From positions 1 through 52,908 of IMG/VR virus record IMGVR_UViG_3300048547_000520: a DNA stretch of 52,908 bases. One strand, written 5' to 3'. The DNA is from a virus. The position numbers were made by a program, and so were the translations under genes. This document shows, one piece after another, positions 1-52,908 of the stretch (its first letter is position 1; every line of letters begins with the position of its first letter). The notes below the pieces were generated by a model. That model worked only from the letters and a program-made list of their open reading frames with translations, was not told the DNA's origin and searched no databases.

Positions 1-405
1 AAGTTATTCAAAGAAGGTATCATAAACCCATCTAATTATTTCGATAAAGACCTATTAGAAACAGATATAGGTGAACACGATATTTACGAAGGACGGCGAG
101 TTCCACTTGACATTCCCATGTTGGAAGGGGAAGAAAAAGATGTTGAGCTCAATAAGCCACAAAGAGGTGGTCCCAAAAAGTTCTATGTGTACGTGAAAGA
201 TGGGGATAAAGTCAAAAAAGTAACCTTTGGGGATACGTCCGGTTTGGCCGTAAACTTTGATGATAAAGAGGCACGCAAGTCTTTCGCAGCTCGCCACCAA
301 TGTCATTTAAAAAACGATAAAACTAAAGCTGGATATTGGTCTTGCCGTTTACCTCGATATGCGAATGAATTAGGATTAAAAAATGGGGGCTCGTTCTTTT
401 GGTAA
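1..405 (+). CDS. Conserved small phage protein, 5' end outside window
   Basis: The frame is open from base 1 to the stop at 403-405, so this is the C-terminal 134 residues of a longer protein; a methionine at 118 is internal and not needed as a start. The C-terminal half holds KKFYVYVKDG, a short basic linker, FAARHQC and YWSCRLPRYA. I recognise this pattern as a small family common in large tailed phages, usually of unknown function and sometimes near virion genes. The two Cys and His residues could bind metal, but this is inference. The next gene overlaps it by 7 bases, suggesting translational coupling. Confidence 0.7.
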   Translation, partial: KLFKEGIINPSNYFDKDLLETDIGEHDIYEGRRVPLDIPMLEGEEKDVELNKPQRGGPKKFYVYVKDGDKVKKVTFGDTSGLAVNFDDKEARKSFAARHQCHLKNDKTKAGYWSCRLPRYANELGLKNGGSFFW

Positions 406-674
406 AACCATATTATGATGAACACTTGACTGATAACCAATGGATAAGAATATTTAACCCGTATAATACAACAAACGATGATTATGTTTGGCACAGAGAT
501 AAGCATAATAGGGTGTTTACAGTTTTAGACGGGGACGATTGGAAAATACAATTTGATGATGAACTGCCTACTGTTATAAATAAACGTGATACAATAGAAA
601 TACCTAAAATGGTTTATCACAGGATTATACCTGGAAGAAACAAGTTAAGGATAATAATAAATGAAGACGTTTAA
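399..674 (+). CDS. Small cupin-like protein
   Basis: A 91-residue protein. The second half reads like a small beta-barrel of the cupin type: WKIQFDDELP, a short DTIEIPKMVYH segment (IP...H as in cupin motif 2) and a closing strand LRIIINED. N-terminal residues DYVWHRDKHNR resemble a family seen next to virion-associated small genes in marine T4-like phages. Function is unknown; the cupin call is a fold-level inference. It overlaps both neighbours (7 and 14 bases), so it belongs to the same transcript. Confidence 0.6.
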   Translation: MVKPYYDEHLTDNQWIRIFNPYNTTNDDYVWHRDKHNRVFTVLDGDDWKIQFDDELPTVINKRDTIEIPKMVYHRIIPGRNKLRIIINEDV

Positions 675-1038
675 ATCACATATGACTGAGCACGAGATGC
701 AGCTCGCACTCGTATGGGAACATATGCACGAAGAAAATATTGACCCAGATGATTTAACTGAAGAAGAGTTAAATGAAATCATCGGTAAAGTAATCGGTGG
801 TGCTGCAAAACTTGCGGCTAAAGGTATACGTCGTGGTCTTGTTAATAAACAAGGAAACCTTAGGGTTTCTCGCGCTGGGCGTAACGATGCAAGACAGGCA
901 AAAGCTGACGCATTTAAACGTAAACAAAAAGAATTGAAACGCGCAACCGATACTCGTAATGATCTTAAAAAAGCAAGATCCGATTATCAAGCGGCTCGCA
1001 AACAAGCAAGACAATCTAGACAACAATCTAATCCATAA
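661..1038 (+). CDS. Hypothetical basic coiled-coil protein
   Basis: A 125-residue protein that I do not recognise as a named family. The N-terminus (MKTFKSHM then acidic helices) resembles the opening of several T4-like capsid-associated proteins, including the 297-residue gene at 37286-38179. The centre has a small-residue segment IGGAAKLAAKG, and the last 60 residues are strongly basic and helical (many K, R, Q, A), suited to DNA or core binding. A role in the prohead core or as an internal head protein is inference only. Confidence 0.55.
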   Translation: MKTFKSHMTEHEMQLALVWEHMHEENIDPDDLTEEELNEIIGKVIGGAAKLAAKGIRRGLVNKQGNLRVSRAGRNDARQAKADAFKRKQKELKRATDTRNDLKKARSDYQAARKQARQSRQQSNP

Positions 1039-1052
1039 AAAAGGAAAACACA

Positions 1053-1247
1053 ATGGACTTTGCATCATCATTTAAATCCAAGTTGTTGGATGCTTTGGAA
1101 GAAAAGAAAATGGATCCAGTTGGACAAGCTGACGCCGACATTGATAACGATGGCGACGTAGACGGTTCTGATGAATATCTTCACAAGCGCCGTAAAGCAA
1201 TTAAAAAGGCTATGAAGGAAGAACAAGAACTTCGTGACGCCGATTAA
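1053..1247 (+). CDS. EF-hand-like mini protein
   Basis: A 64-residue protein with one calcium-loop-like motif, DADIDNDGDVDGSDEYL, at about residues 27-43. It matches the D-x-D-x-D-G core of EF-hand and dockerin loops. The C-terminal helix is basic then acidic (HKRRKAIKKAMKEEQ). The shine-dalgarno AAAGGAAA lies just upstream. Proteins like this occur among virion genes of marine T4-like phages; calcium binding is a motif-based inference. Confidence 0.65.
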   Translation: MDFASSFKSKLLDALEEKKMDPVGQADADIDNDGDVDGSDEYLHKRRKAIKKAMKEEQELRDAD

Positions 1248-1250
1248 GTT

Positions 1251-1259
1251 TATAAATAA
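1251..1259 (+). promoter_or_regulatory. T4-type late promoter
   Basis: TATAAATAA, the consensus late element read by gp55-type phage sigma factors, lies 33 bases before the start of the 1292 gene in an otherwise short intergenic gap. Confidence 0.7.
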
Positions 1260-1291
1260 ATCAAGAAACCCAAATAAGGAGATATAAAAAA

Positions 1292-1594
1292 ATGGCACTT
1301 TGGGGAAAAACCGATACATTAGCCGACGTTCCAAAATGGTTGGAAGACGACGCGGCAAATACAAACAAATCAAATGATCGCGACAACGCAATCTTTGTTG
1401 ATCTTACTGAGGCTGGCGTTGCTGCTAACCGTGCTAAAGGTATTACTGGTCCGGGCTGGTGGTTATACCACACAGATGGCGGGCGCCACCATGCAGAATG
1501 CTTAGTACCAATGAAAGTTTCTCAATCAGACGCTGGAGACGCTGGTGTAACAGGTAATACTGCAATTGAAGATACTATTGTAGCTGACACATAA
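1292..1594 (+). CDS. Conserved T4-like phage protein with GPGWWLY motif
   Basis: A 100-residue protein beginning MALWGKTD, followed by FVDLTEAGVAANRAKG and GPGWWLYHT, then a His-rich RHHAECLV segment. This arrangement is well known in marine T4-like phages, where it occurs as one or several copies and is thought to be virion-associated. The molecular role is unknown. A late promoter and AAGGAGAT ribosome site precede it, consistent with late, abundant synthesis. Confidence 0.65.
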   Translation: MALWGKTDTLADVPKWLEDDAANTNKSNDRDNAIFVDLTEAGVAANRAKGITGPGWWLYHTDGGRHHAECLVPMKVSQSDAGDAGVTGNTAIEDTIVADT

Positions 1595-1611
1595 AGTAAA
1601 GAAAATATAAT

Positions 1612-1986
1612 ATGAAATTAACAGAATCAACCTTTCTGTTATTTGCATCTAAATATTACGACAATCCGCAATGCTCCGATGTATCAGAGTTTGAGGAAGA
1701 CTTAAAACGGTTTCAATATTTACGCAAATTATTTGGAAGATACAGACAAGATAATGATTTGAAAGAAAGGTTGATTCTAAACCACTTGATAATTATCTAT
1801 AATATGTTTGGGCCTGAGGCAACACATATGCTATTCATGAAACTCGAAGAATATCATGAGTATATTAAGCCGTTTGTTGAATACTTAAACTACATGCCTA
1901 TAGAAGTAATATATGACGATCGTATAATAGGTAAAGACAATATTATATCTGATTCAGTTATAGAAGAAAAACTTAAAGGAATATGA
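1612..1986 (+). CDS. Conserved hypothetical protein (DLKERLILNH family)
   Basis: A 124-residue, mostly helical protein. The core FEEDLKRFQYLRKLF ... DLKERLILNHLIIIYNMFG recalls a family conserved in marine T4-like phages with no assigned function. It sits 17 bases after the preceding gene and 4 bases before the next one, in a run of probable late genes. No signal peptide or membrane segment is evident. Confidence 0.6.
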   Translation: MKLTESTFLLFASKYYDNPQCSDVSEFEEDLKRFQYLRKLFGRYRQDNDLKERLILNHLIIIYNMFGPEATHMLFMKLEEYHEYIKPFVEYLNYMPIEVIYDDRIIGKDNIISDSVIEEKLKGI

Positions 1987-1990
1987 TCTT

Positions 1991-2926
1991 ATGATCGTTG
2001 ATTTATTTTTAGTATACCAATTCATCCGTCGCCTTGCGACTCCATTTAATAAATGGGAAGCATATAAACTTGGCATCATTGATGAAAAAGGTAAGGTCCT
2101 AATTAAATCAAAAGATTTTACTAAGGCCGCTCAACGTAAAGCGTGGGGCGTCTTTGATAGGATGATAGCCAATCTTAAAAAGTTGTTGGCTAAAGTACCT
2201 GGGGGTAGTTCTAGGTTTGCATCTTATGCTGCAGCCTTGTTTCTAATCAAAGAATATAAACATTTTACTGATGAAACTACTCTTACAGAAGAATTGACTG
2301 ATAAACAATTAGATGAATCAATACAATTATTTTATAGTAGATATACTCATTATACCACACTTGCAGAAGATGTCAATGGTTTAAATGAAAAGGCTGAACT
2401 TTTTTTAGAAAAGTTAAAAGCATCTGATGATATGGGCGATTGGATTGACGACTTTTACAAATCAGACGCTCCTCAGTTTAAAGGCAAGTCAAAAGAAAAA
2501 CGCCGTCAAATGGCAATTGCTGCCAAGTTGGCGGTTGATGAATCATTAGAAGAAGCTGCCGCTCCGCGTTGGAAAAAAGCTGGACCTAATGGCGAAATAC
2601 AAGCTACTATTGGTGGTAAGAAATATCAAATCGAAAAATCTTTAGATAGTAACGAACGCCATAAAGGCGAATGGAAAGTTATGGTTTGGGATAAACGTAG
2701 AGGCAGTTGGGAGTGGGAAACCACCGAGTATGGTAAAGCCAACGCTAAAGATTGGATTATGGATAGATTAAAAGAAGATACGCCAGTTAATAACGTCGGA
2801 GATGGAAATATCGCAGGTATGGATGGTACTGCCATGTCAAAAGCTGCTCAGAAAAAATGGACATCTAAAAATAAAAGTAAAAAGCGTAAAACACTGAGAA
2901 ATATTATTAATGGAGAAACTTTATGA
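1991..2926 (+). CDS. Probable virion-associated protein
   Basis: A 311-residue protein. The N-terminal 100 residues (LVYQFIRRLATPFNKWEAYKLG opening, basic, helical) match a family found near structural genes of T4-like phages. Near the C-terminus lies NNVGDGNIAGMDG; similar NNVG-x-GNIAG segments occur in several phage virion proteins. The middle KGKSKEKRRQMAIAAKL is a recurring motif in marine phage internal proteins. Exact role unknown. It overlaps the endolysin gene by 4 bases (ATGA), so the two are translationally coupled. Confidence 0.55.
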   Translation: MIVDLFLVYQFIRRLATPFNKWEAYKLGIIDEKGKVLIKSKDFTKAAQRKAWGVFDRMIANLKKLLAKVPGGSSRFASYAAALFLIKEYKHFTDETTLTEELTDKQLDESIQLFYSRYTHYTTLAEDVNGLNEKAELFLEKLKASDDMGDWIDDFYKSDAPQFKGKSKEKRRQMAIAAKLAVDESLEEAAAPRWKKAGPNGEIQATIGGKKYQIEKSLDSNERHKGEWKVMVWDKRRGSWEWETTEYGKANAKDWIMDRLKEDTPVNNVGDGNIAGMDGTAMSKAAQKKWTSKNKSKKRKTLRNIINGETL

Positions 2927-3777
2927 TTACATTAGAACAATTTAGCGCAATGATCCCAAAGAATAAGGACCCCGAGTCTTGGTATGATGCCGCGGTTCCT
3001 ATGTTTGAAAAATACGAAATTAATACAACAAACCGATTAGCAGGTTTCATGGCTCAATGCGCTCATGAGTCTTTAGACTTTACGAGACTTGAAGAAAATT
3101 TAAACTACAGCGAAAAAGCGTTAAACGGAGTGTTTGGTCGTTATTTCGGAAAGGGTAAAAGAAATGCTAAAGAGTATGCGCGCAAACCTGAAAAAATTGC
3201 AAACTATGTTTACCAAGATGAATTCCGCAGCAAACGAGGCGCTATGGGCAACACCACTGCCGGTGATGGGTGGAGATTTAGGGGCCGCGGCATTAAGCAA
3301 CTTACAGGTAGAAACAATTATACAGCGTTTGGAAAATCAGTCGGCATGTCCGCCGAAGAAGCAGCAGACTACGTTGCAACCGAACGAGGAGCACTAGAGT
3401 CAGCATGTTGGTTTTGGGCAACAAACAAACTAGACAAATGGGCTGATAAAGGTGACATCAAAGGATTAACTAAAAAGATTAATGGTGGTACTATTGGGCT
3501 TGAAGATCGTACTCGTCGTTGGGAAGAAGCATTAGCTATTCTTGGCGGAAAAGTTTCAGCGCCAAAACCGGCAAAGAAATCTGCACCGGCAAAATCTCGT
3601 ACTTTGCGTAAAGGTATGAAAGGCGACGATGTTGCTAAAATGCAAAAAGCCTTAGGTATTACTGCAGATGGAGATTTTGGGTTTGGTACGCAAACATCAG
3701 TCAAAAAATGGCAAAAACTTAATGGTTTAGTAGCAGACGGTATTGTAGGACCGGCAACCCAAGCCAAAATGTTTTAA
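2923..3777 (+). CDS. GH19-type endolysin with peptidoglycan-binding domain
   Basis: A 284-residue cell-wall hydrolase. Residues 1-210 are a glycoside hydrolase family 19 (chitinase-like lysozyme) domain: AQCAHES with the probable catalytic Glu49, followed by EENLNYS at 57-63, then the core motifs YFGKGKRNA, GWRFRGRGIKQLTGRNNY and WFWATNKLD. A linker rich in P, A and K (about 213-224) leads to a C-terminal PG_binding_1 repeat ending GIVGPATQAKM. GH19 endolysins cleave the glycan strand of peptidoglycan. No signal peptide is present, so release would need a holin. The spanin genes lie 260 bases downstream, giving a lysis cluster. Confidence 0.9.
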   Translation: MITLEQFSAMIPKNKDPESWYDAAVPMFEKYEINTTNRLAGFMAQCAHESLDFTRLEENLNYSEKALNGVFGRYFGKGKRNAKEYARKPEKIANYVYQDEFRSKRGAMGNTTAGDGWRFRGRGIKQLTGRNNYTAFGKSVGMSAEEAADYVATERGALESACWFWATNKLDKWADKGDIKGLTKKINGGTIGLEDRTRRWEEALAILGGKVSAPKPAKKSAPAKSRTLRKGMKGDDVAKMQKALGITADGDFGFGTQTSVKKWQKLNGLVADGIVGPATQAKMF

Positions 3778-3818
3778 TTAATAAATAATACACAGATAAC
3801 TTAACAAGGAGAAAAAAC

Positions 3819-4034
3819 ATGTCTTTAGAAAAGATTGTTCAGGAAGCCGTCGAGGCACGTCCACTTGGTTTAAAAGAAGCGTTTGAAGAAGAAATGGAAA
3901 AACGCATTCTCGCCGCACTCGAAGAAAAAGCAACAGCTGCTATGATGGAAGCAGATGAGGATGACGACGAGGACGAAGATGATGAAGATCAGGACGACGA
4001 AGATGACGACGATGAGGATGAGGAAGAGGACTAA
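3819..4034 (+). CDS. gp67-like prohead core protein (acidic tail)
   Basis: A 71-residue protein with an amphipathic helical first half (EAFEEEMEKRILAALEEKA) and a last third made almost only of D and E. T4 gp67, a prohead core component, has the same size and design: a short helical region and a long acidic tail. In T4 and cyanophages gene 67 lies between 20 and 21, but here that slot holds other genes (37041-38179) and this candidate is on the other arm. AAGGAG ribosome site precedes it. The alternative is an unrelated acidic protein; call is by architecture. Confidence 0.5.
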   Translation: MSLEKIVQEAVEARPLGLKEAFEEEMEKRILAALEEKATAAMMEADEDDDEDEDDEDQDDEDDDDEDEEED

Positions 4035-4036
4035 GC

Positions 4037-4486
4037 TTGGCTAGACTCTATCTAATTTTAATCATATTAGGTATTTTAGGTGGTGGTGGTTTCGCGGCAA
4101 AATCATATTTTGATTGGTCCCAGGAAACTATCACCACTTTGCGTACAAACAATGTAAAACTTCAGGATGCTGCAGAAACTCTGCAAAACACTGTTGACCG
4201 AATGGTTGCGGATGCGGCACGGAATGAAGAACTAAATAAAAATTTAACTCAACAATTGCAACAATCGCAGGAGCATTTAACCAAACTTAGAGGGGTTTTT
4301 GCAAAAATTGATTTGACTATGGAAGCGCTCACTGATGCGCAAAATTTGGAGGAAAGGGTAAACAATGCAGTTGAAAAACTTATTGAAAGAATTGCCGACG
4401 AAACTGATCCTAATCCTAGTACCGCTGACGATGCTGACGGCGTGTCTGGGGAGGACTCCGGAGCCGACGGTAGTAACACAAACTGA
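4037..4486 (+). CDS. i-spanin (Rz-like inner-membrane subunit)
   Basis: A 149-residue protein starting at TTG with a strong GAGGAAGAGGA site just upstream, inside the end of the preceding gene. One N-terminal membrane segment (LYLILIILGILGGGGF, residues 4-19) is followed by a long periplasmic coiled coil (about 25-120) and a polar, acidic tail. This is the Rz i-spanin design: it spans the periplasm and, with the o-spanin, fuses inner and outer membranes at lysis. The o-spanin gene begins inside this gene in another frame, a hallmark of Rz/Rz1 pairs. Confidence 0.8.
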   Translation: MARLYLILIILGILGGGGFAAKSYFDWSQETITTLRTNNVKLQDAAETLQNTVDRMVADAARNEELNKNLTQQLQQSQEHLTKLRGVFAKIDLTMEALTDAQNLEERVNNAVEKLIERIADETDPNPSTADDADGVSGEDSGADGSNTN

Positions 4487-4745
4487 ATATGTAGAACAAA
4501 ATGTTCCAATTCAATCAAGGCCAGGTAAAGTAGATTTCCCACCAGTTGAGTGGTATGTTGTCACAGAAGAAAACCTTGATGAAAAAATCCAAGAATTAAA
4601 ATCAAGTACAGGAAACGTAGTATTTTTTGCTATATCCGCTAAAGGTTATGAAAACCTTGCAATTGGAATTGGTGATCTTAGAAGATATATAAAAGAGCAA
4701 CAAGCCATAATTGGCTATTATGAAGAGGCTTTAACAGATAAATAG
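4365..4745 (+). CDS. o-spanin (Rz1-like outer-membrane lipoprotein)
   Basis: A 126-residue lipoprotein. A signal peptide (KLILILVPLTMLTAC) ends in a perfect lipobox LTAC with Cys27 as the lipidated residue. Residue 28 onward is polar with proline-rich stretches, as in Rz1 proteins. The start ATG at 4365 lies within the i-spanin gene, overlapping it by 122 bases in another frame, and has its own GGAGGAAAGG site at 4348-4357. It extends well beyond the i-spanin stop, as in T4 PseT.2/PseT.3-type overlapping spanins. At 126 residues it is longer than lambda Rz1. Confidence 0.8.
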   Translation: MQLKNLLKELPTKLILILVPLTMLTACLGRTPEPTVVTQTEYVEQNVPIQSRPGKVDFPPVEWYVVTEENLDEKIQELKSSTGNVVFFAISAKGYENLAIGIGDLRRYIKEQQAIIGYYEEALTDK

Positions 4746-4778
4746 ATATTGACAAAATAATGCAACTGTGATAAAGTT

Positions 4779-4809
4779 AAGGGGTAATATGGTCATTGCC
4801 CCTTTTTTT
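4779..4809 (+). terminator. Rho-independent terminator after lysis genes
   Basis: AAGGGGTAAT pairs with ATTGCCCCTT across a short loop (one G-T pair), followed by a run of seven T. It closes the transcript carrying endolysin and spanins. Confidence 0.85.
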
Positions 4810-4874
4810 AATTGTAACAGTATGGAGTTCGCCACCAGCCTCCTAAACAAAAAAAGGCAAAAAAGGATAGTAAA

Positions 4875-5369
4875 TTGGCAAATATAAAGTCAAACTGGGA
4901 AACTGATATCGCTTTAATTAAATCAGATATCAAACAAATACAAAAGTTTTTTGCGCGTGTAGAAGATTCAATGGACGTCATGGTCGAGCTGTCAAAGAAT
5001 GTTGCAGTTCAGTCGGAAGTCATTGAAAATACTAAACAAAAGTTAGAAGATGTCGAAAGGCTTTGCGAAGAAACAAAGCGCACAGACGAATTAAGAATGA
5101 ATGTCCTTTCATCTCGCCTCGAAGAGTATAGACGCTCTTCAAGATACGATCATCAGAGGTTGGCAGATCATAACGCATCCAAAAGAAGTGATAACGTTAA
5201 AGAAATATTAGATAAAATCGACAACATGGAAAAAGCAGTACATCAAAGAATTAATGACCAGCAGAAAAAGATTAATCATCTTGAAAACTGGCGTTATTAT
5301 ATGATGGGTGTTGGTGCCGTTGTTGTAGTTTTGTTAGCGAGGGTAAATTGGCCTACATTATTTGGTTGA
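4875..5369 (+). CDS. XhlA-like tail-anchored coiled-coil membrane protein
   Basis: A 164-residue protein starting at TTG with AAAAGGAT upstream. It is a long coiled coil (about 1-138) ending in HLENWRYYMMGVG and one C-terminal membrane segment (VVVVLLARV). The order coiled coil, W-R-x-Y, glycine-rich membrane helix recalls XhlA-type lysis accessory proteins and other tail-anchored phage proteins, although XhlA is usually about half this length. Its place directly after the endolysin-spanin block supports a membrane role in lysis or its timing; this is inference. Confidence 0.6.
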   Translation: MANIKSNWETDIALIKSDIKQIQKFFARVEDSMDVMVELSKNVAVQSEVIENTKQKLEDVERLCEETKRTDELRMNVLSSRLEEYRRSSRYDHQRLADHNASKRSDNVKEILDKIDNMEKAVHQRINDQQKKINHLENWRYYMMGVGAVVVVLLARVNWPTLFG

Positions 5370-5394
5370 CATTTGGGCCTGATCCAATTATAAT
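5366..5394 (+). promoter_or_regulatory. Early sigma70-type promoter (perfect consensus)
   Basis: TTGACA at 5366-5371 and TATAAT at 5389-5394 with a 17-base spacer. The TGA stop of the preceding gene lies inside the -35 box. It drives the primase gene at 5428. Confidence 0.85.
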
Positions 5395-5427
5395 TTAATA
5401 ATATGGAATCAGATTGAGCTTTTTATT

Positions 5428-6432
5428 ATGGTAGATTTTACAGAACTAAAGTATGCACAAATGCTATCTGGGCGTTTGGAAAACTTTAGGATACGTAACA
5501 CAAATCCTTACAAAATTAACTTTCGGTGCCCGGTTTGTGGGGACTCCCAGAAGTCACGGTCTAAAAGCCGTGGATGGCTTCTAGAGTCCAAGAATGCGTT
5601 TCATTATTACTGCCACAACTGTGGAGCCAGCCAAGGTTTTTCGTTCTTTTTAAAGAGCATAGATCAGCTACTGTATAATGATTACGTTGCTGAAAAGTTT
5701 ATGGCTAATACTTCAATAAAAGACTCGGAACCTGACGCGAATCAGTTTAAGACTGAAGTTCCAAAGTTTAATAAAACTAATCCTTTATCAAAAATTAAAA
5801 AGGTAAGCCAACTTAAATACGACCATCCTATTAAGAAATATATTGAAAAGCGTAAGATACCAACTAAACACCATTACCGTTTATATTTTGCAAAAAAGTT
5901 TAAAACATGGATTAACGAAATTATTCCCAACAAATTTGAAAACGTCGGTAAAGACGAGCCGCGATTGGTAATACCTTTCTTGGATCAACACGGTAAATGT
6001 TTTGGCGTATCTGCTCGTGGTTTTGATCCTAAGGGGATTAGATATATAACTATAATGTTTGATGAAAGGCCGAAGATTTTTGGTCTTGACACAGTTAACT
6101 TTGCCCAACCTTATTATATCGTTGAAGGCGCTATAGACAGTTTCTTTCTTGAAAACGCTATTGCTATGAACGGTGCTGAAGGTAACGGTAACGCGGCTGG
6201 AGATAACGCAATATATGTGTTTGACGCAGAACCAAGAAATAAAGAAATACACAAAAGAATGGAAAAGGTTATTAAAGCAGGCTACAAGGTTTGCATATGG
6301 CCAACTGATGTTCCAGGTAAAGATATTAATGAAATCTATTTAGCAGGACTTGATCCTGAAAAGTTGATTGAAGATAACACTTACCAAGGATTACAAGCAG
6401 AATTGAAACTCAGCGCATGGCGCAAATCATAA
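5428..6432 (+). CDS. DNA primase (T4 gp61 type)
   Basis: A 334-residue DnaG-type primase that makes RNA primers for lagging-strand synthesis with the gp41 helicase. A zinc ribbon lies at the N-terminus (C34-P-V-C37 and C62-H-N-C65). The TOPRIM core follows in the second half: YYIVEGAIDSFF with the conserved Glu, then IYVFDAEPRN with the Asp motif, and WPTDVPGKDINE. Length matches T4 gp61 (about 340). It has its own early promoter, and the ThyX gene starts 9 bases downstream. Confidence 0.88.
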   Translation: MVDFTELKYAQMLSGRLENFRIRNTNPYKINFRCPVCGDSQKSRSKSRGWLLESKNAFHYYCHNCGASQGFSFFLKSIDQLLYNDYVAEKFMANTSIKDSEPDANQFKTEVPKFNKTNPLSKIKKVSQLKYDHPIKKYIEKRKIPTKHHYRLYFAKKFKTWINEIIPNKFENVGKDEPRLVIPFLDQHGKCFGVSARGFDPKGIRYITIMFDERPKIFGLDTVNFAQPYYIVEGAIDSFFLENAIAMNGAEGNGNAAGDNAIYVFDAEPRNKEIHKRMEKVIKAGYKVCIWPTDVPGKDINEIYLAGLDPEKLIEDNTYQGLQAELKLSAWRKS

Positions 6433-6441
6433 GGATATAAA

Positions 6442-7104
6442 ATGCAAGTTAGATTAATCGGATATACTCAACCGGCTACAGGAGAAATCATCGGATTGGA
6501 TGATGTTCAAGATATGATTGCGTATTGTGCAAGAGTATCAAACCCAAGCAACCAATTGAACCAAGAAACTGCTCCTAAACTTTTGGCGTACCTTGCTAAA
6601 CATGCACATTGGTCACCGTTTGAAATGGCAAATGCTACTATGGAAATTGAAACAACTCGTGATATTGCACGTCAGATGTTACGTCACCGTTCTTTTGCTT
6701 TTCAAGAATTTAGTCAACGATACGCAGATCCTGCTCTTATGGGTAACCAATTTGTATTACGCGAAGCGCGTTTGCAAGATACTAAAAATCGCCAAAACAG
6801 TATTGCCAATGATGACGAACGTTTGCAAATGTTGTGGGACTCAAAACAAGGTGAAGTTATTCGTGCTGCAGAAGCTGCATATAAATGGGCAATTGAAAAT
6901 GGTATCGCTAAAGAACAGGCTCGAGCAGTTTTACCTGAAGGTAATACTATTAGTCGTTTGTATATGCAAGGATCTATTCGGTCTTGGATCCATTACATTG
7001 AGTTGCGCGCGTCAAATGGTACTCAGCAAGAACATATGGATATTGCGTCTGAATGCGCAAAGGCTATATCCAAAATATTCCCGTTAATTGATACCTATGT
7101 TTAA
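6442..7104 (+). CDS. thyX: FAD-dependent thymidylate synthase ThyX
   Basis: A 220-residue flavin-dependent thymidylate synthase that methylates dUMP to dTMP using methylene-tetrahydrofolate and NADPH. The ThyX signature is at 81-94 (RHRSFAFQEFSQRY); the usual Ser in the middle is Ala, and the usual Asn is Gln, a variation I have seen in phage ThyX proteins. Downstream motifs EQARAVLPEG and RSWIHYIELR are also typical and carry dUMP-binding Arg residues. It stands between primase and the ribonucleotide reductase genes, forming a DNA precursor block. Confidence 0.93.
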   Translation: MQVRLIGYTQPATGEIIGLDDVQDMIAYCARVSNPSNQLNQETAPKLLAYLAKHAHWSPFEMANATMEIETTRDIARQMLRHRSFAFQEFSQRYADPALMGNQFVLREARLQDTKNRQNSIANDDERLQMLWDSKQGEVIRAAEAAYKWAIENGIAKEQARAVLPEGNTISRLYMQGSIRSWIHYIELRASNGTQQEHMDIASECAKAISKIFPLIDTYV

Positions 7105-7204
7105 AAATAAAAATAAAAAAAGTTTAAATATTGCCCAAAAACAGAAACCTAAATGAATAAATATCCCTACAATTTGACATCTATAGTTAAAGAATATCCC
7201 TTAG

Positions 7205-7220
7205 CCACAATATATTGATC
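7205..7220 (+). promoter_or_regulatory. NrdR-box-like site before nrdB
   Basis: CCACAATATATTGATC matches 12 of 16 positions of the bacterial NrdR box (ACACWATATATWGTGT), including the core CACAATATATTG. It lies 59 bases before nrdB and includes TATATT, the same -10 used by the early promoters of this phage, although the matching -35 is weak. A second box at the usual three-turn spacing was not found. The surrounding 174-base gap (7105-7278) holds no gene longer than 21 codons. Confidence 0.4.
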
Positions 7221-7243
7221 CGATTAAGTCGGGAGGTATATCT

Positions 7244-7282
7244 TTGGCTTTAGCACAAACACATAAGAAAGAGGACCGATGA
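7244..7282 (+). CDS. Possible 12-codon leader ORF coupled to nrdB
   Basis: TTG start at 7244, 8 bases after a GGGAGG ribosome site, encodes MALAQTHKKEDR and stops at a TGA overlapping the nrdB start (ATGATG). A small hairpin CCGA-TTAAG-TCGG lies just before the ribosome site. It may be a translational coupling device or a chance; nrdB has its own AAAGAGGA site. Confidence 0.25.
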   Translation: MALAQTHKKEDR

Positions 7283-8562
7283 TGCTACAATCAACACCAC
7301 CAGAAATTTTAAGACGAGTTAATTACGTTACTAAACGCGATGGTACTACCGAATCTTATGATGAAAATAAAATTAGTACTGCAGTATCTAAAGCTATGAA
7401 AACCGTTGGTATGCGCAGTAAAATGCTTCCTGGTGAAGTTGCGTTGGAAGTTACTGATATGTTGAATAATGACGCCGAAGCAGACATCCAAGTTGATGTT
7501 GATGCCGTACATCAAAAGGTTGAAAACGTAATTATGGACATGGGATTACATGATCTTGCCCGTGAGTATATTCTTTTCCGTTATAATAATCAGCCAAACA
7601 TCTTTCGTAAAAGAACAAGTTTAAAGCCATACGAATATCCACAGGTAGTTGAGTTTACCGACGCTATTCGCCATTCGTATTGGGTTCATACTGAGTTTAA
7701 TTACTCTTCAGATATTCAAGATATGAAAGTTCGTATGACACCTGAAGAGGTTGATATTGTAAAGAAAGCAATGTTGGCTATTTCACAGATTGAAGTTGCA
7801 GTTAAAACGTTTTGGTCAAAGATTGGCGATAAGTTTCCAAAGCCAGAAGTACAAGCGGTTGGCGTAACCTTTGGCGAATCTGAAGTACGCCATGCAGACG
7901 CATATTCAAACCTTATTGAAATTATGGGACTCAATGAAGAGTTTGCAAAAGTTGTAGAAGTACCTGCTATGAAAAAGCGTATTGCTTATCTTGAGCAATC
8001 AATTGCTGCTCCTGTTGATGATAAAGACTATTTTCATAAAATTATTCTATTCTCGATGTTTGTTGAAAACGTATCATTGTTTAGTCAGTTTCTAATTATG
8101 ATGGCATTTAACAAACATAAGAACGTACTCAAAGGTATTTCCAATGCTGTTGAAGCAACATCAAAAGAAGAAGATATCCACGCTCGTTTCGGATTTGAGC
8201 TTGTAAATATTATCCGTGAAGAAAACCCAGAGTGGTTTGATAAAGACACAATTAATGAAGTGAATAGACTTTGCCGTGATGCCTTCAAGGCTGAGTCTGC
8301 TATCGTCGACTGGATCTATGGTGATTCTGATCTAGACTTTTTGCCGAAAGCAACTGTTAAAGAATTCCTAAAACATCGTTTCAACCAATCGTTAACAGCT
8401 ATAGATATGAAGCCTTTATATGAGGTAGATCAAGAAGCGGTAAAAAGTACCGACTGGTTTGTTGAAGAAATTTTGAGCACAAAGAATGTTGATTTCTTTG
8501 TCAAACGTAGTACAGCATATTCTAAAAAGACCAAAGCATTCACTGAAGACGATCTATTTTAA
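7279..8562 (+). CDS. nrdB: Ribonucleotide reductase beta subunit with N-terminal ATP cone
   Basis: A 427-residue class I radical-generating subunit. Residues 14-105 form an ATP cone (VTKRDGTTESYDENKIS), the allosteric activity module normally found on NrdA. The ferritin-like domain follows, with metal ligands visible as E172, E202, H205 (E-V-R-H), E263, E298 and H301 (E-D-I-H). Y209, four residues after H205, sits where E. coli has radical Tyr122. ATP cones on NrdB are known from a few bacteria such as Leeuwenhoekiella blandensis and control oligomerisation of the beta subunit. nrdA follows after 12 bases. Confidence 0.93.
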   Translation: MMLQSTPPEILRRVNYVTKRDGTTESYDENKISTAVSKAMKTVGMRSKMLPGEVALEVTDMLNNDAEADIQVDVDAVHQKVENVIMDMGLHDLAREYILFRYNNQPNIFRKRTSLKPYEYPQVVEFTDAIRHSYWVHTEFNYSSDIQDMKVRMTPEEVDIVKKAMLAISQIEVAVKTFWSKIGDKFPKPEVQAVGVTFGESEVRHADAYSNLIEIMGLNEEFAKVVEVPAMKKRIAYLEQSIAAPVDDKDYFHKIILFSMFVENVSLFSQFLIMMAFNKHKNVLKGISNAVEATSKEEDIHARFGFELVNIIREENPEWFDKDTINEVNRLCRDAFKAESAIVDWIYGDSDLDFLPKATVKEFLKHRFNQSLTAIDMKPLYEVDQEAVKSTDWFVEEILSTKNVDFFVKRSTAYSKKTKAFTEDDLF

Positions 8563-8574
8563 TAAGGAAAAAAC

Positions 8575-10233
8575 ATGAAAGATTTTTATTGGTTAAACGA
8601 GGACTCTCGTACATTTTTGTCACGCGGCTATCTCAGTGAAGGTGAAACTCCTGAGAGCCGTATCCGTGATATTGCAAACAAAGCAGAAGAGTATTTAAAC
8701 GAGCCAGGATTTGCAGACAAGTTTTATGAATACATGGCTCGTGGCTTTTATTCTTTAGCTTCGCCAGTATGGGCTAACTATGGTAAGGAACGTGGTTTGC
8801 CTGTGTCATGTTTTGGATCTTATATTGACGATAGCATGCAAGCTATTTTGTTTGGTCACGCTGAAAATGGTATGCTTATGAAAAACGGCGGCGGTACGTC
8901 AGGTTATTTTGGTAACATCCGCCACCGTGGTGCTCCCATAAGAGACTCAGGAGAATCGTCAGGTTCAGTACACTTTATGCAAATGTATGATACACTCGCA
9001 TCTGTTGTATCACAAGGTTCTGTTCGTCGTGGATTCTTTGCAGCTTATCAAGATATTGAACATCCTGATGCTGATGAATTTTTGGACATTGGTACAGAAG
9101 GTAATCCTATTCAAGGTCTAACAACTGGTATTACTGTTAGCGACAAATTCATTGAAGAAATGAAAGCAGGAGATCCTGAAAAGCGACGTCTATGGGCAAA
9201 AGTTTTGCAACGTCGTTCTGAAGTTGGGTTTCCTTATATCTTATATTCCGATAATGTAAACAACGGAAGACCTCAAGTTTACAAAGATAAAGACTTAAGA
9301 GTATATGCTTCTAATATGTGCGCTGAAATTGCATTACCTTCAAGCCACGAAGAAACGTTTACTTGTGTTCTTTCTTCTATCAATGTATTGCATTGGGATC
9401 AAATTAAAGATACTGACGCAATTGAAACAATGACAAAATTCCTTGATACTGTTTGTGAAGAATTCATTATTAAAACGGAAGGTCAAATTTATTTAAAACG
9501 AGCTCGAGATTTTGCTATGAACCACCGTGCGCTTGGTGTTGGTATTCTTGGATGGCATTCGTTACTTCAATCAAAAATGATGGCCTTTGAAGGTTCAGCT
9601 GCATCAAAGTTGAATTTAGAAATTGCACAAACATTACGTGAAAGATCACATGCGGCGTCTGCAGAATTAGCAAAAACTTTAGGTGAACCACCTTTGCTAA
9701 AAGGTTATGGAATGCGTAATACTACAACGATGGCAATTGCTCCTACTAAATCATCAAGCTTTATTCTTGGCCAAGTATCACAATCCATTGAGCCTGAGTT
9801 TAGCAACTGTTATGTTAAAGATTTGGCCAAAATGAAAGTTACAATCAAAAATCCATATCTGCAAAAACTACTTGAAGATAAAGGCGCAGATACTGTTGAA
9901 ACGTGGGATAGTATTAAAGCAAGAGATGGATCAGTGCAACACCTTGACGAATTGCTGGATGAAAATGAACGAGCTGTATTCAAAACGTTTTCAGAAATTA
10001 ATCCAAACGCAATTATTGACCAGGCTGCAATTCGCCAAGAATACATTGACCAATCGCAAAGTTTAAACCTAATGTTAGATCCTGATATGTCTGTTAAAGA
10101 AATCAATCAAATGTATCTATACGCGTGGGAAATGGGTGTAAAAAGTTTGTATTACAGTTATTCAATGTCCGCAGCGCAATCACTTACTCGAAAGCGTGTA
10201 ATGTTAGAAGGATGCGCAGCCTGCGAAGCTTAA
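8575..10233 (+). CDS. nrdA: Ribonucleotide reductase alpha subunit lacking an ATP cone
   Basis: A 552-residue class I catalytic subunit that reduces NDPs to dNDPs. It is about 200 residues shorter than E. coli NrdA because the N-terminal ATP cone is missing; that cone is on NrdB here. Conserved sites are visible: LPVSCFGS (first redox Cys), [10 protein letters not shown] (active-site Asn, radical Cys and Glu), FTCVLSSIN (second redox Cys), SLYYSYS (radical-transfer tyrosine pair) and a C-terminal CAAC for re-reduction by glutaredoxin or thioredoxin. The phage glutaredoxin at 20143 could serve as donor. The 5-aminolevulinate synthase starts one base after the stop. Confidence 0.95.
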
Positions 10234-10234
10234 T

Positions 10235-11428
10235 ATGAAACATTTGCATTATTTTAAAGACACAGTCAACAATTATAGAGAAGATGGTCGTTATAGAGTT
10301 TTTAATGATATTATAAGAGAACGTGGTGGTTTTCCAAAAGCTATTTGGTATGGTAAATACGCTCCTAAGAATATTGTAAATTGGTGCTCAAACGACTATC
10401 TTGGTATGGGTCAAAACGAATATGTTATTGACGCTATGCATACTGCGCTTGACCAAACAGGGTCAGGTTCCGGCGGTACACGTAATATTGGCGGAACATC
10501 ACAATACCATGTTACGCTTGAACGCGAGCTTGCGACCTTACATAAAAAAGAAGCTGCATTATTGTTTTCAAGTGCATACGTTGCAAACGAGTGGGCAATC
10601 ATTGCTCTTAGCCGTATCATACCAGATATTTGCTTTATATCAGATAATAAAAACCATGCGTCTATAATTATGGGTGTTAAACACAGTCGTGCTGATAAAA
10701 TTGTATTCCGTCATAACGATATGGAAGATCTTGAAGAAGCATTGGTTATGGCAACAGAATGCGGACAAGTACCTTGCATATTATTTGAATCTGTGTATTC
10801 TATGGACGGTGATGTTTCTCCTATTGAAGAGATACTTGACTTAGCAGATAAATATAACGCTATCACATATATTGACGAGGTCCATGCAGTTGGGTTATAT
10901 GGCAATGCAGGCGCAGGTTATTGTGAACACCTCGGTTTAGAAAAAAGGATAGATATTATCAATGGTACACTTGGAAAAGCCTTCGGAGTTCAAGGCGGGT
11001 ATATTAGTGGGGATAGTATTGTTGTTGACGCTATTAGGTCCGTGGCTAGTGGGTTCATCTTTACAACAAGTATATCGCCCGCCGTGTGCGCCGGAGCAAT
11101 TGCCTCAGTCAAATTTCTCAAAGATCATACAGGCTTGCGATCCAGACACCAAGAACGAACAGAAAAATTAAAATTAATGCTTGAAGAAGCTGGTATTCCT
11201 ATACACCCTAATGCTTGCACTCACATTGTTCCTGTAATGGTTAATGATGCGTTTAAATGTAAAGAAGCCAGCGATCGTTTGCTAAATGAATATGGCATTT
11301 ATATTCAAGCAATTAACTCACCTACTGTTGATGTCGGTAGCGAAAGATTAAGAATTGCACCAACGCCATATCACACTGATGTGATGATGGTTGAGTTGGT
11401 AACTGCACTAAAAGAGGTGCTTAAATGA
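10235..11428 (+). CDS. hemA: 5-aminolevulinate synthase (Shemin pathway)
   Basis: A full-length 397-residue PLP enzyme that condenses glycine and succinyl-CoA to 5-aminolevulinate, the first step of haem synthesis in alphaproteobacteria. Residues line up with Rhodobacter ALAS numbering: R21, the GGTRNI substrate loop (T82), H141 in NKNHAS, D214 and H217 in YIDEVHAVG, and the PLP lysine K248 in [17 protein letters not shown] and [11 protein letters not shown] mark it as ALAS, not the related AONS or KBL. No haem-regulatory CP motif is seen at the N-terminus. It begins one base after nrdA and overlaps the next gene by 4 bases. Confidence 0.95.
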
Positions 11429-11898
11429 ATCAACTTGAATCTGCGTTCTTTGGCAGAAGATTACAGAAAGATAATAATATGACAAAAATTAAAAAAGCTT
11501 TTTGGTTTTGCCTAGGAATTATTTTAGTAGGTGTAGCATATCTTGGTGTGTTACTACCTGGTCTACCTTGGTCAACACCAATTCTCGGCGCAACGTTTTG
11601 TTTCGCTAAATCAAGTGACAGACTACACAATTGGATTATGAACCATCCGCGGTTTGGTCCATTCGTTAAAAACTGGTCAAAGTACAGAGTATATCCAACC
11701 GCAGCCAAATGGTTAATGGTTGCAGTTATGTCGACATCTTTAGCATTTATGTATTTTGGTACAGGTAATGAAAAAGCAACACTTTATTTGTTTATTACGT
11801 TTGCCTTAATTGTTACATGGGCATGGCGTTATCCAGGTTCACAAGCAATTGCTGAAAAACGTATTGCCGATGGTAAAAAGATTGGTTGGCTAAAGTAA
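11425..11898 (+). CDS. DUF454 (YbaN-like) inner-membrane protein
   Basis: A 157-residue integral membrane protein of the DUF454 family: [24 protein letters not shown], then [17 protein letters not shown], followed by two more hydrophobic segments. Function of the family is unknown. The start at 11425 overlaps the hemA stop and has AGAGG at 8 bases, so it should be coupled to hemA; a start at 11479 would fit the usual family N-terminus but has a poorer ribosome site. Its strict linkage to 5-aminolevulinate synthase hints at a haem or tetrapyrrole connection. Confidence 0.82.
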
Positions 11899-11940
11899 AT
11901 AAATAAACTTATATAATATGAATATGATGAAAGGTATATT

Positions 11941-12966
11941 ATGGCAAAACGTATTCTAATTACTGGTGGCGGTGGTTTTATTGCTCACCATTTAATTAAT
12001 CAGGTACTCATCCGAACAGACTGGGAAATTGTAACGCTTGATCGTTTAGATTATAGCGGCAATCTCAATCGTCTCCATGATTTACTTCAGGAACGAACTC
12101 CTACTGAGCGCAAACGCGTACGGACGATCTTTCACGATTTAAAGGCTGAAATCAACCCAATGCTTGAAGCAGACATTGGTCCTGTTGATATTATCGCGCA
12201 CCTTGCCGCGGGTTCTCACGTTGACCGCTCTATTGAGCGTCCTATGGAATTTGTTATGGATAACGTTGTAGGTACAGCTAATCTTTTAGATTATGGCCGC
12301 CGGCAAGATAATCTTGAACGGTTTCTATACTTTTCAACTGACGAAGTATTTGGACCTGCTCCAGATGGAATTAAGTACGACGAATATGATCGTTATAATT
12401 GTACCAATCCATATTCAGCATCTAAGGCAGGAGCTGAGGAATTGGCTGTTGCATATCAGAATACTTATAATATGCCAATTTATATTACTCACACAATGAA
12501 TGTGTTTGGCCAACGTCAACATCCTGAAAAGTTTATTCCTATGACTATTAGGAATGTACGAGATGGTGGAACTGTTACTATTCATAGCGATGCAAGTAAA
12601 ACAATTCCAGGATCCCGCCATTACATTCATGCCGAAGATGTTGCTGACGCAACTATGTTTTTGTTAGAACACAACCGCACTTTAGATATGTCAAACAATA
12701 GTGGCATTAAATGTCCTAAGTTTAATATCTGCGGCGCAACAGAGCTTAACAATTTAGAACTTGCAAATCTTATTGCTGACGCGCAAGGAAAGGAACTTAA
12801 ATATGAATTTATGGATTTCCATTCTAGCCGTCCTGGGCATGATCTTCGTTATGCTCTTAGTGGTGATCGTATGGCGAATATGGGTTGGCGTCCACAACCT
12901 GTTAGAGAAAGAATTGCTGAAGTGGTTCAGTGGACTTTAGACAATAGAAGGTGGCTTGACGTATGA
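11941..12966 (+). CDS. NAD-dependent sugar-nucleotide epimerase/dehydratase (RmlB-like)
   Basis: A 341-residue extended SDR enzyme. The Rossmann motif GGGGFIAHH lies at 9-17, the TDE triad segment typical of dTDP-glucose 4,6-dehydratases at 133-135, and catalytic Tyr158-xxx-Lys162 in YSASK. SGNLNRL, HLAAGSHVDRSIERP and NVFGQRQHPEKFIP also match RmlB-like 4,6-dehydratases. Substrate (dTDP-glucose or another NDP-sugar) cannot be read from sequence. It opens the surface-sugar block and overlaps the methyltransferase gene by 4 bases. Confidence 0.85.
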   Translation: MAKRILITGGGGFIAHHLINQVLIRTDWEIVTLDRLDYSGNLNRLHDLLQERTPTERKRVRTIFHDLKAEINPMLEADIGPVDIIAHLAAGSHVDRSIERPMEFVMDNVVGTANLLDYGRRQDNLERFLYFSTDEVFGPAPDGIKYDEYDRYNCTNPYSASKAGAEELAVAYQNTYNMPIYITHTMNVFGQRQHPEKFIPMTIRNVRDGGTVTIHSDASKTIPGSRHYIHAEDVADATMFLLEHNRTLDMSNNSGIKCPKFNICGATELNNLELANLIADAQGKELKYEFMDFHSSRPGHDLRYALSGDRMANMGWRPQPVRERIAEVVQWTLDNRRWLDV

Positions 12967-13538
12967 ACTTTCAAACAATTATAAACCAAACATATAATGA
13001 GTGGTCCGCAAAGCCTACTGATATTAATGAGCATCTTCCGATTTTAAAAGACTATGCTGAACATTGTAAACACGTAACTGAAATGGGAGTTCGTCGTGGC
13101 GCGAGCTCTCGAGCATTCCTAACCTGCGACGTAGTATTACGATCATATGACATTTATGAAGAAGCAAGCGTAACTGAATTATTTGCGCAGGCGCTTGAAG
13201 CAGGTAAAGATGTACAGTATATCATTAAAGATGTATTGCAAGTTAAAATTGAACCAACTGATATGTTGTTTATTGATACGTGGCATTCACAAGCTCAGTT
13301 GAAACAAGAACTTGCTATGCACGGCAATGTACCAACAAAATTCTTAGCGTTCCACGACACTCATACATATGGTACCGTTGACGAAAGTATGGAATGGGCT
13401 TCAAATCCAAACCGTAAAGCAATCAAAGGTCAAGGATTGCTTCCAGCCATTATTGAATTTATTATGGTAAATCCTCATTGGAAATTTAGAGACCATAGAA
13501 CAAACAATAACGGACTGACAATATTAGAAAGATCATAA
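12963..13538 (+). CDS. Class I methyltransferase-like protein
   Basis: A 191-residue protein with a SAM-methyltransferase pattern: VTEMGVRRGASSRAF as the glycine-rich loop, RSYDIYE as the acidic second-strand motif, DMLFIDTWHSQAQL and FLAFHDTHTYG as strand 4 and 5 segments. It resembles sugar O-methyltransferase or cephalosporin-hydroxylase-like proteins found in phage and bacterial glycan clusters. The His and Asp positions at FIDTWH and HDTHTYG could bind metal. Substrate is likely a sugar, given the neighbours. Confidence 0.65.
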   Translation: MNFQTIINQTYNEWSAKPTDINEHLPILKDYAEHCKHVTEMGVRRGASSRAFLTCDVVLRSYDIYEEASVTELFAQALEAGKDVQYIIKDVLQVKIEPTDMLFIDTWHSQAQLKQELAMHGNVPTKFLAFHDTHTYGTVDESMEWASNPNRKAIKGQGLLPAIIEFIMVNPHWKFRDHRTNNNGLTILERS

Positions 13539-15107
13539 ATGAAAATTGTAGATTGCTTTCCATTTTTTGCTCCGACTAACGAAGAAATTCTGCAGCTTCG
13601 AGTTAATATGCTAAAAGATGTGGTTGATAACTTTATCATCGTTGAGTCTAATAAGACCCATAGCGGCGCGCCTGTTGAAAGAAAGTTTCTTGAAATTGCA
13701 AGGAACCTCGGCCTTCCTATGGAAAAAATCATTTACATTGAGCATGATATTCCTGATGATAATGAATTGATTGTCATGCCGATTGACCAGCAAAATGCTG
13801 GTAGAAATAGTAGCTTAGAATCTATACTGTGCCGTGTACGCGAGCGTCTACAAAAAGATGCTGTTATGGAAGGTATGAAAGATTTTGATACAGATGATGT
13901 TTTTATATATGGCGATGCAGACGAAATCGTAGATCCTAAAAACGTTAAGTGGTTAGCTGAACTTGTTCAACAAAATAGTAATCACTCTATTCTTAAAATA
14001 CCTTTAGTTTATTTGCAAGGCCGAGCTGATTTAAGAGTATATCATAAATCTACAGGTGCCTTTAGAATTTGGCAACGAGCTATGTTTATGGCAACTAAAC
14101 ACCAGGTTAATAGGTCAGGCGGCATGTTAAACATTCGTTGTGGCAATATGCCATTTAAGCTACAGTTTGCAATGCACGGCGGACAAATGATACAAGATCT
14201 TGGTTGGCACTTTGCATGGATGGGAACAAATTCTCAACGTGAAACAAAAGCCAAATCTTTTGCCCACGCTTTTGATAAACTCCAATGGATGAAAACGTTA
14301 GATGGTTATAACGATGGGGCATATAAGAAATTTGTAAAGGATACACAACCAGTTGAAGGTGGACCTGCTCCTGACGGATTTGCAGACCATGTGTTGAAAA
14401 GATATCCACTTGCCAAGCTTCCATCTATGCTTTTGCAAAATCAGAAGTTAAGAGATTTCTTTTTACCTGAAACAGACCTGTTTAAAGAATTTAAGTTTTC
14501 ACCTTGCGAATGCTTTTGGTGTAATAAACTTTCATGGCCTTTATTATATGATCTTGATGAAAAACAAACTTGGTTTGAAGTGCCAAGAAGTTGTTCGGTT
14601 ACAATTAAGGAAACACATCCTGAACGAAAGCAAATTTTTAGAGATACAAAAGAATATAAAGCAGTCATAAAAAATAAAAAGGATAAAGGTACACCTATCG
14701 TCGTGTTCACAGATCCTGTTGAAAGATTTGTTTCTTTAATTAACGTATACTTAACCGAAGGGCAAAGATATTATGATTATGGAAAAGATATTTTTAATTC
14801 GTTTGGTAAAAACCTTGGTGAGTGTACAAAGCAAGAAAAAATAGACTTGTTCTTTAAAAATCTCCATAAGATATCAGGCGCGCATCAAGTACATCATTTC
14901 CATCCGCAGTGCATGTTTGTTGATACTAAAAACTTTAAAGAGTTTCAAGTTATTAATAAACATGAAGTCAATAACTTTTTTAAAATAAACAAAGTACTAA
15001 ACTTTACAGTAAAAGAAATCACTGCAGACGATTTCAGTAAAGACCAAGTTGACTTTATTAAATGGATTTATATTTCAGATTACAATTTCATTGAGAAGTA
15101 CGGCTGA
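13539..15107 (+). CDS. GT17 glycosyltransferase fused to a sulfotransferase-like domain
   Basis: A 522-residue two-domain protein. Residues 1-300 are a glycosyltransferase family 17 domain (VDCFPFFAPTNEEIL start, IIVESNKTHSG, metal-binding DADE at 126-129, GWHFAWMG). A Cys-rich linker (CECFWCN) leads to residues 340-522, which look like a sulfotransferase: VPRSCSVTIK at 348-357 resembles the 5'-phosphosulfate loop of PAPS enzymes, and VVFTDPVERFVSL at 388-400 resembles the 3'-phosphate motif, with Thr in place of the usual Arg. Such a protein could transfer a sugar and sulfate on the same glycan. Activity of the second domain is inference. Confidence 0.75.
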   Translation: MKIVDCFPFFAPTNEEILQLRVNMLKDVVDNFIIVESNKTHSGAPVERKFLEIARNLGLPMEKIIYIEHDIPDDNELIVMPIDQQNAGRNSSLESILCRVRERLQKDAVMEGMKDFDTDDVFIYGDADEIVDPKNVKWLAELVQQNSNHSILKIPLVYLQGRADLRVYHKSTGAFRIWQRAMFMATKHQVNRSGGMLNIRCGNMPFKLQFAMHGGQMIQDLGWHFAWMGTNSQRETKAKSFAHAFDKLQWMKTLDGYNDGAYKKFVKDTQPVEGGPAPDGFADHVLKRYPLAKLPSMLLQNQKLRDFFLPETDLFKEFKFSPCECFWCNKLSWPLLYDLDEKQTWFEVPRSCSVTIKETHPERKQIFRDTKEYKAVIKNKKDKGTPIVVFTDPVERFVSLINVYLTEGQRYYDYGKDIFNSFGKNLGECTKQEKIDLFFKNLHKISGAHQVHHFHPQCMFVDTKNFKEFQVINKHEVNNFFKINKVLNFTVKEITADDFSKDQVDFIKWIYISDYNFIEKYG

Positions 15108-15349
15108 TGCGAGTCAAACCAAATGAAGCTGGGGTACATTACTTACAGCAAGAAATCAAACAACACAAATCTGAAAAGGCAATGCTACGAAGCGATATTG
15201 ACGGTTTACGTGGACAAAACATGATGCTTATGGATACGCTTGATGCGTTAACTGAAGATGAAAGCTATTGGTCTAAAGAAGCACTACAAACTGGTATTGT
15301 GTTTAAACTTAAAAATGTTTTGAACCAAATAAGGCAAGATAGAAAATAA
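15107..15349 (+). CDS. Hypothetical coiled-coil protein
   Basis: An 80-residue protein starting in a TGATG overlap with the fusion gene. A central coiled coil (YLQQEIKQHKSEKAML) is followed by acidic and basic helices. No family recognised. It ends 3 bases before an early promoter. Confidence 0.55.
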   Translation: MRVKPNEAGVHYLQQEIKQHKSEKAMLRSDIDGLRGQNMMLMDTLDALTEDESYWSKEALQTGIVFKLKNVLNQIRQDRK

Positions 15350-15352
15350 CCA

Positions 15353-15381
15353 TTGACATACTCAATAGAATCAGTTATATT
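15353..15381 (+). promoter_or_regulatory. Early sigma70-type promoter
   Basis: TTGACA 15353-15358, 17 bases, TATATT 15376-15381, with the family flank GAATCAGT directly before the -10. It drives the secreted hydrolase at 15413. Confidence 0.85.
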
Positions 15382-15387
15382 AGTAAC

Positions 15388-15395
15388 TATAAATA
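15388..15395 (+). promoter_or_regulatory. Late-promoter-like TATAAATA
   Basis: TATAAATA follows 6 bases after the early -10 box and lies 17 bases before the start codon at 15413. The start is close for a promoter leaving a ribosome site (TTGAGG), so it may be functional or chance. Confidence 0.4.
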
Positions 15396-15412
15396 TAAAT
15401 TGAGGCACGACA

Positions 15413-15940
15413 ATGAAACTGAAACAAATTATCGCAGCAACAGTATCCGCAGCTTTGACTGGAACAATAGTTGTAGGATCTTTTACACTACCTGTAATTG
15501 CAGCAGAACAAGAAAGACTATATAACGAAGGAGAAGCTAACTGTTTGGCTTTGAACATATACTATGAAGCACGTGGCAGCAACCTTGCAGATAAAGCTGG
15601 AGTTGCAGATGTAGTTTTAAATAGAAAGTACGATACACGTTATCCTAACACAATATGTGAAGTTGTTCAGCAAGGCCTTAAAAATTCAGATGGTTCAATG
15701 AAGCGCAATAAATGCCAGTTTAGCTGGTACTGCGACGGAAAATCTGATAATCCGCAAGATCAAGATCGTTGGAATGAAGCTCAAATGATTGCATTCCAAT
15801 TGCTTGAGTTTGGAAAATATCGTGGTATTACTGAAGGAGCTACTCATTATCATGCAACTTATGTAAGTCCGCGTTGGGCTAAAGACCTTCAACAGATTGG
15901 CCGTCTTGGTGCTCATATATTTTATCGTTGGGACGCATAA
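15413..15940 (+). CDS. Secreted SleB-type cell-wall hydrolase
   Basis: A 175-residue protein with an N-terminal Sec signal (hydrophobic 5-30, cleavage near VIAAEQ). The mature part matches the SleB/CwlJ hydrolase domain: ALNIYYEARGSNLADK with probable catalytic Glu52, VADVVLNRKYDTRYP, CQFSWYCDG and ATHYHATYVSPRWA. These enzymes are lytic transglycosylases or amidases acting on peptidoglycan. A signal-bearing hydrolase under an early promoter, separate from the late endolysin, suggests a role other than final lysis, such as superinfection control or wall remodelling; this is inference. Confidence 0.85.
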   Translation: MKLKQIIAATVSAALTGTIVVGSFTLPVIAAEQERLYNEGEANCLALNIYYEARGSNLADKAGVADVVLNRKYDTRYPNTICEVVQQGLKNSDGSMKRNKCQFSWYCDGKSDNPQDQDRWNEAQMIAFQLLEFGKYRGITEGATHYHATYVSPRWAKDLQQIGRLGAHIFYRWDA

Positions 15941-16243
15941 ATGATGTTAGATACTAAAGCACAAGGTTTTTTTGATAAAAACATTAATCTTATGGTTCCT
16001 TGGTATCTTATGGCTGCATACGCATATTATAAAGAAGATGACCCAATATTATCAGATTACTTTTTTGATAACATGGCAAAAGTAATGTTAGATAAATGGA
16101 ATGAAATAGAACACTTTCATAAACATTTAATTGGTCCTATGGATCTAGTAGCGGGTACTTACCTTGGTGAATATCCTAATCGTGTAATAGACGGTTTGCA
16201 CCATTTGCGACCGATAAATAAAAGAAGGAAACGCAAAAGATGA
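15941..16243 (+). CDS. Hypothetical protein resembling DNA ligase domain Ia
   Basis: A 100-residue helical protein. AYAYYKEDDPILSDYFFDNMAK with a following IEHFHKHLI resembles the YYxxDxPxxSDxxYDxL helix hairpin (domain Ia) of NAD-dependent DNA ligases, which binds NMN, but no ligase catalytic domain is present. The family occurs as a stand-alone protein in marine T4-like phages. The C-terminus is very basic (NKRRKRKR). Confidence 0.5.
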   Translation: MMLDTKAQGFFDKNINLMVPWYLMAAYAYYKEDDPILSDYFFDNMAKVMLDKWNEIEHFHKHLIGPMDLVAGTYLGEYPNRVIDGLHHLRPINKRRKRKR

Positions 16244-16572
16244 GTAATGAACGTTATGCAATGATAACCGTAGTCTCAACACACCGCATGAGATACGCAG
16301 TACCAATTGGCGAATTGCAAAAATTAAACCCAAATACAAAACTTGAAGGAAACGACAAAGAAGCTTTAACCTGGGCTGAAGAACTTGTAATGGAAGAACG
16401 AGTTAAAGAATTTTCTCAAAAATGGTTAGGTGAACAAACCGTTGATAGAAATGTTTTAACACAGGAAGAAGCAATAAAGTTATTTGATTCTGATAACGAA
16501 TATCTTGCTGATTGGACAGAAGAGCAAAAAATTAAAACCCTTCGCCGTTGGGAAGATGAAAGCGTAATGTAA
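16240..16572 (+). CDS. Hypothetical protein
   Basis: A 110-residue soluble protein overlapping its upstream neighbour by 4 bases. The start MSNERYAMITVVSTHRMRYAVP forms probable beta strands, the rest is helical and acidic. I recognise no named family. It lies in a run of overlapping small genes. Confidence 0.6.
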   Translation: MSNERYAMITVVSTHRMRYAVPIGELQKLNPNTKLEGNDKEALTWAEELVMEERVKEFSQKWLGEQTVDRNVLTQEEAIKLFDSDNEYLADWTEEQKIKTLRRWEDESVM

Positions 16573-16811
16573 TGCAACATACTATTGAAGATTTAATTAG
16601 ACGTATAGAAGTTATGAAAGACAAAGCTGTTATGGTTCATCGTCTTAGAAATCAATATAGTGATTTGGCAGAGCAAAAATATGATGCTCAAGCGTGCCAA
16701 GTTTTGATTGAAGACATACAATCACTTGCTCTAGGAATTGCCCACGATAAAGAAGGCAAAGAAATACTAACAGAAATGGAATATAAAAATGTCAAAAGAA
16801 TGGAACCCTGA
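16572..16811 (+). CDS. Hypothetical helical protein
   Basis: A 79-residue, mainly helical protein whose start overlaps the previous stop by one base (TAATG). No known motif. Its end overlaps the next gene by 23 bases. Confidence 0.5.
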   Translation: MQHTIEDLIRRIEVMKDKAVMVHRLRNQYSDLAEQKYDAQACQVLIEDIQSLALGIAHDKEGKEILTEMEYKNVKRMEP

Positions 16812-17124
16812 CAGTTGGATCTTATTTAAAGTAAAGAACCACGAAACACCTCACTACCGTTTATTATGTGGATGGGCAGAAGGAACCGCAAAAACTGAAT
16901 GGAAAATTTCAGGTGGTATTTTAAAACATGAAGAATCAGAGGATGGTTTGTCTCGGATATTCACAACAACTAAATCTACATATGTTTGTGAAAAGTCATC
17001 TTACGTAATTGAAAACCACATTTATCATGTATGGCAATCATTACAAGACGATCCTAGTAAAGATGTTGAAAAACTAAAAGACTCTGATTTAGATTTTGAT
17101 AATATGGAATGGCTTAAAATATGA
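16789..17124 (+). CDS. Hypothetical protein
   Basis: A 111-residue protein with beta-rich central segment (HYRLLCGWAEG, EWKISGGI, YVCEKSSYVIEN). It resembles a small family of unknown function in marine phages. It overlaps both neighbours. Confidence 0.55.
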   Translation: MSKEWNPDSWILFKVKNHETPHYRLLCGWAEGTAKTEWKISGGILKHEESEDGLSRIFTTTKSTYVCEKSSYVIENHIYHVWQSLQDDPSKDVEKLKDSDLDFDNMEWLKI

Positions 17125-17912
17125 AAATTCAAATAGCAGGATACGGTTTTGTTGGTAAGGCTCACGCGTTTGCTCTTGCTGGCGGAAACGATAGTGTTAT
17201 TGTTTATGACCCTGCTTTAGGATATACAAATTGGTACGAAGACGCTGATTGCGTCATCATTGCGGTAAGTACCCCAGAAAATGAAGATGATGGGTCTTGT
17301 GATATGCGTAACGTATATGGCGTTCTTGAAACTTGCCCTGATGTTCCAATTCTAATTAAATCAACCATTAGCTTAGAAGGATGGGTCTCAATTGAAAATA
17401 ATTTCCCTGATAAACAGATTACGTTTTCACCAGAATACCTCAGAGCTAACCATGCTGTTGAAGATTTTAAAAAGCAACAAGTAATACAACTCGGCGGCGG
17501 TGAAATTGCATTTTGGGTAGAACTGTTATCAAAAAAGCTAAACTGTAAATTAGAAGTTGCCGATCCTAAAGAATTAATTTTATCTAAATATTTTATTAAT
17601 TCATTTTTAGCAACTAAAGTGGCATTCTTTAATCAAGTTTATGATTTATGTGAAGCTGCTGGAGTTGATTACGCATTAGTATCTCATTTTATAACACAAG
17701 ACCGTAGGATAGGAAAAAGCCATACTCAGATTACACGTGAGCGTGGATTTGGTGGCCATTGTTTTCCAAAAGACACAAGTGCTATATGTAGAACAGGTGA
17801 GCGTTATGGAGAAAGCATGTCTATTATTGAATCAGCTAGAAAATACAATAACCAATTGAGAATGGATATGTCAAATGTTATACATATTGATACAGCTAAA
17901 AGTAACCAATAA
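17121..17912 (+). CDS. Short UDP-glucose/GDP-mannose dehydrogenase-like protein
   Basis: A 263-residue nucleotide-sugar dehydrogenase relative. N-terminal NAD fold (IAGYGFVGKAHA), the TFSPEYLR segment with Glu105 and the central helix (ELILSKYFINSF with Lys156 and Asn160) match UDP-glucose 6-dehydrogenases; catalytic Cys214 is in GFGGHCFPKD. The C-terminal UDP-binding domain of the usual 400+ residue enzyme is absent, so substrate binding must differ or come from a partner. It is followed directly by a cytidylyltransferase, consistent with nucleotide-sugar synthesis. Confidence 0.82.
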   Translation: MKIQIAGYGFVGKAHAFALAGGNDSVIVYDPALGYTNWYEDADCVIIAVSTPENEDDGSCDMRNVYGVLETCPDVPILIKSTISLEGWVSIENNFPDKQITFSPEYLRANHAVEDFKKQQVIQLGGGEIAFWVELLSKKLNCKLEVADPKELILSKYFINSFLATKVAFFNQVYDLCEAAGVDYALVSHFITQDRRIGKSHTQITRERGFGGHCFPKDTSAICRTGERYGESMSIIESARKYNNQLRMDMSNVIHIDTAKSNQ

Positions 17913-18320
17913 ATGAAAATTGGATTTACAGCATCAGCTTTTGATCTGCTCCATGCAGGACATGTTCAAATGTTACGTGATGCAAAAGAACAGTGTGACT
18001 ATTTGATTTGTGGTTTGCAAATTAACCCAGCGCTAGATCGCCCCGAAAAAAACGCTCCAGTTCAAACAATTGTCGAGCGTTACACGCAACTAAAGGCTAT
18101 AAGTTATGTTGATGAGATCATTCCGTATTTGACAGAAGACGATCTTTGTGATATATTATCAATGTACCACATAGATATGCGGGTCCTCGGAGTTGAGTAT
18201 AAAGAAAAAGATTTTACAGGCAAAGATATTTGCCGCAAACGTGGTATTGATTTATATTTTAATAAACGAGATCACCGTTTTAGCACAAGTGATTTAAGAA
18301 GGAGAGTTTGTAATGACTGA
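17913..18320 (+). CDS. Cytidylyltransferase (TagD-like)
   Basis: A 135-residue nucleotidyltransferase with the HxGH motif (H14-A-G-H17) and the closing FSTSDLRRR (variant of ISTTxLR). Length and motifs fit glycerol-3-phosphate cytidylyltransferase or ethanolamine-phosphate types, which make CDP-activated alcohols. The substrate is not readable. It starts immediately after the dehydrogenase stop (TAAATG), so the two are likely co-translated. Confidence 0.8.
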   Translation: MKIGFTASAFDLLHAGHVQMLRDAKEQCDYLICGLQINPALDRPEKNAPVQTIVERYTQLKAISYVDEIIPYLTEDDLCDILSMYHIDMRVLGVEYKEKDFTGKDICRKRGIDLYFNKRDHRFSTSDLRRRVCND

Positions 18321-18492
18321 CGGACCATTTAAGAATGCGTTTGACGCCGACACTGAAGGTGTAATTAGACGCGAGATTATTACCTATCGTATGCGTAATG
18401 GGAATATGATTAAAGAAGAAGCGAGCCGTGACTATTATGCTTCAGGCGATTATCATGATAATCAAAATATTAAACCTTTGGTGGAACGATAA
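18313..18492 (+). CDS. Small conserved phage protein (59 residues)
   Basis: ATG at 18313 overlaps the preceding gene by 8 bases, with AAGGAGAG just upstream. The protein opens MTDGPFKNAFDADTEG, then VIRREIITYRM and YYASGDYHDNQ. This pattern is familiar from many phages of marine bacteria, function unknown. Confidence 0.7.
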   Translation: MTDGPFKNAFDADTEGVIRREIITYRMRNGNMIKEEASRDYYASGDYHDNQNIKPLVER

Positions 18493-18493
18493 G

Positions 18494-18733
18494 ATGGCTA
18501 AACTACCAGAAGGCAGAAAGCCACTTACAATGAATGATTTAAACTCACTTGGTATTATCCAAAATGATATTTACAGTACAGCTGATATTATCAAGCAAGA
18601 CACTTTATGGTTAGCTCGACTACGTGTAATAGCAGACGATCTTGATTCCGATGAAGTTCGCCAAATTGCTAGCAGGTTTGAGAGCCTTACTACAACAGCA
18701 CATAATCGGAAACATTGGACAGGAAGAGAATAA
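18494..18733 (+). CDS. Hypothetical protein
   Basis: A 79-residue helical protein starting MAKLPEGRKPL one base after the previous stop; an upstream in-frame ATG at 18428 is less likely because it runs through the preceding gene and lacks a ribosome site. No recognised domain. Confidence 0.55.
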   Translation: MAKLPEGRKPLTMNDLNSLGIIQNDIYSTADIIKQDTLWLARLRVIADDLDSDEVRQIASRFESLTTTAHNRKHWTGRE

Positions 18734-18849
18734 TGGAAACGAACGATGAAAGTAAACATTTAATTTTTGAACGCGTTGGTAAAATTGTTTACGCTCGATA
18801 TTTTGGAGATCCTCCTCTAACTCGCTGGGTATACAAGGTATTAGACTAA
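18733..18849 (+). CDS. Mini protein (38 residues)
   Basis: ATG overlaps the previous stop (TAATG) with AGGAAGAG upstream. Sequence includes VGKIVYARYFGDPP and ends TRWVYKVLD, a compact beta-rich fold by appearance. No family recognised. The exact tiling with both neighbours supports a real gene. Confidence 0.5.
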   Translation: METNDESKHLIFERVGKIVYARYFGDPPLTRWVYKVLD

Positions 18850-19010
18850 TGTGGATATTATTTGTAATAACATTGGTTTCAGAACATAACGAATACAAAG
18901 TAACAGAATTTAATCGTTACAGCACTCGCCAACAGTGTAATATTAACCAAGCTGTTTTATCTGCAACCTTTGAGGATAACGAATTGGCGGCGTGCGCATG
19001 GCAGAAATAA
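18849..19010 (+). CDS. Mini protein with hydrophobic N-terminus (53 residues)
   Basis: Starts in the TAATG overlap of the 38-residue gene. A short hydrophobic start (MWILFVITLV) is followed by a polar part with two Cys (C30, C49). It may be membrane-bound or secreted. Overlaps the next gene by 13 bases. Confidence 0.45.
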   Translation: MWILFVITLVSEHNEYKVTEFNRYSTRQQCNINQAVLSATFEDNELAACAWQK

Positions 19011-19723
19011 AAAAATTCATATTTGATGTTGACGGAACTCTTACACCGAGTCGCCGGCGCATAAACAAACATTTTGAAAAATGGTTTTGGGGTTTTATTC
19101 AAACAAACAAAACATGGCTTGTTACTGGCAGTGACTATCCAAAAACTTTAGAACAGCTTGGTAAGGATATTTGCGAAGAAGTTGTTACTGTATATAATTG
19201 CAGCGGAAATGAAACAAGATTTCGCGGTAAGATCGTCAATGCTTCAAGTTGGCAATTACCTGATAGCGCTCGCCATTGGTTGGAAATGGAACTTGTTCGT
19301 TCGCCGTTTTTACCACAAACTGGTAATCATATTGAAGAACGCCGCGGCTGTGTTAACTTTAGTATTGTAGGACGTAATGCAACTGCAGAACAAAGATTAC
19401 GGTATATCAAATATGATAGAAAAAACAATGACCGCTTACACACAGCAAGAACTTTCAATTATGTATTTGGTTCTGAAAGCTTAGGATTAACTGCGCAAAT
19501 CGGTGGTGAAACAGGATTAGACATTTATCCTATTGGAAGAGATAAAGCTCAAATCCTAGATGATTTTAGTAAAGACGATGAAATTTATTTCTTTGGAGAT
19601 AAAATGGAAATCGGCGGAAACGATTGGTCTTTAGCAAATGCATTAAAAGATTATCCTAATGCTAGATGTTTTCAAGTTAAAGATTGGCAAGATACGTGGG
19701 AGACATTAAACAATGTGGTTTAA
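18998..19723 (+). CDS. Eukaryote-type phosphomannomutase (HAD family)
   Basis: A 241-residue HAD phosphatase-fold enzyme. FIFDVDGTLTP gives the nucleophile Asp10 and general acid Asp12; the family marks VTGSDYPKTLEQLG, the cap-domain NFSIVGRNATAEQR, IGGETGLDIYPIGRDK and FFGDKMEIGGND are those of the PMM family of eukaryotes (mannose-6-P to mannose-1-P), not the bacterial ManB type. A GTG start 6 bases upstream is possible. It would supply mannose-1-phosphate for GDP-mannose-type sugars in the phage glycan set. Specificity for glucose versus mannose phosphate is uncertain. Confidence 0.85.
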   Translation: MAEIKKFIFDVDGTLTPSRRRINKHFEKWFWGFIQTNKTWLVTGSDYPKTLEQLGKDICEEVVTVYNCSGNETRFRGKIVNASSWQLPDSARHWLEMELVRSPFLPQTGNHIEERRGCVNFSIVGRNATAEQRLRYIKYDRKNNDRLHTARTFNYVFGSESLGLTAQIGGETGLDIYPIGRDKAQILDDFSKDDEIYFFGDKMEIGGNDWSLANALKDYPNARCFQVKDWQDTWETLNNVV

Positions 19724-19886
19724 AAAGAAAAACGACGTGTACGAAATTGATTATGATAAAGACGTAGCACCAGTTCAGCTACCGAAACGCGAAACACCTT
19801 TGCCTGAAATCCTCAGCGAAGTTTTAAAAAGAATAGAAAATATTGAAAAAAAGATTGACAAAATTCTTATAAAAACTCCTAAATAA
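19713..19886 (+). CDS. Small hypothetical protein (57 residues)
   Basis: ATG at 19713 within the end of the PMM gene. Starts MWFKKKNDVYEIDYDKD and ends in a heptad-like lysine/isoleucine helix (RIENIEKKIDKIL). No family recognised; probably a small coiled-coil protein. Confidence 0.5.
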   Translation: MWFKKKNDVYEIDYDKDVAPVQLPKRETPLPEILSEVLKRIENIEKKIDKILIKTPK

Positions 19887-19903
19887 CAATAAAGGAGGAG
19901 TCA

Positions 19904-20149
19904 ATGTTTACAATAGAAATGGACATGGAAGAAACGTTAATTACTCTACTTGATCCTGAAGGAAAAGAAGAAGACGTTCAATTTATTTTATATGAAGACA
20001 TTACATATGTTCGACAATGGTGTGAAGAGACGCAAAGGTTTTCTGTAATAGCATTAACTGCCACGCAGTTTAACCAGCTTGTACATTCTTTTGACTTACC
20101 TGAAGGTACATACATGTTACAAAAGAAAGGATGGAATTCAGAATGGTAG
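19904..20149 (+). CDS. Conserved hypothetical protein
   Basis: An 81-residue protein with strong AAAGGAGGAG site. MFTIEMDMEETLITLLD, EDITYVRQW and IALTATQFNQL match a family common in marine T4-like phages with unknown function. It ends inside the glutaredoxin gene start. Confidence 0.65.
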   Translation: MFTIEMDMEETLITLLDPEGKEEDVQFILYEDITYVRQWCEETQRFSVIALTATQFNQLVHSFDLPEGTYMLQKKGWNSEW

Positions 20150-20391
20150 TTATATATGGTAAAAGCGCTTGCGGATTTTGTTTGCGTGCTAAAAAGTTAG
20201 CAGAACGCCACGGCCTAGAATACGAATATAAAAACATTGACTTTGACCAATACAGAACAGAAATGTATGATTTAAAACCTGATGCAGAAACAGTTCCACA
20301 AATTTGGTGGCACGATAATTACATCGGTGGATATAACGAGTTTGCTACAGAAATTGAAAACACTCGAAACTTTGGCCAAGATTCATTTTAA
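20143..20391 (+). CDS. Glutaredoxin
   Basis: An 82-residue glutaredoxin. VVIYGKSACGFCLRAKKLAE holds the redox pair C10-G-F-C13, and TVPQIWWHDNYIGGYNEF the cis-Pro and GSH-site glycine pair. The start at 20143 is preferred to 20131 because the ribosome site GAAAGG directly abuts 20131. Likely electron donor for the phage ribonucleotide reductase (C-terminal CAAC of NrdA). Confidence 0.88.
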   Translation: MVVIYGKSACGFCLRAKKLAERHGLEYEYKNIDFDQYRTEMYDLKPDAETVPQIWWHDNYIGGYNEFATEIENTRNFGQDSF

Positions 20392-20394
20392 CTA

Positions 20395-20423
20395 TTGACA
20401 TTACTCTTTAAATGTGGTAGATT
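20395..20423 (+). promoter_or_regulatory. Early sigma70-type promoter
   Basis: TTGACA 20395-20400, 17 bases, TAGATT 20418-20423, followed by the shared leader GATTCTAT and AAAAGGAAT. Confidence 0.8.
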
Positions 20424-20451
20424 GATTCTATCAAATGAAAAGGAATACATT

Positions 20452-20694
20452 ATGACATACACAGTTGAACTAGACATCTCACACGAAGCAGCACACGACG
20501 AGGTTGTACGATTTGCAATTGAACATGGTTGTACCACTCAACTTATAACGGCTAATGGCCCAGCTGGTGGCAACCCGCTTTATCTTTTCAAATCTGAATC
20601 ATTCGATATGCTCCAGGAATTGTATGAACAAGTTATGGGTCACGGCCACGGCTTTGACGAAGAAGAACTTAAAACTATGTTTGTAGAGGTATAG
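20452..20694 (+). CDS. Conserved hypothetical early protein
   Basis: An 80-residue protein; the start at 20452 fits the AAAAGGAA site and leader layout of the promoter family. SHEAAHDEVVRFA and ITANGPAGGNPLYLF are familiar from marine phages, no function known. Confidence 0.7.
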   Translation: MTYTVELDISHEAAHDEVVRFAIEHGCTTQLITANGPAGGNPLYLFKSESFDMLQELYEQVMGHGHGFDEEELKTMFVEV

Positions 20695-20696
20695 TA

Positions 20697-21044
20697 ATGA
20701 CTATGCATCTTGTGCGAGGGATGAGTTCCCTTAATACTAAAAAACGTAAAATTAAAAATAAAAGCAAACGGTTGCAAGCTGCAGAGGCTGAACACGAGGC
20801 GTTTCTAGCACGCGTAGGGTATACTGTTAAGAAACAAGATTACCGTTATGAGCTACCCAATTATAATACAGGACCTCGAGTAACCTCTGATCGTGTTGCT
20901 GGTAATGGCTCTATGAAAGAACAAATGAAATACACTGGTAATGAAATTGCAGGCATTGTAACTACTCATAAATCCAACCTTATGCCAGTTCGCAAGGACA
21001 ACAAAAAAGCAATGGTTGACGCAGCACAAATGCGGAGATCCTAA
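20697..21044 (+). CDS. Conserved hypothetical protein
   Basis: A 115-residue basic protein: KKRKIKNKSKRLQAAEAEHEAFLARVGY, then polar part with PRVTSDRVAGNGSMKE. Seen in other marine T4-like phages. No enzymatic motif. Two bases separate it from the previous gene. Confidence 0.6.
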   Translation: MTMHLVRGMSSLNTKKRKIKNKSKRLQAAEAEHEAFLARVGYTVKKQDYRYELPNYNTGPRVTSDRVAGNGSMKEQMKYTGNEIAGIVTTHKSNLMPVRKDNKKAMVDAAQMRRS

Positions 21045-21199
21045 TGTGGAATATTATTCAGCTTCTTGTTTATGGCCACGTTCATCGGTGGCATATCATT
21101 CAAACTGACATCGTTAAACTTCCTAGTAAAAAGCTATCACGTAAATATACTATGCAATGTAAAATGTGTGGTAATATCAAAACTAAGATCGCTAAATGA
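21044..21199 (+). CDS. Small zinc-ribbon-like protein (51 residues)
   Basis: ATG overlaps the previous stop by one base, with CGGAGAT upstream. HVHRWHIIQ then YTMQCKMCGNIK: one C-x-x-C pair and several His suggest a half zinc ribbon. Family known from marine phages; function unknown. Confidence 0.6.
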   Translation: MWNIIQLLVYGHVHRWHIIQTDIVKLPSKKLSRKYTMQCKMCGNIKTKIAK

Positions 21200-21202
21200 T
21201 GG

Positions 21203-21210
21203 TATAAATA
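21203..21210 (+). promoter_or_regulatory. T4-type late promoter
   Basis: TATAAATA followed by AT, 25 bases before the GIY-YIG gene. Confidence 0.65.
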
Positions 21211-21234
21211 ATCCTATTACTATGGGGTTATTCT

Positions 21235-21669
21235 ATGTGGCATTACAAAGGTGAGGAATTCACCTCTGAACATATTGGAGATTATATTGGCTTTGTCTAT
21301 ATAATCACTGATGGTTCTAACGATAAAAAATATATCGGTAAAAAGCTTTTCAAATCAAAAAGAAGACTTAAACCTTTAAAAGGTAAAACTCGACGCCGCA
21401 CAAAAGTTGTTGAGTCAGATTGGCAAAAATATTATGGTTCTTCTGAAGAAGTCAAACTTATGGTTGAAGAAAAAGGCCCAGATAACTTTTACCGTGAAAT
21501 AATACATCTTTGCGATAAGAAAGGTGAAATGGGCTATCTCGAACTTTATGAACAAATTACTCGTCATGCGTTGTTGGACGACTCATATTATAACGGCATA
21601 TGCCAAGCTAAAATCCATAGAAGCCACGTTAAGGGATTAAAATGGCTCATGGATGATAGTAATGGTTGA
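21235..21669 (+). CDS. GIY-YIG domain protein
   Basis: A 144-residue protein with a GIY-YIG-type N-terminal fold: GFVYII at 19-24 and KYIGKK at 32-37 spaced 10 residues, followed by a basic insert (KGKTRRRTK) and DWQKYYGSS. This nuclease fold occurs in free-standing homing enzymes, but here no DNA-binding C-terminal repeats are seen, and close relatives are fixed in many marine T4-like phages, suggesting a house-keeping phage nuclease. The stop codon is inside the next -35 box. Confidence 0.75.
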   Translation: MWHYKGEEFTSEHIGDYIGFVYIITDGSNDKKYIGKKLFKSKRRLKPLKGKTRRRTKVVESDWQKYYGSSEEVKLMVEEKGPDNFYREIIHLCDKKGEMGYLELYEQITRHALLDDSYYNGICQAKIHRSHVKGLKWLMDDSNG

Positions 21670-21694
21670 CATTTCTATTAGAATAGATTATATT
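21666..21694 (+). promoter_or_regulatory. Early sigma70-type promoter
   Basis: TTGACA 21666-21671, 17 bases, TATATT 21689-21694; GAATAGAT precedes the -10. A second partial copy of the flank (GAATCAGTTA) follows at 21701. Confidence 0.85.
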
Positions 21695-21722
21695 AATCTA
21701 GAATCAGTTAATGGAGAATGTC

Positions 21723-21953
21723 ATGATTATCAAAAAAACAAGTGCCTTTTCAGGAATTGTCCGCACAAAGGATATTCCTATGGATCCTAAAGACTTTGCT
21801 CAATACGAAGCTGGGTACGGAAGTATGGATGACTTACTTCCTTACTTATCAATTGAAGATCGTGAATTCATTCTTTCGGGCATGACACCTCAAGAATGGA
21901 AAAATGCGTTTTCCGAAGAAATTCTAAATATCGTGGAGGACCAATTTGCATGA
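21723..21953 (+). CDS. Conserved hypothetical early protein
   Basis: A 76-residue protein; start at 21723 chosen because GGAG at 21714-21717 fits it. KTSAFSGIVRTKDIPMDP and LLPYLSIEDREFILSGMTPQEW match a small family of marine phages. Unknown function. Overlaps the kinase gene by 4 bases. Confidence 0.65.
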   Translation: MIIKKTSAFSGIVRTKDIPMDPKDFAQYEAGYGSMDDLLPYLSIEDREFILSGMTPQEWKNAFSEEILNIVEDQFA

Positions 21954-22624
21954 TCATTTTATTTAATGGTCCTCCTCTTTCAGGAAAAGACGCAGCTGCT
22001 GATTATTTCAAAAAACAAAAAGGTTGGAAACACCTTTCTTTTAAATATCAATTGTATAAAGAAACCGCAAAATACTTTGATATAAGCTATGAATGGTTTA
22101 TGAATAGATATGACGATCGTTCTGTAAAAGAAGTTCCTCATATGGATCTTGGCCATATGTCTTGCCGTGAAGCAATGATTTATGTTTCAGAAAAAGTAAT
22201 TAAGCCTAAACGTGGTTTAGATTATTTTGGTCTACAAGTTGCAAACGAAATTGATATGAGTAAGAATTACGCAATTTCTGACGGCGGATTTGTTGACGAA
22301 CTCCTTCCTGTTATAAATAGAGTTGGATCCAATAATTTCGTATTAGTGCAGCTTACACGTGAAGGCTGTGATTATTCGACGGACTCAAGGCGTTATTTTG
22401 ACGGTAACGTTATTCAAGAGTTCACTAACGAAAAACAGACCGCAATCAATAAAAAATATGTATTGCCTCATAAGTTTGAAGTTGACACTTACAGAATCCA
22501 TAACAATGGAAATCTTAAAGACCTTCATAATGTTTTAGAAGCAATATATAAAAAGGAAGGACAACGTGGACAAATCAGCAAACAGAACAGAAACTCAGCG
22601 TTATCTGAAAAGTGTTTTCAATGA
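21950..22624 (+). CDS. Deoxynucleoside monophosphate kinase-like protein (gp1 type)
   Basis: A 224-residue P-loop kinase. MIILFNGPPLSGKDAAADYF holds the Walker A loop (G6 to D13) typical of T4 gp1 and cellular nucleotide kinases, and a lid-like region lies near LTREGCDYSTDSRR. T4 gp1 phosphorylates dGMP, dTMP and hydroxymethyl-dCMP. Start at 21950 has GTGGAGG at good spacing; an upstream extension in another gene is not used. It fits with ThyX, NrdAB and the nucleotidase as dNTP metabolism. Confidence 0.72.
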   Translation: MIILFNGPPLSGKDAAADYFKKQKGWKHLSFKYQLYKETAKYFDISYEWFMNRYDDRSVKEVPHMDLGHMSCREAMIYVSEKVIKPKRGLDYFGLQVANEIDMSKNYAISDGGFVDELLPVINRVGSNNFVLVQLTREGCDYSTDSRRYFDGNVIQEFTNEKQTAINKKYVLPHKFEVDTYRIHNNGNLKDLHNVLEAIYKKEGQRGQISKQNRNSALSEKCFQ

Positions 22625-22805
22625 AAATCCTTATGACATTGAAACTTTTTTTGAAGGCCTTGAAATCATGGCAGATAATGGAAAAGAACTATTCTTTGTA
22701 GACAGGGTTTTATCAAGAATAAGAAAAGAACCTACTATTGATTTAGCTACGGCCACCTTTGAAGTATTAAGAGATTACGAAGTAGTAAAGTTGGTATTTA
22801 AATAA
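22566..22805 (+). CDS. Hypothetical protein
   Basis: A 79-residue protein with a GTG start behind AAAAGGAAGGAC, overlapping the kinase gene by 59 bases in another frame. Helical and acidic, no recognised motif. If real it is an unusually long overlap. Confidence 0.5.
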   Translation: MDKSANRTETQRYLKSVFNENPYDIETFFEGLEIMADNGKELFFVDRVLSRIRKEPTIDLATATFEVLRDYEVVKLVFK

Positions 22806-22827
22806 CATATATAAAGTGAGATAGATT

Positions 22828-23085
22828 ATGACAAATGATGAAATGAAAGATAGCCTTCATAAAGGCATATGTAAAGTTGTTTTTACAAAAAAGAATGGTG
22901 ATGAGCGCATCATGCATTGTACACTTCAAGAATCAATGTTACCAGAACAAATTGACATTGAAGAACAAATTCAAAAAAAGAAACCAAATCCTGATGTTCT
23001 CGCAGTATGGGATGTTGAAGCTAAAGGCTGGCGTTCATTCCGTTGGGATACAATTAAAGATTTTAGCACGGAGTTTAATTTATGA
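22828..23085 (+). CDS. Sm/SH3-fold small protein (DUF2693-like)
   Basis: An 85-residue protein. LHKGICKVVFTKKNGDERIM then CTLQESMLP and a closing VLAVWDVEAKGWRSFRWDTI resemble the DUF2693/WYL-like SH3 barrel family frequent in T4-like phages. Role unknown, perhaps nucleic-acid binding. Confidence 0.65.
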   Translation: MTNDEMKDSLHKGICKVVFTKKNGDERIMHCTLQESMLPEQIDIEEQIQKKKPNPDVLAVWDVEAKGWRSFRWDTIKDFSTEFNL

Positions 23086-24047
23086 GCTGTATTTACCAAG
23101 GTAACATTATTGAAACAGAACAGTCCAAAAATTCAATAGGCGGAACTGAAATGATGCGTAAGCGCGTTATTGATAATGTGCCAAGCGATGTATTGCAAAA
23201 TTTTGCTATTCATTTTTCGCGCCCACGTGAAATGTACACTAACGTAAAAAACATTATGTACTGCCATGACTTAGCTGAAGATCCTGAAAACAAAGTTCTT
23301 GCAAATAACGGATGGAAAGACTTTGACCATTTTGTTTTTGTAACAGCATGGCAACGAGATATGTACATCACGTATTACAACATTCCGTACTCAATGTGTT
23401 CAGTAATTCCTAACGCGGTTGAAAAACCTTATAACCCAAATCTCGATAAAGATGCAAATGAAATCCGTTTGATTTATCATACTACTCCGCACCGTGGTCT
23501 TGAACTTTTGTATCCAATCGTAGATGCGTTGTCTAAAGATTATAAAAATATTCATCTTGATGTTTATTCTTCTTTTGCAATTTATGGCTGGGTTGAAAGA
23601 GACGATCCTTACGTTGATTTGTTTACGAAAATCCATGCTCATCCTAATATGACATATCATGGCTCAGTTCCTAATGAAAGAGTATTAGCCGCGTTGGATA
23701 AAGCTCACATATTCTTATATCCAAATATTTGGAAAGAAACATCTTGTATCGCGTTAATTGAAGCAATTAAAAGCGGCGTACTTTGTATTCATCCAAATTA
23801 CGGTGGACTATCTGAAACCGCAGCCAACGCAACAATTACATATGATTGGCATGAGGATCCTAACGTACATGCTAATCGCGCATTTTCAGTTGTAAAGCAA
23901 GTATTAGATATTCAAAAATCTGATCCAAACTTCATTCCAAAGTTTACAACATCAGATCGCTTCAATTTAGCACGGAACAGTATAAATAGTTTTACAAATA
24001 GTTGGAACAGATTATTGCAAGATTTAAATAGCGCTGGAAACGGATAA
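23082..24047 (+). CDS. GT4-type glycosyltransferase
   Basis: A 321-residue GT-B fold glycosyltransferase (family 4/1). The C-terminal donor site is visible: RLIYHTTPHRGLELL, YHGSVPNERVLAAL and KETSCIALIEAIKSGVL with the EX7E-like Glu pair. The N-terminal acceptor part is short. It overlaps its neighbours by 4 and 1 bases. A sugar-transfer role on DNA, virion or host glycan cannot be told from sequence. Confidence 0.82.
   Translation: MSCIYQGNIIETEQSKNSIGGTEMMRKRVIDNVPSDVLQNFAIHFSRPREMYTNVKNIMYCHDLAEDPENKVLANNGWKDFDHFVFVTAWQRDMYITYYNIPYSMCSVIPNAVEKPYNPNLDKDANEIRLIYHTTPHRGLELLYPIVDALSKDYKNIHLDVYSSFAIYGWVERDDPYVDLFTKIHAHPNMTYHGSVPNERVLAALDKAHIFLYPNIWKETSCIALIEAIKSGVLCIHPNYGGLSETAANATITYDWHEDPNVHANRAFSVVKQVLDIQKSDPNFIPKFTTSDRFNLARNSINSFTNSWNRLLQDLNSAGNG
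23981..23988 (+). promoter_or_regulatory. Intragenic late-promoter-like TATAAATA
   Basis: TATAAATA followed by G lies inside the glycosyltransferase gene, 58 bases before the 24047 start. Could serve the small gene downstream; chance in AT-rich DNA is possible. Confidence 0.35.
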
Positions 24048-24409
24048 TGTCTAATGTCATAGAATTTCCTGTAAAGGACAAAGTTAACGCGTCAGCAAAG
24101 ACACGTGAAGAACTACAGCAAGTTCTTATTGATTATAAGGAAGAAATAGCCGAAGAAGCTTCTGAATACTTATGGAGAAATCTTCTTGGCGAAATGTCAC
24201 GTATGGGATGCGATTTTGATAAAGAAATAAAAAAGCATTTTCCATCTATGGTATTAGTACTTGAAGCAATTAGGTCCTTACATTTACAAGCTCATGGCGT
24301 TCATCATCCATTGCAAGAGTTTGCTTCAGAATTTGTTGATATTGAAGAAATAGAAAATTTTGAGGCAGAAGCTAAAAAAATGGTTGACATTGAAGAAGAT
24401 TTAGATTAG
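24047..24409 (+). CDS. Hypothetical protein
   Basis: A 120-residue acidic, helical protein beginning MSNVIEFPVKDKV. EIAEEASEYLWRNLLGEMSRMG is a long helix. I know it only as an unassigned marine phage family. An early promoter lies in its last 9 codons. Confidence 0.55.
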   Translation: MSNVIEFPVKDKVNASAKTREELQQVLIDYKEEIAEEASEYLWRNLLGEMSRMGCDFDKEIKKHFPSMVLVLEAIRSLHLQAHGVHHPLQEFASEFVDIEEIENFEAEAKKMVDIEEDLD

Positions 24410-24412
24410 TAT
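24384..24412 (+). promoter_or_regulatory. Probable early promoter
   Basis: TTGACA 24384-24389, 17 bases, TAGTAT 24407-24412, inside the end of the preceding gene. The -10 is weaker than in the others. It precedes the RNase H gene by 38 bases. Confidence 0.6.
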
Positions 24413-24449
24413 AGTAATTATTAAATAAAATTGAAACAGAGAAAACAAA

Positions 24450-25310
24450 ATGGCTATACTAGTTGACTACAATCAAGTTATTCTTGCTTCGCTATTCGCA
24501 AGCATCGGTAACCACCACAACGTGGACATTGACGAAAATCTTATTCGTCATATGTTCCTAAATTCAATACGAGCTAATCGTAAAAAGTTTACCGAAGATT
24601 ACGGAGAAATCGTAATATGCGCTGATGGCAAAAATACATGGCGCCGTGAACTATATCCATATTACAAAGCTAATCGTAAAAAGTCTCGTGATGAGTCTGA
24701 ACTCGATTGGACTCATTTGTTTGGTATTATGAATACTATCCGCGACGAGCTAAAGGAGTTCTTTCCTTACAAAGTTCTTCATATGGATCATCTTGAAGCT
24801 GATGATATCATTGGTACCATCATCCACGAGAATGGCACTGTCCTAAATGGCGGAGCTGAACAATTTCTTGTTCTATCTGGAGACAAGGACTACATACAGT
24901 TACATACTTACGCTAATGTAGATCAGTTTGACCCAGTTCGCAAACGTTGGATTCGTAATGACAATCCTGACCAATATTTAATTGAGCATGTCTTAAAAGG
25001 TGACACTGGTGACGGTGTTCCAAATATTCTTTCACCAGACAATTGCTTAGCAGTTGGCCAACGTCAAAAGCCTATGACTAAAAAGCGCATAGAGCAATTC
25101 CGTGCTGGAACAGATGGAATGGACGAAGAAACATTACGCCGTTATCATCGCAACAAGACAATGATTGACTTGTCTCAGATTCCTACAAATTATCAAACGG
25201 CAATTCTTGAAGAGTATAACATAGACAAAGATGTTGGACGGTCTCAACTGTTTAACTTCTTTGTTAACCGAAAACTCAAAAACCTAATTTCAGATATACA
25301 GGATTTTTAA
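24450..25310 (+). CDS. rnh: T4-type RNase H (5'-3' exonuclease, FEN family)
   Basis: A 286-residue FEN-like nuclease that removes RNA primers from lagging-strand fragments. Acid clusters of the active site are visible: LVDYNQVILA start, ICADGKNTWRRELYPYYKANR, HLEADDIIGT, VLSGDKDYIQL and GDTGDGVPNI. Length is like T4 Rnh (305). It forms, with primase and the replisome genes elsewhere, the lagging-strand machinery. Confidence 0.9.
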   Translation: MAILVDYNQVILASLFASIGNHHNVDIDENLIRHMFLNSIRANRKKFTEDYGEIVICADGKNTWRRELYPYYKANRKKSRDESELDWTHLFGIMNTIRDELKEFFPYKVLHMDHLEADDIIGTIIHENGTVLNGGAEQFLVLSGDKDYIQLHTYANVDQFDPVRKRWIRNDNPDQYLIEHVLKGDTGDGVPNILSPDNCLAVGQRQKPMTKKRIEQFRAGTDGMDEETLRRYHRNKTMIDLSQIPTNYQTAILEEYNIDKDVGRSQLFNFFVNRKLKNLISDIQDF

Positions 25311-25751
25311 ATGGCAGTTAGAAGATCAATTTCAGAAATCATAAATAAAGCAATAGAAATACCAGTTAAGAAGGATAAAGTGGCGTGGCTTCAAGAAAAC
25401 GAAAATCAACCACTAAAAACTATTCTTAAACTTTGGTATGACGAAACTGTTGAGTTTTTAATTCCTGACACACCTCCACCTTGGAAAAAAAATGAGTACG
25501 AGGATGAAGCTAAAAGTTTGTTGTATCACGAAGCTCGTCGCCTTAAGATTTTTATCAAAGGCGGCGGTTATGATAATTTAAACCAAATTAAGCGTGAAAG
25601 TTTATTCATTAGTTTATTAGAAGATGTTGATAATGATGACGCTGAAATGTTGTGTAAAATGATTACTAGAAAATCACCAAAAGGATTATCTTTAAAGACA
25701 GTCATGACAGCATTTCCTGACTTAATAGAAATTAAAGAGAAAGTATCATAG
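25311..25751 (+). CDS. Conserved T4-like hypothetical protein (DUF6433-like)
   Basis: A 146-residue protein starting right after the rnh stop. ISEIINKAIEIPVKKDKVAWLQ, LKTILKLWYDE and PKGLSLKTVMTAFPDL match a family conserved next to rnh in marine T4-like phages; I believe it is DUF6433. Unknown function; conserved linkage suggests a replication role. Confidence 0.65.
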   Translation: MAVRRSISEIINKAIEIPVKKDKVAWLQENENQPLKTILKLWYDETVEFLIPDTPPPWKKNEYEDEAKSLLYHEARRLKIFIKGGGYDNLNQIKRESLFISLLEDVDNDDAEMLCKMITRKSPKGLSLKTVMTAFPDLIEIKEKVS

Positions 25752-25760
25752 GAAAGACCA

Positions 25761-25934
25761 ATGGCTAAAAGTTTTAAAGAGTTCCGTGAAGATTGGGAAC
25801 ACGATGAATGGGGTCACAACGAAGAACGAAGCGTACGCAGTAAGGAAAAGCGTATGAAAAATCGTCGTGATAAAAAGAAACTGAAACGGCAAGAAAAATA
25901 TTCCAATCTTGATACTGAAGAACAAAAAAGATAA
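25761..25934 (+). CDS. Small basic phage protein (57 residues)
   Basis: ATG at 25761 behind AGGAAAGA. MAKSFKEFREDWEHDEWG then a run of Lys/Arg (KEKRMKNRRDKKKLKR). Commonly seen after the previous family in marine T4-like phages. Nucleic-acid binding is plausible from charge only. Confidence 0.6.
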   Translation: MAKSFKEFREDWEHDEWGHNEERSVRSKEKRMKNRRDKKKLKRQEKYSNLDTEEQKR

Positions 25935-25953
25935 TTCTTTTTCATATTAACTA

Positions 25954-25982
25954 TTGACATTTGAGTACAAATAGGTTATATT
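25954..25982 (+). promoter_or_regulatory. Early sigma70-type promoter
   Basis: TTGACA 25954-25959, 17 bases, TATATT 25977-25982, then GATTCTATA and an AAAAGGAATCA leader. Confidence 0.88.
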
Positions 25983-26016
25983 GATTCTATAAGGTAAAAC
26001 AAAAGGAATCAATCTT

Positions 26017-26409
26017 ATGGGTACTTCATCAATGATCGCAAACTACAACGAAGACGGCACAGTTACTGCAACATATTGTCATTATGATGGTTATCTTGCT
26101 TATAACGGCCGTCAGTTGTACGAATGGTATAACACACCAAAGCTTGCCAAAGAATTGGCAAATGCTGGTTATATCTCATCTTTAAAAGATGACCTACAAA
26201 CATCTTTGGATGAGTCAGTCCATTCAAACCAATCCCCTGTAACATATAATTCAGTTGAAGAATTCTTAGCAGAAGGACGCGAATTTGCCTCTGCTGATTA
26301 TCTTTATCTTTTCGATGGTGACGCGTGGTTCTTCACTTCAACTTATGGACCAAATGGCACTTGGTTAATGGAAGAAGTTGAAATGAATTTATTTGCGGAG
26401 TCTGCATAA
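26017..26409 (+). CDS. Conserved phage protein with YCHYDGY motif
   Basis: A 130-residue protein: MGTSSMIANYNEDG, TYCHYDGYLAYNGRQL and a second half with DYLYLFDGDAWFF. The pattern MGT-(S/R)-S-x-I ... Y-C-H-x-D-G-Y is widespread in phages and bacteria; no function established. It is expressed from its own early promoter as a single gene. Confidence 0.7.
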   Translation: MGTSSMIANYNEDGTVTATYCHYDGYLAYNGRQLYEWYNTPKLAKELANAGYISSLKDDLQTSLDESVHSNQSPVTYNSVEEFLAEGREFASADYLYLFDGDAWFFTSTYGPNGTWLMEEVEMNLFAESA

Positions 26410-26415
26410 TAACTA

Positions 26416-26444
26416 TTGACATTTGCTCGCGAATCAGATAGATT
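26416..26444 (+). promoter_or_regulatory. Early sigma70-type promoter
   Basis: TTGACA 26416-26421, 17 bases, TAGATT 26439-26444; GAATCAGA precedes the -10. Confidence 0.85.
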
Positions 26445-26470
26445 GTATATATCAACAAAGGAAAATGAAA

Positions 26471-26743
26471 ATGAAAAAGTTAAACCAAACAACACTGAAA
26501 ACAATCCGTAACGCTGACAAGGATACACTTGATGCAATTATCACAGAAGTCAAAAATCGTCAACGTCAAACGCAACGTGAAATCGGAAACGCATTTAACG
26601 TCGGAGATAAAGTTTGGTTTGACGCAAATCGCCGTGGTCGTATTGAAGGTCTGATTTCAAAAATCAATCAGAAGACTATCGTCGTTAAAACTCCTACCGT
26701 AACTTGGAAAGTTACACCATCACTATTAAAGAAAGTAGCCTAA
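26471..26743 (+). CDS. Small SH3/KOW-like protein
   Basis: A 90-residue protein; start at 26471 fits AAGGA at 8 bases, while 26465 is too near. After an N-terminal helix, FNVGDKVWFDANRRGRIEGLISKINQK forms an SH3-like or KOW-like strand set (G-D-x-V-x-F ... G-x-I). Possible nucleic-acid or protein binding; family unknown. Confidence 0.6.
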   Translation: MKKLNQTTLKTIRNADKDTLDAIITEVKNRQRQTQREIGNAFNVGDKVWFDANRRGRIEGLISKINQKTIVVKTPTVTWKVTPSLLKKVA

Positions 26744-26744
26744 T

Positions 26745-27356
26745 ATGTATAACCGTTCTAATGAAACCATTGCCGACAAAGTCATCCTAGTTGACGTTGA
26801 CGGAGTACTCCTTGATTGGGAATACGCGTTCACAGGTTGGATGGAACGTCATGATTATCAAATCCAAGAAGGCATGGAAGATCAGTATGATATGACTCTT
26901 CGCTATGGCTTACGAGTTGAAGATAAAGAACGGATTGTTCGTATGTTCAACGAGTCTGCTTGGATCCGTAAACTTCCGCCTTTACGTGATGCAATTAAGT
27001 ATGTTCGGAAACTCCATGAGGAACACGGATATGTCTTCCGAGTAATCAGTTCATTGAGTACTTGCTATTATTCTCAACATCTTCGAACTAAAAACTTGAT
27101 TGAAATGTTTGGTCCTAGCGTCTTTGAAAACTTTACTTACCTTGACACTGGAGCTGACAAAGATGATGCTCTTGCGCCATATTCTGGAACTGGTTGTTAT
27201 TGGGTTGAAGACAAACCACAAAATGCTGACCTTGGCACTGCGCTTGGTTTAGAAGCAATTCTAGTCAATCACCATCATAATGAAAATACTGAAATTAATT
27301 CTCTAACCACTCGTGCAAATAATTGGAAAGAAATTTATGAATTAATCGTTGGATAA
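26745..27356 (+). CDS. HAD-family 5'-nucleotidase-like protein
   Basis: A 203-residue HAD hydrolase. KVILVDVDGVLLDW gives Asp17 and Asp19; RVISSLS is motif II, and YWVEDKPQNADLG the acidic motif III/IV. It resembles 5'(3')-deoxyribonucleotidases of T4-like phages and could trim nucleotide pools. A phosphatase with a different substrate is equally possible. Confidence 0.7.
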   Translation: MYNRSNETIADKVILVDVDGVLLDWEYAFTGWMERHDYQIQEGMEDQYDMTLRYGLRVEDKERIVRMFNESAWIRKLPPLRDAIKYVRKLHEEHGYVFRVISSLSTCYYSQHLRTKNLIEMFGPSVFENFTYLDTGADKDDALAPYSGTGCYWVEDKPQNADLGTALGLEAILVNHHHNENTEINSLTTRANNWKEIYELIVG

Positions 27357-27367
27357 CTGTTTTGCGT

Positions 27368-27375
27368 TATAAATA
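27368..27375 (+). promoter_or_regulatory. T4-type late promoter
   Basis: TATAAATA followed by G, 56 bases before the 27431 gene, in a 74-base gap that holds no other feature. Confidence 0.7.
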
Positions 27376-27430
27376 GTTTTACAATTGGTAAATTGGTACA
27401 CTATGAATTATTTGAAAAAGAGGAGACTTG

Positions 27431-27691
27431 ATGCCAACCTATACGTTTGAAGATACAAACACTGGTACTGTATTTGATAAAATTATGAAGATCTCAGAGC
27501 GAGATCTCTACCTCAAAGAAAACCCTAATATAACTCAAAGAATTGGAAGGCCACCAGCTATTGGTGACTCAGTACGTCTTGGTCTTAAAAAGCCTGACGC
27601 TGGGTTTCGTGATGTTTTAAGCAACGTAAAAAAGCACCATCCAAGTTCAATTAAAAAAGGTGGAGCTCAAAATAAAATAAACACGTGGTAA
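27431..27691 (+). CDS. Conserved T4-like protein, FmdB-like fold without zinc ligands
   Basis: An 86-residue protein starting MPTYTFEDTNTG with GAGGAGA upstream. The first strand pair resembles FmdB-type zinc ribbons, but the Cys residues are absent. PPAIGDSVRLGLKKPDAGFRDVL is a strong family mark in T4-like phages. It lies behind a late promoter, two genes before the PAAR protein, so a virion or assembly role is possible. Confidence 0.65.
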   Translation: MPTYTFEDTNTGTVFDKIMKISERDLYLKENPNITQRIGRPPAIGDSVRLGLKKPDAGFRDVLSNVKKHHPSSIKKGGAQNKINTW

Positions 27692-27710
27692 TAAACCACT
27701 AGGAGGTTTC

Positions 27711-28460
27711 ATGGCTAAACAGCGCAGACTATCCCGGAAAGAAAGAAGAAGAGCAGAAAGAGATCAAGAACATATGATGCGTGTTTTAAACACTAAGTTT
27801 TCAATGCGACAAATAAAACCATTAACACCATCTCAATCTGATTTATTTGACTCTTATCAACAAGGATTTAATCTAGCAGCCATCGGAACGGCAGGTACAG
27901 GAAAAACAATGTGTGCTACATATTTGGCACTCAATGATGTACTACAGAAAGGAGAATATGAAAAGGTCGTCATAATTAGATCTGCAGTTCAGACAAGAGA
28001 GCAAGGTTTTATGCCAGGTTCTCAGGCACAGAAAGAGGCAGTGTTCGAAGCACCGTACACTGATATCACAAACGATCTATTTGGAAGAAAGGATGCTTAT
28101 CAAATTTTAAAAACAAAAGGTATGATAGAGTTTAAAACATCATCATTTGTAAGAGGACTCACGTTTGACAACGCAATCATTATCGTAGATGAATGCCAGT
28201 CAATGACTTACCACGAACTTGATAGCATTATTACTCGAGTCGGCGAATCATCAAAGATTATTTTCTGTGGTGATACAAAGCAAGACGATCTTCAGCAATC
28301 TCGAAACAGAGCAGATATTACAGGCTTACATGACTTTATAAAAGTTTTAAGCGCCATTCCATCTTTTGACGTAGTAAGATTTGGAGTGGAAGATATTGTT
28401 CGGTCAGGATTAGTTAAAGAATATATAATTGCAAAAGAAAAACTTTTAGAGGCTGCATAA
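27711..28460 (+). CDS. phoH: PhoH-like ATPase
   Basis: A 249-residue P-loop protein with Walker A GTAGTGKT at 59-66 and Walker B IIIVDECQSM, followed by FCGDTKQDDL, the PhoH sensor motif. PhoH is a widespread marine phage accessory gene of uncertain role (RNA metabolism or phosphate stress). The N-terminus is very basic. AGGAGG ribosome site is perfect. Confidence 0.92.
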   Translation: MAKQRRLSRKERRRAERDQEHMMRVLNTKFSMRQIKPLTPSQSDLFDSYQQGFNLAAIGTAGTGKTMCATYLALNDVLQKGEYEKVVIIRSAVQTREQGFMPGSQAQKEAVFEAPYTDITNDLFGRKDAYQILKTKGMIEFKTSSFVRGLTFDNAIIIVDECQSMTYHELDSIITRVGESSKIIFCGDTKQDDLQQSRNRADITGLHDFIKVLSAIPSFDVVRFGVEDIVRSGLVKEYIIAKEKLLEAA

Positions 28461-28461
28461 A

Positions 28462-28809
28462 ATGCCAGAAGCTGCACGTGGAGATTCAGTAGATACTGTG
28501 GATACAGTACATCCTGCAACAGGAGACGAAGATACAGATGATAGTTCATTCTGTGACGTAGATCCTATTGACACTACAACCAACGAGTGCAGCGAAAAAG
28601 TTTTTGCAATGGGAACAGGTGTTGTTCGTGGAGACAACAAAGTTACTGCTCATCCAATAGGCGGCACCTGTTCTACTCATACTCCAAAATTTAACTCAGG
28701 TTCTACTAAGGTTAAAATTGAAGGAAAGAAAGCTGGACGGAAAGGTGATACCTATCTGTGCGGCGCAGAAATAACATCAGGAGCGTCTAAAGTAATTATA
28801 GGCGGCTAA
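28462..28809 (+). CDS. PAAR-repeat spike tip protein (gp5.4-like)
   Basis: A 115-residue protein. The C-terminal 70 residues form a PAAR domain: VFAMGTGVVRGDNKV, HPIGGTCSTHTP and the strand repeats TKVKIEGKKAGRKGDTY and SGASKVIIGG, with His and Cys to bind the tip metal ion. PAAR proteins cap the gp5 spike of T4-like tails. The N-terminal 40 residues are acidic and unique. It starts one base after phoH. Confidence 0.82.
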   Translation: MPEAARGDSVDTVDTVHPATGDEDTDDSSFCDVDPIDTTTNECSEKVFAMGTGVVRGDNKVTAHPIGGTCSTHTPKFNSGSTKVKIEGKKAGRKGDTYLCGAEITSGASKVIIGG

Positions 28810-28817
28810 TTTATATT

Positions 28818-29489
28818 ATGTTTAATCATGTTGAGCACGGCGTGGTGCTTCCCAAATTAACACGCGAAACCACTAAAAGTGGTAGAAAATACTTTACACC
28901 GGAAGGTAATGCATATCCGTCAATCACAACGGTTCTCGGTGTATTGAATAAAGAAGGCATTCTTGCATGGCGACAAAGAGTCGGCGAAGCAGAAGCCAAC
29001 AGAATATCACAACAAGCTGCAACTCGTGGTACTGCGGTACACAAACTTGCAGAAGATTATTTAGATAACAAAGAGGATTGGAACAAAGGTGCAATGCCTT
29101 CAAATCTCCAATCCTTTAATGATTTAAAATCTATACTTGACCAACGCTTAAATAATGTTTGGTTTCAAGAAGAGTTCTTATATTCTGATAGACTAAAATG
29201 CGCAGGACAGGTTGACTGTATTGCTGAGTTTGACGGTCAGCTTTCTATTGTTGATTTTAAAACATCAAGGAAACCAAAGAAAGAAGAATGGATTACTAAC
29301 TATTTTATTCAAGCATCTTTTTATGCAGCTGCATTTTACGAACGAACTTCCATACCCATTAAACAAGGTGTAATCTTGATAACTGTAGACGGTTCAGAAC
29401 CACAAATTTTTAAAGTCAACACTTATGATTATTTAGAGCATTTCATTGCAGTACGAAAAAAGTACAAAGAAATGAAAGAACGCCATTGA
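28818..29489 (+). CDS. PD-(D/E)XK exonuclease-like protein
   Basis: A 223-residue RecB/Cas4-like nuclease. RGTAVHKLAEDYL, GQVDCIAEF and LSIVDFKTS form the catalytic H, D and D-x-K set, and QASFYAAAF is the conserved QxxxY helix. Such nucleases in phages act in DNA degradation, recombination or packaging repair. No Cys cluster for an iron-sulfur centre is seen. The stop lies inside the next -35 box. Confidence 0.82.
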   Translation: MFNHVEHGVVLPKLTRETTKSGRKYFTPEGNAYPSITTVLGVLNKEGILAWRQRVGEAEANRISQQAATRGTAVHKLAEDYLDNKEDWNKGAMPSNLQSFNDLKSILDQRLNNVWFQEEFLYSDRLKCAGQVDCIAEFDGQLSIVDFKTSRKPKKEEWITNYFIQASFYAAAFYERTSIPIKQGVILITVDGSEPQIFKVNTYDYLEHFIAVRKKYKEMKERH

Positions 29490-29514
29490 CATTCATTATG
29501 AAATAGATTATATT
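29486..29514 (+). promoter_or_regulatory. Early sigma70-type promoter
   Basis: TTGACA 29486-29491, 17 bases, TATATT 29509-29514, then GATTCTATAAATAAGGAG; the leader also contains TATAAATA (29520-29527). Confidence 0.88.
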
Positions 29515-29539
29515 GATTCTATAAATAAGGAGAATCACT

Positions 29540-29842
29540 ATGACTAAGTTTGATAGAAAAAAGTTTACCTACCACGGCGGATATCTTGAGTACACAGGTA
29601 CTTACGAAGGTCAGCCAACATGGGATCAAGTTGCTCCTAACTGTCATCCTTCACGCGTAGGTATGCCAAAAGAATTGTTTATCGCTCGCTTTAAGTATAG
29701 CGGTGGACCTGTTAAAATGGGTGCTTTCAAAAAGTTCCTTATTAATAACTTCACAGTTGAAGAATATGTTGAAGCTCGTAAAGACGAAGGTATTGACGGT
29801 GCTCCGCTTCGTATCTTGCAAAACAAAGGATTTGCTATATGA
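29540..29842 (+). CDS. Hypothetical early protein
   Basis: A 100-residue protein, mostly soluble: KFTYHGGYLEYTG, PKELFIARFKYSGGP and a helical end. Family seen in marine phages. Overlaps the next gene by 4 bases. Confidence 0.6.
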   Translation: MTKFDRKKFTYHGGYLEYTGTYEGQPTWDQVAPNCHPSRVGMPKELFIARFKYSGGPVKMGAFKKFLINNFTVEEYVEARKDEGIDGAPLRILQNKGFAI

Positions 29843-30408
29843 ATATATTTGTGTTATCTGAAGAGCCGCGAGAAGCGGCTCAGATGGTCTGCGACAAACA
29901 CTGCAGTAAGATGATTATTGAGTCTGGACAAATGCTGTCCACGGCTCATCGTATGCTTGACGGTTACATGGAAAAACGTCCTTCAAAGTCAGGTAAGGTT
30001 ATGGTTAAGTACTATGTTCATCCTAACAGTAACCTAGAAAATACCTTATATAAAGCAGTTCACCACCATCATCCATGCACAATTTGGTCTATGAAATCAA
30101 AGGCCAATTATCTATGGCATTATGAGCACTTTCTCGGGCTTGTAGATGAGTTTCTAGTAAGATACAAAAAGCTTCATATGACTGCAAATAAGTTGACTGA
30201 AGTACTTGCTCAGCCACCCGAAAATATACCAGATGTAGGTTTGACAGAATTTCCTCAAGCAATGAATAACTTTCCATTGTGTAAAGTTGCAGGCGATCCA
30301 GTCGCGGCATATCGTAAATACTATCATATGACTAAAGACTTTGCCGTATGGAATAAAGGCCGTGAAGCTCCTTATTGGTGGCAAGGTTTTCAAGGATATC
30401 CAGCTTGA
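29839..30408 (+). CDS. Conserved T4-like protein of unknown function
   Basis: A 189-residue protein. MNIFVLSEEPREAAQMVCDKHCSKMIIES opens a helical core with many conserved His (AHRML, HHHHPCTIW, NYLWHYEHF) and ends FAVWNKGREAPYWW. I recall this family in many T4-like phages as hypothetical. The clustered His and acidic residues could be a metal site, but no enzyme is known. Confidence 0.68.
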   Translation: MNIFVLSEEPREAAQMVCDKHCSKMIIESGQMLSTAHRMLDGYMEKRPSKSGKVMVKYYVHPNSNLENTLYKAVHHHHPCTIWSMKSKANYLWHYEHFLGLVDEFLVRYKKLHMTANKLTEVLAQPPENIPDVGLTEFPQAMNNFPLCKVAGDPVAAYRKYYHMTKDFAVWNKGREAPYWWQGFQGYPA

Positions 30409-30737
30409 GATATGTAATCATTGACGAAGAAATGGGAGTATTCCTTGGTACTCATCGTATGCCCGCTCCTGGCGGAAATGGTATACTGAGTATCATGAGA
30501 ATATTTTCAAAAAATGATATGTTCGGTATCAGCAGGGCATATTCTTTTGATACAAAAAGAGAAGCATTTAAATATATGCAAGCCTTTTTAATTGAGGACT
30601 ATCCTCTATGTAAAGTTGCGGAAATACATTCTGACGGTCAATATGTTGATGTAGTGGATTTGATTAAATCTGGGTTTACTCAATATACTCATGACATGGT
30701 TGACGCTTTGCCAATGTATAACGAAACGATCCACTAA
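30405..30737 (+). CDS. Hypothetical protein
   Basis: A 110-residue protein. TTG at 30405 overlaps the previous stop and fits the CAAGGAT site; a GTG at 30375 inside the previous gene is less likely. YVIIDEEMGVFLGTH and KVAEIHSDGQYVDVVDL are beta-alpha in pattern. No family assigned. A 28-base AT-rich gap follows before the next promoter. Confidence 0.55.
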   Translation: MRYVIIDEEMGVFLGTHRMPAPGGNGILSIMRIFSKNDMFGISRAYSFDTKREAFKYMQAFLIEDYPLCKVAEIHSDGQYVDVVDLIKSGFTQYTHDMVDALPMYNETIH

Positions 30738-30765
30738 AATAATTTAATTTATTTTCATTTTATTG

Positions 30766-30794
30766 TTGACATTCTATATAGAATCAGTTATATT
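30766..30794 (+). promoter_or_regulatory. Early sigma70-type promoter
   Basis: TTGACA 30766-30771, 17 bases, TATATT 30789-30794; GAATCAGT before the -10 and AATGAAAAGGAATCA leader after. Confidence 0.88.
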
Positions 30795-30825
30795 ATTAAT
30801 ATAACAAATGAAAAGGAATCAGACA

Positions 30826-31119
30826 ATGACAACTCAAGCTCAAAAATTTTGGACGGAAACACCTCTTACAAACGTAGCTAAATTGGTTGCCGTGTATCGT
30901 GAATATGCTAAAGATAGCGGCGATCTTTCTGATATGTATAACGAAGATGCTGACGATTTTCACAAAGCTATCAGCTTGTTCCGTCAATCAGATTCCGAAA
31001 CACTTGCAAACCACGTTCAATTTATGGATACATCACCTCGTGAGGCATTGGTTTTGGCTTTTGCTAAAGACTGTGATAACGAGTTTGTTAAGTCTTACTT
31101 TGGTTATGAATTAGCTTAA
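30826..31119 (+). CDS. Hypothetical early protein
   Basis: A 97-residue acidic, helical protein beginning MTTQAQKFWTETPL, start fixed by AAAAGGAA. No recognised domain. It stands alone between two early promoters, so it is a single-gene unit. Confidence 0.6.
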   Translation: MTTQAQKFWTETPLTNVAKLVAVYREYAKDSGDLSDMYNEDADDFHKAISLFRQSDSETLANHVQFMDTSPREALVLAFAKDCDNEFVKSYFGYELA

Positions 31120-31126
31120 TTAACAG

Positions 31127-31155
31127 TTGACATTATAATGGAATCAGTATATACT
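31127..31155 (+). promoter_or_regulatory. Early sigma70-type promoter
   Basis: TTGACA 31127-31132, 17 bases, TATACT 31150-31155; GAATCAGTA before the -10, leader AATGAAAAGGAAA. Confidence 0.85.
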
Positions 31156-31187
31156 AGTTATATACAAAATGAAAAGGAAAATATACT

Positions 31188-32144
31188 ATGGCACATGAAT
31201 TGGAAATGATTAACGGTCAAGCTCAAATGGCGTACCGTGAAAGTCAAGGTCTACCTTGGCATGGACTAGGTGTTCCTGTTGGTGACGATATGTCGCCGCA
31301 GCAAATGATGGAAGCAGCAGGCCTTGACTGGTCAGTTGAAAAAGTCAACACATTCATCAATTACAACGGTGAGCAAAAAGAAACTGGTCAACAAGCGTTG
31401 GTCCGTTCATCAGATGGAAAAATCCTTACACAAGTTGGAACTGGTTGGAACCCAGTACAAAACTCTGAAGCATTTGAGTTTTTTAACGACTTTGTTTCAA
31501 ACGGAGATATGGCTATGGATACAGCCGGTTCGTTGAAAGATGGCCGTTTGGTTTGGGCTCTTGCCGATGTCCGTGATGGCTTTGAGCTTTTCGGTGGTGA
31601 TGCCGTTAAAGGCTACCTTTTGTTTTCTAATCCACATGTTTACGGAAAAAGCATTGACATCAAGTTCGTAATGGAACGTGTTGTATGCAATAACACATTG
31701 GCTGTAGCTCTTAACGAAAAGAACCAACCATCTGTGCGTGTAAATCACCGTTCAGTGTTTGATCCTGAAAGTGTTAAAGAAATTCTTGGTTTATCTCACA
31801 ACAAAGTTGAAAAGTTTAAAGAAGCCGCCGAGTTTCTTGGTTCTAAAAACTATGACAAAGAAGTACTTAACCGGTTTATGGCAAAGATCTTTGGAGAGTC
31901 GACTCGCGAAGACCGTGATTTGTCGCGAACAGCTGAACGTGCTGTTGAAGTTGTTGAAAACCAACCAGGAGATAACTTCCGCCCTGGCACTTGGTGGAAC
32001 GCGTATAATGCAGTTACCTATATGGCTGACCATGAACTAGGTCGTTCTGCAGATACACGTATGGCATCTGCTTGGTTCGGAACAAACGCAAAGCGCAAAG
32101 TTGATGCGTTAGATCTTGCGTTGGAGATGGCTAATGCTTCGTAA
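31188..32144 (+). CDS. DUF932 phage/plasmid-like protein
   Basis: A 318-residue protein of the DUF932 (TIGR03299) family: GLPWHGLGVPVGDDMS opening, ALVRSSDGKILTQVGTGWNPVQN, YLLFSNPHVYGKS and the basic region near the end. These proteins occur in many phages and plasmids near anti-restriction or replication functions, but no activity is established. Single gene under its own early promoter with AAAAGGAAA site. Confidence 0.82.
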   Translation: MAHELEMINGQAQMAYRESQGLPWHGLGVPVGDDMSPQQMMEAAGLDWSVEKVNTFINYNGEQKETGQQALVRSSDGKILTQVGTGWNPVQNSEAFEFFNDFVSNGDMAMDTAGSLKDGRLVWALADVRDGFELFGGDAVKGYLLFSNPHVYGKSIDIKFVMERVVCNNTLAVALNEKNQPSVRVNHRSVFDPESVKEILGLSHNKVEKFKEAAEFLGSKNYDKEVLNRFMAKIFGESTREDRDLSRTAERAVEVVENQPGDNFRPGTWWNAYNAVTYMADHELGRSADTRMASAWFGTNAKRKVDALDLALEMANAS

Positions 32145-32259
32145 ATTTCATAACCATATGAAAAATCTAAAACCTGTTGAAATAGTCCTTTATGGGCTAT
32201 TTCTAGGTCTAGTAGCAATTTGGCTTGATATGAACTTTATCCCAGGTGGTATATATTAA
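32134..32259 (+). CDS. Small single-membrane-span protein (41 residues)
   Basis: ATG at 32134 overlaps the DUF932 gene by 11 bases. One hydrophobic helix (IVLYGLFLGLVAIWL) with a basic N-terminus (LRKFHNHMKNLK) predicts an inner-membrane protein with its N-terminus inside. Adjacent exactly to the next membrane gene (TAAATG). Confidence 0.5.
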   Translation: MLRKFHNHMKNLKPVEIVLYGLFLGLVAIWLDMNFIPGGIY

Positions 32260-32625
32260 ATGCTTTATCTTTATGGAATTATATTAACTCACATCATAGG
32301 TGGCGCTGGATATTTTTATACGCACGGCAACGAATACTTTTTAATTCCAGGAGCTGTATTAATTTTTTATAATATGTATCAGTTTGGAAAGATTTCAGCG
32401 TTAATATTGAGTCCCAATTGGACCATTGAGTTAGCGTTTGACGAAGAGTCAACATGGAGAGAAAAGCTTTTGGTGCAAGGCTCAGCTTTAATTACACTTG
32501 CGTATCTTTATAAAGCAGGCTATTTCTTTATGGTTGGATTTATGTCATTTTATTCAATTATTGTATTTACTGCGCTGCTTATTACTATATCTAACATCGA
32601 TATGTCAGAAGGAGACAATGAATGA
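32260..32625 (+). CDS. Membrane protein, about four spans
   Basis: A 121-residue protein with hydrophobic segments at about 3-19, 26-42, 72-92 and 94-112. No domain recognised. With the preceding small protein it forms a membrane pair of unknown role. Confidence 0.55.
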   Translation: MLYLYGIILTHIIGGAGYFYTHGNEYFLIPGAVLIFYNMYQFGKISALILSPNWTIELAFDEESTWREKLLVQGSALITLAYLYKAGYFFMVGFMSFYSIIVFTALLITISNIDMSEGDNE

Positions 32626-33050
32626 AAATATTGATCTTTGGGTTGCCTGGGTCAGGTAAAACTTGGCTAGCAGAAAGACTACAAAAGCGTTTGAATTGCG
32701 CTTGGTTTAATGCCGATAAAATCCGCGAAATGGCAAACGATTGGGAATTCAGCGAAGCAGCGCGTTTACGTCAAGCTTATCGTATGAAAGGAATTGCCGA
32801 TTACGAAAAAGAAATGAAACGAACTGTTATTTGCGATTTTGTCTGTCCACTTGAAGAAACTCGTGAAATCTTTGATGCTGACTATACAGTATGGATGGAT
32901 ACTATTAAAGAAGGGCGATTTGGAGATACAAACAAGATGTTTCAAAAACCAACTCAAGCAGATTATCATGTGACTAAATGGTTTGATAACACTGATGAAA
33001 CTTTAGCTGATGCTGTAGAGCGGCACGTAAGGTTACACGGAAATGTATGA
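32622..33050 (+). CDS. Adenylylsulfate-kinase-like P-loop kinase
   Basis: A 142-residue kinase. ILIFGLPGSGKTWLAERL holds Walker A; NADKIREMANDW resembles the APS-binding loop of CysC, and ICDFVCPLEETREIF with DYTVWMDTI the family's C-terminal strands. It is shorter than bacterial CysC (about 200). If active it would make PAPS, the donor for the sulfotransferase-like domain at 13539-15107. Related small kinases in marine phages may act on other substrates. Confidence 0.68.
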   Translation: MKILIFGLPGSGKTWLAERLQKRLNCAWFNADKIREMANDWEFSEAARLRQAYRMKGIADYEKEMKRTVICDFVCPLEETREIFDADYTVWMDTIKEGRFGDTNKMFQKPTQADYHVTKWFDNTDETLADAVERHVRLHGNV

Positions 33051-33465
33051 TAAACCACAATTTGACTATAAAAAACCAACCACACAAATGTTAGGCCGAT
33101 GGCAACCTTGGCATGACGGTCACACTGAACTGTTTAAATGCGCACTCGCGGAAACAGGTCAAGTCCTTATTATGATACGTGACGTATTTAATTTTGAAGG
33201 AGATGCAGGCGCTGGGCGTACTGCAGCTCAAGATGATAATCCGTTTGGTATGATCCAAGTTGTTGAGAATATCGAAAATGGTTTAGCTGAACACGGATAT
33301 CACAATGGATTTGAATATATGATTTTAGAAGTACCTAATATTGTTGATATTAGTTATGGCCGTGGTGTTGGATATACCTTTACAGAGCACGATCTTGGTA
33401 AAGATATACATGATATATCGGCAACTAAAATCCGTAAACAAATGAGAGAAGAAGGAAAACTTTAA
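33043..33465 (+). CDS. HxGH nucleotidyltransferase-like protein
   Basis: A 140-residue protein. MLGRWQPWHDGHTELF contains the HxGH motif (H24, H27), and ISATKIRKQM is the closing ISxTxIR motif. This set covers adenylyl- and cytidylyltransferases, including the catalytic core of ATP sulfurylase and NMN adenylyltransferase. The size is far below ATP sulfurylase (about 390). The gene is coupled to the APS-kinase-like gene (8-base overlap), which makes an ATP-sulfurylase-like role attractive but unproven. Confidence 0.65.
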   Translation: MYDKPQFDYKKPTTQMLGRWQPWHDGHTELFKCALAETGQVLIMIRDVFNFEGDAGAGRTAAQDDNPFGMIQVVENIENGLAEHGYHNGFEYMILEVPNIVDISYGRGVGYTFTEHDLGKDIHDISATKIRKQMREEGKL

Positions 33466-33809
33466 TGGAAAGCCCAGTCTTTGAAAAAGGCTACCCTGAT
33501 TATGATGCTGTTAATCGTAATAATATGGGTGATTTGAAATTTACAACAGCAGGAGATTATTTAATGGCACAAGATACAGCAACAGTAACAGCAGATGAAC
33601 TTCGCGCATTCATTGAGCGGATTGAGCGTTTGGAACAAGAAAAGAGAGATATCATGGACTCTATCAAGGAAGTTTATGCCGAAGCAAAAGGCAGCGGATA
33701 TGAACCAAAGGTAATGCGTAAAATTGTCTCAATTCGTAAACGTAACCGTGATGATATTGATAATGAAAACGCAATGACTGAAATGTATATGGATGCTCTA
33801 GGAATGTAA
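33465..33809 (+). CDS. gapR: GapR-like nucleoid-associated protein (DUF2312)
   Basis: A 114-residue protein whose last 80 residues (from Met34) match GapR: TADELRAFIERIERLEQEK, IKEVYAEAKGSGYEPKVMRKIVSIRK and a closing DALGM. GapR binds overtwisted DNA ahead of replication forks in alphaproteobacteria and is almost confined to that class and its phages. The first 33 residues are an unusual extension; ATG at 33564 has a good AGGAGA site, so two forms may be made. It is the last gene of the plus arm. Confidence 0.85.
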   Translation: MESPVFEKGYPDYDAVNRNNMGDLKFTTAGDYLMAQDTATVTADELRAFIERIERLEQEKRDIMDSIKEVYAEAKGSGYEPKVMRKIVSIRKRNRDDIDNENAMTEMYMDALGM

Positions 33810-33826
33810 ATTCTGTTGAAAAGATA

Positions 33827-33853
33827 TAAAAAAGGGGAGCTGAAAAGCTCCCC
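33827..33853 (-). terminator. Terminator of the virion transcript (convergence point)
   Basis: GGGGAGCT and AGCTCCCC (33834-33853) form a perfect 8-bp stem with a 4-base loop. On the minus strand it is followed by a T6 run, so it ends the gp23 transcript. The plus strand has no T-tract after the stem, so termination of the gapR side would be weaker. Confidence 0.85.
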
Positions 33854-33889
33854 AATTAGTTTGTGGTAAGTTAACCTTACTTCTTGTTA

Positions 33890-35197
33890 TTAAAACAAGT
33901 TGCTTACAGTTACACGACGGTAGTAAACGTTTGAGTCTACAGTCAATGCGCCGTTGCCTTGTGAAGCGCCAGCTGAGAACGGGTTAGAGACCATGCCGTA
34001 GCGAGTCTTAAATCCGATTTTTGGCTGGAAGCTGTTTTCACCAACTGCGCGAACCATCTGCAACGGTACGTATGGGCAATAGAAGATACCTGCATCGAAA
34101 GATGAAGAACCTTTATAACCTACAACCATGTAGTTAGCTCCGGCATATGGATCGATGTATACTCTGTAACGACCGTTCAGAACACCGGCGAATGTGTTGC
34201 CTGTGTCATCTACGTCAAGTGCATTGCTGTTCAATGCTGGAGTATAATCAAGAACACCTGCCATTTGCAATGCGGATGCAACATCGGAAGAACAGATAAC
34301 CATGTTACCTTTACCACGACGTGTACCTTTTGCAATTGCGTTTGCTTCTTGCTCGATTTGGAACATCAGGCCTTTGAATTTTTCAACTGACCAACGACCA
34401 TTTGCATCAACATCCAGATCAAAAGTACCTGGAGTTGCTGTACCGGCTGCGCCGAGTACCGCGTTTGTGTAAATAGTACGAACCAATTCGCGGTTGATTT
34501 CAACCAAGATTTCTGATTGCAGAATGTTAGCCAATTCTGTTTCAGCATCCAAACCGTGTACGGCTTTAAGATCCTGAGCAAGCTCAGCTGTGTATTCCGC
34601 TTTCAACTGGCGTGATTTCGCTGTTACGGAAACCTTCTCGATTGAGAATGCCATTTCGTTGAAGTTGGCGTCTGATTCAGCATCTGCAGTAGCAAGGCCC
34701 GTACCAGTTGTAGTAACTGTTGAGTTGGCTGAACCCAATGCTTGTGCATGAGTACCTGTACCTGAGAAGTCTGTATCAGCTTCGTTATAAAATACTTCGT
34801 TAGCCGCAGCTTGCGTAGTATGTGTTGAACGCATTGCGAAGATCAAGCCTGTTGGGCCAGTCATCGGCTGAACACCAGCGATGTCATATGCGATCAAGTT
34901 TGGCATTGCACGACGTACCAATGAAATTAGGATTGGGTCGTAACCTGCAGTTGGACCAGCAGCAGTTGAGTCTGCGCCGAAGCCACCTGTGCCTGCGTCG
35001 TTTACATGAGTTGCTTCAGACAAAAGCGAAGTCATGTTTGCACTCAGATCACCTTCAGATACTAGAGCTTTTTGAGTATTCTCTAGAACAGTTGCAGTGA
35101 CCGATTTACGGTGCTGATCTTTAATGTTTGCAAAAGAGTCGTGCTCCAGAACTGGGCCCCACTTTTCTACAAGCGCTTGATAGTTTGACTGAGTCAT
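33890..35197 (-). CDS. gp23: Major capsid protein gp23
   Basis: A 435-residue T4-type capsid precursor (HK97-like fold). N-terminal 61 residues are a helical propeptide ending LLSE before ATHVND; cleavage by gp21 after Glu61 fits the L-x-E rule, near T4's Glu65. Mature part shows LVRRAMPNLIAYDIAGVQPMTGPTG, VSVTAKSRQLKAEYTAELAQDLKAVHG and a conserved C-terminus GFKTRYGMVSNPF. Late promoter at 35238-35245. Confidence 0.95.
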   Translation of the reverse strand: MTQSNYQALVEKWGPVLEHDSFANIKDQHRKSVTATVLENTQKALVSEGDLSANMTSLLSEATHVNDAGTGGFGADSTAAGPTAGYDPILISLVRRAMPNLIAYDIAGVQPMTGPTGLIFAMRSTHTTQAAANEVFYNEADTDFSGTGTHAQALGSANSTVTTTGTGLATADAESDANFNEMAFSIEKVSVTAKSRQLKAEYTAELAQDLKAVHGLDAETELANILQSEILVEINRELVRTIYTNAVLGAAGTATPGTFDLDVDANGRWSVEKFKGLMFQIEQEANAIAKGTRRGKGNMVICSSDVASALQMAGVLDYTPALNSNALDVDDTGNTFAGVLNGRYRVYIDPYAGANYMVVGYKGSSSFDAGIFYCPYVPLQMVRAVGENSFQPKIGFKTRYGMVSNPFSAGASQGNGALTVDSNVYYRRVTVSNLF

Positions 35198-35237
35198 ATC
35201 TTTCTATCTCCTTGTTTATTGTTTGTTCGTCTAGGAT

Positions 35238-35245
35238 TATTTATA
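35238..35245 (-). promoter_or_regulatory. Late promoter for gp23
   Basis: TATAAATA on the minus strand, 41 bases before the gp23 start. Confidence 0.8.
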
Positions 35246-35262
35246 AAGTTAAGGTTTTCAAA

Positions 35263-36243
35263 TTATTTCTTCGCAAAAGCTGCGAGAAGAGCATTGATTG
35301 ACGGATCTTCAGAAGCTGGTTTAGCAACAACTGTTTCCTCAGTCAAGATTTCTTCTTCGTCGTCTTGAGCTTCCTCTGCAACCACCGGTTTGGATTCTGC
35401 AAAGAATGATTCTTTAAGAGTATTTAGATTATCTGTATACTCATCAACGTTTTCGAAGTCAAGCTTTTCGGAAAGTACTTTCAGACGCTCGGCTTGTGTT
35501 AGCGTAAGTCCTTCAGTCATTTCGTTAAAAACTTTTTCAGCCTTCAGAGCCGAGATCTCTTTTGCAAGCGCAAGATTTTCATCAATACGTTTGTTTGCAT
35601 CGTCGGTCATTTCTCCAACTTTCTCTTCAAGTCCTGCAACCACATCAACGACTTCGTCGTCTACTGCAATGTTGTGCTCAGTGAAAAGATCCTTCAGGCC
35701 GTCCATTAACGATTCTGCCATATCGACCTTAATACCGGATTCGATGGCGAGTTCGTTTTCTTTCATCCACTCTTCTACGACGTAGTCGAGATATGAATCA
35801 AGATTCTCAATAATAGTGCTTACAGTTGAGTCGACTGATTCTTGCATTTCTGCGTCAACTTTAGCTGCATATTCTTCTGTCATAGCTTCAGCTTTTTTCG
35901 TGGCCGATTCATTAACAGCTGCTTCAAAAACTAGAGTAACTTTATTTGTGAATTCCTCAGAAAGGTCCATTCCTTCAAACATTTTTGCAATTGATTCGTC
36001 GATAGAAATTACTTCTTCTTCAACGATTTCAACGGCATCAGTATCGGATGCTTCTTCTTCGTTCATTCCTGGTGTTTTAGCGTCAAGTTTATCAGCTTTT
36101 GGATCAACTGATTTCTTAACATCTGCTTTTTTCTTTTTGGCTGCTCCGCCGGCTGGTGCTGCTGGATCTTCTACTGAAGATGCAGGAACAGTCGAACCAC
36201 CGTCGTCAACCGTGAACTTTTCGTCTAGGTCATGTTCTGACAT
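35263..36243 (-). CDS. gp22: Prohead scaffold protein gp22
   Basis: A 326-residue scaffold. It is very acidic and helical with a basic patch (AAKKKKADVKKS) near residue 35-45, and long coiled-coil parts (VDVVAGLEEKVGEM), like T4 gp22, which forms the assembly core and is cut to small peptides by gp21. Position between gp21 and gp23 is canonical. Ends INALLAAFAKK. Late promoter at 36287-36294. Confidence 0.88.
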   Translation of the reverse strand: MSEHDLDEKFTVDDGGSTVPASSVEDPAAPAGGAAKKKKADVKKSVDPKADKLDAKTPGMNEEEASDTDAVEIVEEEVISIDESIAKMFEGMDLSEEFTNKVTLVFEAAVNESATKKAEAMTEEYAAKVDAEMQESVDSTVSTIIENLDSYLDYVVEEWMKENELAIESGIKVDMAESLMDGLKDLFTEHNIAVDDEVVDVVAGLEEKVGEMTDDANKRIDENLALAKEISALKAEKVFNEMTEGLTLTQAERLKVLSEKLDFENVDEYTDNLNTLKESFFAESKPVVAEEAQDDEEEILTEETVVAKPASEDPSINALLAAFAKK

Positions 36244-36286
36244 ATGTACTACTCCTCTATTATGGATTCGTTCTTCTTGGTAATCA

Positions 36287-36294
36287 TATTTATA
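36287..36294 (-). promoter_or_regulatory. Late promoter for gp22
   Basis: TATAAATA on the minus strand, 44 bases before the gp22 start, in the gp21-gp22 gap. Confidence 0.75.
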
Positions 36295-36300
36295 TTAATT

Positions 36301-36999
36301 TTATTTTCTCAGCGATGTTAGGAACTTTTCAAACATTCTACCTGCCAAATTTTCATCAATTTGACGAACAGTCCGTTTATAAGCTACCTTTACTTCTTTT
36401 TGGATTTCTTCAACTACTTCTGCAACTTCGGCCTGAGCTTGCGCTGGCAGCCAAGAATTAGAAGCAATATCGTAATAGTATTCGACGTTTTCCATTACGC
36501 CGTTTACAAAACAATTAGGACCAGACGGATCTGTTACAATATCAACAGTCGACAAATGGAAATCGTTTTGTACTTCCATAATGCCTTCTTTAGTTGCTTT
36601 GACAGAACCAAGGCCACGCGTTGAAACTCCGAAAAGTACGCCTTCGTCCATAAATGTTTTAACAATCTCACCCATTGGCGTGCCAAGAATTTTAGCTTTA
36701 CCAATGAAGTTTGAACCGTCTCTTTTCATTTCGGTGATAAGGTGCGATACTCTATCTCCATTAATTGTAGGTCCTTCAGGATGTCCTAATTCGCCTAGAG
36801 CACGTTTCGTATCAATAAAATCTTTCTGATAGCGAACCATTTCTTTTTCAAGAACTGCAGACGGATAAATTCTACCATTGCGATTTTTAAGGTCGCCTTG
36901 CATAAAAATACCTTCAATGAAGTGGGATTTTTTACCCGTTGCTTCATCAAGCTCTGTGGTTAAACTAACCTCTTCTACTACTTCGGTAATCAGTTTCAT
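36301..36999 (-). CDS. gp21: Prohead protease gp21
   Basis: A 232-residue serine protease of the T4 prohead type that cuts scaffold and capsid propeptides at L/I-x-E sites. Likely catalytic His73 (LGELGHPEGP) and Ser126 (VLFGVSTRGLG), with Asp157 in DIVTDPSG as a possible third member. NRNGRIYP is a further family mark. Its own C-terminal tail is helical and probably lost in maturation. Confidence 0.92.
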   Translation of the reverse strand: MKLITEVVEEVSLTTELDEATGKKSHFIEGIFMQGDLKNRNGRIYPSAVLEKEMVRYQKDFIDTKRALGELGHPEGPTINGDRVSHLITEMKRDGSNFIGKAKILGTPMGEIVKTFMDEGVLFGVSTRGLGSVKATKEGIMEVQNDFHLSTVDIVTDPSGPNCFVNGVMENVEYYYDIASNSWLPAQAQAEVAEVVEEIQKEVKVAYKRTVRQIDENLAGRMFEKFLTSLRK

Positions 37000-37024
37000 T
37001 TTATTATTCCTTTTGAACTCTGTT

Positions 37025-37032
37025 TATTTATA
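37025..37032 (-). promoter_or_regulatory. Late promoter for gp21
   Basis: TATAAATA on the minus strand, 26 bases before the gp21 start. Confidence 0.75.
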
Positions 37033-37040
37033 ACTTTATA

Positions 37041-37286
37041 CTAAGGTATACCATTAGCATTTCTGTTGTCATAAAAGTTTTTATTCAATTCGCCTCGTAT
37101 AATTGTTTCGCCTGCTTTCCTACACCTTATGTATGTATATTGTACATTTCCTCCTGGTGGAGTATAAGCACGAACACCTGCTGTGACGGTCCCGTTAGCA
37201 TCATTATATGTGTCGGAGCCCGCGGCCGTGGCAGCATTATCGTACTCCCAAATACTATTTGAGCCTAGGACCGCCACAAAAGCCAT
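37041..37286 (-). CDS. Small virion-type protein between portal and protease genes
   Basis: An 81-residue protein: MAFVAVLGSNSIWEYDNAATA, then TYIRCRKAGETIIRGELNK. I know this family from marine T4-like phages where it sits in the head-gene cluster; no function is proven. It overlaps its upstream neighbour by one base. Confidence 0.65.
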   Translation of the reverse strand: MAFVAVLGSNSIWEYDNAATAAGSDTYNDANGTVTAGVRAYTPPGGNVQYTYIRCRKAGETIIRGELNKNFYDNRNANGIP

Positions 37287-38179
37287 TACATGGCTTCCCT
37301 TGCAAATCCAACAATTTCGTTGAACCCACTTTTATCTGTCATCATAACTTTTTCCATTTGTTTGCGGTTTTGATTGTTCAACCCTTTAAACATCTGGTTT
37401 AAAAGCTTTGCATCTTCTTTCGTAACTTTCATTGAAGACCCATCTTTTAATTTCATATTGCCTACTTTTACAGCTTCATCAAGATCTTCTTTTTTCTCCC
37501 AAGGAGCTTTTTTCAATGTTACTGCTTTTTTACCTTTTTCCGTTGTAGCTGCTGTCTTTGCTAATTTTTTCATTAAATCAGCTTTTTTGTTTTCACGGAT
37601 CTTTTCTTGACCGTGATCATCAGTAGCTATATCTTTTGTTCTTTTCATCACAGTACGAACTTTACCGTCTGGTCCTGTAATGTTCATAGGCTTTTTTATG
37701 GCAGATTGAGTAACCTCGCTAACTTCCTCTCTTGCCGGAACTCTTGCTGTTCCTGTTAGTTTAGAAACGGCATCTCTTGTTCCTACACGACGGCGAACGA
37801 GTTTAGCAATACCTTTTTTGCGTTGCTTTTCATAACCTTTTTTAACATCAGGAGATGCACCTGCTTGTCCCATACTTCCTGTAGCAATTTGATCACCAGC
37901 ATGTGCTGTATCCATTTGCGCCTTTTTAATATAGCGACCTGCTAAACCTTTTGAAATCTCATCAATTTGCTCTGCGTCTTCTGTAGTATATGCTTTATCG
38001 TAATTAGCATCACCTTCTTGGTCAGCTTTGCGTTTTGCCTTTGGCTTTTCAGCTTTATGCTGAGTTGGTTCTGCAACTGGGTGAGGTTTAACCTCAGGCT
38101 GATGCATATCCTTGAACTTCTTTTCCTCTGAGGATTTTGGTTCTGCTACTTCAGCCATATAATTTTTAAAGGACTTCAT
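37286..38179 (-). CDS. Basic prohead-associated protein
   Basis: A 297-residue, very Lys/Arg-rich, low-complexity protein starting MKSFKNYMAEVAEPKSSE. The start mirrors that of other T4-like internal and scaffold proteins, and the place between gp20 and gp21 is the slot of genes 67 and 68 (core proteins) in T4. The C-terminal part GSSMKVTKEDAKLLNQMFKGL is a conserved marine phage motif. Role in the core or as internal DNA-binding protein is inference. An AATAAATA near-match to the late element lies about 30 bases upstream. Confidence 0.6.
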   Translation of the reverse strand: MKSFKNYMAEVAEPKSSEEKKFKDMHQPEVKPHPVAEPTQHKAEKPKAKRKADQEGDANYDKAYTTEDAEQIDEISKGLAGRYIKKAQMDTAHAGDQIATGSMGQAGASPDVKKGYEKQRKKGIAKLVRRRVGTRDAVSKLTGTARVPAREEVSEVTQSAIKKPMNITGPDGKVRTVMKRTKDIATDDHGQEKIRENKKADLMKKLAKTAATTEKGKKAVTLKKAPWEKKEDLDEAVKVGNMKLKDGSSMKVTKEDAKLLNQMFKGLNNQNRKQMEKVMMTDKSGFNEIVGFAREAM

Positions 38180-38217
38180 TGTAGATCTCCTGGTTTAATC
38201 TCATTTTGTTTATTTAT

Positions 38218-39741
38218 TTAATTCTGCTGTTCTTGGTCATTCGGATCGCCAAATTGTTCTTTTTCAGCTTCCATTTGCGTTTTCATTTCCTCAGAGTCGT
38301 CTTCACTTAACTGTAGGATGTTACGAATAACCCATTCTCTTGAATAGTATACTCCAACATGATCTTCAACATCACGTAATGTCGCCATTCTTTCGCGGAG
38401 TATTTCTGCTTCTTTTAATTCGTTAAAATAATTATCTTGCATAAAGTCATAACGAATACTATTTTTAATTTCTTTATATTCCTCAGGGGTCATGATACCT
38501 TTAAGGATAACTTGCTTTTCTAAAATTGTTGTAAAGATTGAAGAAAACCTAGATCTTACACGACGAATAAATTTGCTAAACTTCAGTTCGTCACGAGTGA
38601 TTTCAGATGTACGGCCGAAGGTTGCCATTGTTTCAGGCTCAAGCCTTGTTAGTGGAACCTTTAACGCTTTAAACAATTTACGCTGAAAGTATTGCATATT
38701 TTCATCAGACGATAGCGCTTGTGAAGAACCGCCAACTAATGTATCAACTTCAGTAGATCTTTCACCACCTCGGCGTGGAAACCAAAAGTCTTCAGTCATA
38801 GTCATCATTTTACGGCTATCAGTAATATCACCAGTTGCTGAGTTATATTGCAATTTGTTTTTATGGCGAACCATCATGTCTCGTATATATTGCTCAGCTT
38901 TCGATTTAGGAAGGTTCCCAACGTCAATATAAAAAATTCGTCTTTCAGGAGCTCGTGTAAGAGTGTAAATGACTGTTGCATCTTCAAGCATTCTTAATTG
39001 ATTTAAAGGCTTAATTGCCGGATGTAGGTATGAAAGAACTAAAGAATTATTCTCGTTCATTAATCCTGAAGTAACACGGGCAACAGAGTCTTTAGAAATT
39101 CTATATCCTTGAGTACCAGTACTTGCATTACCACCAGCATTATCACCAGTAAAACCGTTTTCGGAATACATATAATATTCGCTTTTTAGTGTTTTAACTG
39201 GAATACCAGAATGTGGATCTTTTTGCTTTTTATCAACTTCGCGTATAAGTTTTAACTTGCGAGGATCTACATATCGTAGTTCCCTTATACCATCTTTTAA
39301 GTTTTCTTTATCAATAATGACATGATAATTAAGTCTGCCATCAACGTAAAACTTTTGAAAAATATCGTATGCTGCATTTGAAAAATCTAATAATGATAAA
39401 ACATTATCAAATTCTTCACTTAATTTCTTTTTGACTTTGTCAGGAAGATCAGTGTCATCGAGCACAAGCTCTACAACTTTATCATCCGTTCCTATAGAAA
39501 TTGCTTCGTTAATGACTTCGTCTACAGCTGAAACAATTTCAGGCTGCAGTGACATGCCACGGTATTTTGTAACTAATTCAGACTCAGTCTTTGCTGTGCC
39601 TTCCATATCGAGAAGCGTGCCGTAAAACCCGCCAACAGCGTTTCCTACAGTAATTGCGCCGTCTTCATTAGACGGTTCAGCGAAAGAGACTACTGGAGTC
39701 TCTTCCTCTTCTCTTTTGATTTCGTAACCGAATATCTTCAA
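38218..39741 (-). CDS. gp20: Portal vertex protein gp20
   Basis: A 507-residue portal protein that forms the dodecameric DNA entry. Family marks: ELVTKYRGMSLQPEIVSAVDEV, YVDGRLNYHVIID, RYVDPRKLKLIREV, TRAPERRIFYIDVGNLPK and FWFPRRGGERSTEVDTL. Length is like T4 gp20 (524). It lies between gp19 and the core-protein slot as in T4. Confidence 0.95.
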   Translation of the reverse strand: MKIFGYEIKREEEETPVVSFAEPSNEDGAITVGNAVGGFYGTLLDMEGTAKTESELVTKYRGMSLQPEIVSAVDEVINEAISIGTDDKVVELVLDDTDLPDKVKKKLSEEFDNVLSLLDFSNAAYDIFQKFYVDGRLNYHVIIDKENLKDGIRELRYVDPRKLKLIREVDKKQKDPHSGIPVKTLKSEYYMYSENGFTGDNAGGNASTGTQGYRISKDSVARVTSGLMNENNSLVLSYLHPAIKPLNQLRMLEDATVIYTLTRAPERRIFYIDVGNLPKSKAEQYIRDMMVRHKNKLQYNSATGDITDSRKMMTMTEDFWFPRRGGERSTEVDTLVGGSSQALSSDENMQYFQRKLFKALKVPLTRLEPETMATFGRTSEITRDELKFSKFIRRVRSRFSSIFTTILEKQVILKGIMTPEEYKEIKNSIRYDFMQDNYFNELKEAEILRERMATLRDVEDHVGVYYSREWVIRNILQLSEDDSEEMKTQMEAEKEQFGDPNDQEQQN

Positions 39742-39765
39742 AACTTCATATCCTCATAATAAAAA

Positions 39766-40299
39766 TTAGGTTGTCGGTACGCCGGTAATTCCTTCAACTC
39801 TCCATAAATCATATTGGAATGTGACGCCGAATTCTTCAATTGTATCCTGCTGAGACCAATCCAAGGCAATACCATCAATAGTAGTTGGAAACAATCCTTC
39901 GAAAATATATGTACGAAGTGGTGATCCATCTTTACTATATTGAGTAACCGATGCAGTAGACTTATACTGCTGTGGTAATCCTCTTGAATTAGAGTCGTGG
40001 GAATTAATGAAGTTTGACCATGCTTCCATCGCGTTGCGAATTGCAAAGTCTTCATCGTTGATAACTGTGACCGCCCAGTCCGCAAACGTTCTATCACCTG
40101 CATACTTTACTTCACGACCGAAGTAAGGTACAACATATTGACCGACGATTGACTCAGGAATACCTGCAGAACGAACCATAAATGGTACTTTAAAATCTGC
40201 GCCTGTGTCAATAGGGTTAGTGATTTGAACTTGGAATAGCGTAGGACGTGCACCGCCACCGACGAGTTCTGATTTGAACTGGTTGATGTTAAATGCCAT
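39766..40299 (-). CDS. gp19: Tail tube protein gp19
   Basis: A 177-residue tube subunit: FNINQFKSELVGGGARPTLF opening, PFMVRSAGIPES, TVINDEDFAIRNAMEAW and ending WRVEGIT. T4 gp19 is 163 residues. It forms the inner tail tube around gp27/gp29. A near-consensus late element AATAAATA (40324-40331) lies 25 bases before the start. Confidence 0.93.
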   Translation of the reverse strand: MAFNINQFKSELVGGGARPTLFQVQITNPIDTGADFKVPFMVRSAGIPESIVGQYVVPYFGREVKYAGDRTFADWAVTVINDEDFAIRNAMEAWSNFINSHDSNSRGLPQQYKSTASVTQYSKDGSPLRTYIFEGLFPTTIDGIALDWSQQDTIEEFGVTFQYDLWRVEGITGVPTT

Positions 40300-40329
40300 T
40301 TTCTATTCTCCTTTAATTAAATCTATTTA

Positions 40330-42204
40330 TTAGACGATCTGACCAACGATTTCGTCAAACTCAATTCCAGTTCTTGTTGCTACGAACGTAAGTTCTATAA
40401 CGTTAATTGAACGGGCTGGTTTAACAAAAATGTTAGCACGGAACTTGTTTTGGTCTATGATTTCAGGAGTATTCACGGTTGAGTCAGATACGACTCGGAA
40501 ATCAGTAATGCCACGTCTTCCTTGAATATCACGTAGGAACGGATCAACAATGTTCTTAAACTGTGTTTGAGTAAATTCGTCGTTTAGTTCAAACAAGAAC
40601 GATGTAGCCGCAGTTGCAATTGATTTCTCAATAGCAATAAACAACCTACGAACATTAAGACGATCAAACGCGCTTGGCAATCCGTAACCAGTTTTATCTC
40701 CAAATAATACGATACCTTGACCTACTTGAGCCATAACTGGGTTAATGTCTGAAGTATACAGTTGATCTCTTTGCGATTTGTTTGGGTTAAACGCTAGTTT
40801 TACTACGTTTTTGATAACACCTTTTCTATAACCTGCTGGAGATTCCCACGGTTCAACTCTTGCTGCCAAACCTGCCATATCGCCATTCAAAGGTGTGTAA
40901 CGATAAGTATCGTTGTATTTGTCGTAACGATATTTATAACCGCTATCCATGAACCAATAAGATGAATTCTGAAGCGCATTACGATATGCAATTACGTTTT
41001 TAAGTTGTGTATTTGATTTAACTTCGCTAACAACATCTGATGCTGATGGGGAAACAAATGCAACACAATCTTTTCTACTATCAACGATATTAGAAATAAT
41101 ATAGTTTGCACGGTTTGCGCTATCATCGCCTTTACCTTGTAAGCAGAATGAAATATCAATTTCGTTTCCACTCTTAAATAAATCCCAACCTTTACCAATT
41201 GCGGCCAAAGTTGCATTGCTTTCAGTTTGAGCATCACTACCGTTTGCCATTACTTCGTATGAAGTTACCGCGGTTGCGGCGGTTCCTACAACTGCCGAAT
41301 TAGCAACTTTAACCCAGCTTGATTGATTGGTAATAACGTCTACCCAATAGTTTTGCGAACCGTCCTGAAGCTGTGCGCCTGCTGTGGTTGAAACATCTTC
41401 AAACAGTTCAAGTACTTGTCCTGCTGTTCCTGAAATATTTCCGCCGCGGTCAACAACTGCAATGTGAATACTTCCAGCACTCGGTGCAGAAGCAAAGAAA
41501 TTGTTTTGTCCCCACTTTTTTGTAATCGCAAGAACGGTAAGATCAGTTTCGGCGAGTGTGTATTTGCCTACAAATGTAATTGCGTATTCGTATCCTGTTA
41601 CATTCGGTGTTGGCGATGCGCCATCGTTAAGTTCCGTTTCTGCAATAGTTGCAACTGTAACATTTACATAGCCTGAGCTATCGTTACCTATTACAAGTAC
41701 ATCTCCTGCGCCAATTGCAGTAATCCTGTCTGCAGGAGCAACTTCAAAAGTTACAGCAGCGGAATTAAATGGAATTGTTTGTGGAACTGCAGCATTGGAA
41801 ATTTTATTCGCTGGGATATCACCTGCTGCAATTACTGCATTTTCATATCCTGTTGAGGTAACCCAATGTACGTCAATGTTATCTCCTAAAGCACCAGGGT
41901 GCTTTGCCGAAAAGGCGCCGCTTGCTGCAATAGCTGTGTTTGAATTATTGTCTGCGCGAACTACCCACAATGCATTTGCATATGCAAGATAATCTGCCGC
42001 AGTAAAAAATGTTTCGTATGTATCCGCTGAAGGCTTGCCAAAACGATCCACTAGCTCATCTTCAGATGAAACTAGAATAGGTTCGTCAACTGGTCCCCAT
42101 TGAAATACACCAACAATGGCAGCTGGCGATGTCGCAACGGCTGGCACGGCTTGTGATGCATCCACTTCACGAACAATGACGGAAGGACTTACAGAAAAAG
42201 CCAT
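40330..42204 (-). CDS. gp18: Contractile tail sheath protein gp18
   Basis: A 624-residue sheath subunit. Starts MAFSVSPSVIVREVDAS; central variable domain; C-terminal sheath core with GYRKGVIKNVVKLAFNPNKSQRDQLY, GQGIVLFGDKTGYGLPSAFDRLNVRRLF and FRVVSDSTVNTPEIID. Slightly shorter than T4 gp18 (659). Late promoter at 42254-42261. Confidence 0.95.
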   Translation of the reverse strand: MAFSVSPSVIVREVDASQAVPAVATSPAAIVGVFQWGPVDEPILVSSEDELVDRFGKPSADTYETFFTAADYLAYANALWVVRADNNSNTAIAASGAFSAKHPGALGDNIDVHWVTSTGYENAVIAAGDIPANKISNAAVPQTIPFNSAAVTFEVAPADRITAIGAGDVLVIGNDSSGYVNVTVATIAETELNDGASPTPNVTGYEYAITFVGKYTLAETDLTVLAITKKWGQNNFFASAPSAGSIHIAVVDRGGNISGTAGQVLELFEDVSTTAGAQLQDGSQNYWVDVITNQSSWVKVANSAVVGTAATAVTSYEVMANGSDAQTESNATLAAIGKGWDLFKSGNEIDISFCLQGKGDDSANRANYIISNIVDSRKDCVAFVSPSASDVVSEVKSNTQLKNVIAYRNALQNSSYWFMDSGYKYRYDKYNDTYRYTPLNGDMAGLAARVEPWESPAGYRKGVIKNVVKLAFNPNKSQRDQLYTSDINPVMAQVGQGIVLFGDKTGYGLPSAFDRLNVRRLFIAIEKSIATAATSFLFELNDEFTQTQFKNIVDPFLRDIQGRRGITDFRVVSDSTVNTPEIIDQNKFRANIFVKPARSINVIELTFVATRTGIEFDEIVGQIV

Positions 42205-42253
42205 ATTTTTCTCCTTTATGTATTTAAACGCGTTTAGTTCATATCACTGTTTC

Positions 42254-42261
42254 TATTTATA
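42254..42261 (-). promoter_or_regulatory. Late promoter for gp18
   Basis: TATAAATA on the minus strand, 50 bases before the sheath gene. Confidence 0.78.
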
Positions 42262-42287
42262 AATTATTTGATTTACAGAAATATAGT

Positions 42288-43892
42288 TTAGAACCTGATG
42301 TTTTCGTCTTCCCACAATTCCCCACCGTCATCTATAAATCCGAAGGGGAGTAATTCTTCATCAATTTGCGCATCAGTCTTTTCGCGCAGTGCTTGAAGAG
42401 TATTAATATCAGTTAATTCTTTAAAATAATCTTGGTCAGATAACCAAGCAAATAAAACCAAATTCATTACTAAATCATCATGTGCTCCGGGCTCAGCTTC
42501 ATAAGATGGACCCTTTTTGGAAAAACGTGATAATTCCTGCAAAGTATTATAATCTCTTAGTATAAGTTGATCTTGCTCAATGAGCATTTTCAACATAGAA
42601 CAACCTTGAGCTTTTACAGTCTTGGTAGTTCGTATTCCATTATCAAGTTTTCTTCCTCCAAATCCAGACGAAATTCGTTTGCCTTTCGCGCCTGCGCTTT
42701 CGGAATAAAGTAAATTTTCGTATCCATAATCCATTAATAAAACATCTGAAACTTGTTCGCCTATATCATTAATTTCTATAAGAACAGCAGCTTCATTATA
42801 TAGATTACCTATTCTATATATAAATGAAGCGAAATCAATTGGGCTAATATAGTTGTCGCGAAATGTGCATACTTGTTGATACGGCATTTTGCTAATGTCT
42901 ATAATGTTAAAGGTTGAATAGTCTAAACCTTTTCCTCGAGATACATCACAAGTCATAACATAACTGTGGTCTTTTTCAGGTTTAAAATATTGAAATGTGT
43001 TTTCTTGTTCGTGTATAGGTCTATCATATGCTAATTGTTTTAGTTTGGATCCATCAATCAACGTTCCTGAGGATCCTAAAAACTCACAACAATATTCTTG
43101 TCTAAATTTCTGTTCATCGTAATCTAATGCAGCGAGTGTTTCTTCTTTCCACTTTTCGTCTCGTCCTGGAACATCTTGCCACATAACTTCTTCGTATTCA
43201 TAACCATTAGTTTTTTCTCTTGCGCCTTTGCAAGTTTTCCAAAAATGGTTTAGACCATTAGGAGTTGAAGTCATTAAAAGTTTTGTTGACTCACCAGACG
43301 AGATAGTAGGATAAACAGATGCGAAAAAATCGTCGTATCCTTCGATGAATGCAACCTCATCGAGATATAGAAAATTAACTGACTTACCACGAATTGCTGA
43401 TGATGATGTCGTTCCTGCCAAAACCTGACAACCGTTTTCAAGCGCAATGTTTCCTTTGTTCCATTCTTCAACTCCTTGCTGCAACCATTTAGGTAAAGCC
43501 TCAAAAGCCAACTTGACTCGAGCCATAACTTCTCTTGCAGCATCTCCTTTGTTTGCTAAAATAGCGACGGTTTTAAATTCATTGAACAATACATAATGTA
43601 AAATGATTGCCATTGCAGTGGTTGTTTTACCAGACTGACGTGCAGTTAATACTGCAACTCTGCGATTATCTGTAATCTTTTTTGTGATGTTTTCTTGATA
43701 AGGATACATTTGAAAAGGAACTAGGCCTCTATCAACATGAACAATTTTTATATATTCCTTAGCAAAATATATTGGATCTTCAGCACATTTCATGTACTCC
43801 TTTAGCATATCAGGAGTCCATTCTAATTGCTCACCAACTCTTTTAAGATTATTATTACCGAGATAACCTTTCATCATCTCAAGCATTATCAT
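42288..43892 (-). CDS. gp17: Terminase large subunit gp17
   Basis: A 534-residue packaging motor. The ATPase shows Walker A VLTARQSGKTT at 81-91 and Walker B NFLYLDEVAF; the RNase H-like nuclease domain begins VMTCDVSRGKGLDYS with the first catalytic Asp. A serine-rich loop TSSSAIRGKS lies before Walker B. Overlaps gp16 by 14 bases as in many T4-like phages. Confidence 0.95.
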   Translation of the reverse strand: MIMLEMMKGYLGNNNLKRVGEQLEWTPDMLKEYMKCAEDPIYFAKEYIKIVHVDRGLVPFQMYPYQENITKKITDNRRVAVLTARQSGKTTTAMAIILHYVLFNEFKTVAILANKGDAAREVMARVKLAFEALPKWLQQGVEEWNKGNIALENGCQVLAGTTSSSAIRGKSVNFLYLDEVAFIEGYDDFFASVYPTISSGESTKLLMTSTPNGLNHFWKTCKGAREKTNGYEYEEVMWQDVPGRDEKWKEETLAALDYDEQKFRQEYCCEFLGSSGTLIDGSKLKQLAYDRPIHEQENTFQYFKPEKDHSYVMTCDVSRGKGLDYSTFNIIDISKMPYQQVCTFRDNYISPIDFASFIYRIGNLYNEAAVLIEINDIGEQVSDVLLMDYGYENLLYSESAGAKGKRISSGFGGRKLDNGIRTTKTVKAQGCSMLKMLIEQDQLILRDYNTLQELSRFSKKGPSYEAEPGAHDDLVMNLVLFAWLSDQDYFKELTDINTLQALREKTDAQIDEELLPFGFIDDGGELWEDENIRF

Positions 43893-44325
43893 CGCCTTTA
43901 ATCATTTTAAGTAAATCTGCAGTTGAGACTATCAAGTTATTATTCGTAACATTTGTTTCCTTTTCAGGTTTATCATCCTGTGCAAATTTCTTTTTGGTAG
44001 ATATATCAACATAATCTTTGTTTGCGTCAAGTAATGTTTTCATTAAAGTCGACACAACTTCAAAGGCCCGAGGAGACTCTGATTGCTTAGCTATTTCAAC
44101 CATTTCTTTAACTGCGTCATCTCCGAGTTCAATAATGTTTTTAACATTCTGACGTGCAAGTTCCATATCGTTAAGATTTTCGTCATTACCTTCAGTAGGT
44201 AATACTTCAAACTTTTCTATGTTTTGCACTTCCGTTGATTGCACTTCTTGTACGCTTTTCATTTCATCGTTTAATTCTGAAAGCGGTGTTAAACCTAACG
44301 CTTTAGAAATGTGTTCATCACTCAT
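43879..44325 (-). CDS. gp16: Terminase small subunit gp16
   Basis: A 148-residue helical protein placed directly before gp17. LARQNVKNIIELGDDAVKEMVEIAKQSESPRAFEVVSTLMKTL is the conserved central hairpin of gp16. It regulates gp17 and recognises DNA for packaging. Position and overlap make the call firm. Confidence 0.88.
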   Translation of the reverse strand: MSDEHISKALGLTPLSELNDEMKSVQEVQSTEVQNIEKFEVLPTEGNDENLNDMELARQNVKNIIELGDDAVKEMVEIAKQSESPRAFEVVSTLMKTLLDANKDYVDISTKKKFAQDDKPEKETNVTNNNLIVSTADLLKMIKGDDNA

Positions 44326-44369
44326 GTTTCATCCTACTTTATATTATATATTAGTTTGCTGATGCGCTA

Positions 44370-44618
44370 TTATTCAGCCTCAGCCAAATGAGCTGCAAAA
44401 GCTGCTTTAACATCGTCAGTATGAACTGCATTGCAGATAGCTTGAACCTCTGCGCTTTCGCTAGTAATATCCGCATTTGGTGCAACAACATGGCGTGAAA
44501 AAGATCTACTAATTTCTGTGCCGTCGCGTTTAATTACTGTAGCAGTGCGTACTTGCACATGCTTGTATTTGCCTATGATTTCGATTTTATCTTGTACTGT
44601 TTCTTCTGTTAGTGCCAT
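44370..44618 (-). CDS. Small conserved protein next to the tail fibre
   Basis: An 82-residue protein: MALTEETVQDKIEIIGKYKHVQ, TATVIKRDGTEISRSF and VQAICNAVHTDDVKAAF. Common in marine T4-like phages near fibre or head genes, function unknown. Confidence 0.68.
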   Translation of the reverse strand: MALTEETVQDKIEIIGKYKHVQVRTATVIKRDGTEISRSFSRHVVAPNADITSESAEVQAICNAVHTDDVKAAFAAHLAEAE

Positions 44619-44666
44619 CGTTTATCTCCTATGATGGTTGGACTGTCCGACCCTTATGGTGTGGGG

Positions 44667-47324
44667 TTATTGAGATTGATAAGTTATTGTAAGGTAAATA
44701 GTGGTATTGCCGTTTGTATCAGTATAGCGCAAATTTGAAAAACCTCCAGATGTTTGTGCGTACATTCTTATGTTGGTTCCGTTAGAAGAAATATAAGGAA
44801 AATACGGACCGCCGGCCATTTCATCAGCCATCATACTACCTGTTGCTGTATGGTTGCTTGCTTTACTAGTAAATGGTAATCCTTCAATTGAAATTAAGTT
44901 GGCGTCACTATTATCAGTAAAAGCATCTAGTTTACAATTTACTGTAACAAGTGTTCCTACTTTTACATACCAAGCGTTGTCCGCAGTAACAGTTCCGATA
45001 CTGCAAGTAGGCGTCCAAGTTCCTTCTTCGTAATCGTCTAAAAAATTAGCCGCTGTATCACCACCAAGATATACACCACCATCCAAATACAAGTCTTTAA
45101 ATCCAGAAGTCGAGGAACCTAAGTTTAGGTATCCAGAAGCACCTGCGGTTGTTGCACCTCCAGGGAGTGTGGGAACAATTGCGGCTTGAGTAGATTCACC
45201 ATCAAATCTTATTCTTGGATCTGAATTAGTACCTTCAGAACCCATGTATAGATATGTACCTTGGTTAAGTCCAATCAGTGCTTTATCAACACCTGCGTCT
45301 GCCAACCTAAGTTTATTTCTATTATCAATAGTAACATCGCCGTCAACAGTAATTTCGGCTGTAAAGGTTCCGCCTGATGTGGCCATTGCATTAGTATCTA
45401 CATATCCTTTTACTGCCGCCTCAGTTGGAACTGCTATATTACTATTGCCTCCGAGTGTATCGTCAGTACTAAATTCTGTAATGGTGGCGCCAACTGGGAA
45501 TGCCAAACTACTGCCAGTTAAGGCCCCGCCTGCTGCTAATCCATCAGTAATTCCATAACCTGCTAACGTAGTTGCCGCATTGGCCAATTCAACCCAGCTA
45601 CCGCTATGTGCAAAATAGCCTTTACCTGTTCCGTGAACATGGGCAAACATACCATGATATGTCGATGCACTTGGCAAATCGCCGAGTGCTGAATATACGT
45701 TAGCAAAAAGTCCTTTGTTTCCTGCGCCGTCAATATCTCCTGACATTGTTCCGCCAGCAAGTGGAAGTTTAGTTGCAATGCTGTCTGTCACAGTTGTTGC
45801 AAAGTTTGCATCGTCTCCTAATGCTGCAGCCAATTCATTTAGAGTATCCAATGTTGCTGGCGCGCTATCAGAAAGACCTGCAATTTCTGCATCAACATAT
45901 GCCTTTGTGGCTGCGTCTTGTGCTGCGGCAGGATCTGTTAAATTATATATTTTATTTGTATTAACATCAATCCCAGTGGATGTGGTTCTTAGTTTAAGTA
46001 CACCGTCATGATGTAAATCTACGCCACCAAGTGCATGATCTGCTTTGACGTAATCAACTAAACCATCATCGACAGAATTGCGAGCTCTTATAATGACATC
46101 GCCTGCGTCTGAACCGCTACCGGTGTTATTTAAATAGAAAGTACCTTTTTGAGTTAATATACCAAATCCGCTACCTGTTGTAAACATTTTTGCGTCAACA
46201 CTTGCAGTGTTTGCACCAAATTGTAAATAAGCATCATCATCAAACGTCATATATGCGTTTGAGCTATCAACTTTAATCCAATTACCGTTTCCTGCAGTCC
46301 ATTGATGATTGCCAGTCCAATCAAGGTTATCGCTTTCACTAACAGAAGTTGCACCCTCGGTTCCTTGAAGGCCAGTTGCACCTTGCAATCCGGTTGAACC
46401 AGCAGACCCTGTAGTACCTTGAACGCCAGTTCCTGTTAAGCCTTGAACACCAGTTGAACCAGTTACACCTTGCAATCCGGTTGGACCAGCAGACCCCGTA
46501 GTACCTTGTACACCATCAGCGCCATCAGAAGGTCCTTGAATACCGGCGGGCCCTGCTGTCCCAGTTGTACCTTGAATACCTTGCGCACCAGCTGCGCCGT
46601 CAGCGCCATCAGAAGGTCCTTGAATACCAATGGATCCTGTTAAACCTTGAACACCTGTTCCTGTTAAACCTTGAACGCCAGTTGAACCTATAGACCCTGT
46701 AATACCTTGAACACCTTGGGAACCTGTAGCTCCAGTTAAACCTTGAACACCTGTAGAACCTAACGTTCCTTGAGCACCTGCGTCTCCTGTTAAACCTTGA
46801 ACACCTGTAGAACCTGTAGACCCTGATGTGCCTTGAGCACCAGTTGCTCCTGTAGCTCCAGTTAAACCTTGAAGACCTGTTGGTCCAATACCGCCATTGG
46901 CACCACCAAATCCTTGAACACCTTGCGCGCCTAATGTACCTTGCAAACCATTAGTTCCTTGCGGACCTTGAATAGTTTCACCTGTTGTACCTTGAGCTCC
47001 ATTAGTACCTTGTGGTCCAGGAGTTGGCGCAGGAATATTTGATAAAGAGTTATAATCGCCATCAAATAAAGAAGGTAAGTTAGTCAAATCATTATAATTA
47101 CCAGAAAAAGTTCCAGCTGCCGTGATAAATCCAGCATCATTTGTAAATGCACTTATGTTTGTTGGAATATCATCAAATCTTGCTAACGGATATCCACCAC
47201 TTTGTACTCCGTCCATCGCAACCACAGTTTTCTTTGTGGTATCAATGAAAACCTCTCCTTCAATACCGGCTTCAGATGAAAGCTCTGCGGTTGTGCCTCT
47301 TCTAAATCGTAATGTTTGTGCCAT
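44667..47324 (-). CDS. Tail fibre protein with collagen-like repeats
   Basis: An 885-residue fibre. N-terminus [20 protein letters not shown] is the attachment motif of many T4-like fibres, followed by a linker and a Gly-x-x region (about residues 103-330) rich in GPQGTNG, GLQGTLG and GVQGLTG units. Then beta-helical repeats ([24 protein letters not shown]) and a C-terminal trimer module with [14 protein letters not shown]. Collagen-like segments trimerise and give reach; the tip binds the host surface. It interrupts the usual gp15-gp16 adjacency. Confidence 0.9.
46335..47020 (-). repeat. Collagen-like Gly-x-x coding repeat
   Basis: About 228 codons of degenerate 9-18 base repeats, read on the plus strand as CCTTGAACACC and close variants, encoding G-x-x triplets dominated by Q-G, T-G and V-Q-G-L. 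Repeat length is prone to change by slippage or recombination. Confidence 0.88.
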
Positions 47325-47352
47325 TTGAGTTTTTTCCTATTATCTGTATTGA

Positions 47353-48258
47353 TTAATCTAAGTCATCAATTGCAATATCGCTTGATTCTAAATCAATGCT
47401 AGTGTTGCCGCTATCAAGATCTACAGCAGTATTACCTGTAAAGATATCAAGTTCAACAGGAGCACTATTTCCATATAGGCCACTACCTTGGAATACAGTG
47501 TTTGCAACCCAATTATCAGTATACTCAACGTCTGCCCAACCTACTGCGCTATTTGCAAGGTCAACAACAAACGTTTCAGTACTTTCTTCAAAAGGAGAAT
47601 CATCTGCCGTATCTGTTGCATATTGAGTATCAATAAACTTAATAACTTTTTTGGTCCGTTCTGGTCCGTAAAACATTCCTTTTAACGTAAAGTTAAGAGT
47701 GTACATTACTGTTCGTCTTTCAGTAAAATCGCCTTCATATAATTCTTCGTTCACTACACTATTTAAAATAATAGGTACGTCTAAAGGTGGAAGATTTTCA
47801 ATTAGTTTTGCACTTACTGTAAAGTCAGGTTGAAAGAATGGTATAATTTGCTCAACTATTTTAGTTGCATCTTCTTGATATTTTGCCATGATATACAATG
47901 AAAATTCTAAGTTATATGGAGCTCCTGCATAAACGTAATTTAAAGAGGAGTCACTTTCTCTTAATGTTTTTGGTATCTTGTGTCTTACTGAAATCCTACG
48001 TTCGCCGTCATATTGCATAGATGTAATTTCAAAAGACATCCGCGGTAATGTAATAGCCGACTGGCGATTAAGATTTGCATCTTGCTCAACTCTTGCAAGT
48101 ATTTTTTGAAAAGGAGCATATGATAATGGAACAATTGCAGTTTGAAAAGTTGTTCCTTGCGCATTCACGCGCTGAATAGACAACTGATTAAACAGTGTAC
48201 CAAAGATGGCAACATATTTTCTTGTCGTTTGATTGTAAAAGTAATTTGCTATTGCCAT
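47353..48258 (-). CDS. gp15: Tail sheath terminator gp15
   Basis: A 301-residue protein starting AIANYFYNQTTRKYVAIFG, with RMSFEITSMQYDGERR and MYTLNFTLKGMFYG typical of gp15, which caps the tail end and joins it to the neck. The last 35 residues are an acidic near-repeat (IFTGNTAVDLDSGNTSIDLES) not needed in T4 gp15. Confidence 0.88.
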   Translation of the reverse strand: MAIANYFYNQTTRKYVAIFGTLFNQLSIQRVNAQGTTFQTAIVPLSYAPFQKILARVEQDANLNRQSAITLPRMSFEITSMQYDGERRISVRHKIPKTLRESDSSLNYVYAGAPYNLEFSLYIMAKYQEDATKIVEQIIPFFQPDFTVSAKLIENLPPLDVPIILNSVVNEELYEGDFTERRTVMYTLNFTLKGMFYGPERTKKVIKFIDTQYATDTADDSPFEESTETFVVDLANSAVGWADVEYTDNWVANTVFQGSGLYGNSAPVELDIFTGNTAVDLDSGNTSIDLESSDIAIDDLD

Positions 48259-48263
48259 TTATA

Positions 48264-48971
48264 TTAATCCGGTATACTAATGTTTTCACTGAATGGATCT
48301 ATTTCTGAGAAGTCAAGAACACTATCAGCTTCAGCTTCAAAGTAAACATTTTTTGCAACTGGGTCTGTATTTGCCAATTGAGTTAAAGTAGTTGCCTGTG
48401 TAATATCAACATCATCAAAGTGATGGTCAATTTCGTAACGACCTGTTTGGAAACGTTCGCCAGAATATTCAAACAATTCGCAGCGTAAATCATATACTTG
48501 TAATGCACCGTGTTGATAGAATACTGACTCATGTTCAACAAACATAACTTTAAACATTTTATCATTAAGTGGAAAGTAAATTACATCACCTTCATTTGGT
48601 CTTGTTTGGTCAGGATCTAAGCGAGTAGCAAAACGTTCAAAAGTTCTATATGCAACGCTAAACGTTACTTGATCTCGTATTTGTAAACCAAATCTACTTA
48701 AGAAATCCCCTTCTCCTTCAAAACCATCAACACTCTTAACATACATTTCCATATCGTAAACAATGCTATAGTTGTTACCACCTTGTGTTGTTAAATCACC
48801 ACCGAAGGTTGAGGTATCATCTTCATTTAAGATATTGTCAATAGAGTCAAAGTTTCTTGGTATGTATGCAATGTCAACACCATACATTTTAATTGACTCA
48901 ATGACTAAATCGTCTATTAAGTTTTGTTCGTTAAAGTTACCGTAGTTTCGGAAATAGGGATTCGTAGCCAT
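48264..48971 (-). CDS. gp14: Neck protein gp14
   Basis: A 235-residue neck protein: NPYFRNYGNFNEQNLIDDLVIESIKMYG opening, ADYIPRN-like IAYIPRN, and EGDVIYFPLNDKMFKVMFVEHE. Sits between gp13 and gp15 as in T4. It closes the filled head with gp13. Confidence 0.9.
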   Translation of the reverse strand: MATNPYFRNYGNFNEQNLIDDLVIESIKMYGVDIAYIPRNFDSIDNILNEDDTSTFGGDLTTQGGNNYSIVYDMEMYVKSVDGFEGEGDFLSRFGLQIRDQVTFSVAYRTFERFATRLDPDQTRPNEGDVIYFPLNDKMFKVMFVEHESVFYQHGALQVYDLRCELFEYSGERFQTGRYEIDHHFDDVDITQATTLTQLANTDPVAKNVYFEAEADSVLDFSEIDPFSENISIPD

Positions 48972-48974
48972 GAC

Positions 48975-49718
48975 TTATCCAATAAAATTATATGTGAGTG
49001 GCTGAAGAGAATTAACAGCTTCTTCTTCCATTCGCTGACGTTCTTCTCTTGCCTCTTGTAAAATCTGTTCGCCATTAAAAGTTACGCCACCGACTAGTTG
49101 CATTCCAACAAACTTTGTAAGGTTTGCGCCCCAGTTTTCTTTTACTAAAGCGGCAGTATAATTTTGCAGCCAACGATCCGTCCAAACTTCAGCATATTCT
49201 GTTTCGTCAATAATATCATAAGCTTCAATAATAATAAAATCGCCGACAGTCCAAATCTTTTGGTCAACATCAACGTACAGCTTATTCACATGTTTGTTAA
49301 ATCTGATTAAAGGTTTTCCTACAAGCATTTCTTGTAAGAATTCAATATAAGACATAGTCATATAATAGTTTTGAATATTATATCCGGTGATATCTCTTAT
49401 GTTATTTAAAGTATATTGGTATTGAACATTGAACATTCCAACACCTGCGCTAATAGAAGTTTGCAAATCAAATACTTTTGATATACCTAAAAGTCGTGTA
49501 GGAAGTGTAATGTAACCATTATCAATATCATCTTGTGTAATAGCGTGTTTTAAATAAACAAGTTGACTTCCGTTATAATGATAATCTCTCCAAAAAGAAA
49601 CAGCCTCATCTACACGATCGTCTATTTGCTCTTCGGATACGTTTATTTCAATAACCGGTGCGCCTAATTTTCTAAGGACGTAATCTTTAAATTCTTCTTT
49701 GCTTGTAGGCTGAGCCAT
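48975..49718 (-). CDS. gp13: Neck protein gp13
   Basis: A 247-residue neck protein: FKDYVLRKLGAPVIEINVSEEQIDDRVDEA is the family's first helix pair; TRLLGISKVFDL and MSYIEFLQEML follow. It is the first gene of the classic 13-14-15 neck set. Late promoter at 49752-49759. Confidence 0.9.
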   Translation of the reverse strand: MAQPTSKEEFKDYVLRKLGAPVIEINVSEEQIDDRVDEAVSFWRDYHYNGSQLVYLKHAITQDDIDNGYITLPTRLLGISKVFDLQTSISAGVGMFNVQYQYTLNNIRDITGYNIQNYYMTMSYIEFLQEMLVGKPLIRFNKHVNKLYVDVDQKIWTVGDFIIIEAYDIIDETEYAEVWTDRWLQNYTAALVKENWGANLTKFVGMQLVGGVTFNGEQILQEAREERQRMEEEAVNSLQPLTYNFIG

Positions 49719-49751
49719 AGTAAACCTCTAAGATACTTTTGCTTTATAGTC

Positions 49752-49759
49752 TATTTATA
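49752..49759 (-). promoter_or_regulatory. Late promoter for gp13
   Basis: TATAAATA on the minus strand, 34 bases before gp13. Confidence 0.78.
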
Positions 49760-49780
49760 ATATGTAGAGGTAGGGCAAAA

Positions 49781-50554
49781 TTAATTTCGCCTTTCTATGT
49801 CATCCTCTGATAAAACGTCGCCCATCCATACTTCAATTACTTTTACTGGCCGTTTACCAACGTTTATTGCCTTGTGCCAAGTTTGTGGAGGGATGTCAAT
49901 ACTATCGCCAGTAGAGTAAATCTTAGATGTCTTATATCCATTTGGAAACTCAAGATTCATTTCAAGTTTGCCATCAACAATATGCCAATGCTCCGAGCGA
50001 ACAAAGTGTTTTTGATCTGAAAGCGATTTTTTAACATCAATAGATAATTCTTTAACTTGCCAGTGGCCATTGTTATCAAGGTTACGATATTTACCCCATA
50101 GTCTTTGTACCTCAGGCTTATCCCAATTTTCAAGTAACCAAGATGAGCTGTTCTTTTTATCGTTTCCGCCAACTCCAAAAACAAAACTTATCTTACCTTC
50201 TTCAATCAATTCCTTTGCGTATTCAACTTCAGGTGTTGTACCTTTTTGGCGGTCTCCTCCGTTTGCAAATATAATTGTAGCATCAGGAAATTCTTTTCGT
50301 ATTTGTCTTATAGCTCCTACTGCAGTATCATCACTATCATCAAATTCAAACACACTATCAACAACTGCTAAGGCGTCTAAGATTGCGGTACGTTCTTCTA
50401 TAGGCATAAATGGTTTACCTTTTTTGCGTGATAGCCATTCATCACTGTTAACGCCTACTAAAAGACTATCTCCTAACTTAGCTGCAGCTTTAAAATATTC
50501 AATATGGCCTGAGTGAACTGGATCAAATCCGCCAGTAACAATAACAATTTTCAT
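49781..50554 (-). CDS. Nucleotidyltransferase-cupin fusion protein
   Basis: A 257-residue two-domain protein. Residues 1-140 are an HldE/RfaE-type adenylyltransferase: VIVTGGFDPVHSGHIEYF with HxGH at 14-17, GVNSDEWLSRKKG and an ISxTxxR region lost or altered (KNSSSWLLE). Residues 150-257 form a cupin like the C-terminal phosphomannose isomerase domain of ManC: FVRSEHWHIVDGKLEM, DSIDIPPQTWHKAINVG and VIEVWMGDVLSEDDIERR. It may make and process an activated sugar. It lies between virion genes on the late strand. Confidence 0.8.
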   Translation of the reverse strand: MKIVIVTGGFDPVHSGHIEYFKAAAKLGDSLLVGVNSDEWLSRKKGKPFMPIEERTAILDALAVVDSVFEFDDSDDTAVGAIRQIRKEFPDATIIFANGGDRQKGTTPEVEYAKELIEEGKISFVFGVGGNDKKNSSSWLLENWDKPEVQRLWGKYRNLDNNGHWQVKELSIDVKKSLSDQKHFVRSEHWHIVDGKLEMNLEFPNGYKTSKIYSTGDSIDIPPQTWHKAINVGKRPVKVIEVWMGDVLSEDDIERRN

Positions 50555-50557
50555 AAT

Positions 50558-51796
50558 TTACTCCTTCATTACATAATCATATATAAAGTTTTTCTTATCA
50601 GGGTGGCCATTTACAATCATGTTTGGTTTTTGTTGCGCCACTTGTGGATGCAACCACCAATCTTCATAATTTGAAAGTGGATCCATTGCCACATCGTTAA
50701 CTGCCAACACATATCCTATATCTTTAAGATATGCTCTTGATTCTTCTCTAAACTCAGGACCCCACCAACATGCATTATGCTGAAATTGAATTACACCATA
50801 TTCGTATTGGCCGAAAGGTATTTTCTTTAATACGTCAAGTGATACTTGTTCTGCGTTAATTCTTAAAAAGTCAATCCAATCAGTTAGACAGCTTTGCTTA
50901 AACATTGAAGGATAATGAATATCTTTACCATCTGCCATCACTACAGTACTTGTTCTTTCTTTGGAATAATTATAACATGCTCTTTCTGAATTGTCAATAG
51001 ACAATCCTTTCCAATTAAACGTGTCTTCAAGTAATGCGGTATTATTTGCTTTATATGGCAGCCCAGATCCAATTTCTACCCAAATGCCATTTTCTTTTCC
51101 GTCCAATGCAGATAACACAAACATATCTTGATAATGCCTTGCATAATTCTTTTCAACCTTTTCAATACCAGGGAATGGAAACTTGTATTTTTCAGCTTCC
51201 CCTTCGTATGGAATATAACTTGGATATCCTATATTATTTAACCACCCAATTGATTTATCTTTCCATTCTTTGTCAATATTTTTATCATAAGCTACATTAA
51301 ACAATAAACGTTTAGACTCGTCGGTACCATTATCTTTCCAGGACCCCGATGCGTTATGATATAACAATCCTTGCTTACCTGGATAATCAATATCGTTATC
51401 ACCTATACTTAACTCAGTATTAACAAATAATAATCCGATTGATGAATAAACTAAAGATTCGCGCCATTCACCGTTTTCCTCACAATAATTACACATAAAA
51501 TAATAAGCTTCAGGTCTGTTTGGTAGAACCGTGATTGCCATTTTTAATAAACTGTAAACTGTTACTTCCCTATTTTTTTGATCTGCAAAACATTTTGCTC
51601 CTAAAATCAAAGATTTATATTGAAGTAGTTTTTCATCATACGTTTCACCATTACAAAACTCTGCAGCTCTTAAGTAATAAGTAAACGCTGCGGCATCTTG
51701 ATCCAATTTATCGTATTCTTTCGCAAGTTCATACATTTTAAATGGATTTTTGTAGTCCATAACAAAGTCATTTAAGAGTTGTTGAATATTACTCAT
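50558..51796 (-). CDS. TPR-like protein with FkbM-type methyltransferase domain
   Basis: A 412-residue protein. Residues 1-140 have TPR-like helices (KEYDKLDQDAAAFTYYLRAAEF, MAITVLPNRPEAYYFMCNYCEE). Residues 225-412 are a methyltransferase of the FkbM kind: GIWVEIGSGLPYKANNTALLE as motif I, WKGLSIDNSERA as motif II and WIDFLRINAEQVSLDVL as the acidic core. FkbM enzymes often methylate sugars. It ends 3 bases before the cupin fusion, suggesting one pathway. Confidence 0.72.
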   Translation of the reverse strand: MSNIQQLLNDFVMDYKNPFKMYELAKEYDKLDQDAAAFTYYLRAAEFCNGETYDEKLLQYKSLILGAKCFADQKNREVTVYSLLKMAITVLPNRPEAYYFMCNYCEENGEWRESLVYSSIGLLFVNTELSIGDNDIDYPGKQGLLYHNASGSWKDNGTDESKRLLFNVAYDKNIDKEWKDKSIGWLNNIGYPSYIPYEGEAEKYKFPFPGIEKVEKNYARHYQDMFVLSALDGKENGIWVEIGSGLPYKANNTALLEDTFNWKGLSIDNSERACYNYSKERTSTVVMADGKDIHYPSMFKQSCLTDWIDFLRINAEQVSLDVLKKIPFGQYEYGVIQFQHNACWWGPEFREESRAYLKDIGYVLAVNDVAMDPLSNYEDWWLHPQVAQQKPNMIVNGHPDKKNFIYDYVMKE

Positions 51797-51799
51797 TTA

Positions 51800-52840
51800 T
51801 CATCCTCTAGATACAAAATCAAAAAACACACTTGTTGGAATTTTCAGTATATAAGATACGTTATCTGATAAACCAAAAGATATTAATAAATCTTCTCCGA
51901 CAAGCGCAACACCGGTGCAAAATTCAATATTGTAATCTTGACCTTTTACGTGATCATAATAAGTACCTAAGAAATGAAACTCGGGTGAAACGTTAGTTAT
52001 GTTCCAATCATTATCATATATAATAACACGGTGAGCATAATTTCCATCTTTTCTATTGAATGGATCTTTTAATAGATTTGTTTCATGAACTAAACACATT
52101 TGGCGGTTTTCATTTATACGAATAACTTGAGATCCACCACGGAGATCTTTTTGTAATGGAAATCTTTCTTCCATTGTTTTGAGAGTCACATCAGTAGTAA
52201 CTCTTTTATCAATATCGTAATGTACTACCTGAGTTGGATTTGACCATTTAACAAAATGATAAGGCATATCGTTAATTGGCATCCAATTTTTTTCACAATA
52301 GCTACTATCATCTCCTGGTGCTGGAATTGGATTACGAGATACTTCTTTCCATTCATTGTTATGAAATTCTATTTCAGCCATTTCCATTCGGCCTTTGCCA
52401 TTGGCATCATAACAGTCTCTACGTACGCCGCAAAGATAAAGCTTGTCATCCCAACTAAATAAACGAGCATCTTCTAAGCCAATAAAGTTCCATGTTGGTT
52501 TAGTATCAAAATCAGAAGTATTAACTTTGCCCGCGGATACTAAATTCAAATTTAAATCAAATTCACACATAACATTATATGTAGTTAATGTCACATCGTT
52601 TTGTGGATGTACGTATACCAAAGGACCCCACGTGTGAGGAAACTTCTTACCTTCGCTATGATATAAAATATAATTGATATGACGTAAGTTCATAAGAATT
52701 TTATCTTTATGAACAAAGATAGATGGATTCATCGTCCCGGTTTGGTTACCTAAAACTGACTCTGGGACGATGACCGGGTGAATAGATCCACCTCTGCGTA
52801 ATGCGTATTTAACTAGGCCACCTGTATGCAGTTCGTGCAT
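51800..52840 (-). CDS. GH130-like beta-propeller glycosidase-related protein
   Basis: A 346-residue protein with GGAGG ribosome site. GLEDARLFSWDDKLYLCGVR and YCEKNWMPINDMPYHFVKW resemble the five-bladed propeller of GH130 enzymes (mannoside phosphorylases and hydrolases), with RGGSQVIRINENRQMCLVHE and YDHVKGQDYNIEFCTGVALV later. The Asp and Glu of GLEDAR are in the place of the GH130 catalytic acid region, but activity cannot be confirmed. Could bind, trim or modify mannose-type glycans. Confidence 0.68.
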   Translation of the reverse strand: MHELHTGGLVKYALRRGGSIHPVIVPESVLGNQTGTMNPSIFVHKDKILMNLRHINYILYHSEGKKFPHTWGPLVYVHPQNDVTLTTYNVMCEFDLNLNLVSAGKVNTSDFDTKPTWNFIGLEDARLFSWDDKLYLCGVRRDCYDANGKGRMEMAEIEFHNNEWKEVSRNPIPAPGDDSSYCEKNWMPINDMPYHFVKWSNPTQVVHYDIDKRVTTDVTLKTMEERFPLQKDLRGGSQVIRINENRQMCLVHETNLLKDPFNRKDGNYAHRVIIYDNDWNITNVSPEFHFLGTYYDHVKGQDYNIEFCTGVALVGEDLLISFGLSDNVSYILKIPTSVFFDFVSRG

Positions 52841-52908
52841 AGTACCTCCATAATATAAATTTAATTTATTTAGCTAAAATTCGCGGCGCGTTTTACGTCG
52901 TTCTTTTT
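52841..52908 (-). other. Upstream region and possible end of another minus-strand gene
   Basis: The first 35-39 bases at the right edge stay open on the minus strand in two frames (ending KERRKTRREF at 52874 or NDVKRAANFS at 52870). One is probably the 3' end of the next late gene; the frame cannot be chosen here. No clear late promoter is seen before the GH130-like gene. Confidence 0.4.

Follow-up and report, generated by a model that had tools for sequence, protein, structure and literature searches.

A T4-type phage encodes a 5-aminolevulinate synthase in a conserved neighbourhood of ribonucleotide reductase and DUF454 genes

We analysed the virus record IMGVR_UViG_3300048547_000520, which comes from an uncultured phage and is called here, at its full length of 52,908 bases, the window. 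The record encodes T4-type head/capsid, portal, sheath and terminase genes. The closest major capsid proteins among isolates were those of the Sinorhizobium phages phiN3/phiM12 (67–68% identity), and further matches were found in Methylophilales phage Melnitz (64%) and Pelagibacter phage HTVC008M (63%). The closest isolate portal protein belonged to the phiM12 group (52% identity). The features of the locus under study are collected in Table 1.

Table 1. Genes and motifs around alaS in the window
Feature	Position	Strand	Evidence
thyX, flavin-dependent thymidylate synthase (nucleotide block)	6442..7104	+	Pfam PF02511, E 7e-42
ATAAATA late-promoter-like motif, gap before nrdB	7157..7163	+	Strand and position bias; 22/22 same-layout relatives
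nrdB, class I ribonucleotide reductase (RNR) small subunit, N-terminal ATP-cone	7279..8562	+	Pfam PF00268, PF03477
nrdA, class I RNR large subunit, short, without ATP-cone	8575..10233	+	Pfam PF02867
alaS (vAlaS), 5-aminolevulinate synthase (ALAS)	10235..11428	+	TIGR01821, PDB ALAS matches, active site, tree
DUF454 (YbaN-like) membrane protein	11425..11898	+	Pfam PF04304, E 2e-27
Second ATAAATA motif, directly 3' of DUF454, ahead of sugar-nucleotide genes	11899..11905	+	Motif scan

The genes nrdB, nrdA, alaS and DUF454 follow each other in this order in a tight run. The alaS frame runs uninterrupted from its ATG to its stop and encodes 397 amino acids, as the initial annotation of a complete ALAS had stated. 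It starts one base after the end of nrdA, and at its other end the stop codon shares bases with the ATG of DUF454. This junction had been described as a fusion to the nrdB-nrdA operon by a one-base gap; the gap is present, but the proteins are not fused and the junction is that of an operon. The RNR at 7279–10233 has an uncommon layout, in which the ATP-cone lies on NrdB and the coneless NrdA has only 552 aa. Its closest isolate NrdA/NrdB were found in Sporosarcina and Staphylococcus phages. Many relatives also carry thyX 5' of RNR. In the window, a sugar-nucleotide block at 11941–24047 encodes an epimerase, glycosyltransferases, UDP-glucose dehydrogenase and a eukaryotic-type phosphomannomutase domain. 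No RNA element was matched by Rfam anywhere in the window.

ALAS catalyses the step with which haem synthesis begins. We compared the alaS product with protein families and structures. The NCBIfam model TIGR01821 gave 559.8 bits, which passes the equivalog cut-off of 338.6. The glycine C-acetyltransferase and BioF models gave 320 and 314 bits, and the BioF, KBL and serine palmitoyltransferase (SPT) models all remained at or below 320 bits, each under its own cut-off. The top PDB sequence matches were ALAS of Rhodopseudomonas palustris (7x98) and Rhodobacter capsulatus (2bwn). An AlphaFold2 model (pLDDT 91.6, pTM 0.90) matched the ALAS structures 7x98 and 2bwo at TM of about 0.97, and KBL/AONS ranked lower. 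Alphaproteobacterial ALAS (HemA) is homologous over the full length, with a common fold and common catalytic residues, at about 50–52% identity in the structural alignment.

The catalytic residues listed in the initial annotation, R21, D214, H217 and K248, are all intact; K248 is the PLP lysine, and D214 and H217 are the catalytic Asp/His. Among the 80 viral relatives described below, D214, H217 and K248 occur in 80 and R21 in 79, the remaining one being a fragment. The residues R21, T82, N84, I85, H141, D214, H217, K248, T364 and R373 are fixed in all viral relatives that cover them. On the substrate side, R21, T82, N84 and T364 (query numbering) are fixed in the covering viral and bacterial ALAS and mostly differ in the AONS/KBL outgroup. 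The ALAS-type substrate residues R21, T83 and N85 (R. capsulatus numbering) are present in the window protein. Synonymous divergence of alaS was far above amino-acid divergence (dN/dS 0.05–0.12 against relatives, for pairs with unsaturated dS), and therefore the gene is under purifying selection. Between the window and one relative (L002), identity is 99% for the neighbouring nrdA and epimerase but 88% for alaS. Because the synonymous divergence of alaS is only somewhat higher, this difference reflects faster change of alaS at the protein level in this pair.

A scan of IMG/VR showed at least 131 encoded relatives of the viral ALAS (vAlaS), of which 80, with 68–100% identity, were retained. The best bacterial identity to the window ALAS was 57% in GTDB contigs, and also 57% in 240 genomes of the class searched. 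Viral ALAS formed one clade beside alphaproteobacterial ALAS in two trees (SH-aLRT 97 and 100), both of them quick trees without bootstraps, the second with other bacterial sampling. Bacterial contamination was ruled out, since the record carries T4-type structural genes, 80 viral contigs hold close relatives and no bacterial match exceeds 57% identity. When 50,697 phage records were searched by tblastn, no close ALAS relative was found. The matches had only 26–36% identity and were not counted as vAlaS, because we read them as AONS/KBL-type or carried-over bacterial genes. The alaS region had no nucleotide-level match among isolate phages either. The T4-like isolates with the nearest capsids (63–68% identity to that of the window; the Sinorhizobium phiM12 group, HTVC008M and Melnitz) have no close ALAS relative, unlike the window phage. 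The statement that classic T4-like phages lack this arrangement is therefore true for isolates.

ALAS shares its fold and PLP chemistry with other alpha-oxoamine synthases, and KBL/AONS structures still align at TM of about 0.9. The protein could thus be AONS, KBL, SPT or an autoinducer synthase that takes a different acyl-CoA, but we regard this as extremely improbable. The scores for those families lie below their cut-offs and that for ALAS lies far over its own, and the ALAS-specific residues are retained. In the tree, a long branch with SH-aLRT 100 separates ALAS, the window protein included, from the AONS/KBL outgroup. Placement among AONS/KBL, the outcome that the initial annotation had set against its own proposal, did not occur. 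In addition, a vAlaS relative was assayed as ALAS in the 2024 paper discussed below. AONS, KBL and SPT are ruled out by profile scores, residues and tree. The ALAS profile, the active site, the tree and the predicted fold agree that the frame encodes a full-length ALAS. From its sequence we strongly infer that this enzyme is catalytically active.

Phage ALAS was first described in 2024 by Wegner et al. in marine and freshwater phage contigs (PMC11480375). These vAlaS come from aquatic metagenomes, belong to myovirus-type phages and are about 55% identical to bacterial ALAS; their genes occur alone or alongside haem oxygenase and PcyA/X. Like the window ALAS, they retain the active-site residues and form a clade apart from the bacterial enzymes. 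One of them rescues the 5-ALA auxotroph E. coli ST18 and makes 5-ALA. Because phage ALAS has been published with E. coli complementation, it is not new as a kind, and the complementation test put forward in the initial annotation has already been made with a relative. An estuary study of 2026 counted viral alaS genes and transcripts (PMC13390420). The window alaS belongs to this already known vAlaS group. The 2024 paper emphasises cassettes with haem oxygenase and PcyA/X, and its main text mentions none of nrd, ribonucleotide reductase, thyX, DUF454 or YbaN. Beyond this, the present analysis adds the conserved setting RNR-alaS-DUF454 and a connection of DUF454 with haem oxygenase.

The initial annotation had proposed a search of viral databases for the ALAS gene beside RNR genes. 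We found RNR within 600 bases upstream of alaS, mostly within about 65 bases, in 72 of 79 IMG/VR vAlaS loci (the 80 loci minus one with too short upstream DNA). Three layouts occur: nrdB-nrdA as in the window (type 1, 25 loci), nrdA (765 aa) then nrdB (type 2, 18 loci), and nrdA (596 aa) then an nrdB frame that starts with a glutaredoxin-like stretch (type 3, 29 loci). These loci are not independent, and 50 of them are distinct at 95% identity; 43 of the 50 have RNR, with types 1, 2 and 3 in 15, 11 and 17 loci. Thus three RNR lineages fill the slot upstream of alaS, and the vAlaS tree requires three or more changes of RNR type. In one type 3 locus (L046, about 6763–8001), the glutaredoxin-like opening of the nrdB frame suggests a glutaredoxin-NrdB fusion. 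On a deep vAlaS branch (L065 and L076), alaS adjoins DUF454 without RNR, so the alaS-DUF454 pair may be the older unit. RNR and DUF454 also occur together in three other loci (L183, L184 and L197), where different genes separate them and alaS is missing. Since these lack alaS and some vAlaS loci have no adjoining RNR, neither RNR nor DUF454 is obligatory. In another locus, the gene that separates alaS from DUF454 (L198:5667-6017) encodes an iron-sulphur cluster assembly protein (PF01521).

ATAAATA is a short motif that we liken to the late promoter of T4-like phages. It occurs 23 times in the window, and this count was not above that of shuffled sequences, so enrichment by raw count was dropped and the signal lies in strand and position only. 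All 23 copies point along the local gene direction, and 15 of them are intergenic, while intergenic DNA makes up 7.7% of the window. The copies lie mostly 18–50 bases ahead of genes, as would suit a strand-specific promoter-like motif; examples are 1252, 3781, 7157, 11899 and 15389 on the plus strand and 35238, 36287, 37025, 38211, 40324, 42254 and 49752 on the minus strand. Among relatives, the motif was found ahead of RNR in 22/22 loci of type 1, 11/16 of type 2 and 0/22 of type 3. Its placement in the window supports a putative single transcript from nrdB to DUF454.

DUF454, which the initial annotation does not name, is the most consistent partner of vAlaS apart from RNR. In 72 loci the sequence extends 700 bases or more beyond alaS, and 66 of them have DUF454 downstream; in a reciprocal scan the majority of viral DUF454 genes adjoined alaS. 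Bacterial ALAS loci differ in this respect, since the DUF454 profile matched none of 95 such loci (mean 8.9 kb). In E. coli, ybaN (DUF454) is in the Fur regulon, as is nrdHIEF (PMC7157518; PMC10164565). Type 11 secretion (T11SS) genes of cluster 1 often have DUF454 and haem oxygenase nearby (PMC12282271). Among 30 haem oxygenase loci drawn from 398 proteobacterial genomes, 12 had DUF454 within 1.5 kb. When we began with the best-scoring bacterial DUF454 loci, no gene within 1.5 kb stood out as a plausible recurring neighbour. The association appeared only when we started from haem oxygenase; therefore it concerns a subset of DUF454. The DUF454 tree splits the copies linked to haem oxygenase between two positions, and it unites the viral copies in a single group (SH-aLRT 99) that is nested with neither linked set. 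A haem link is thus supported for part of the family and may extend to the phage copy. The predicted structure of the phage protein is all helical, with moderate confidence, and a fold search with it gave no meaningful PDB match.

Loss of the haem-inhibition residues His342 and Cys400 has been reported in many vAlaS and interpreted as escape from feedback in the 2024 paper (PMC11480375). The window ALAS shares this trait: the residue aligned with R. capsulatus His342 is K341, and the C-terminal Cys is absent. In our sample of 65 bacterial ALAS, however, a single one carries His in this position. The loss of His342 is therefore not phage-specific, and we rejected it as proof of feedback insensitivity.

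The initial annotation had suggested that haem precursor and dNTP supply are raised at the same stage. The tight gene run, the flanking motifs and the RNR-alaS order across three lineages give this idea indirect support. We consider it likely that a working phage ALAS is co-transcribed with class I RNR and DUF454 and sustains 5-ALA and haem in infection, with DUF454 in the same task. The ALAS, the RNR and the DUF454 membrane protein would be made from one transcription unit. The vAlaS would keep 5-ALA, and hence haem, flowing while host gene expression fails, and respiration and other haem enzymes, sustained in this way, could pay for phage DNA synthesis. DUF454 would most likely act in the same haem/iron task. 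A more far-reaching and rather doubtful extension is that RNR-alaS-DUF454 is a dedicated phage iron/haem module that ties dNTP synthesis to haem synthesis in one transcript, with DUF454 as a membrane partner of haem metabolism in phages and bacteria alike.

The vAlaS might instead chiefly feed haem turnover, in which a phage haem oxygenase and bilin reductase release iron or make bilin pigments, rather than supply haem for respiration. The two genes are paired in 5 of 50 vAlaS records (L010, L016, L030, L050 and L069), three-gene cassettes are described in the 2024 paper (PMC11480375), and bacterial DUF454 adjoins haem oxygenase, as noted above. However, the other 45 records, most of them fragments, have neither gene. 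Neither was found in the 52.9 kb window, itself a fragment; a weak bilin reductase match at 136–225 was taken as chance (E 0.064; no Pfam match). Moreover, haem that is made only for breakdown gives no net iron, and we judge this explanation improbable.

The supply of haem during infection, as preferred here, must also be set against the view that alaS lies beside RNR by positional accident. Vertical descent with in-place recombination would preserve such adjacency, and the purpose of alaS would not be tied to dNTP supply. The whole thyX-RNR-alaS-DUF454-epimerase block is conserved among close relatives, so linkage of alaS and RNR is expected there without selection. Some phages lack alaS at the same place, and RNR could be swapped in place without any functional tie to alaS. 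Against this, the order persists across three RNR lineages and down to about 70% identity among vAlaS. A positional accident therefore seems to us a weaker explanation, though a less remote one than haem turnover.

These results suggest that phage control of tetrapyrrole supply is more widespread than isolates imply. Phage ALAS usually adjoins dNTP genes and is not confined to pigment cassettes. The conserved three-part neighbourhood of RNR, ALAS and an iron/haem-linked membrane protein points to haem/iron supply during infection. If the module reading is true, a single phage transcript would couple haem synthesis to dNTP synthesis, which depends on an iron enzyme. DUF454 is an uncharacterised family of membrane proteins, controlled by Fur in E. 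coli; its repeated association with phage ALAS and, in a separate setting, with haem oxygenase of bacteria offers a testable lead on its function.
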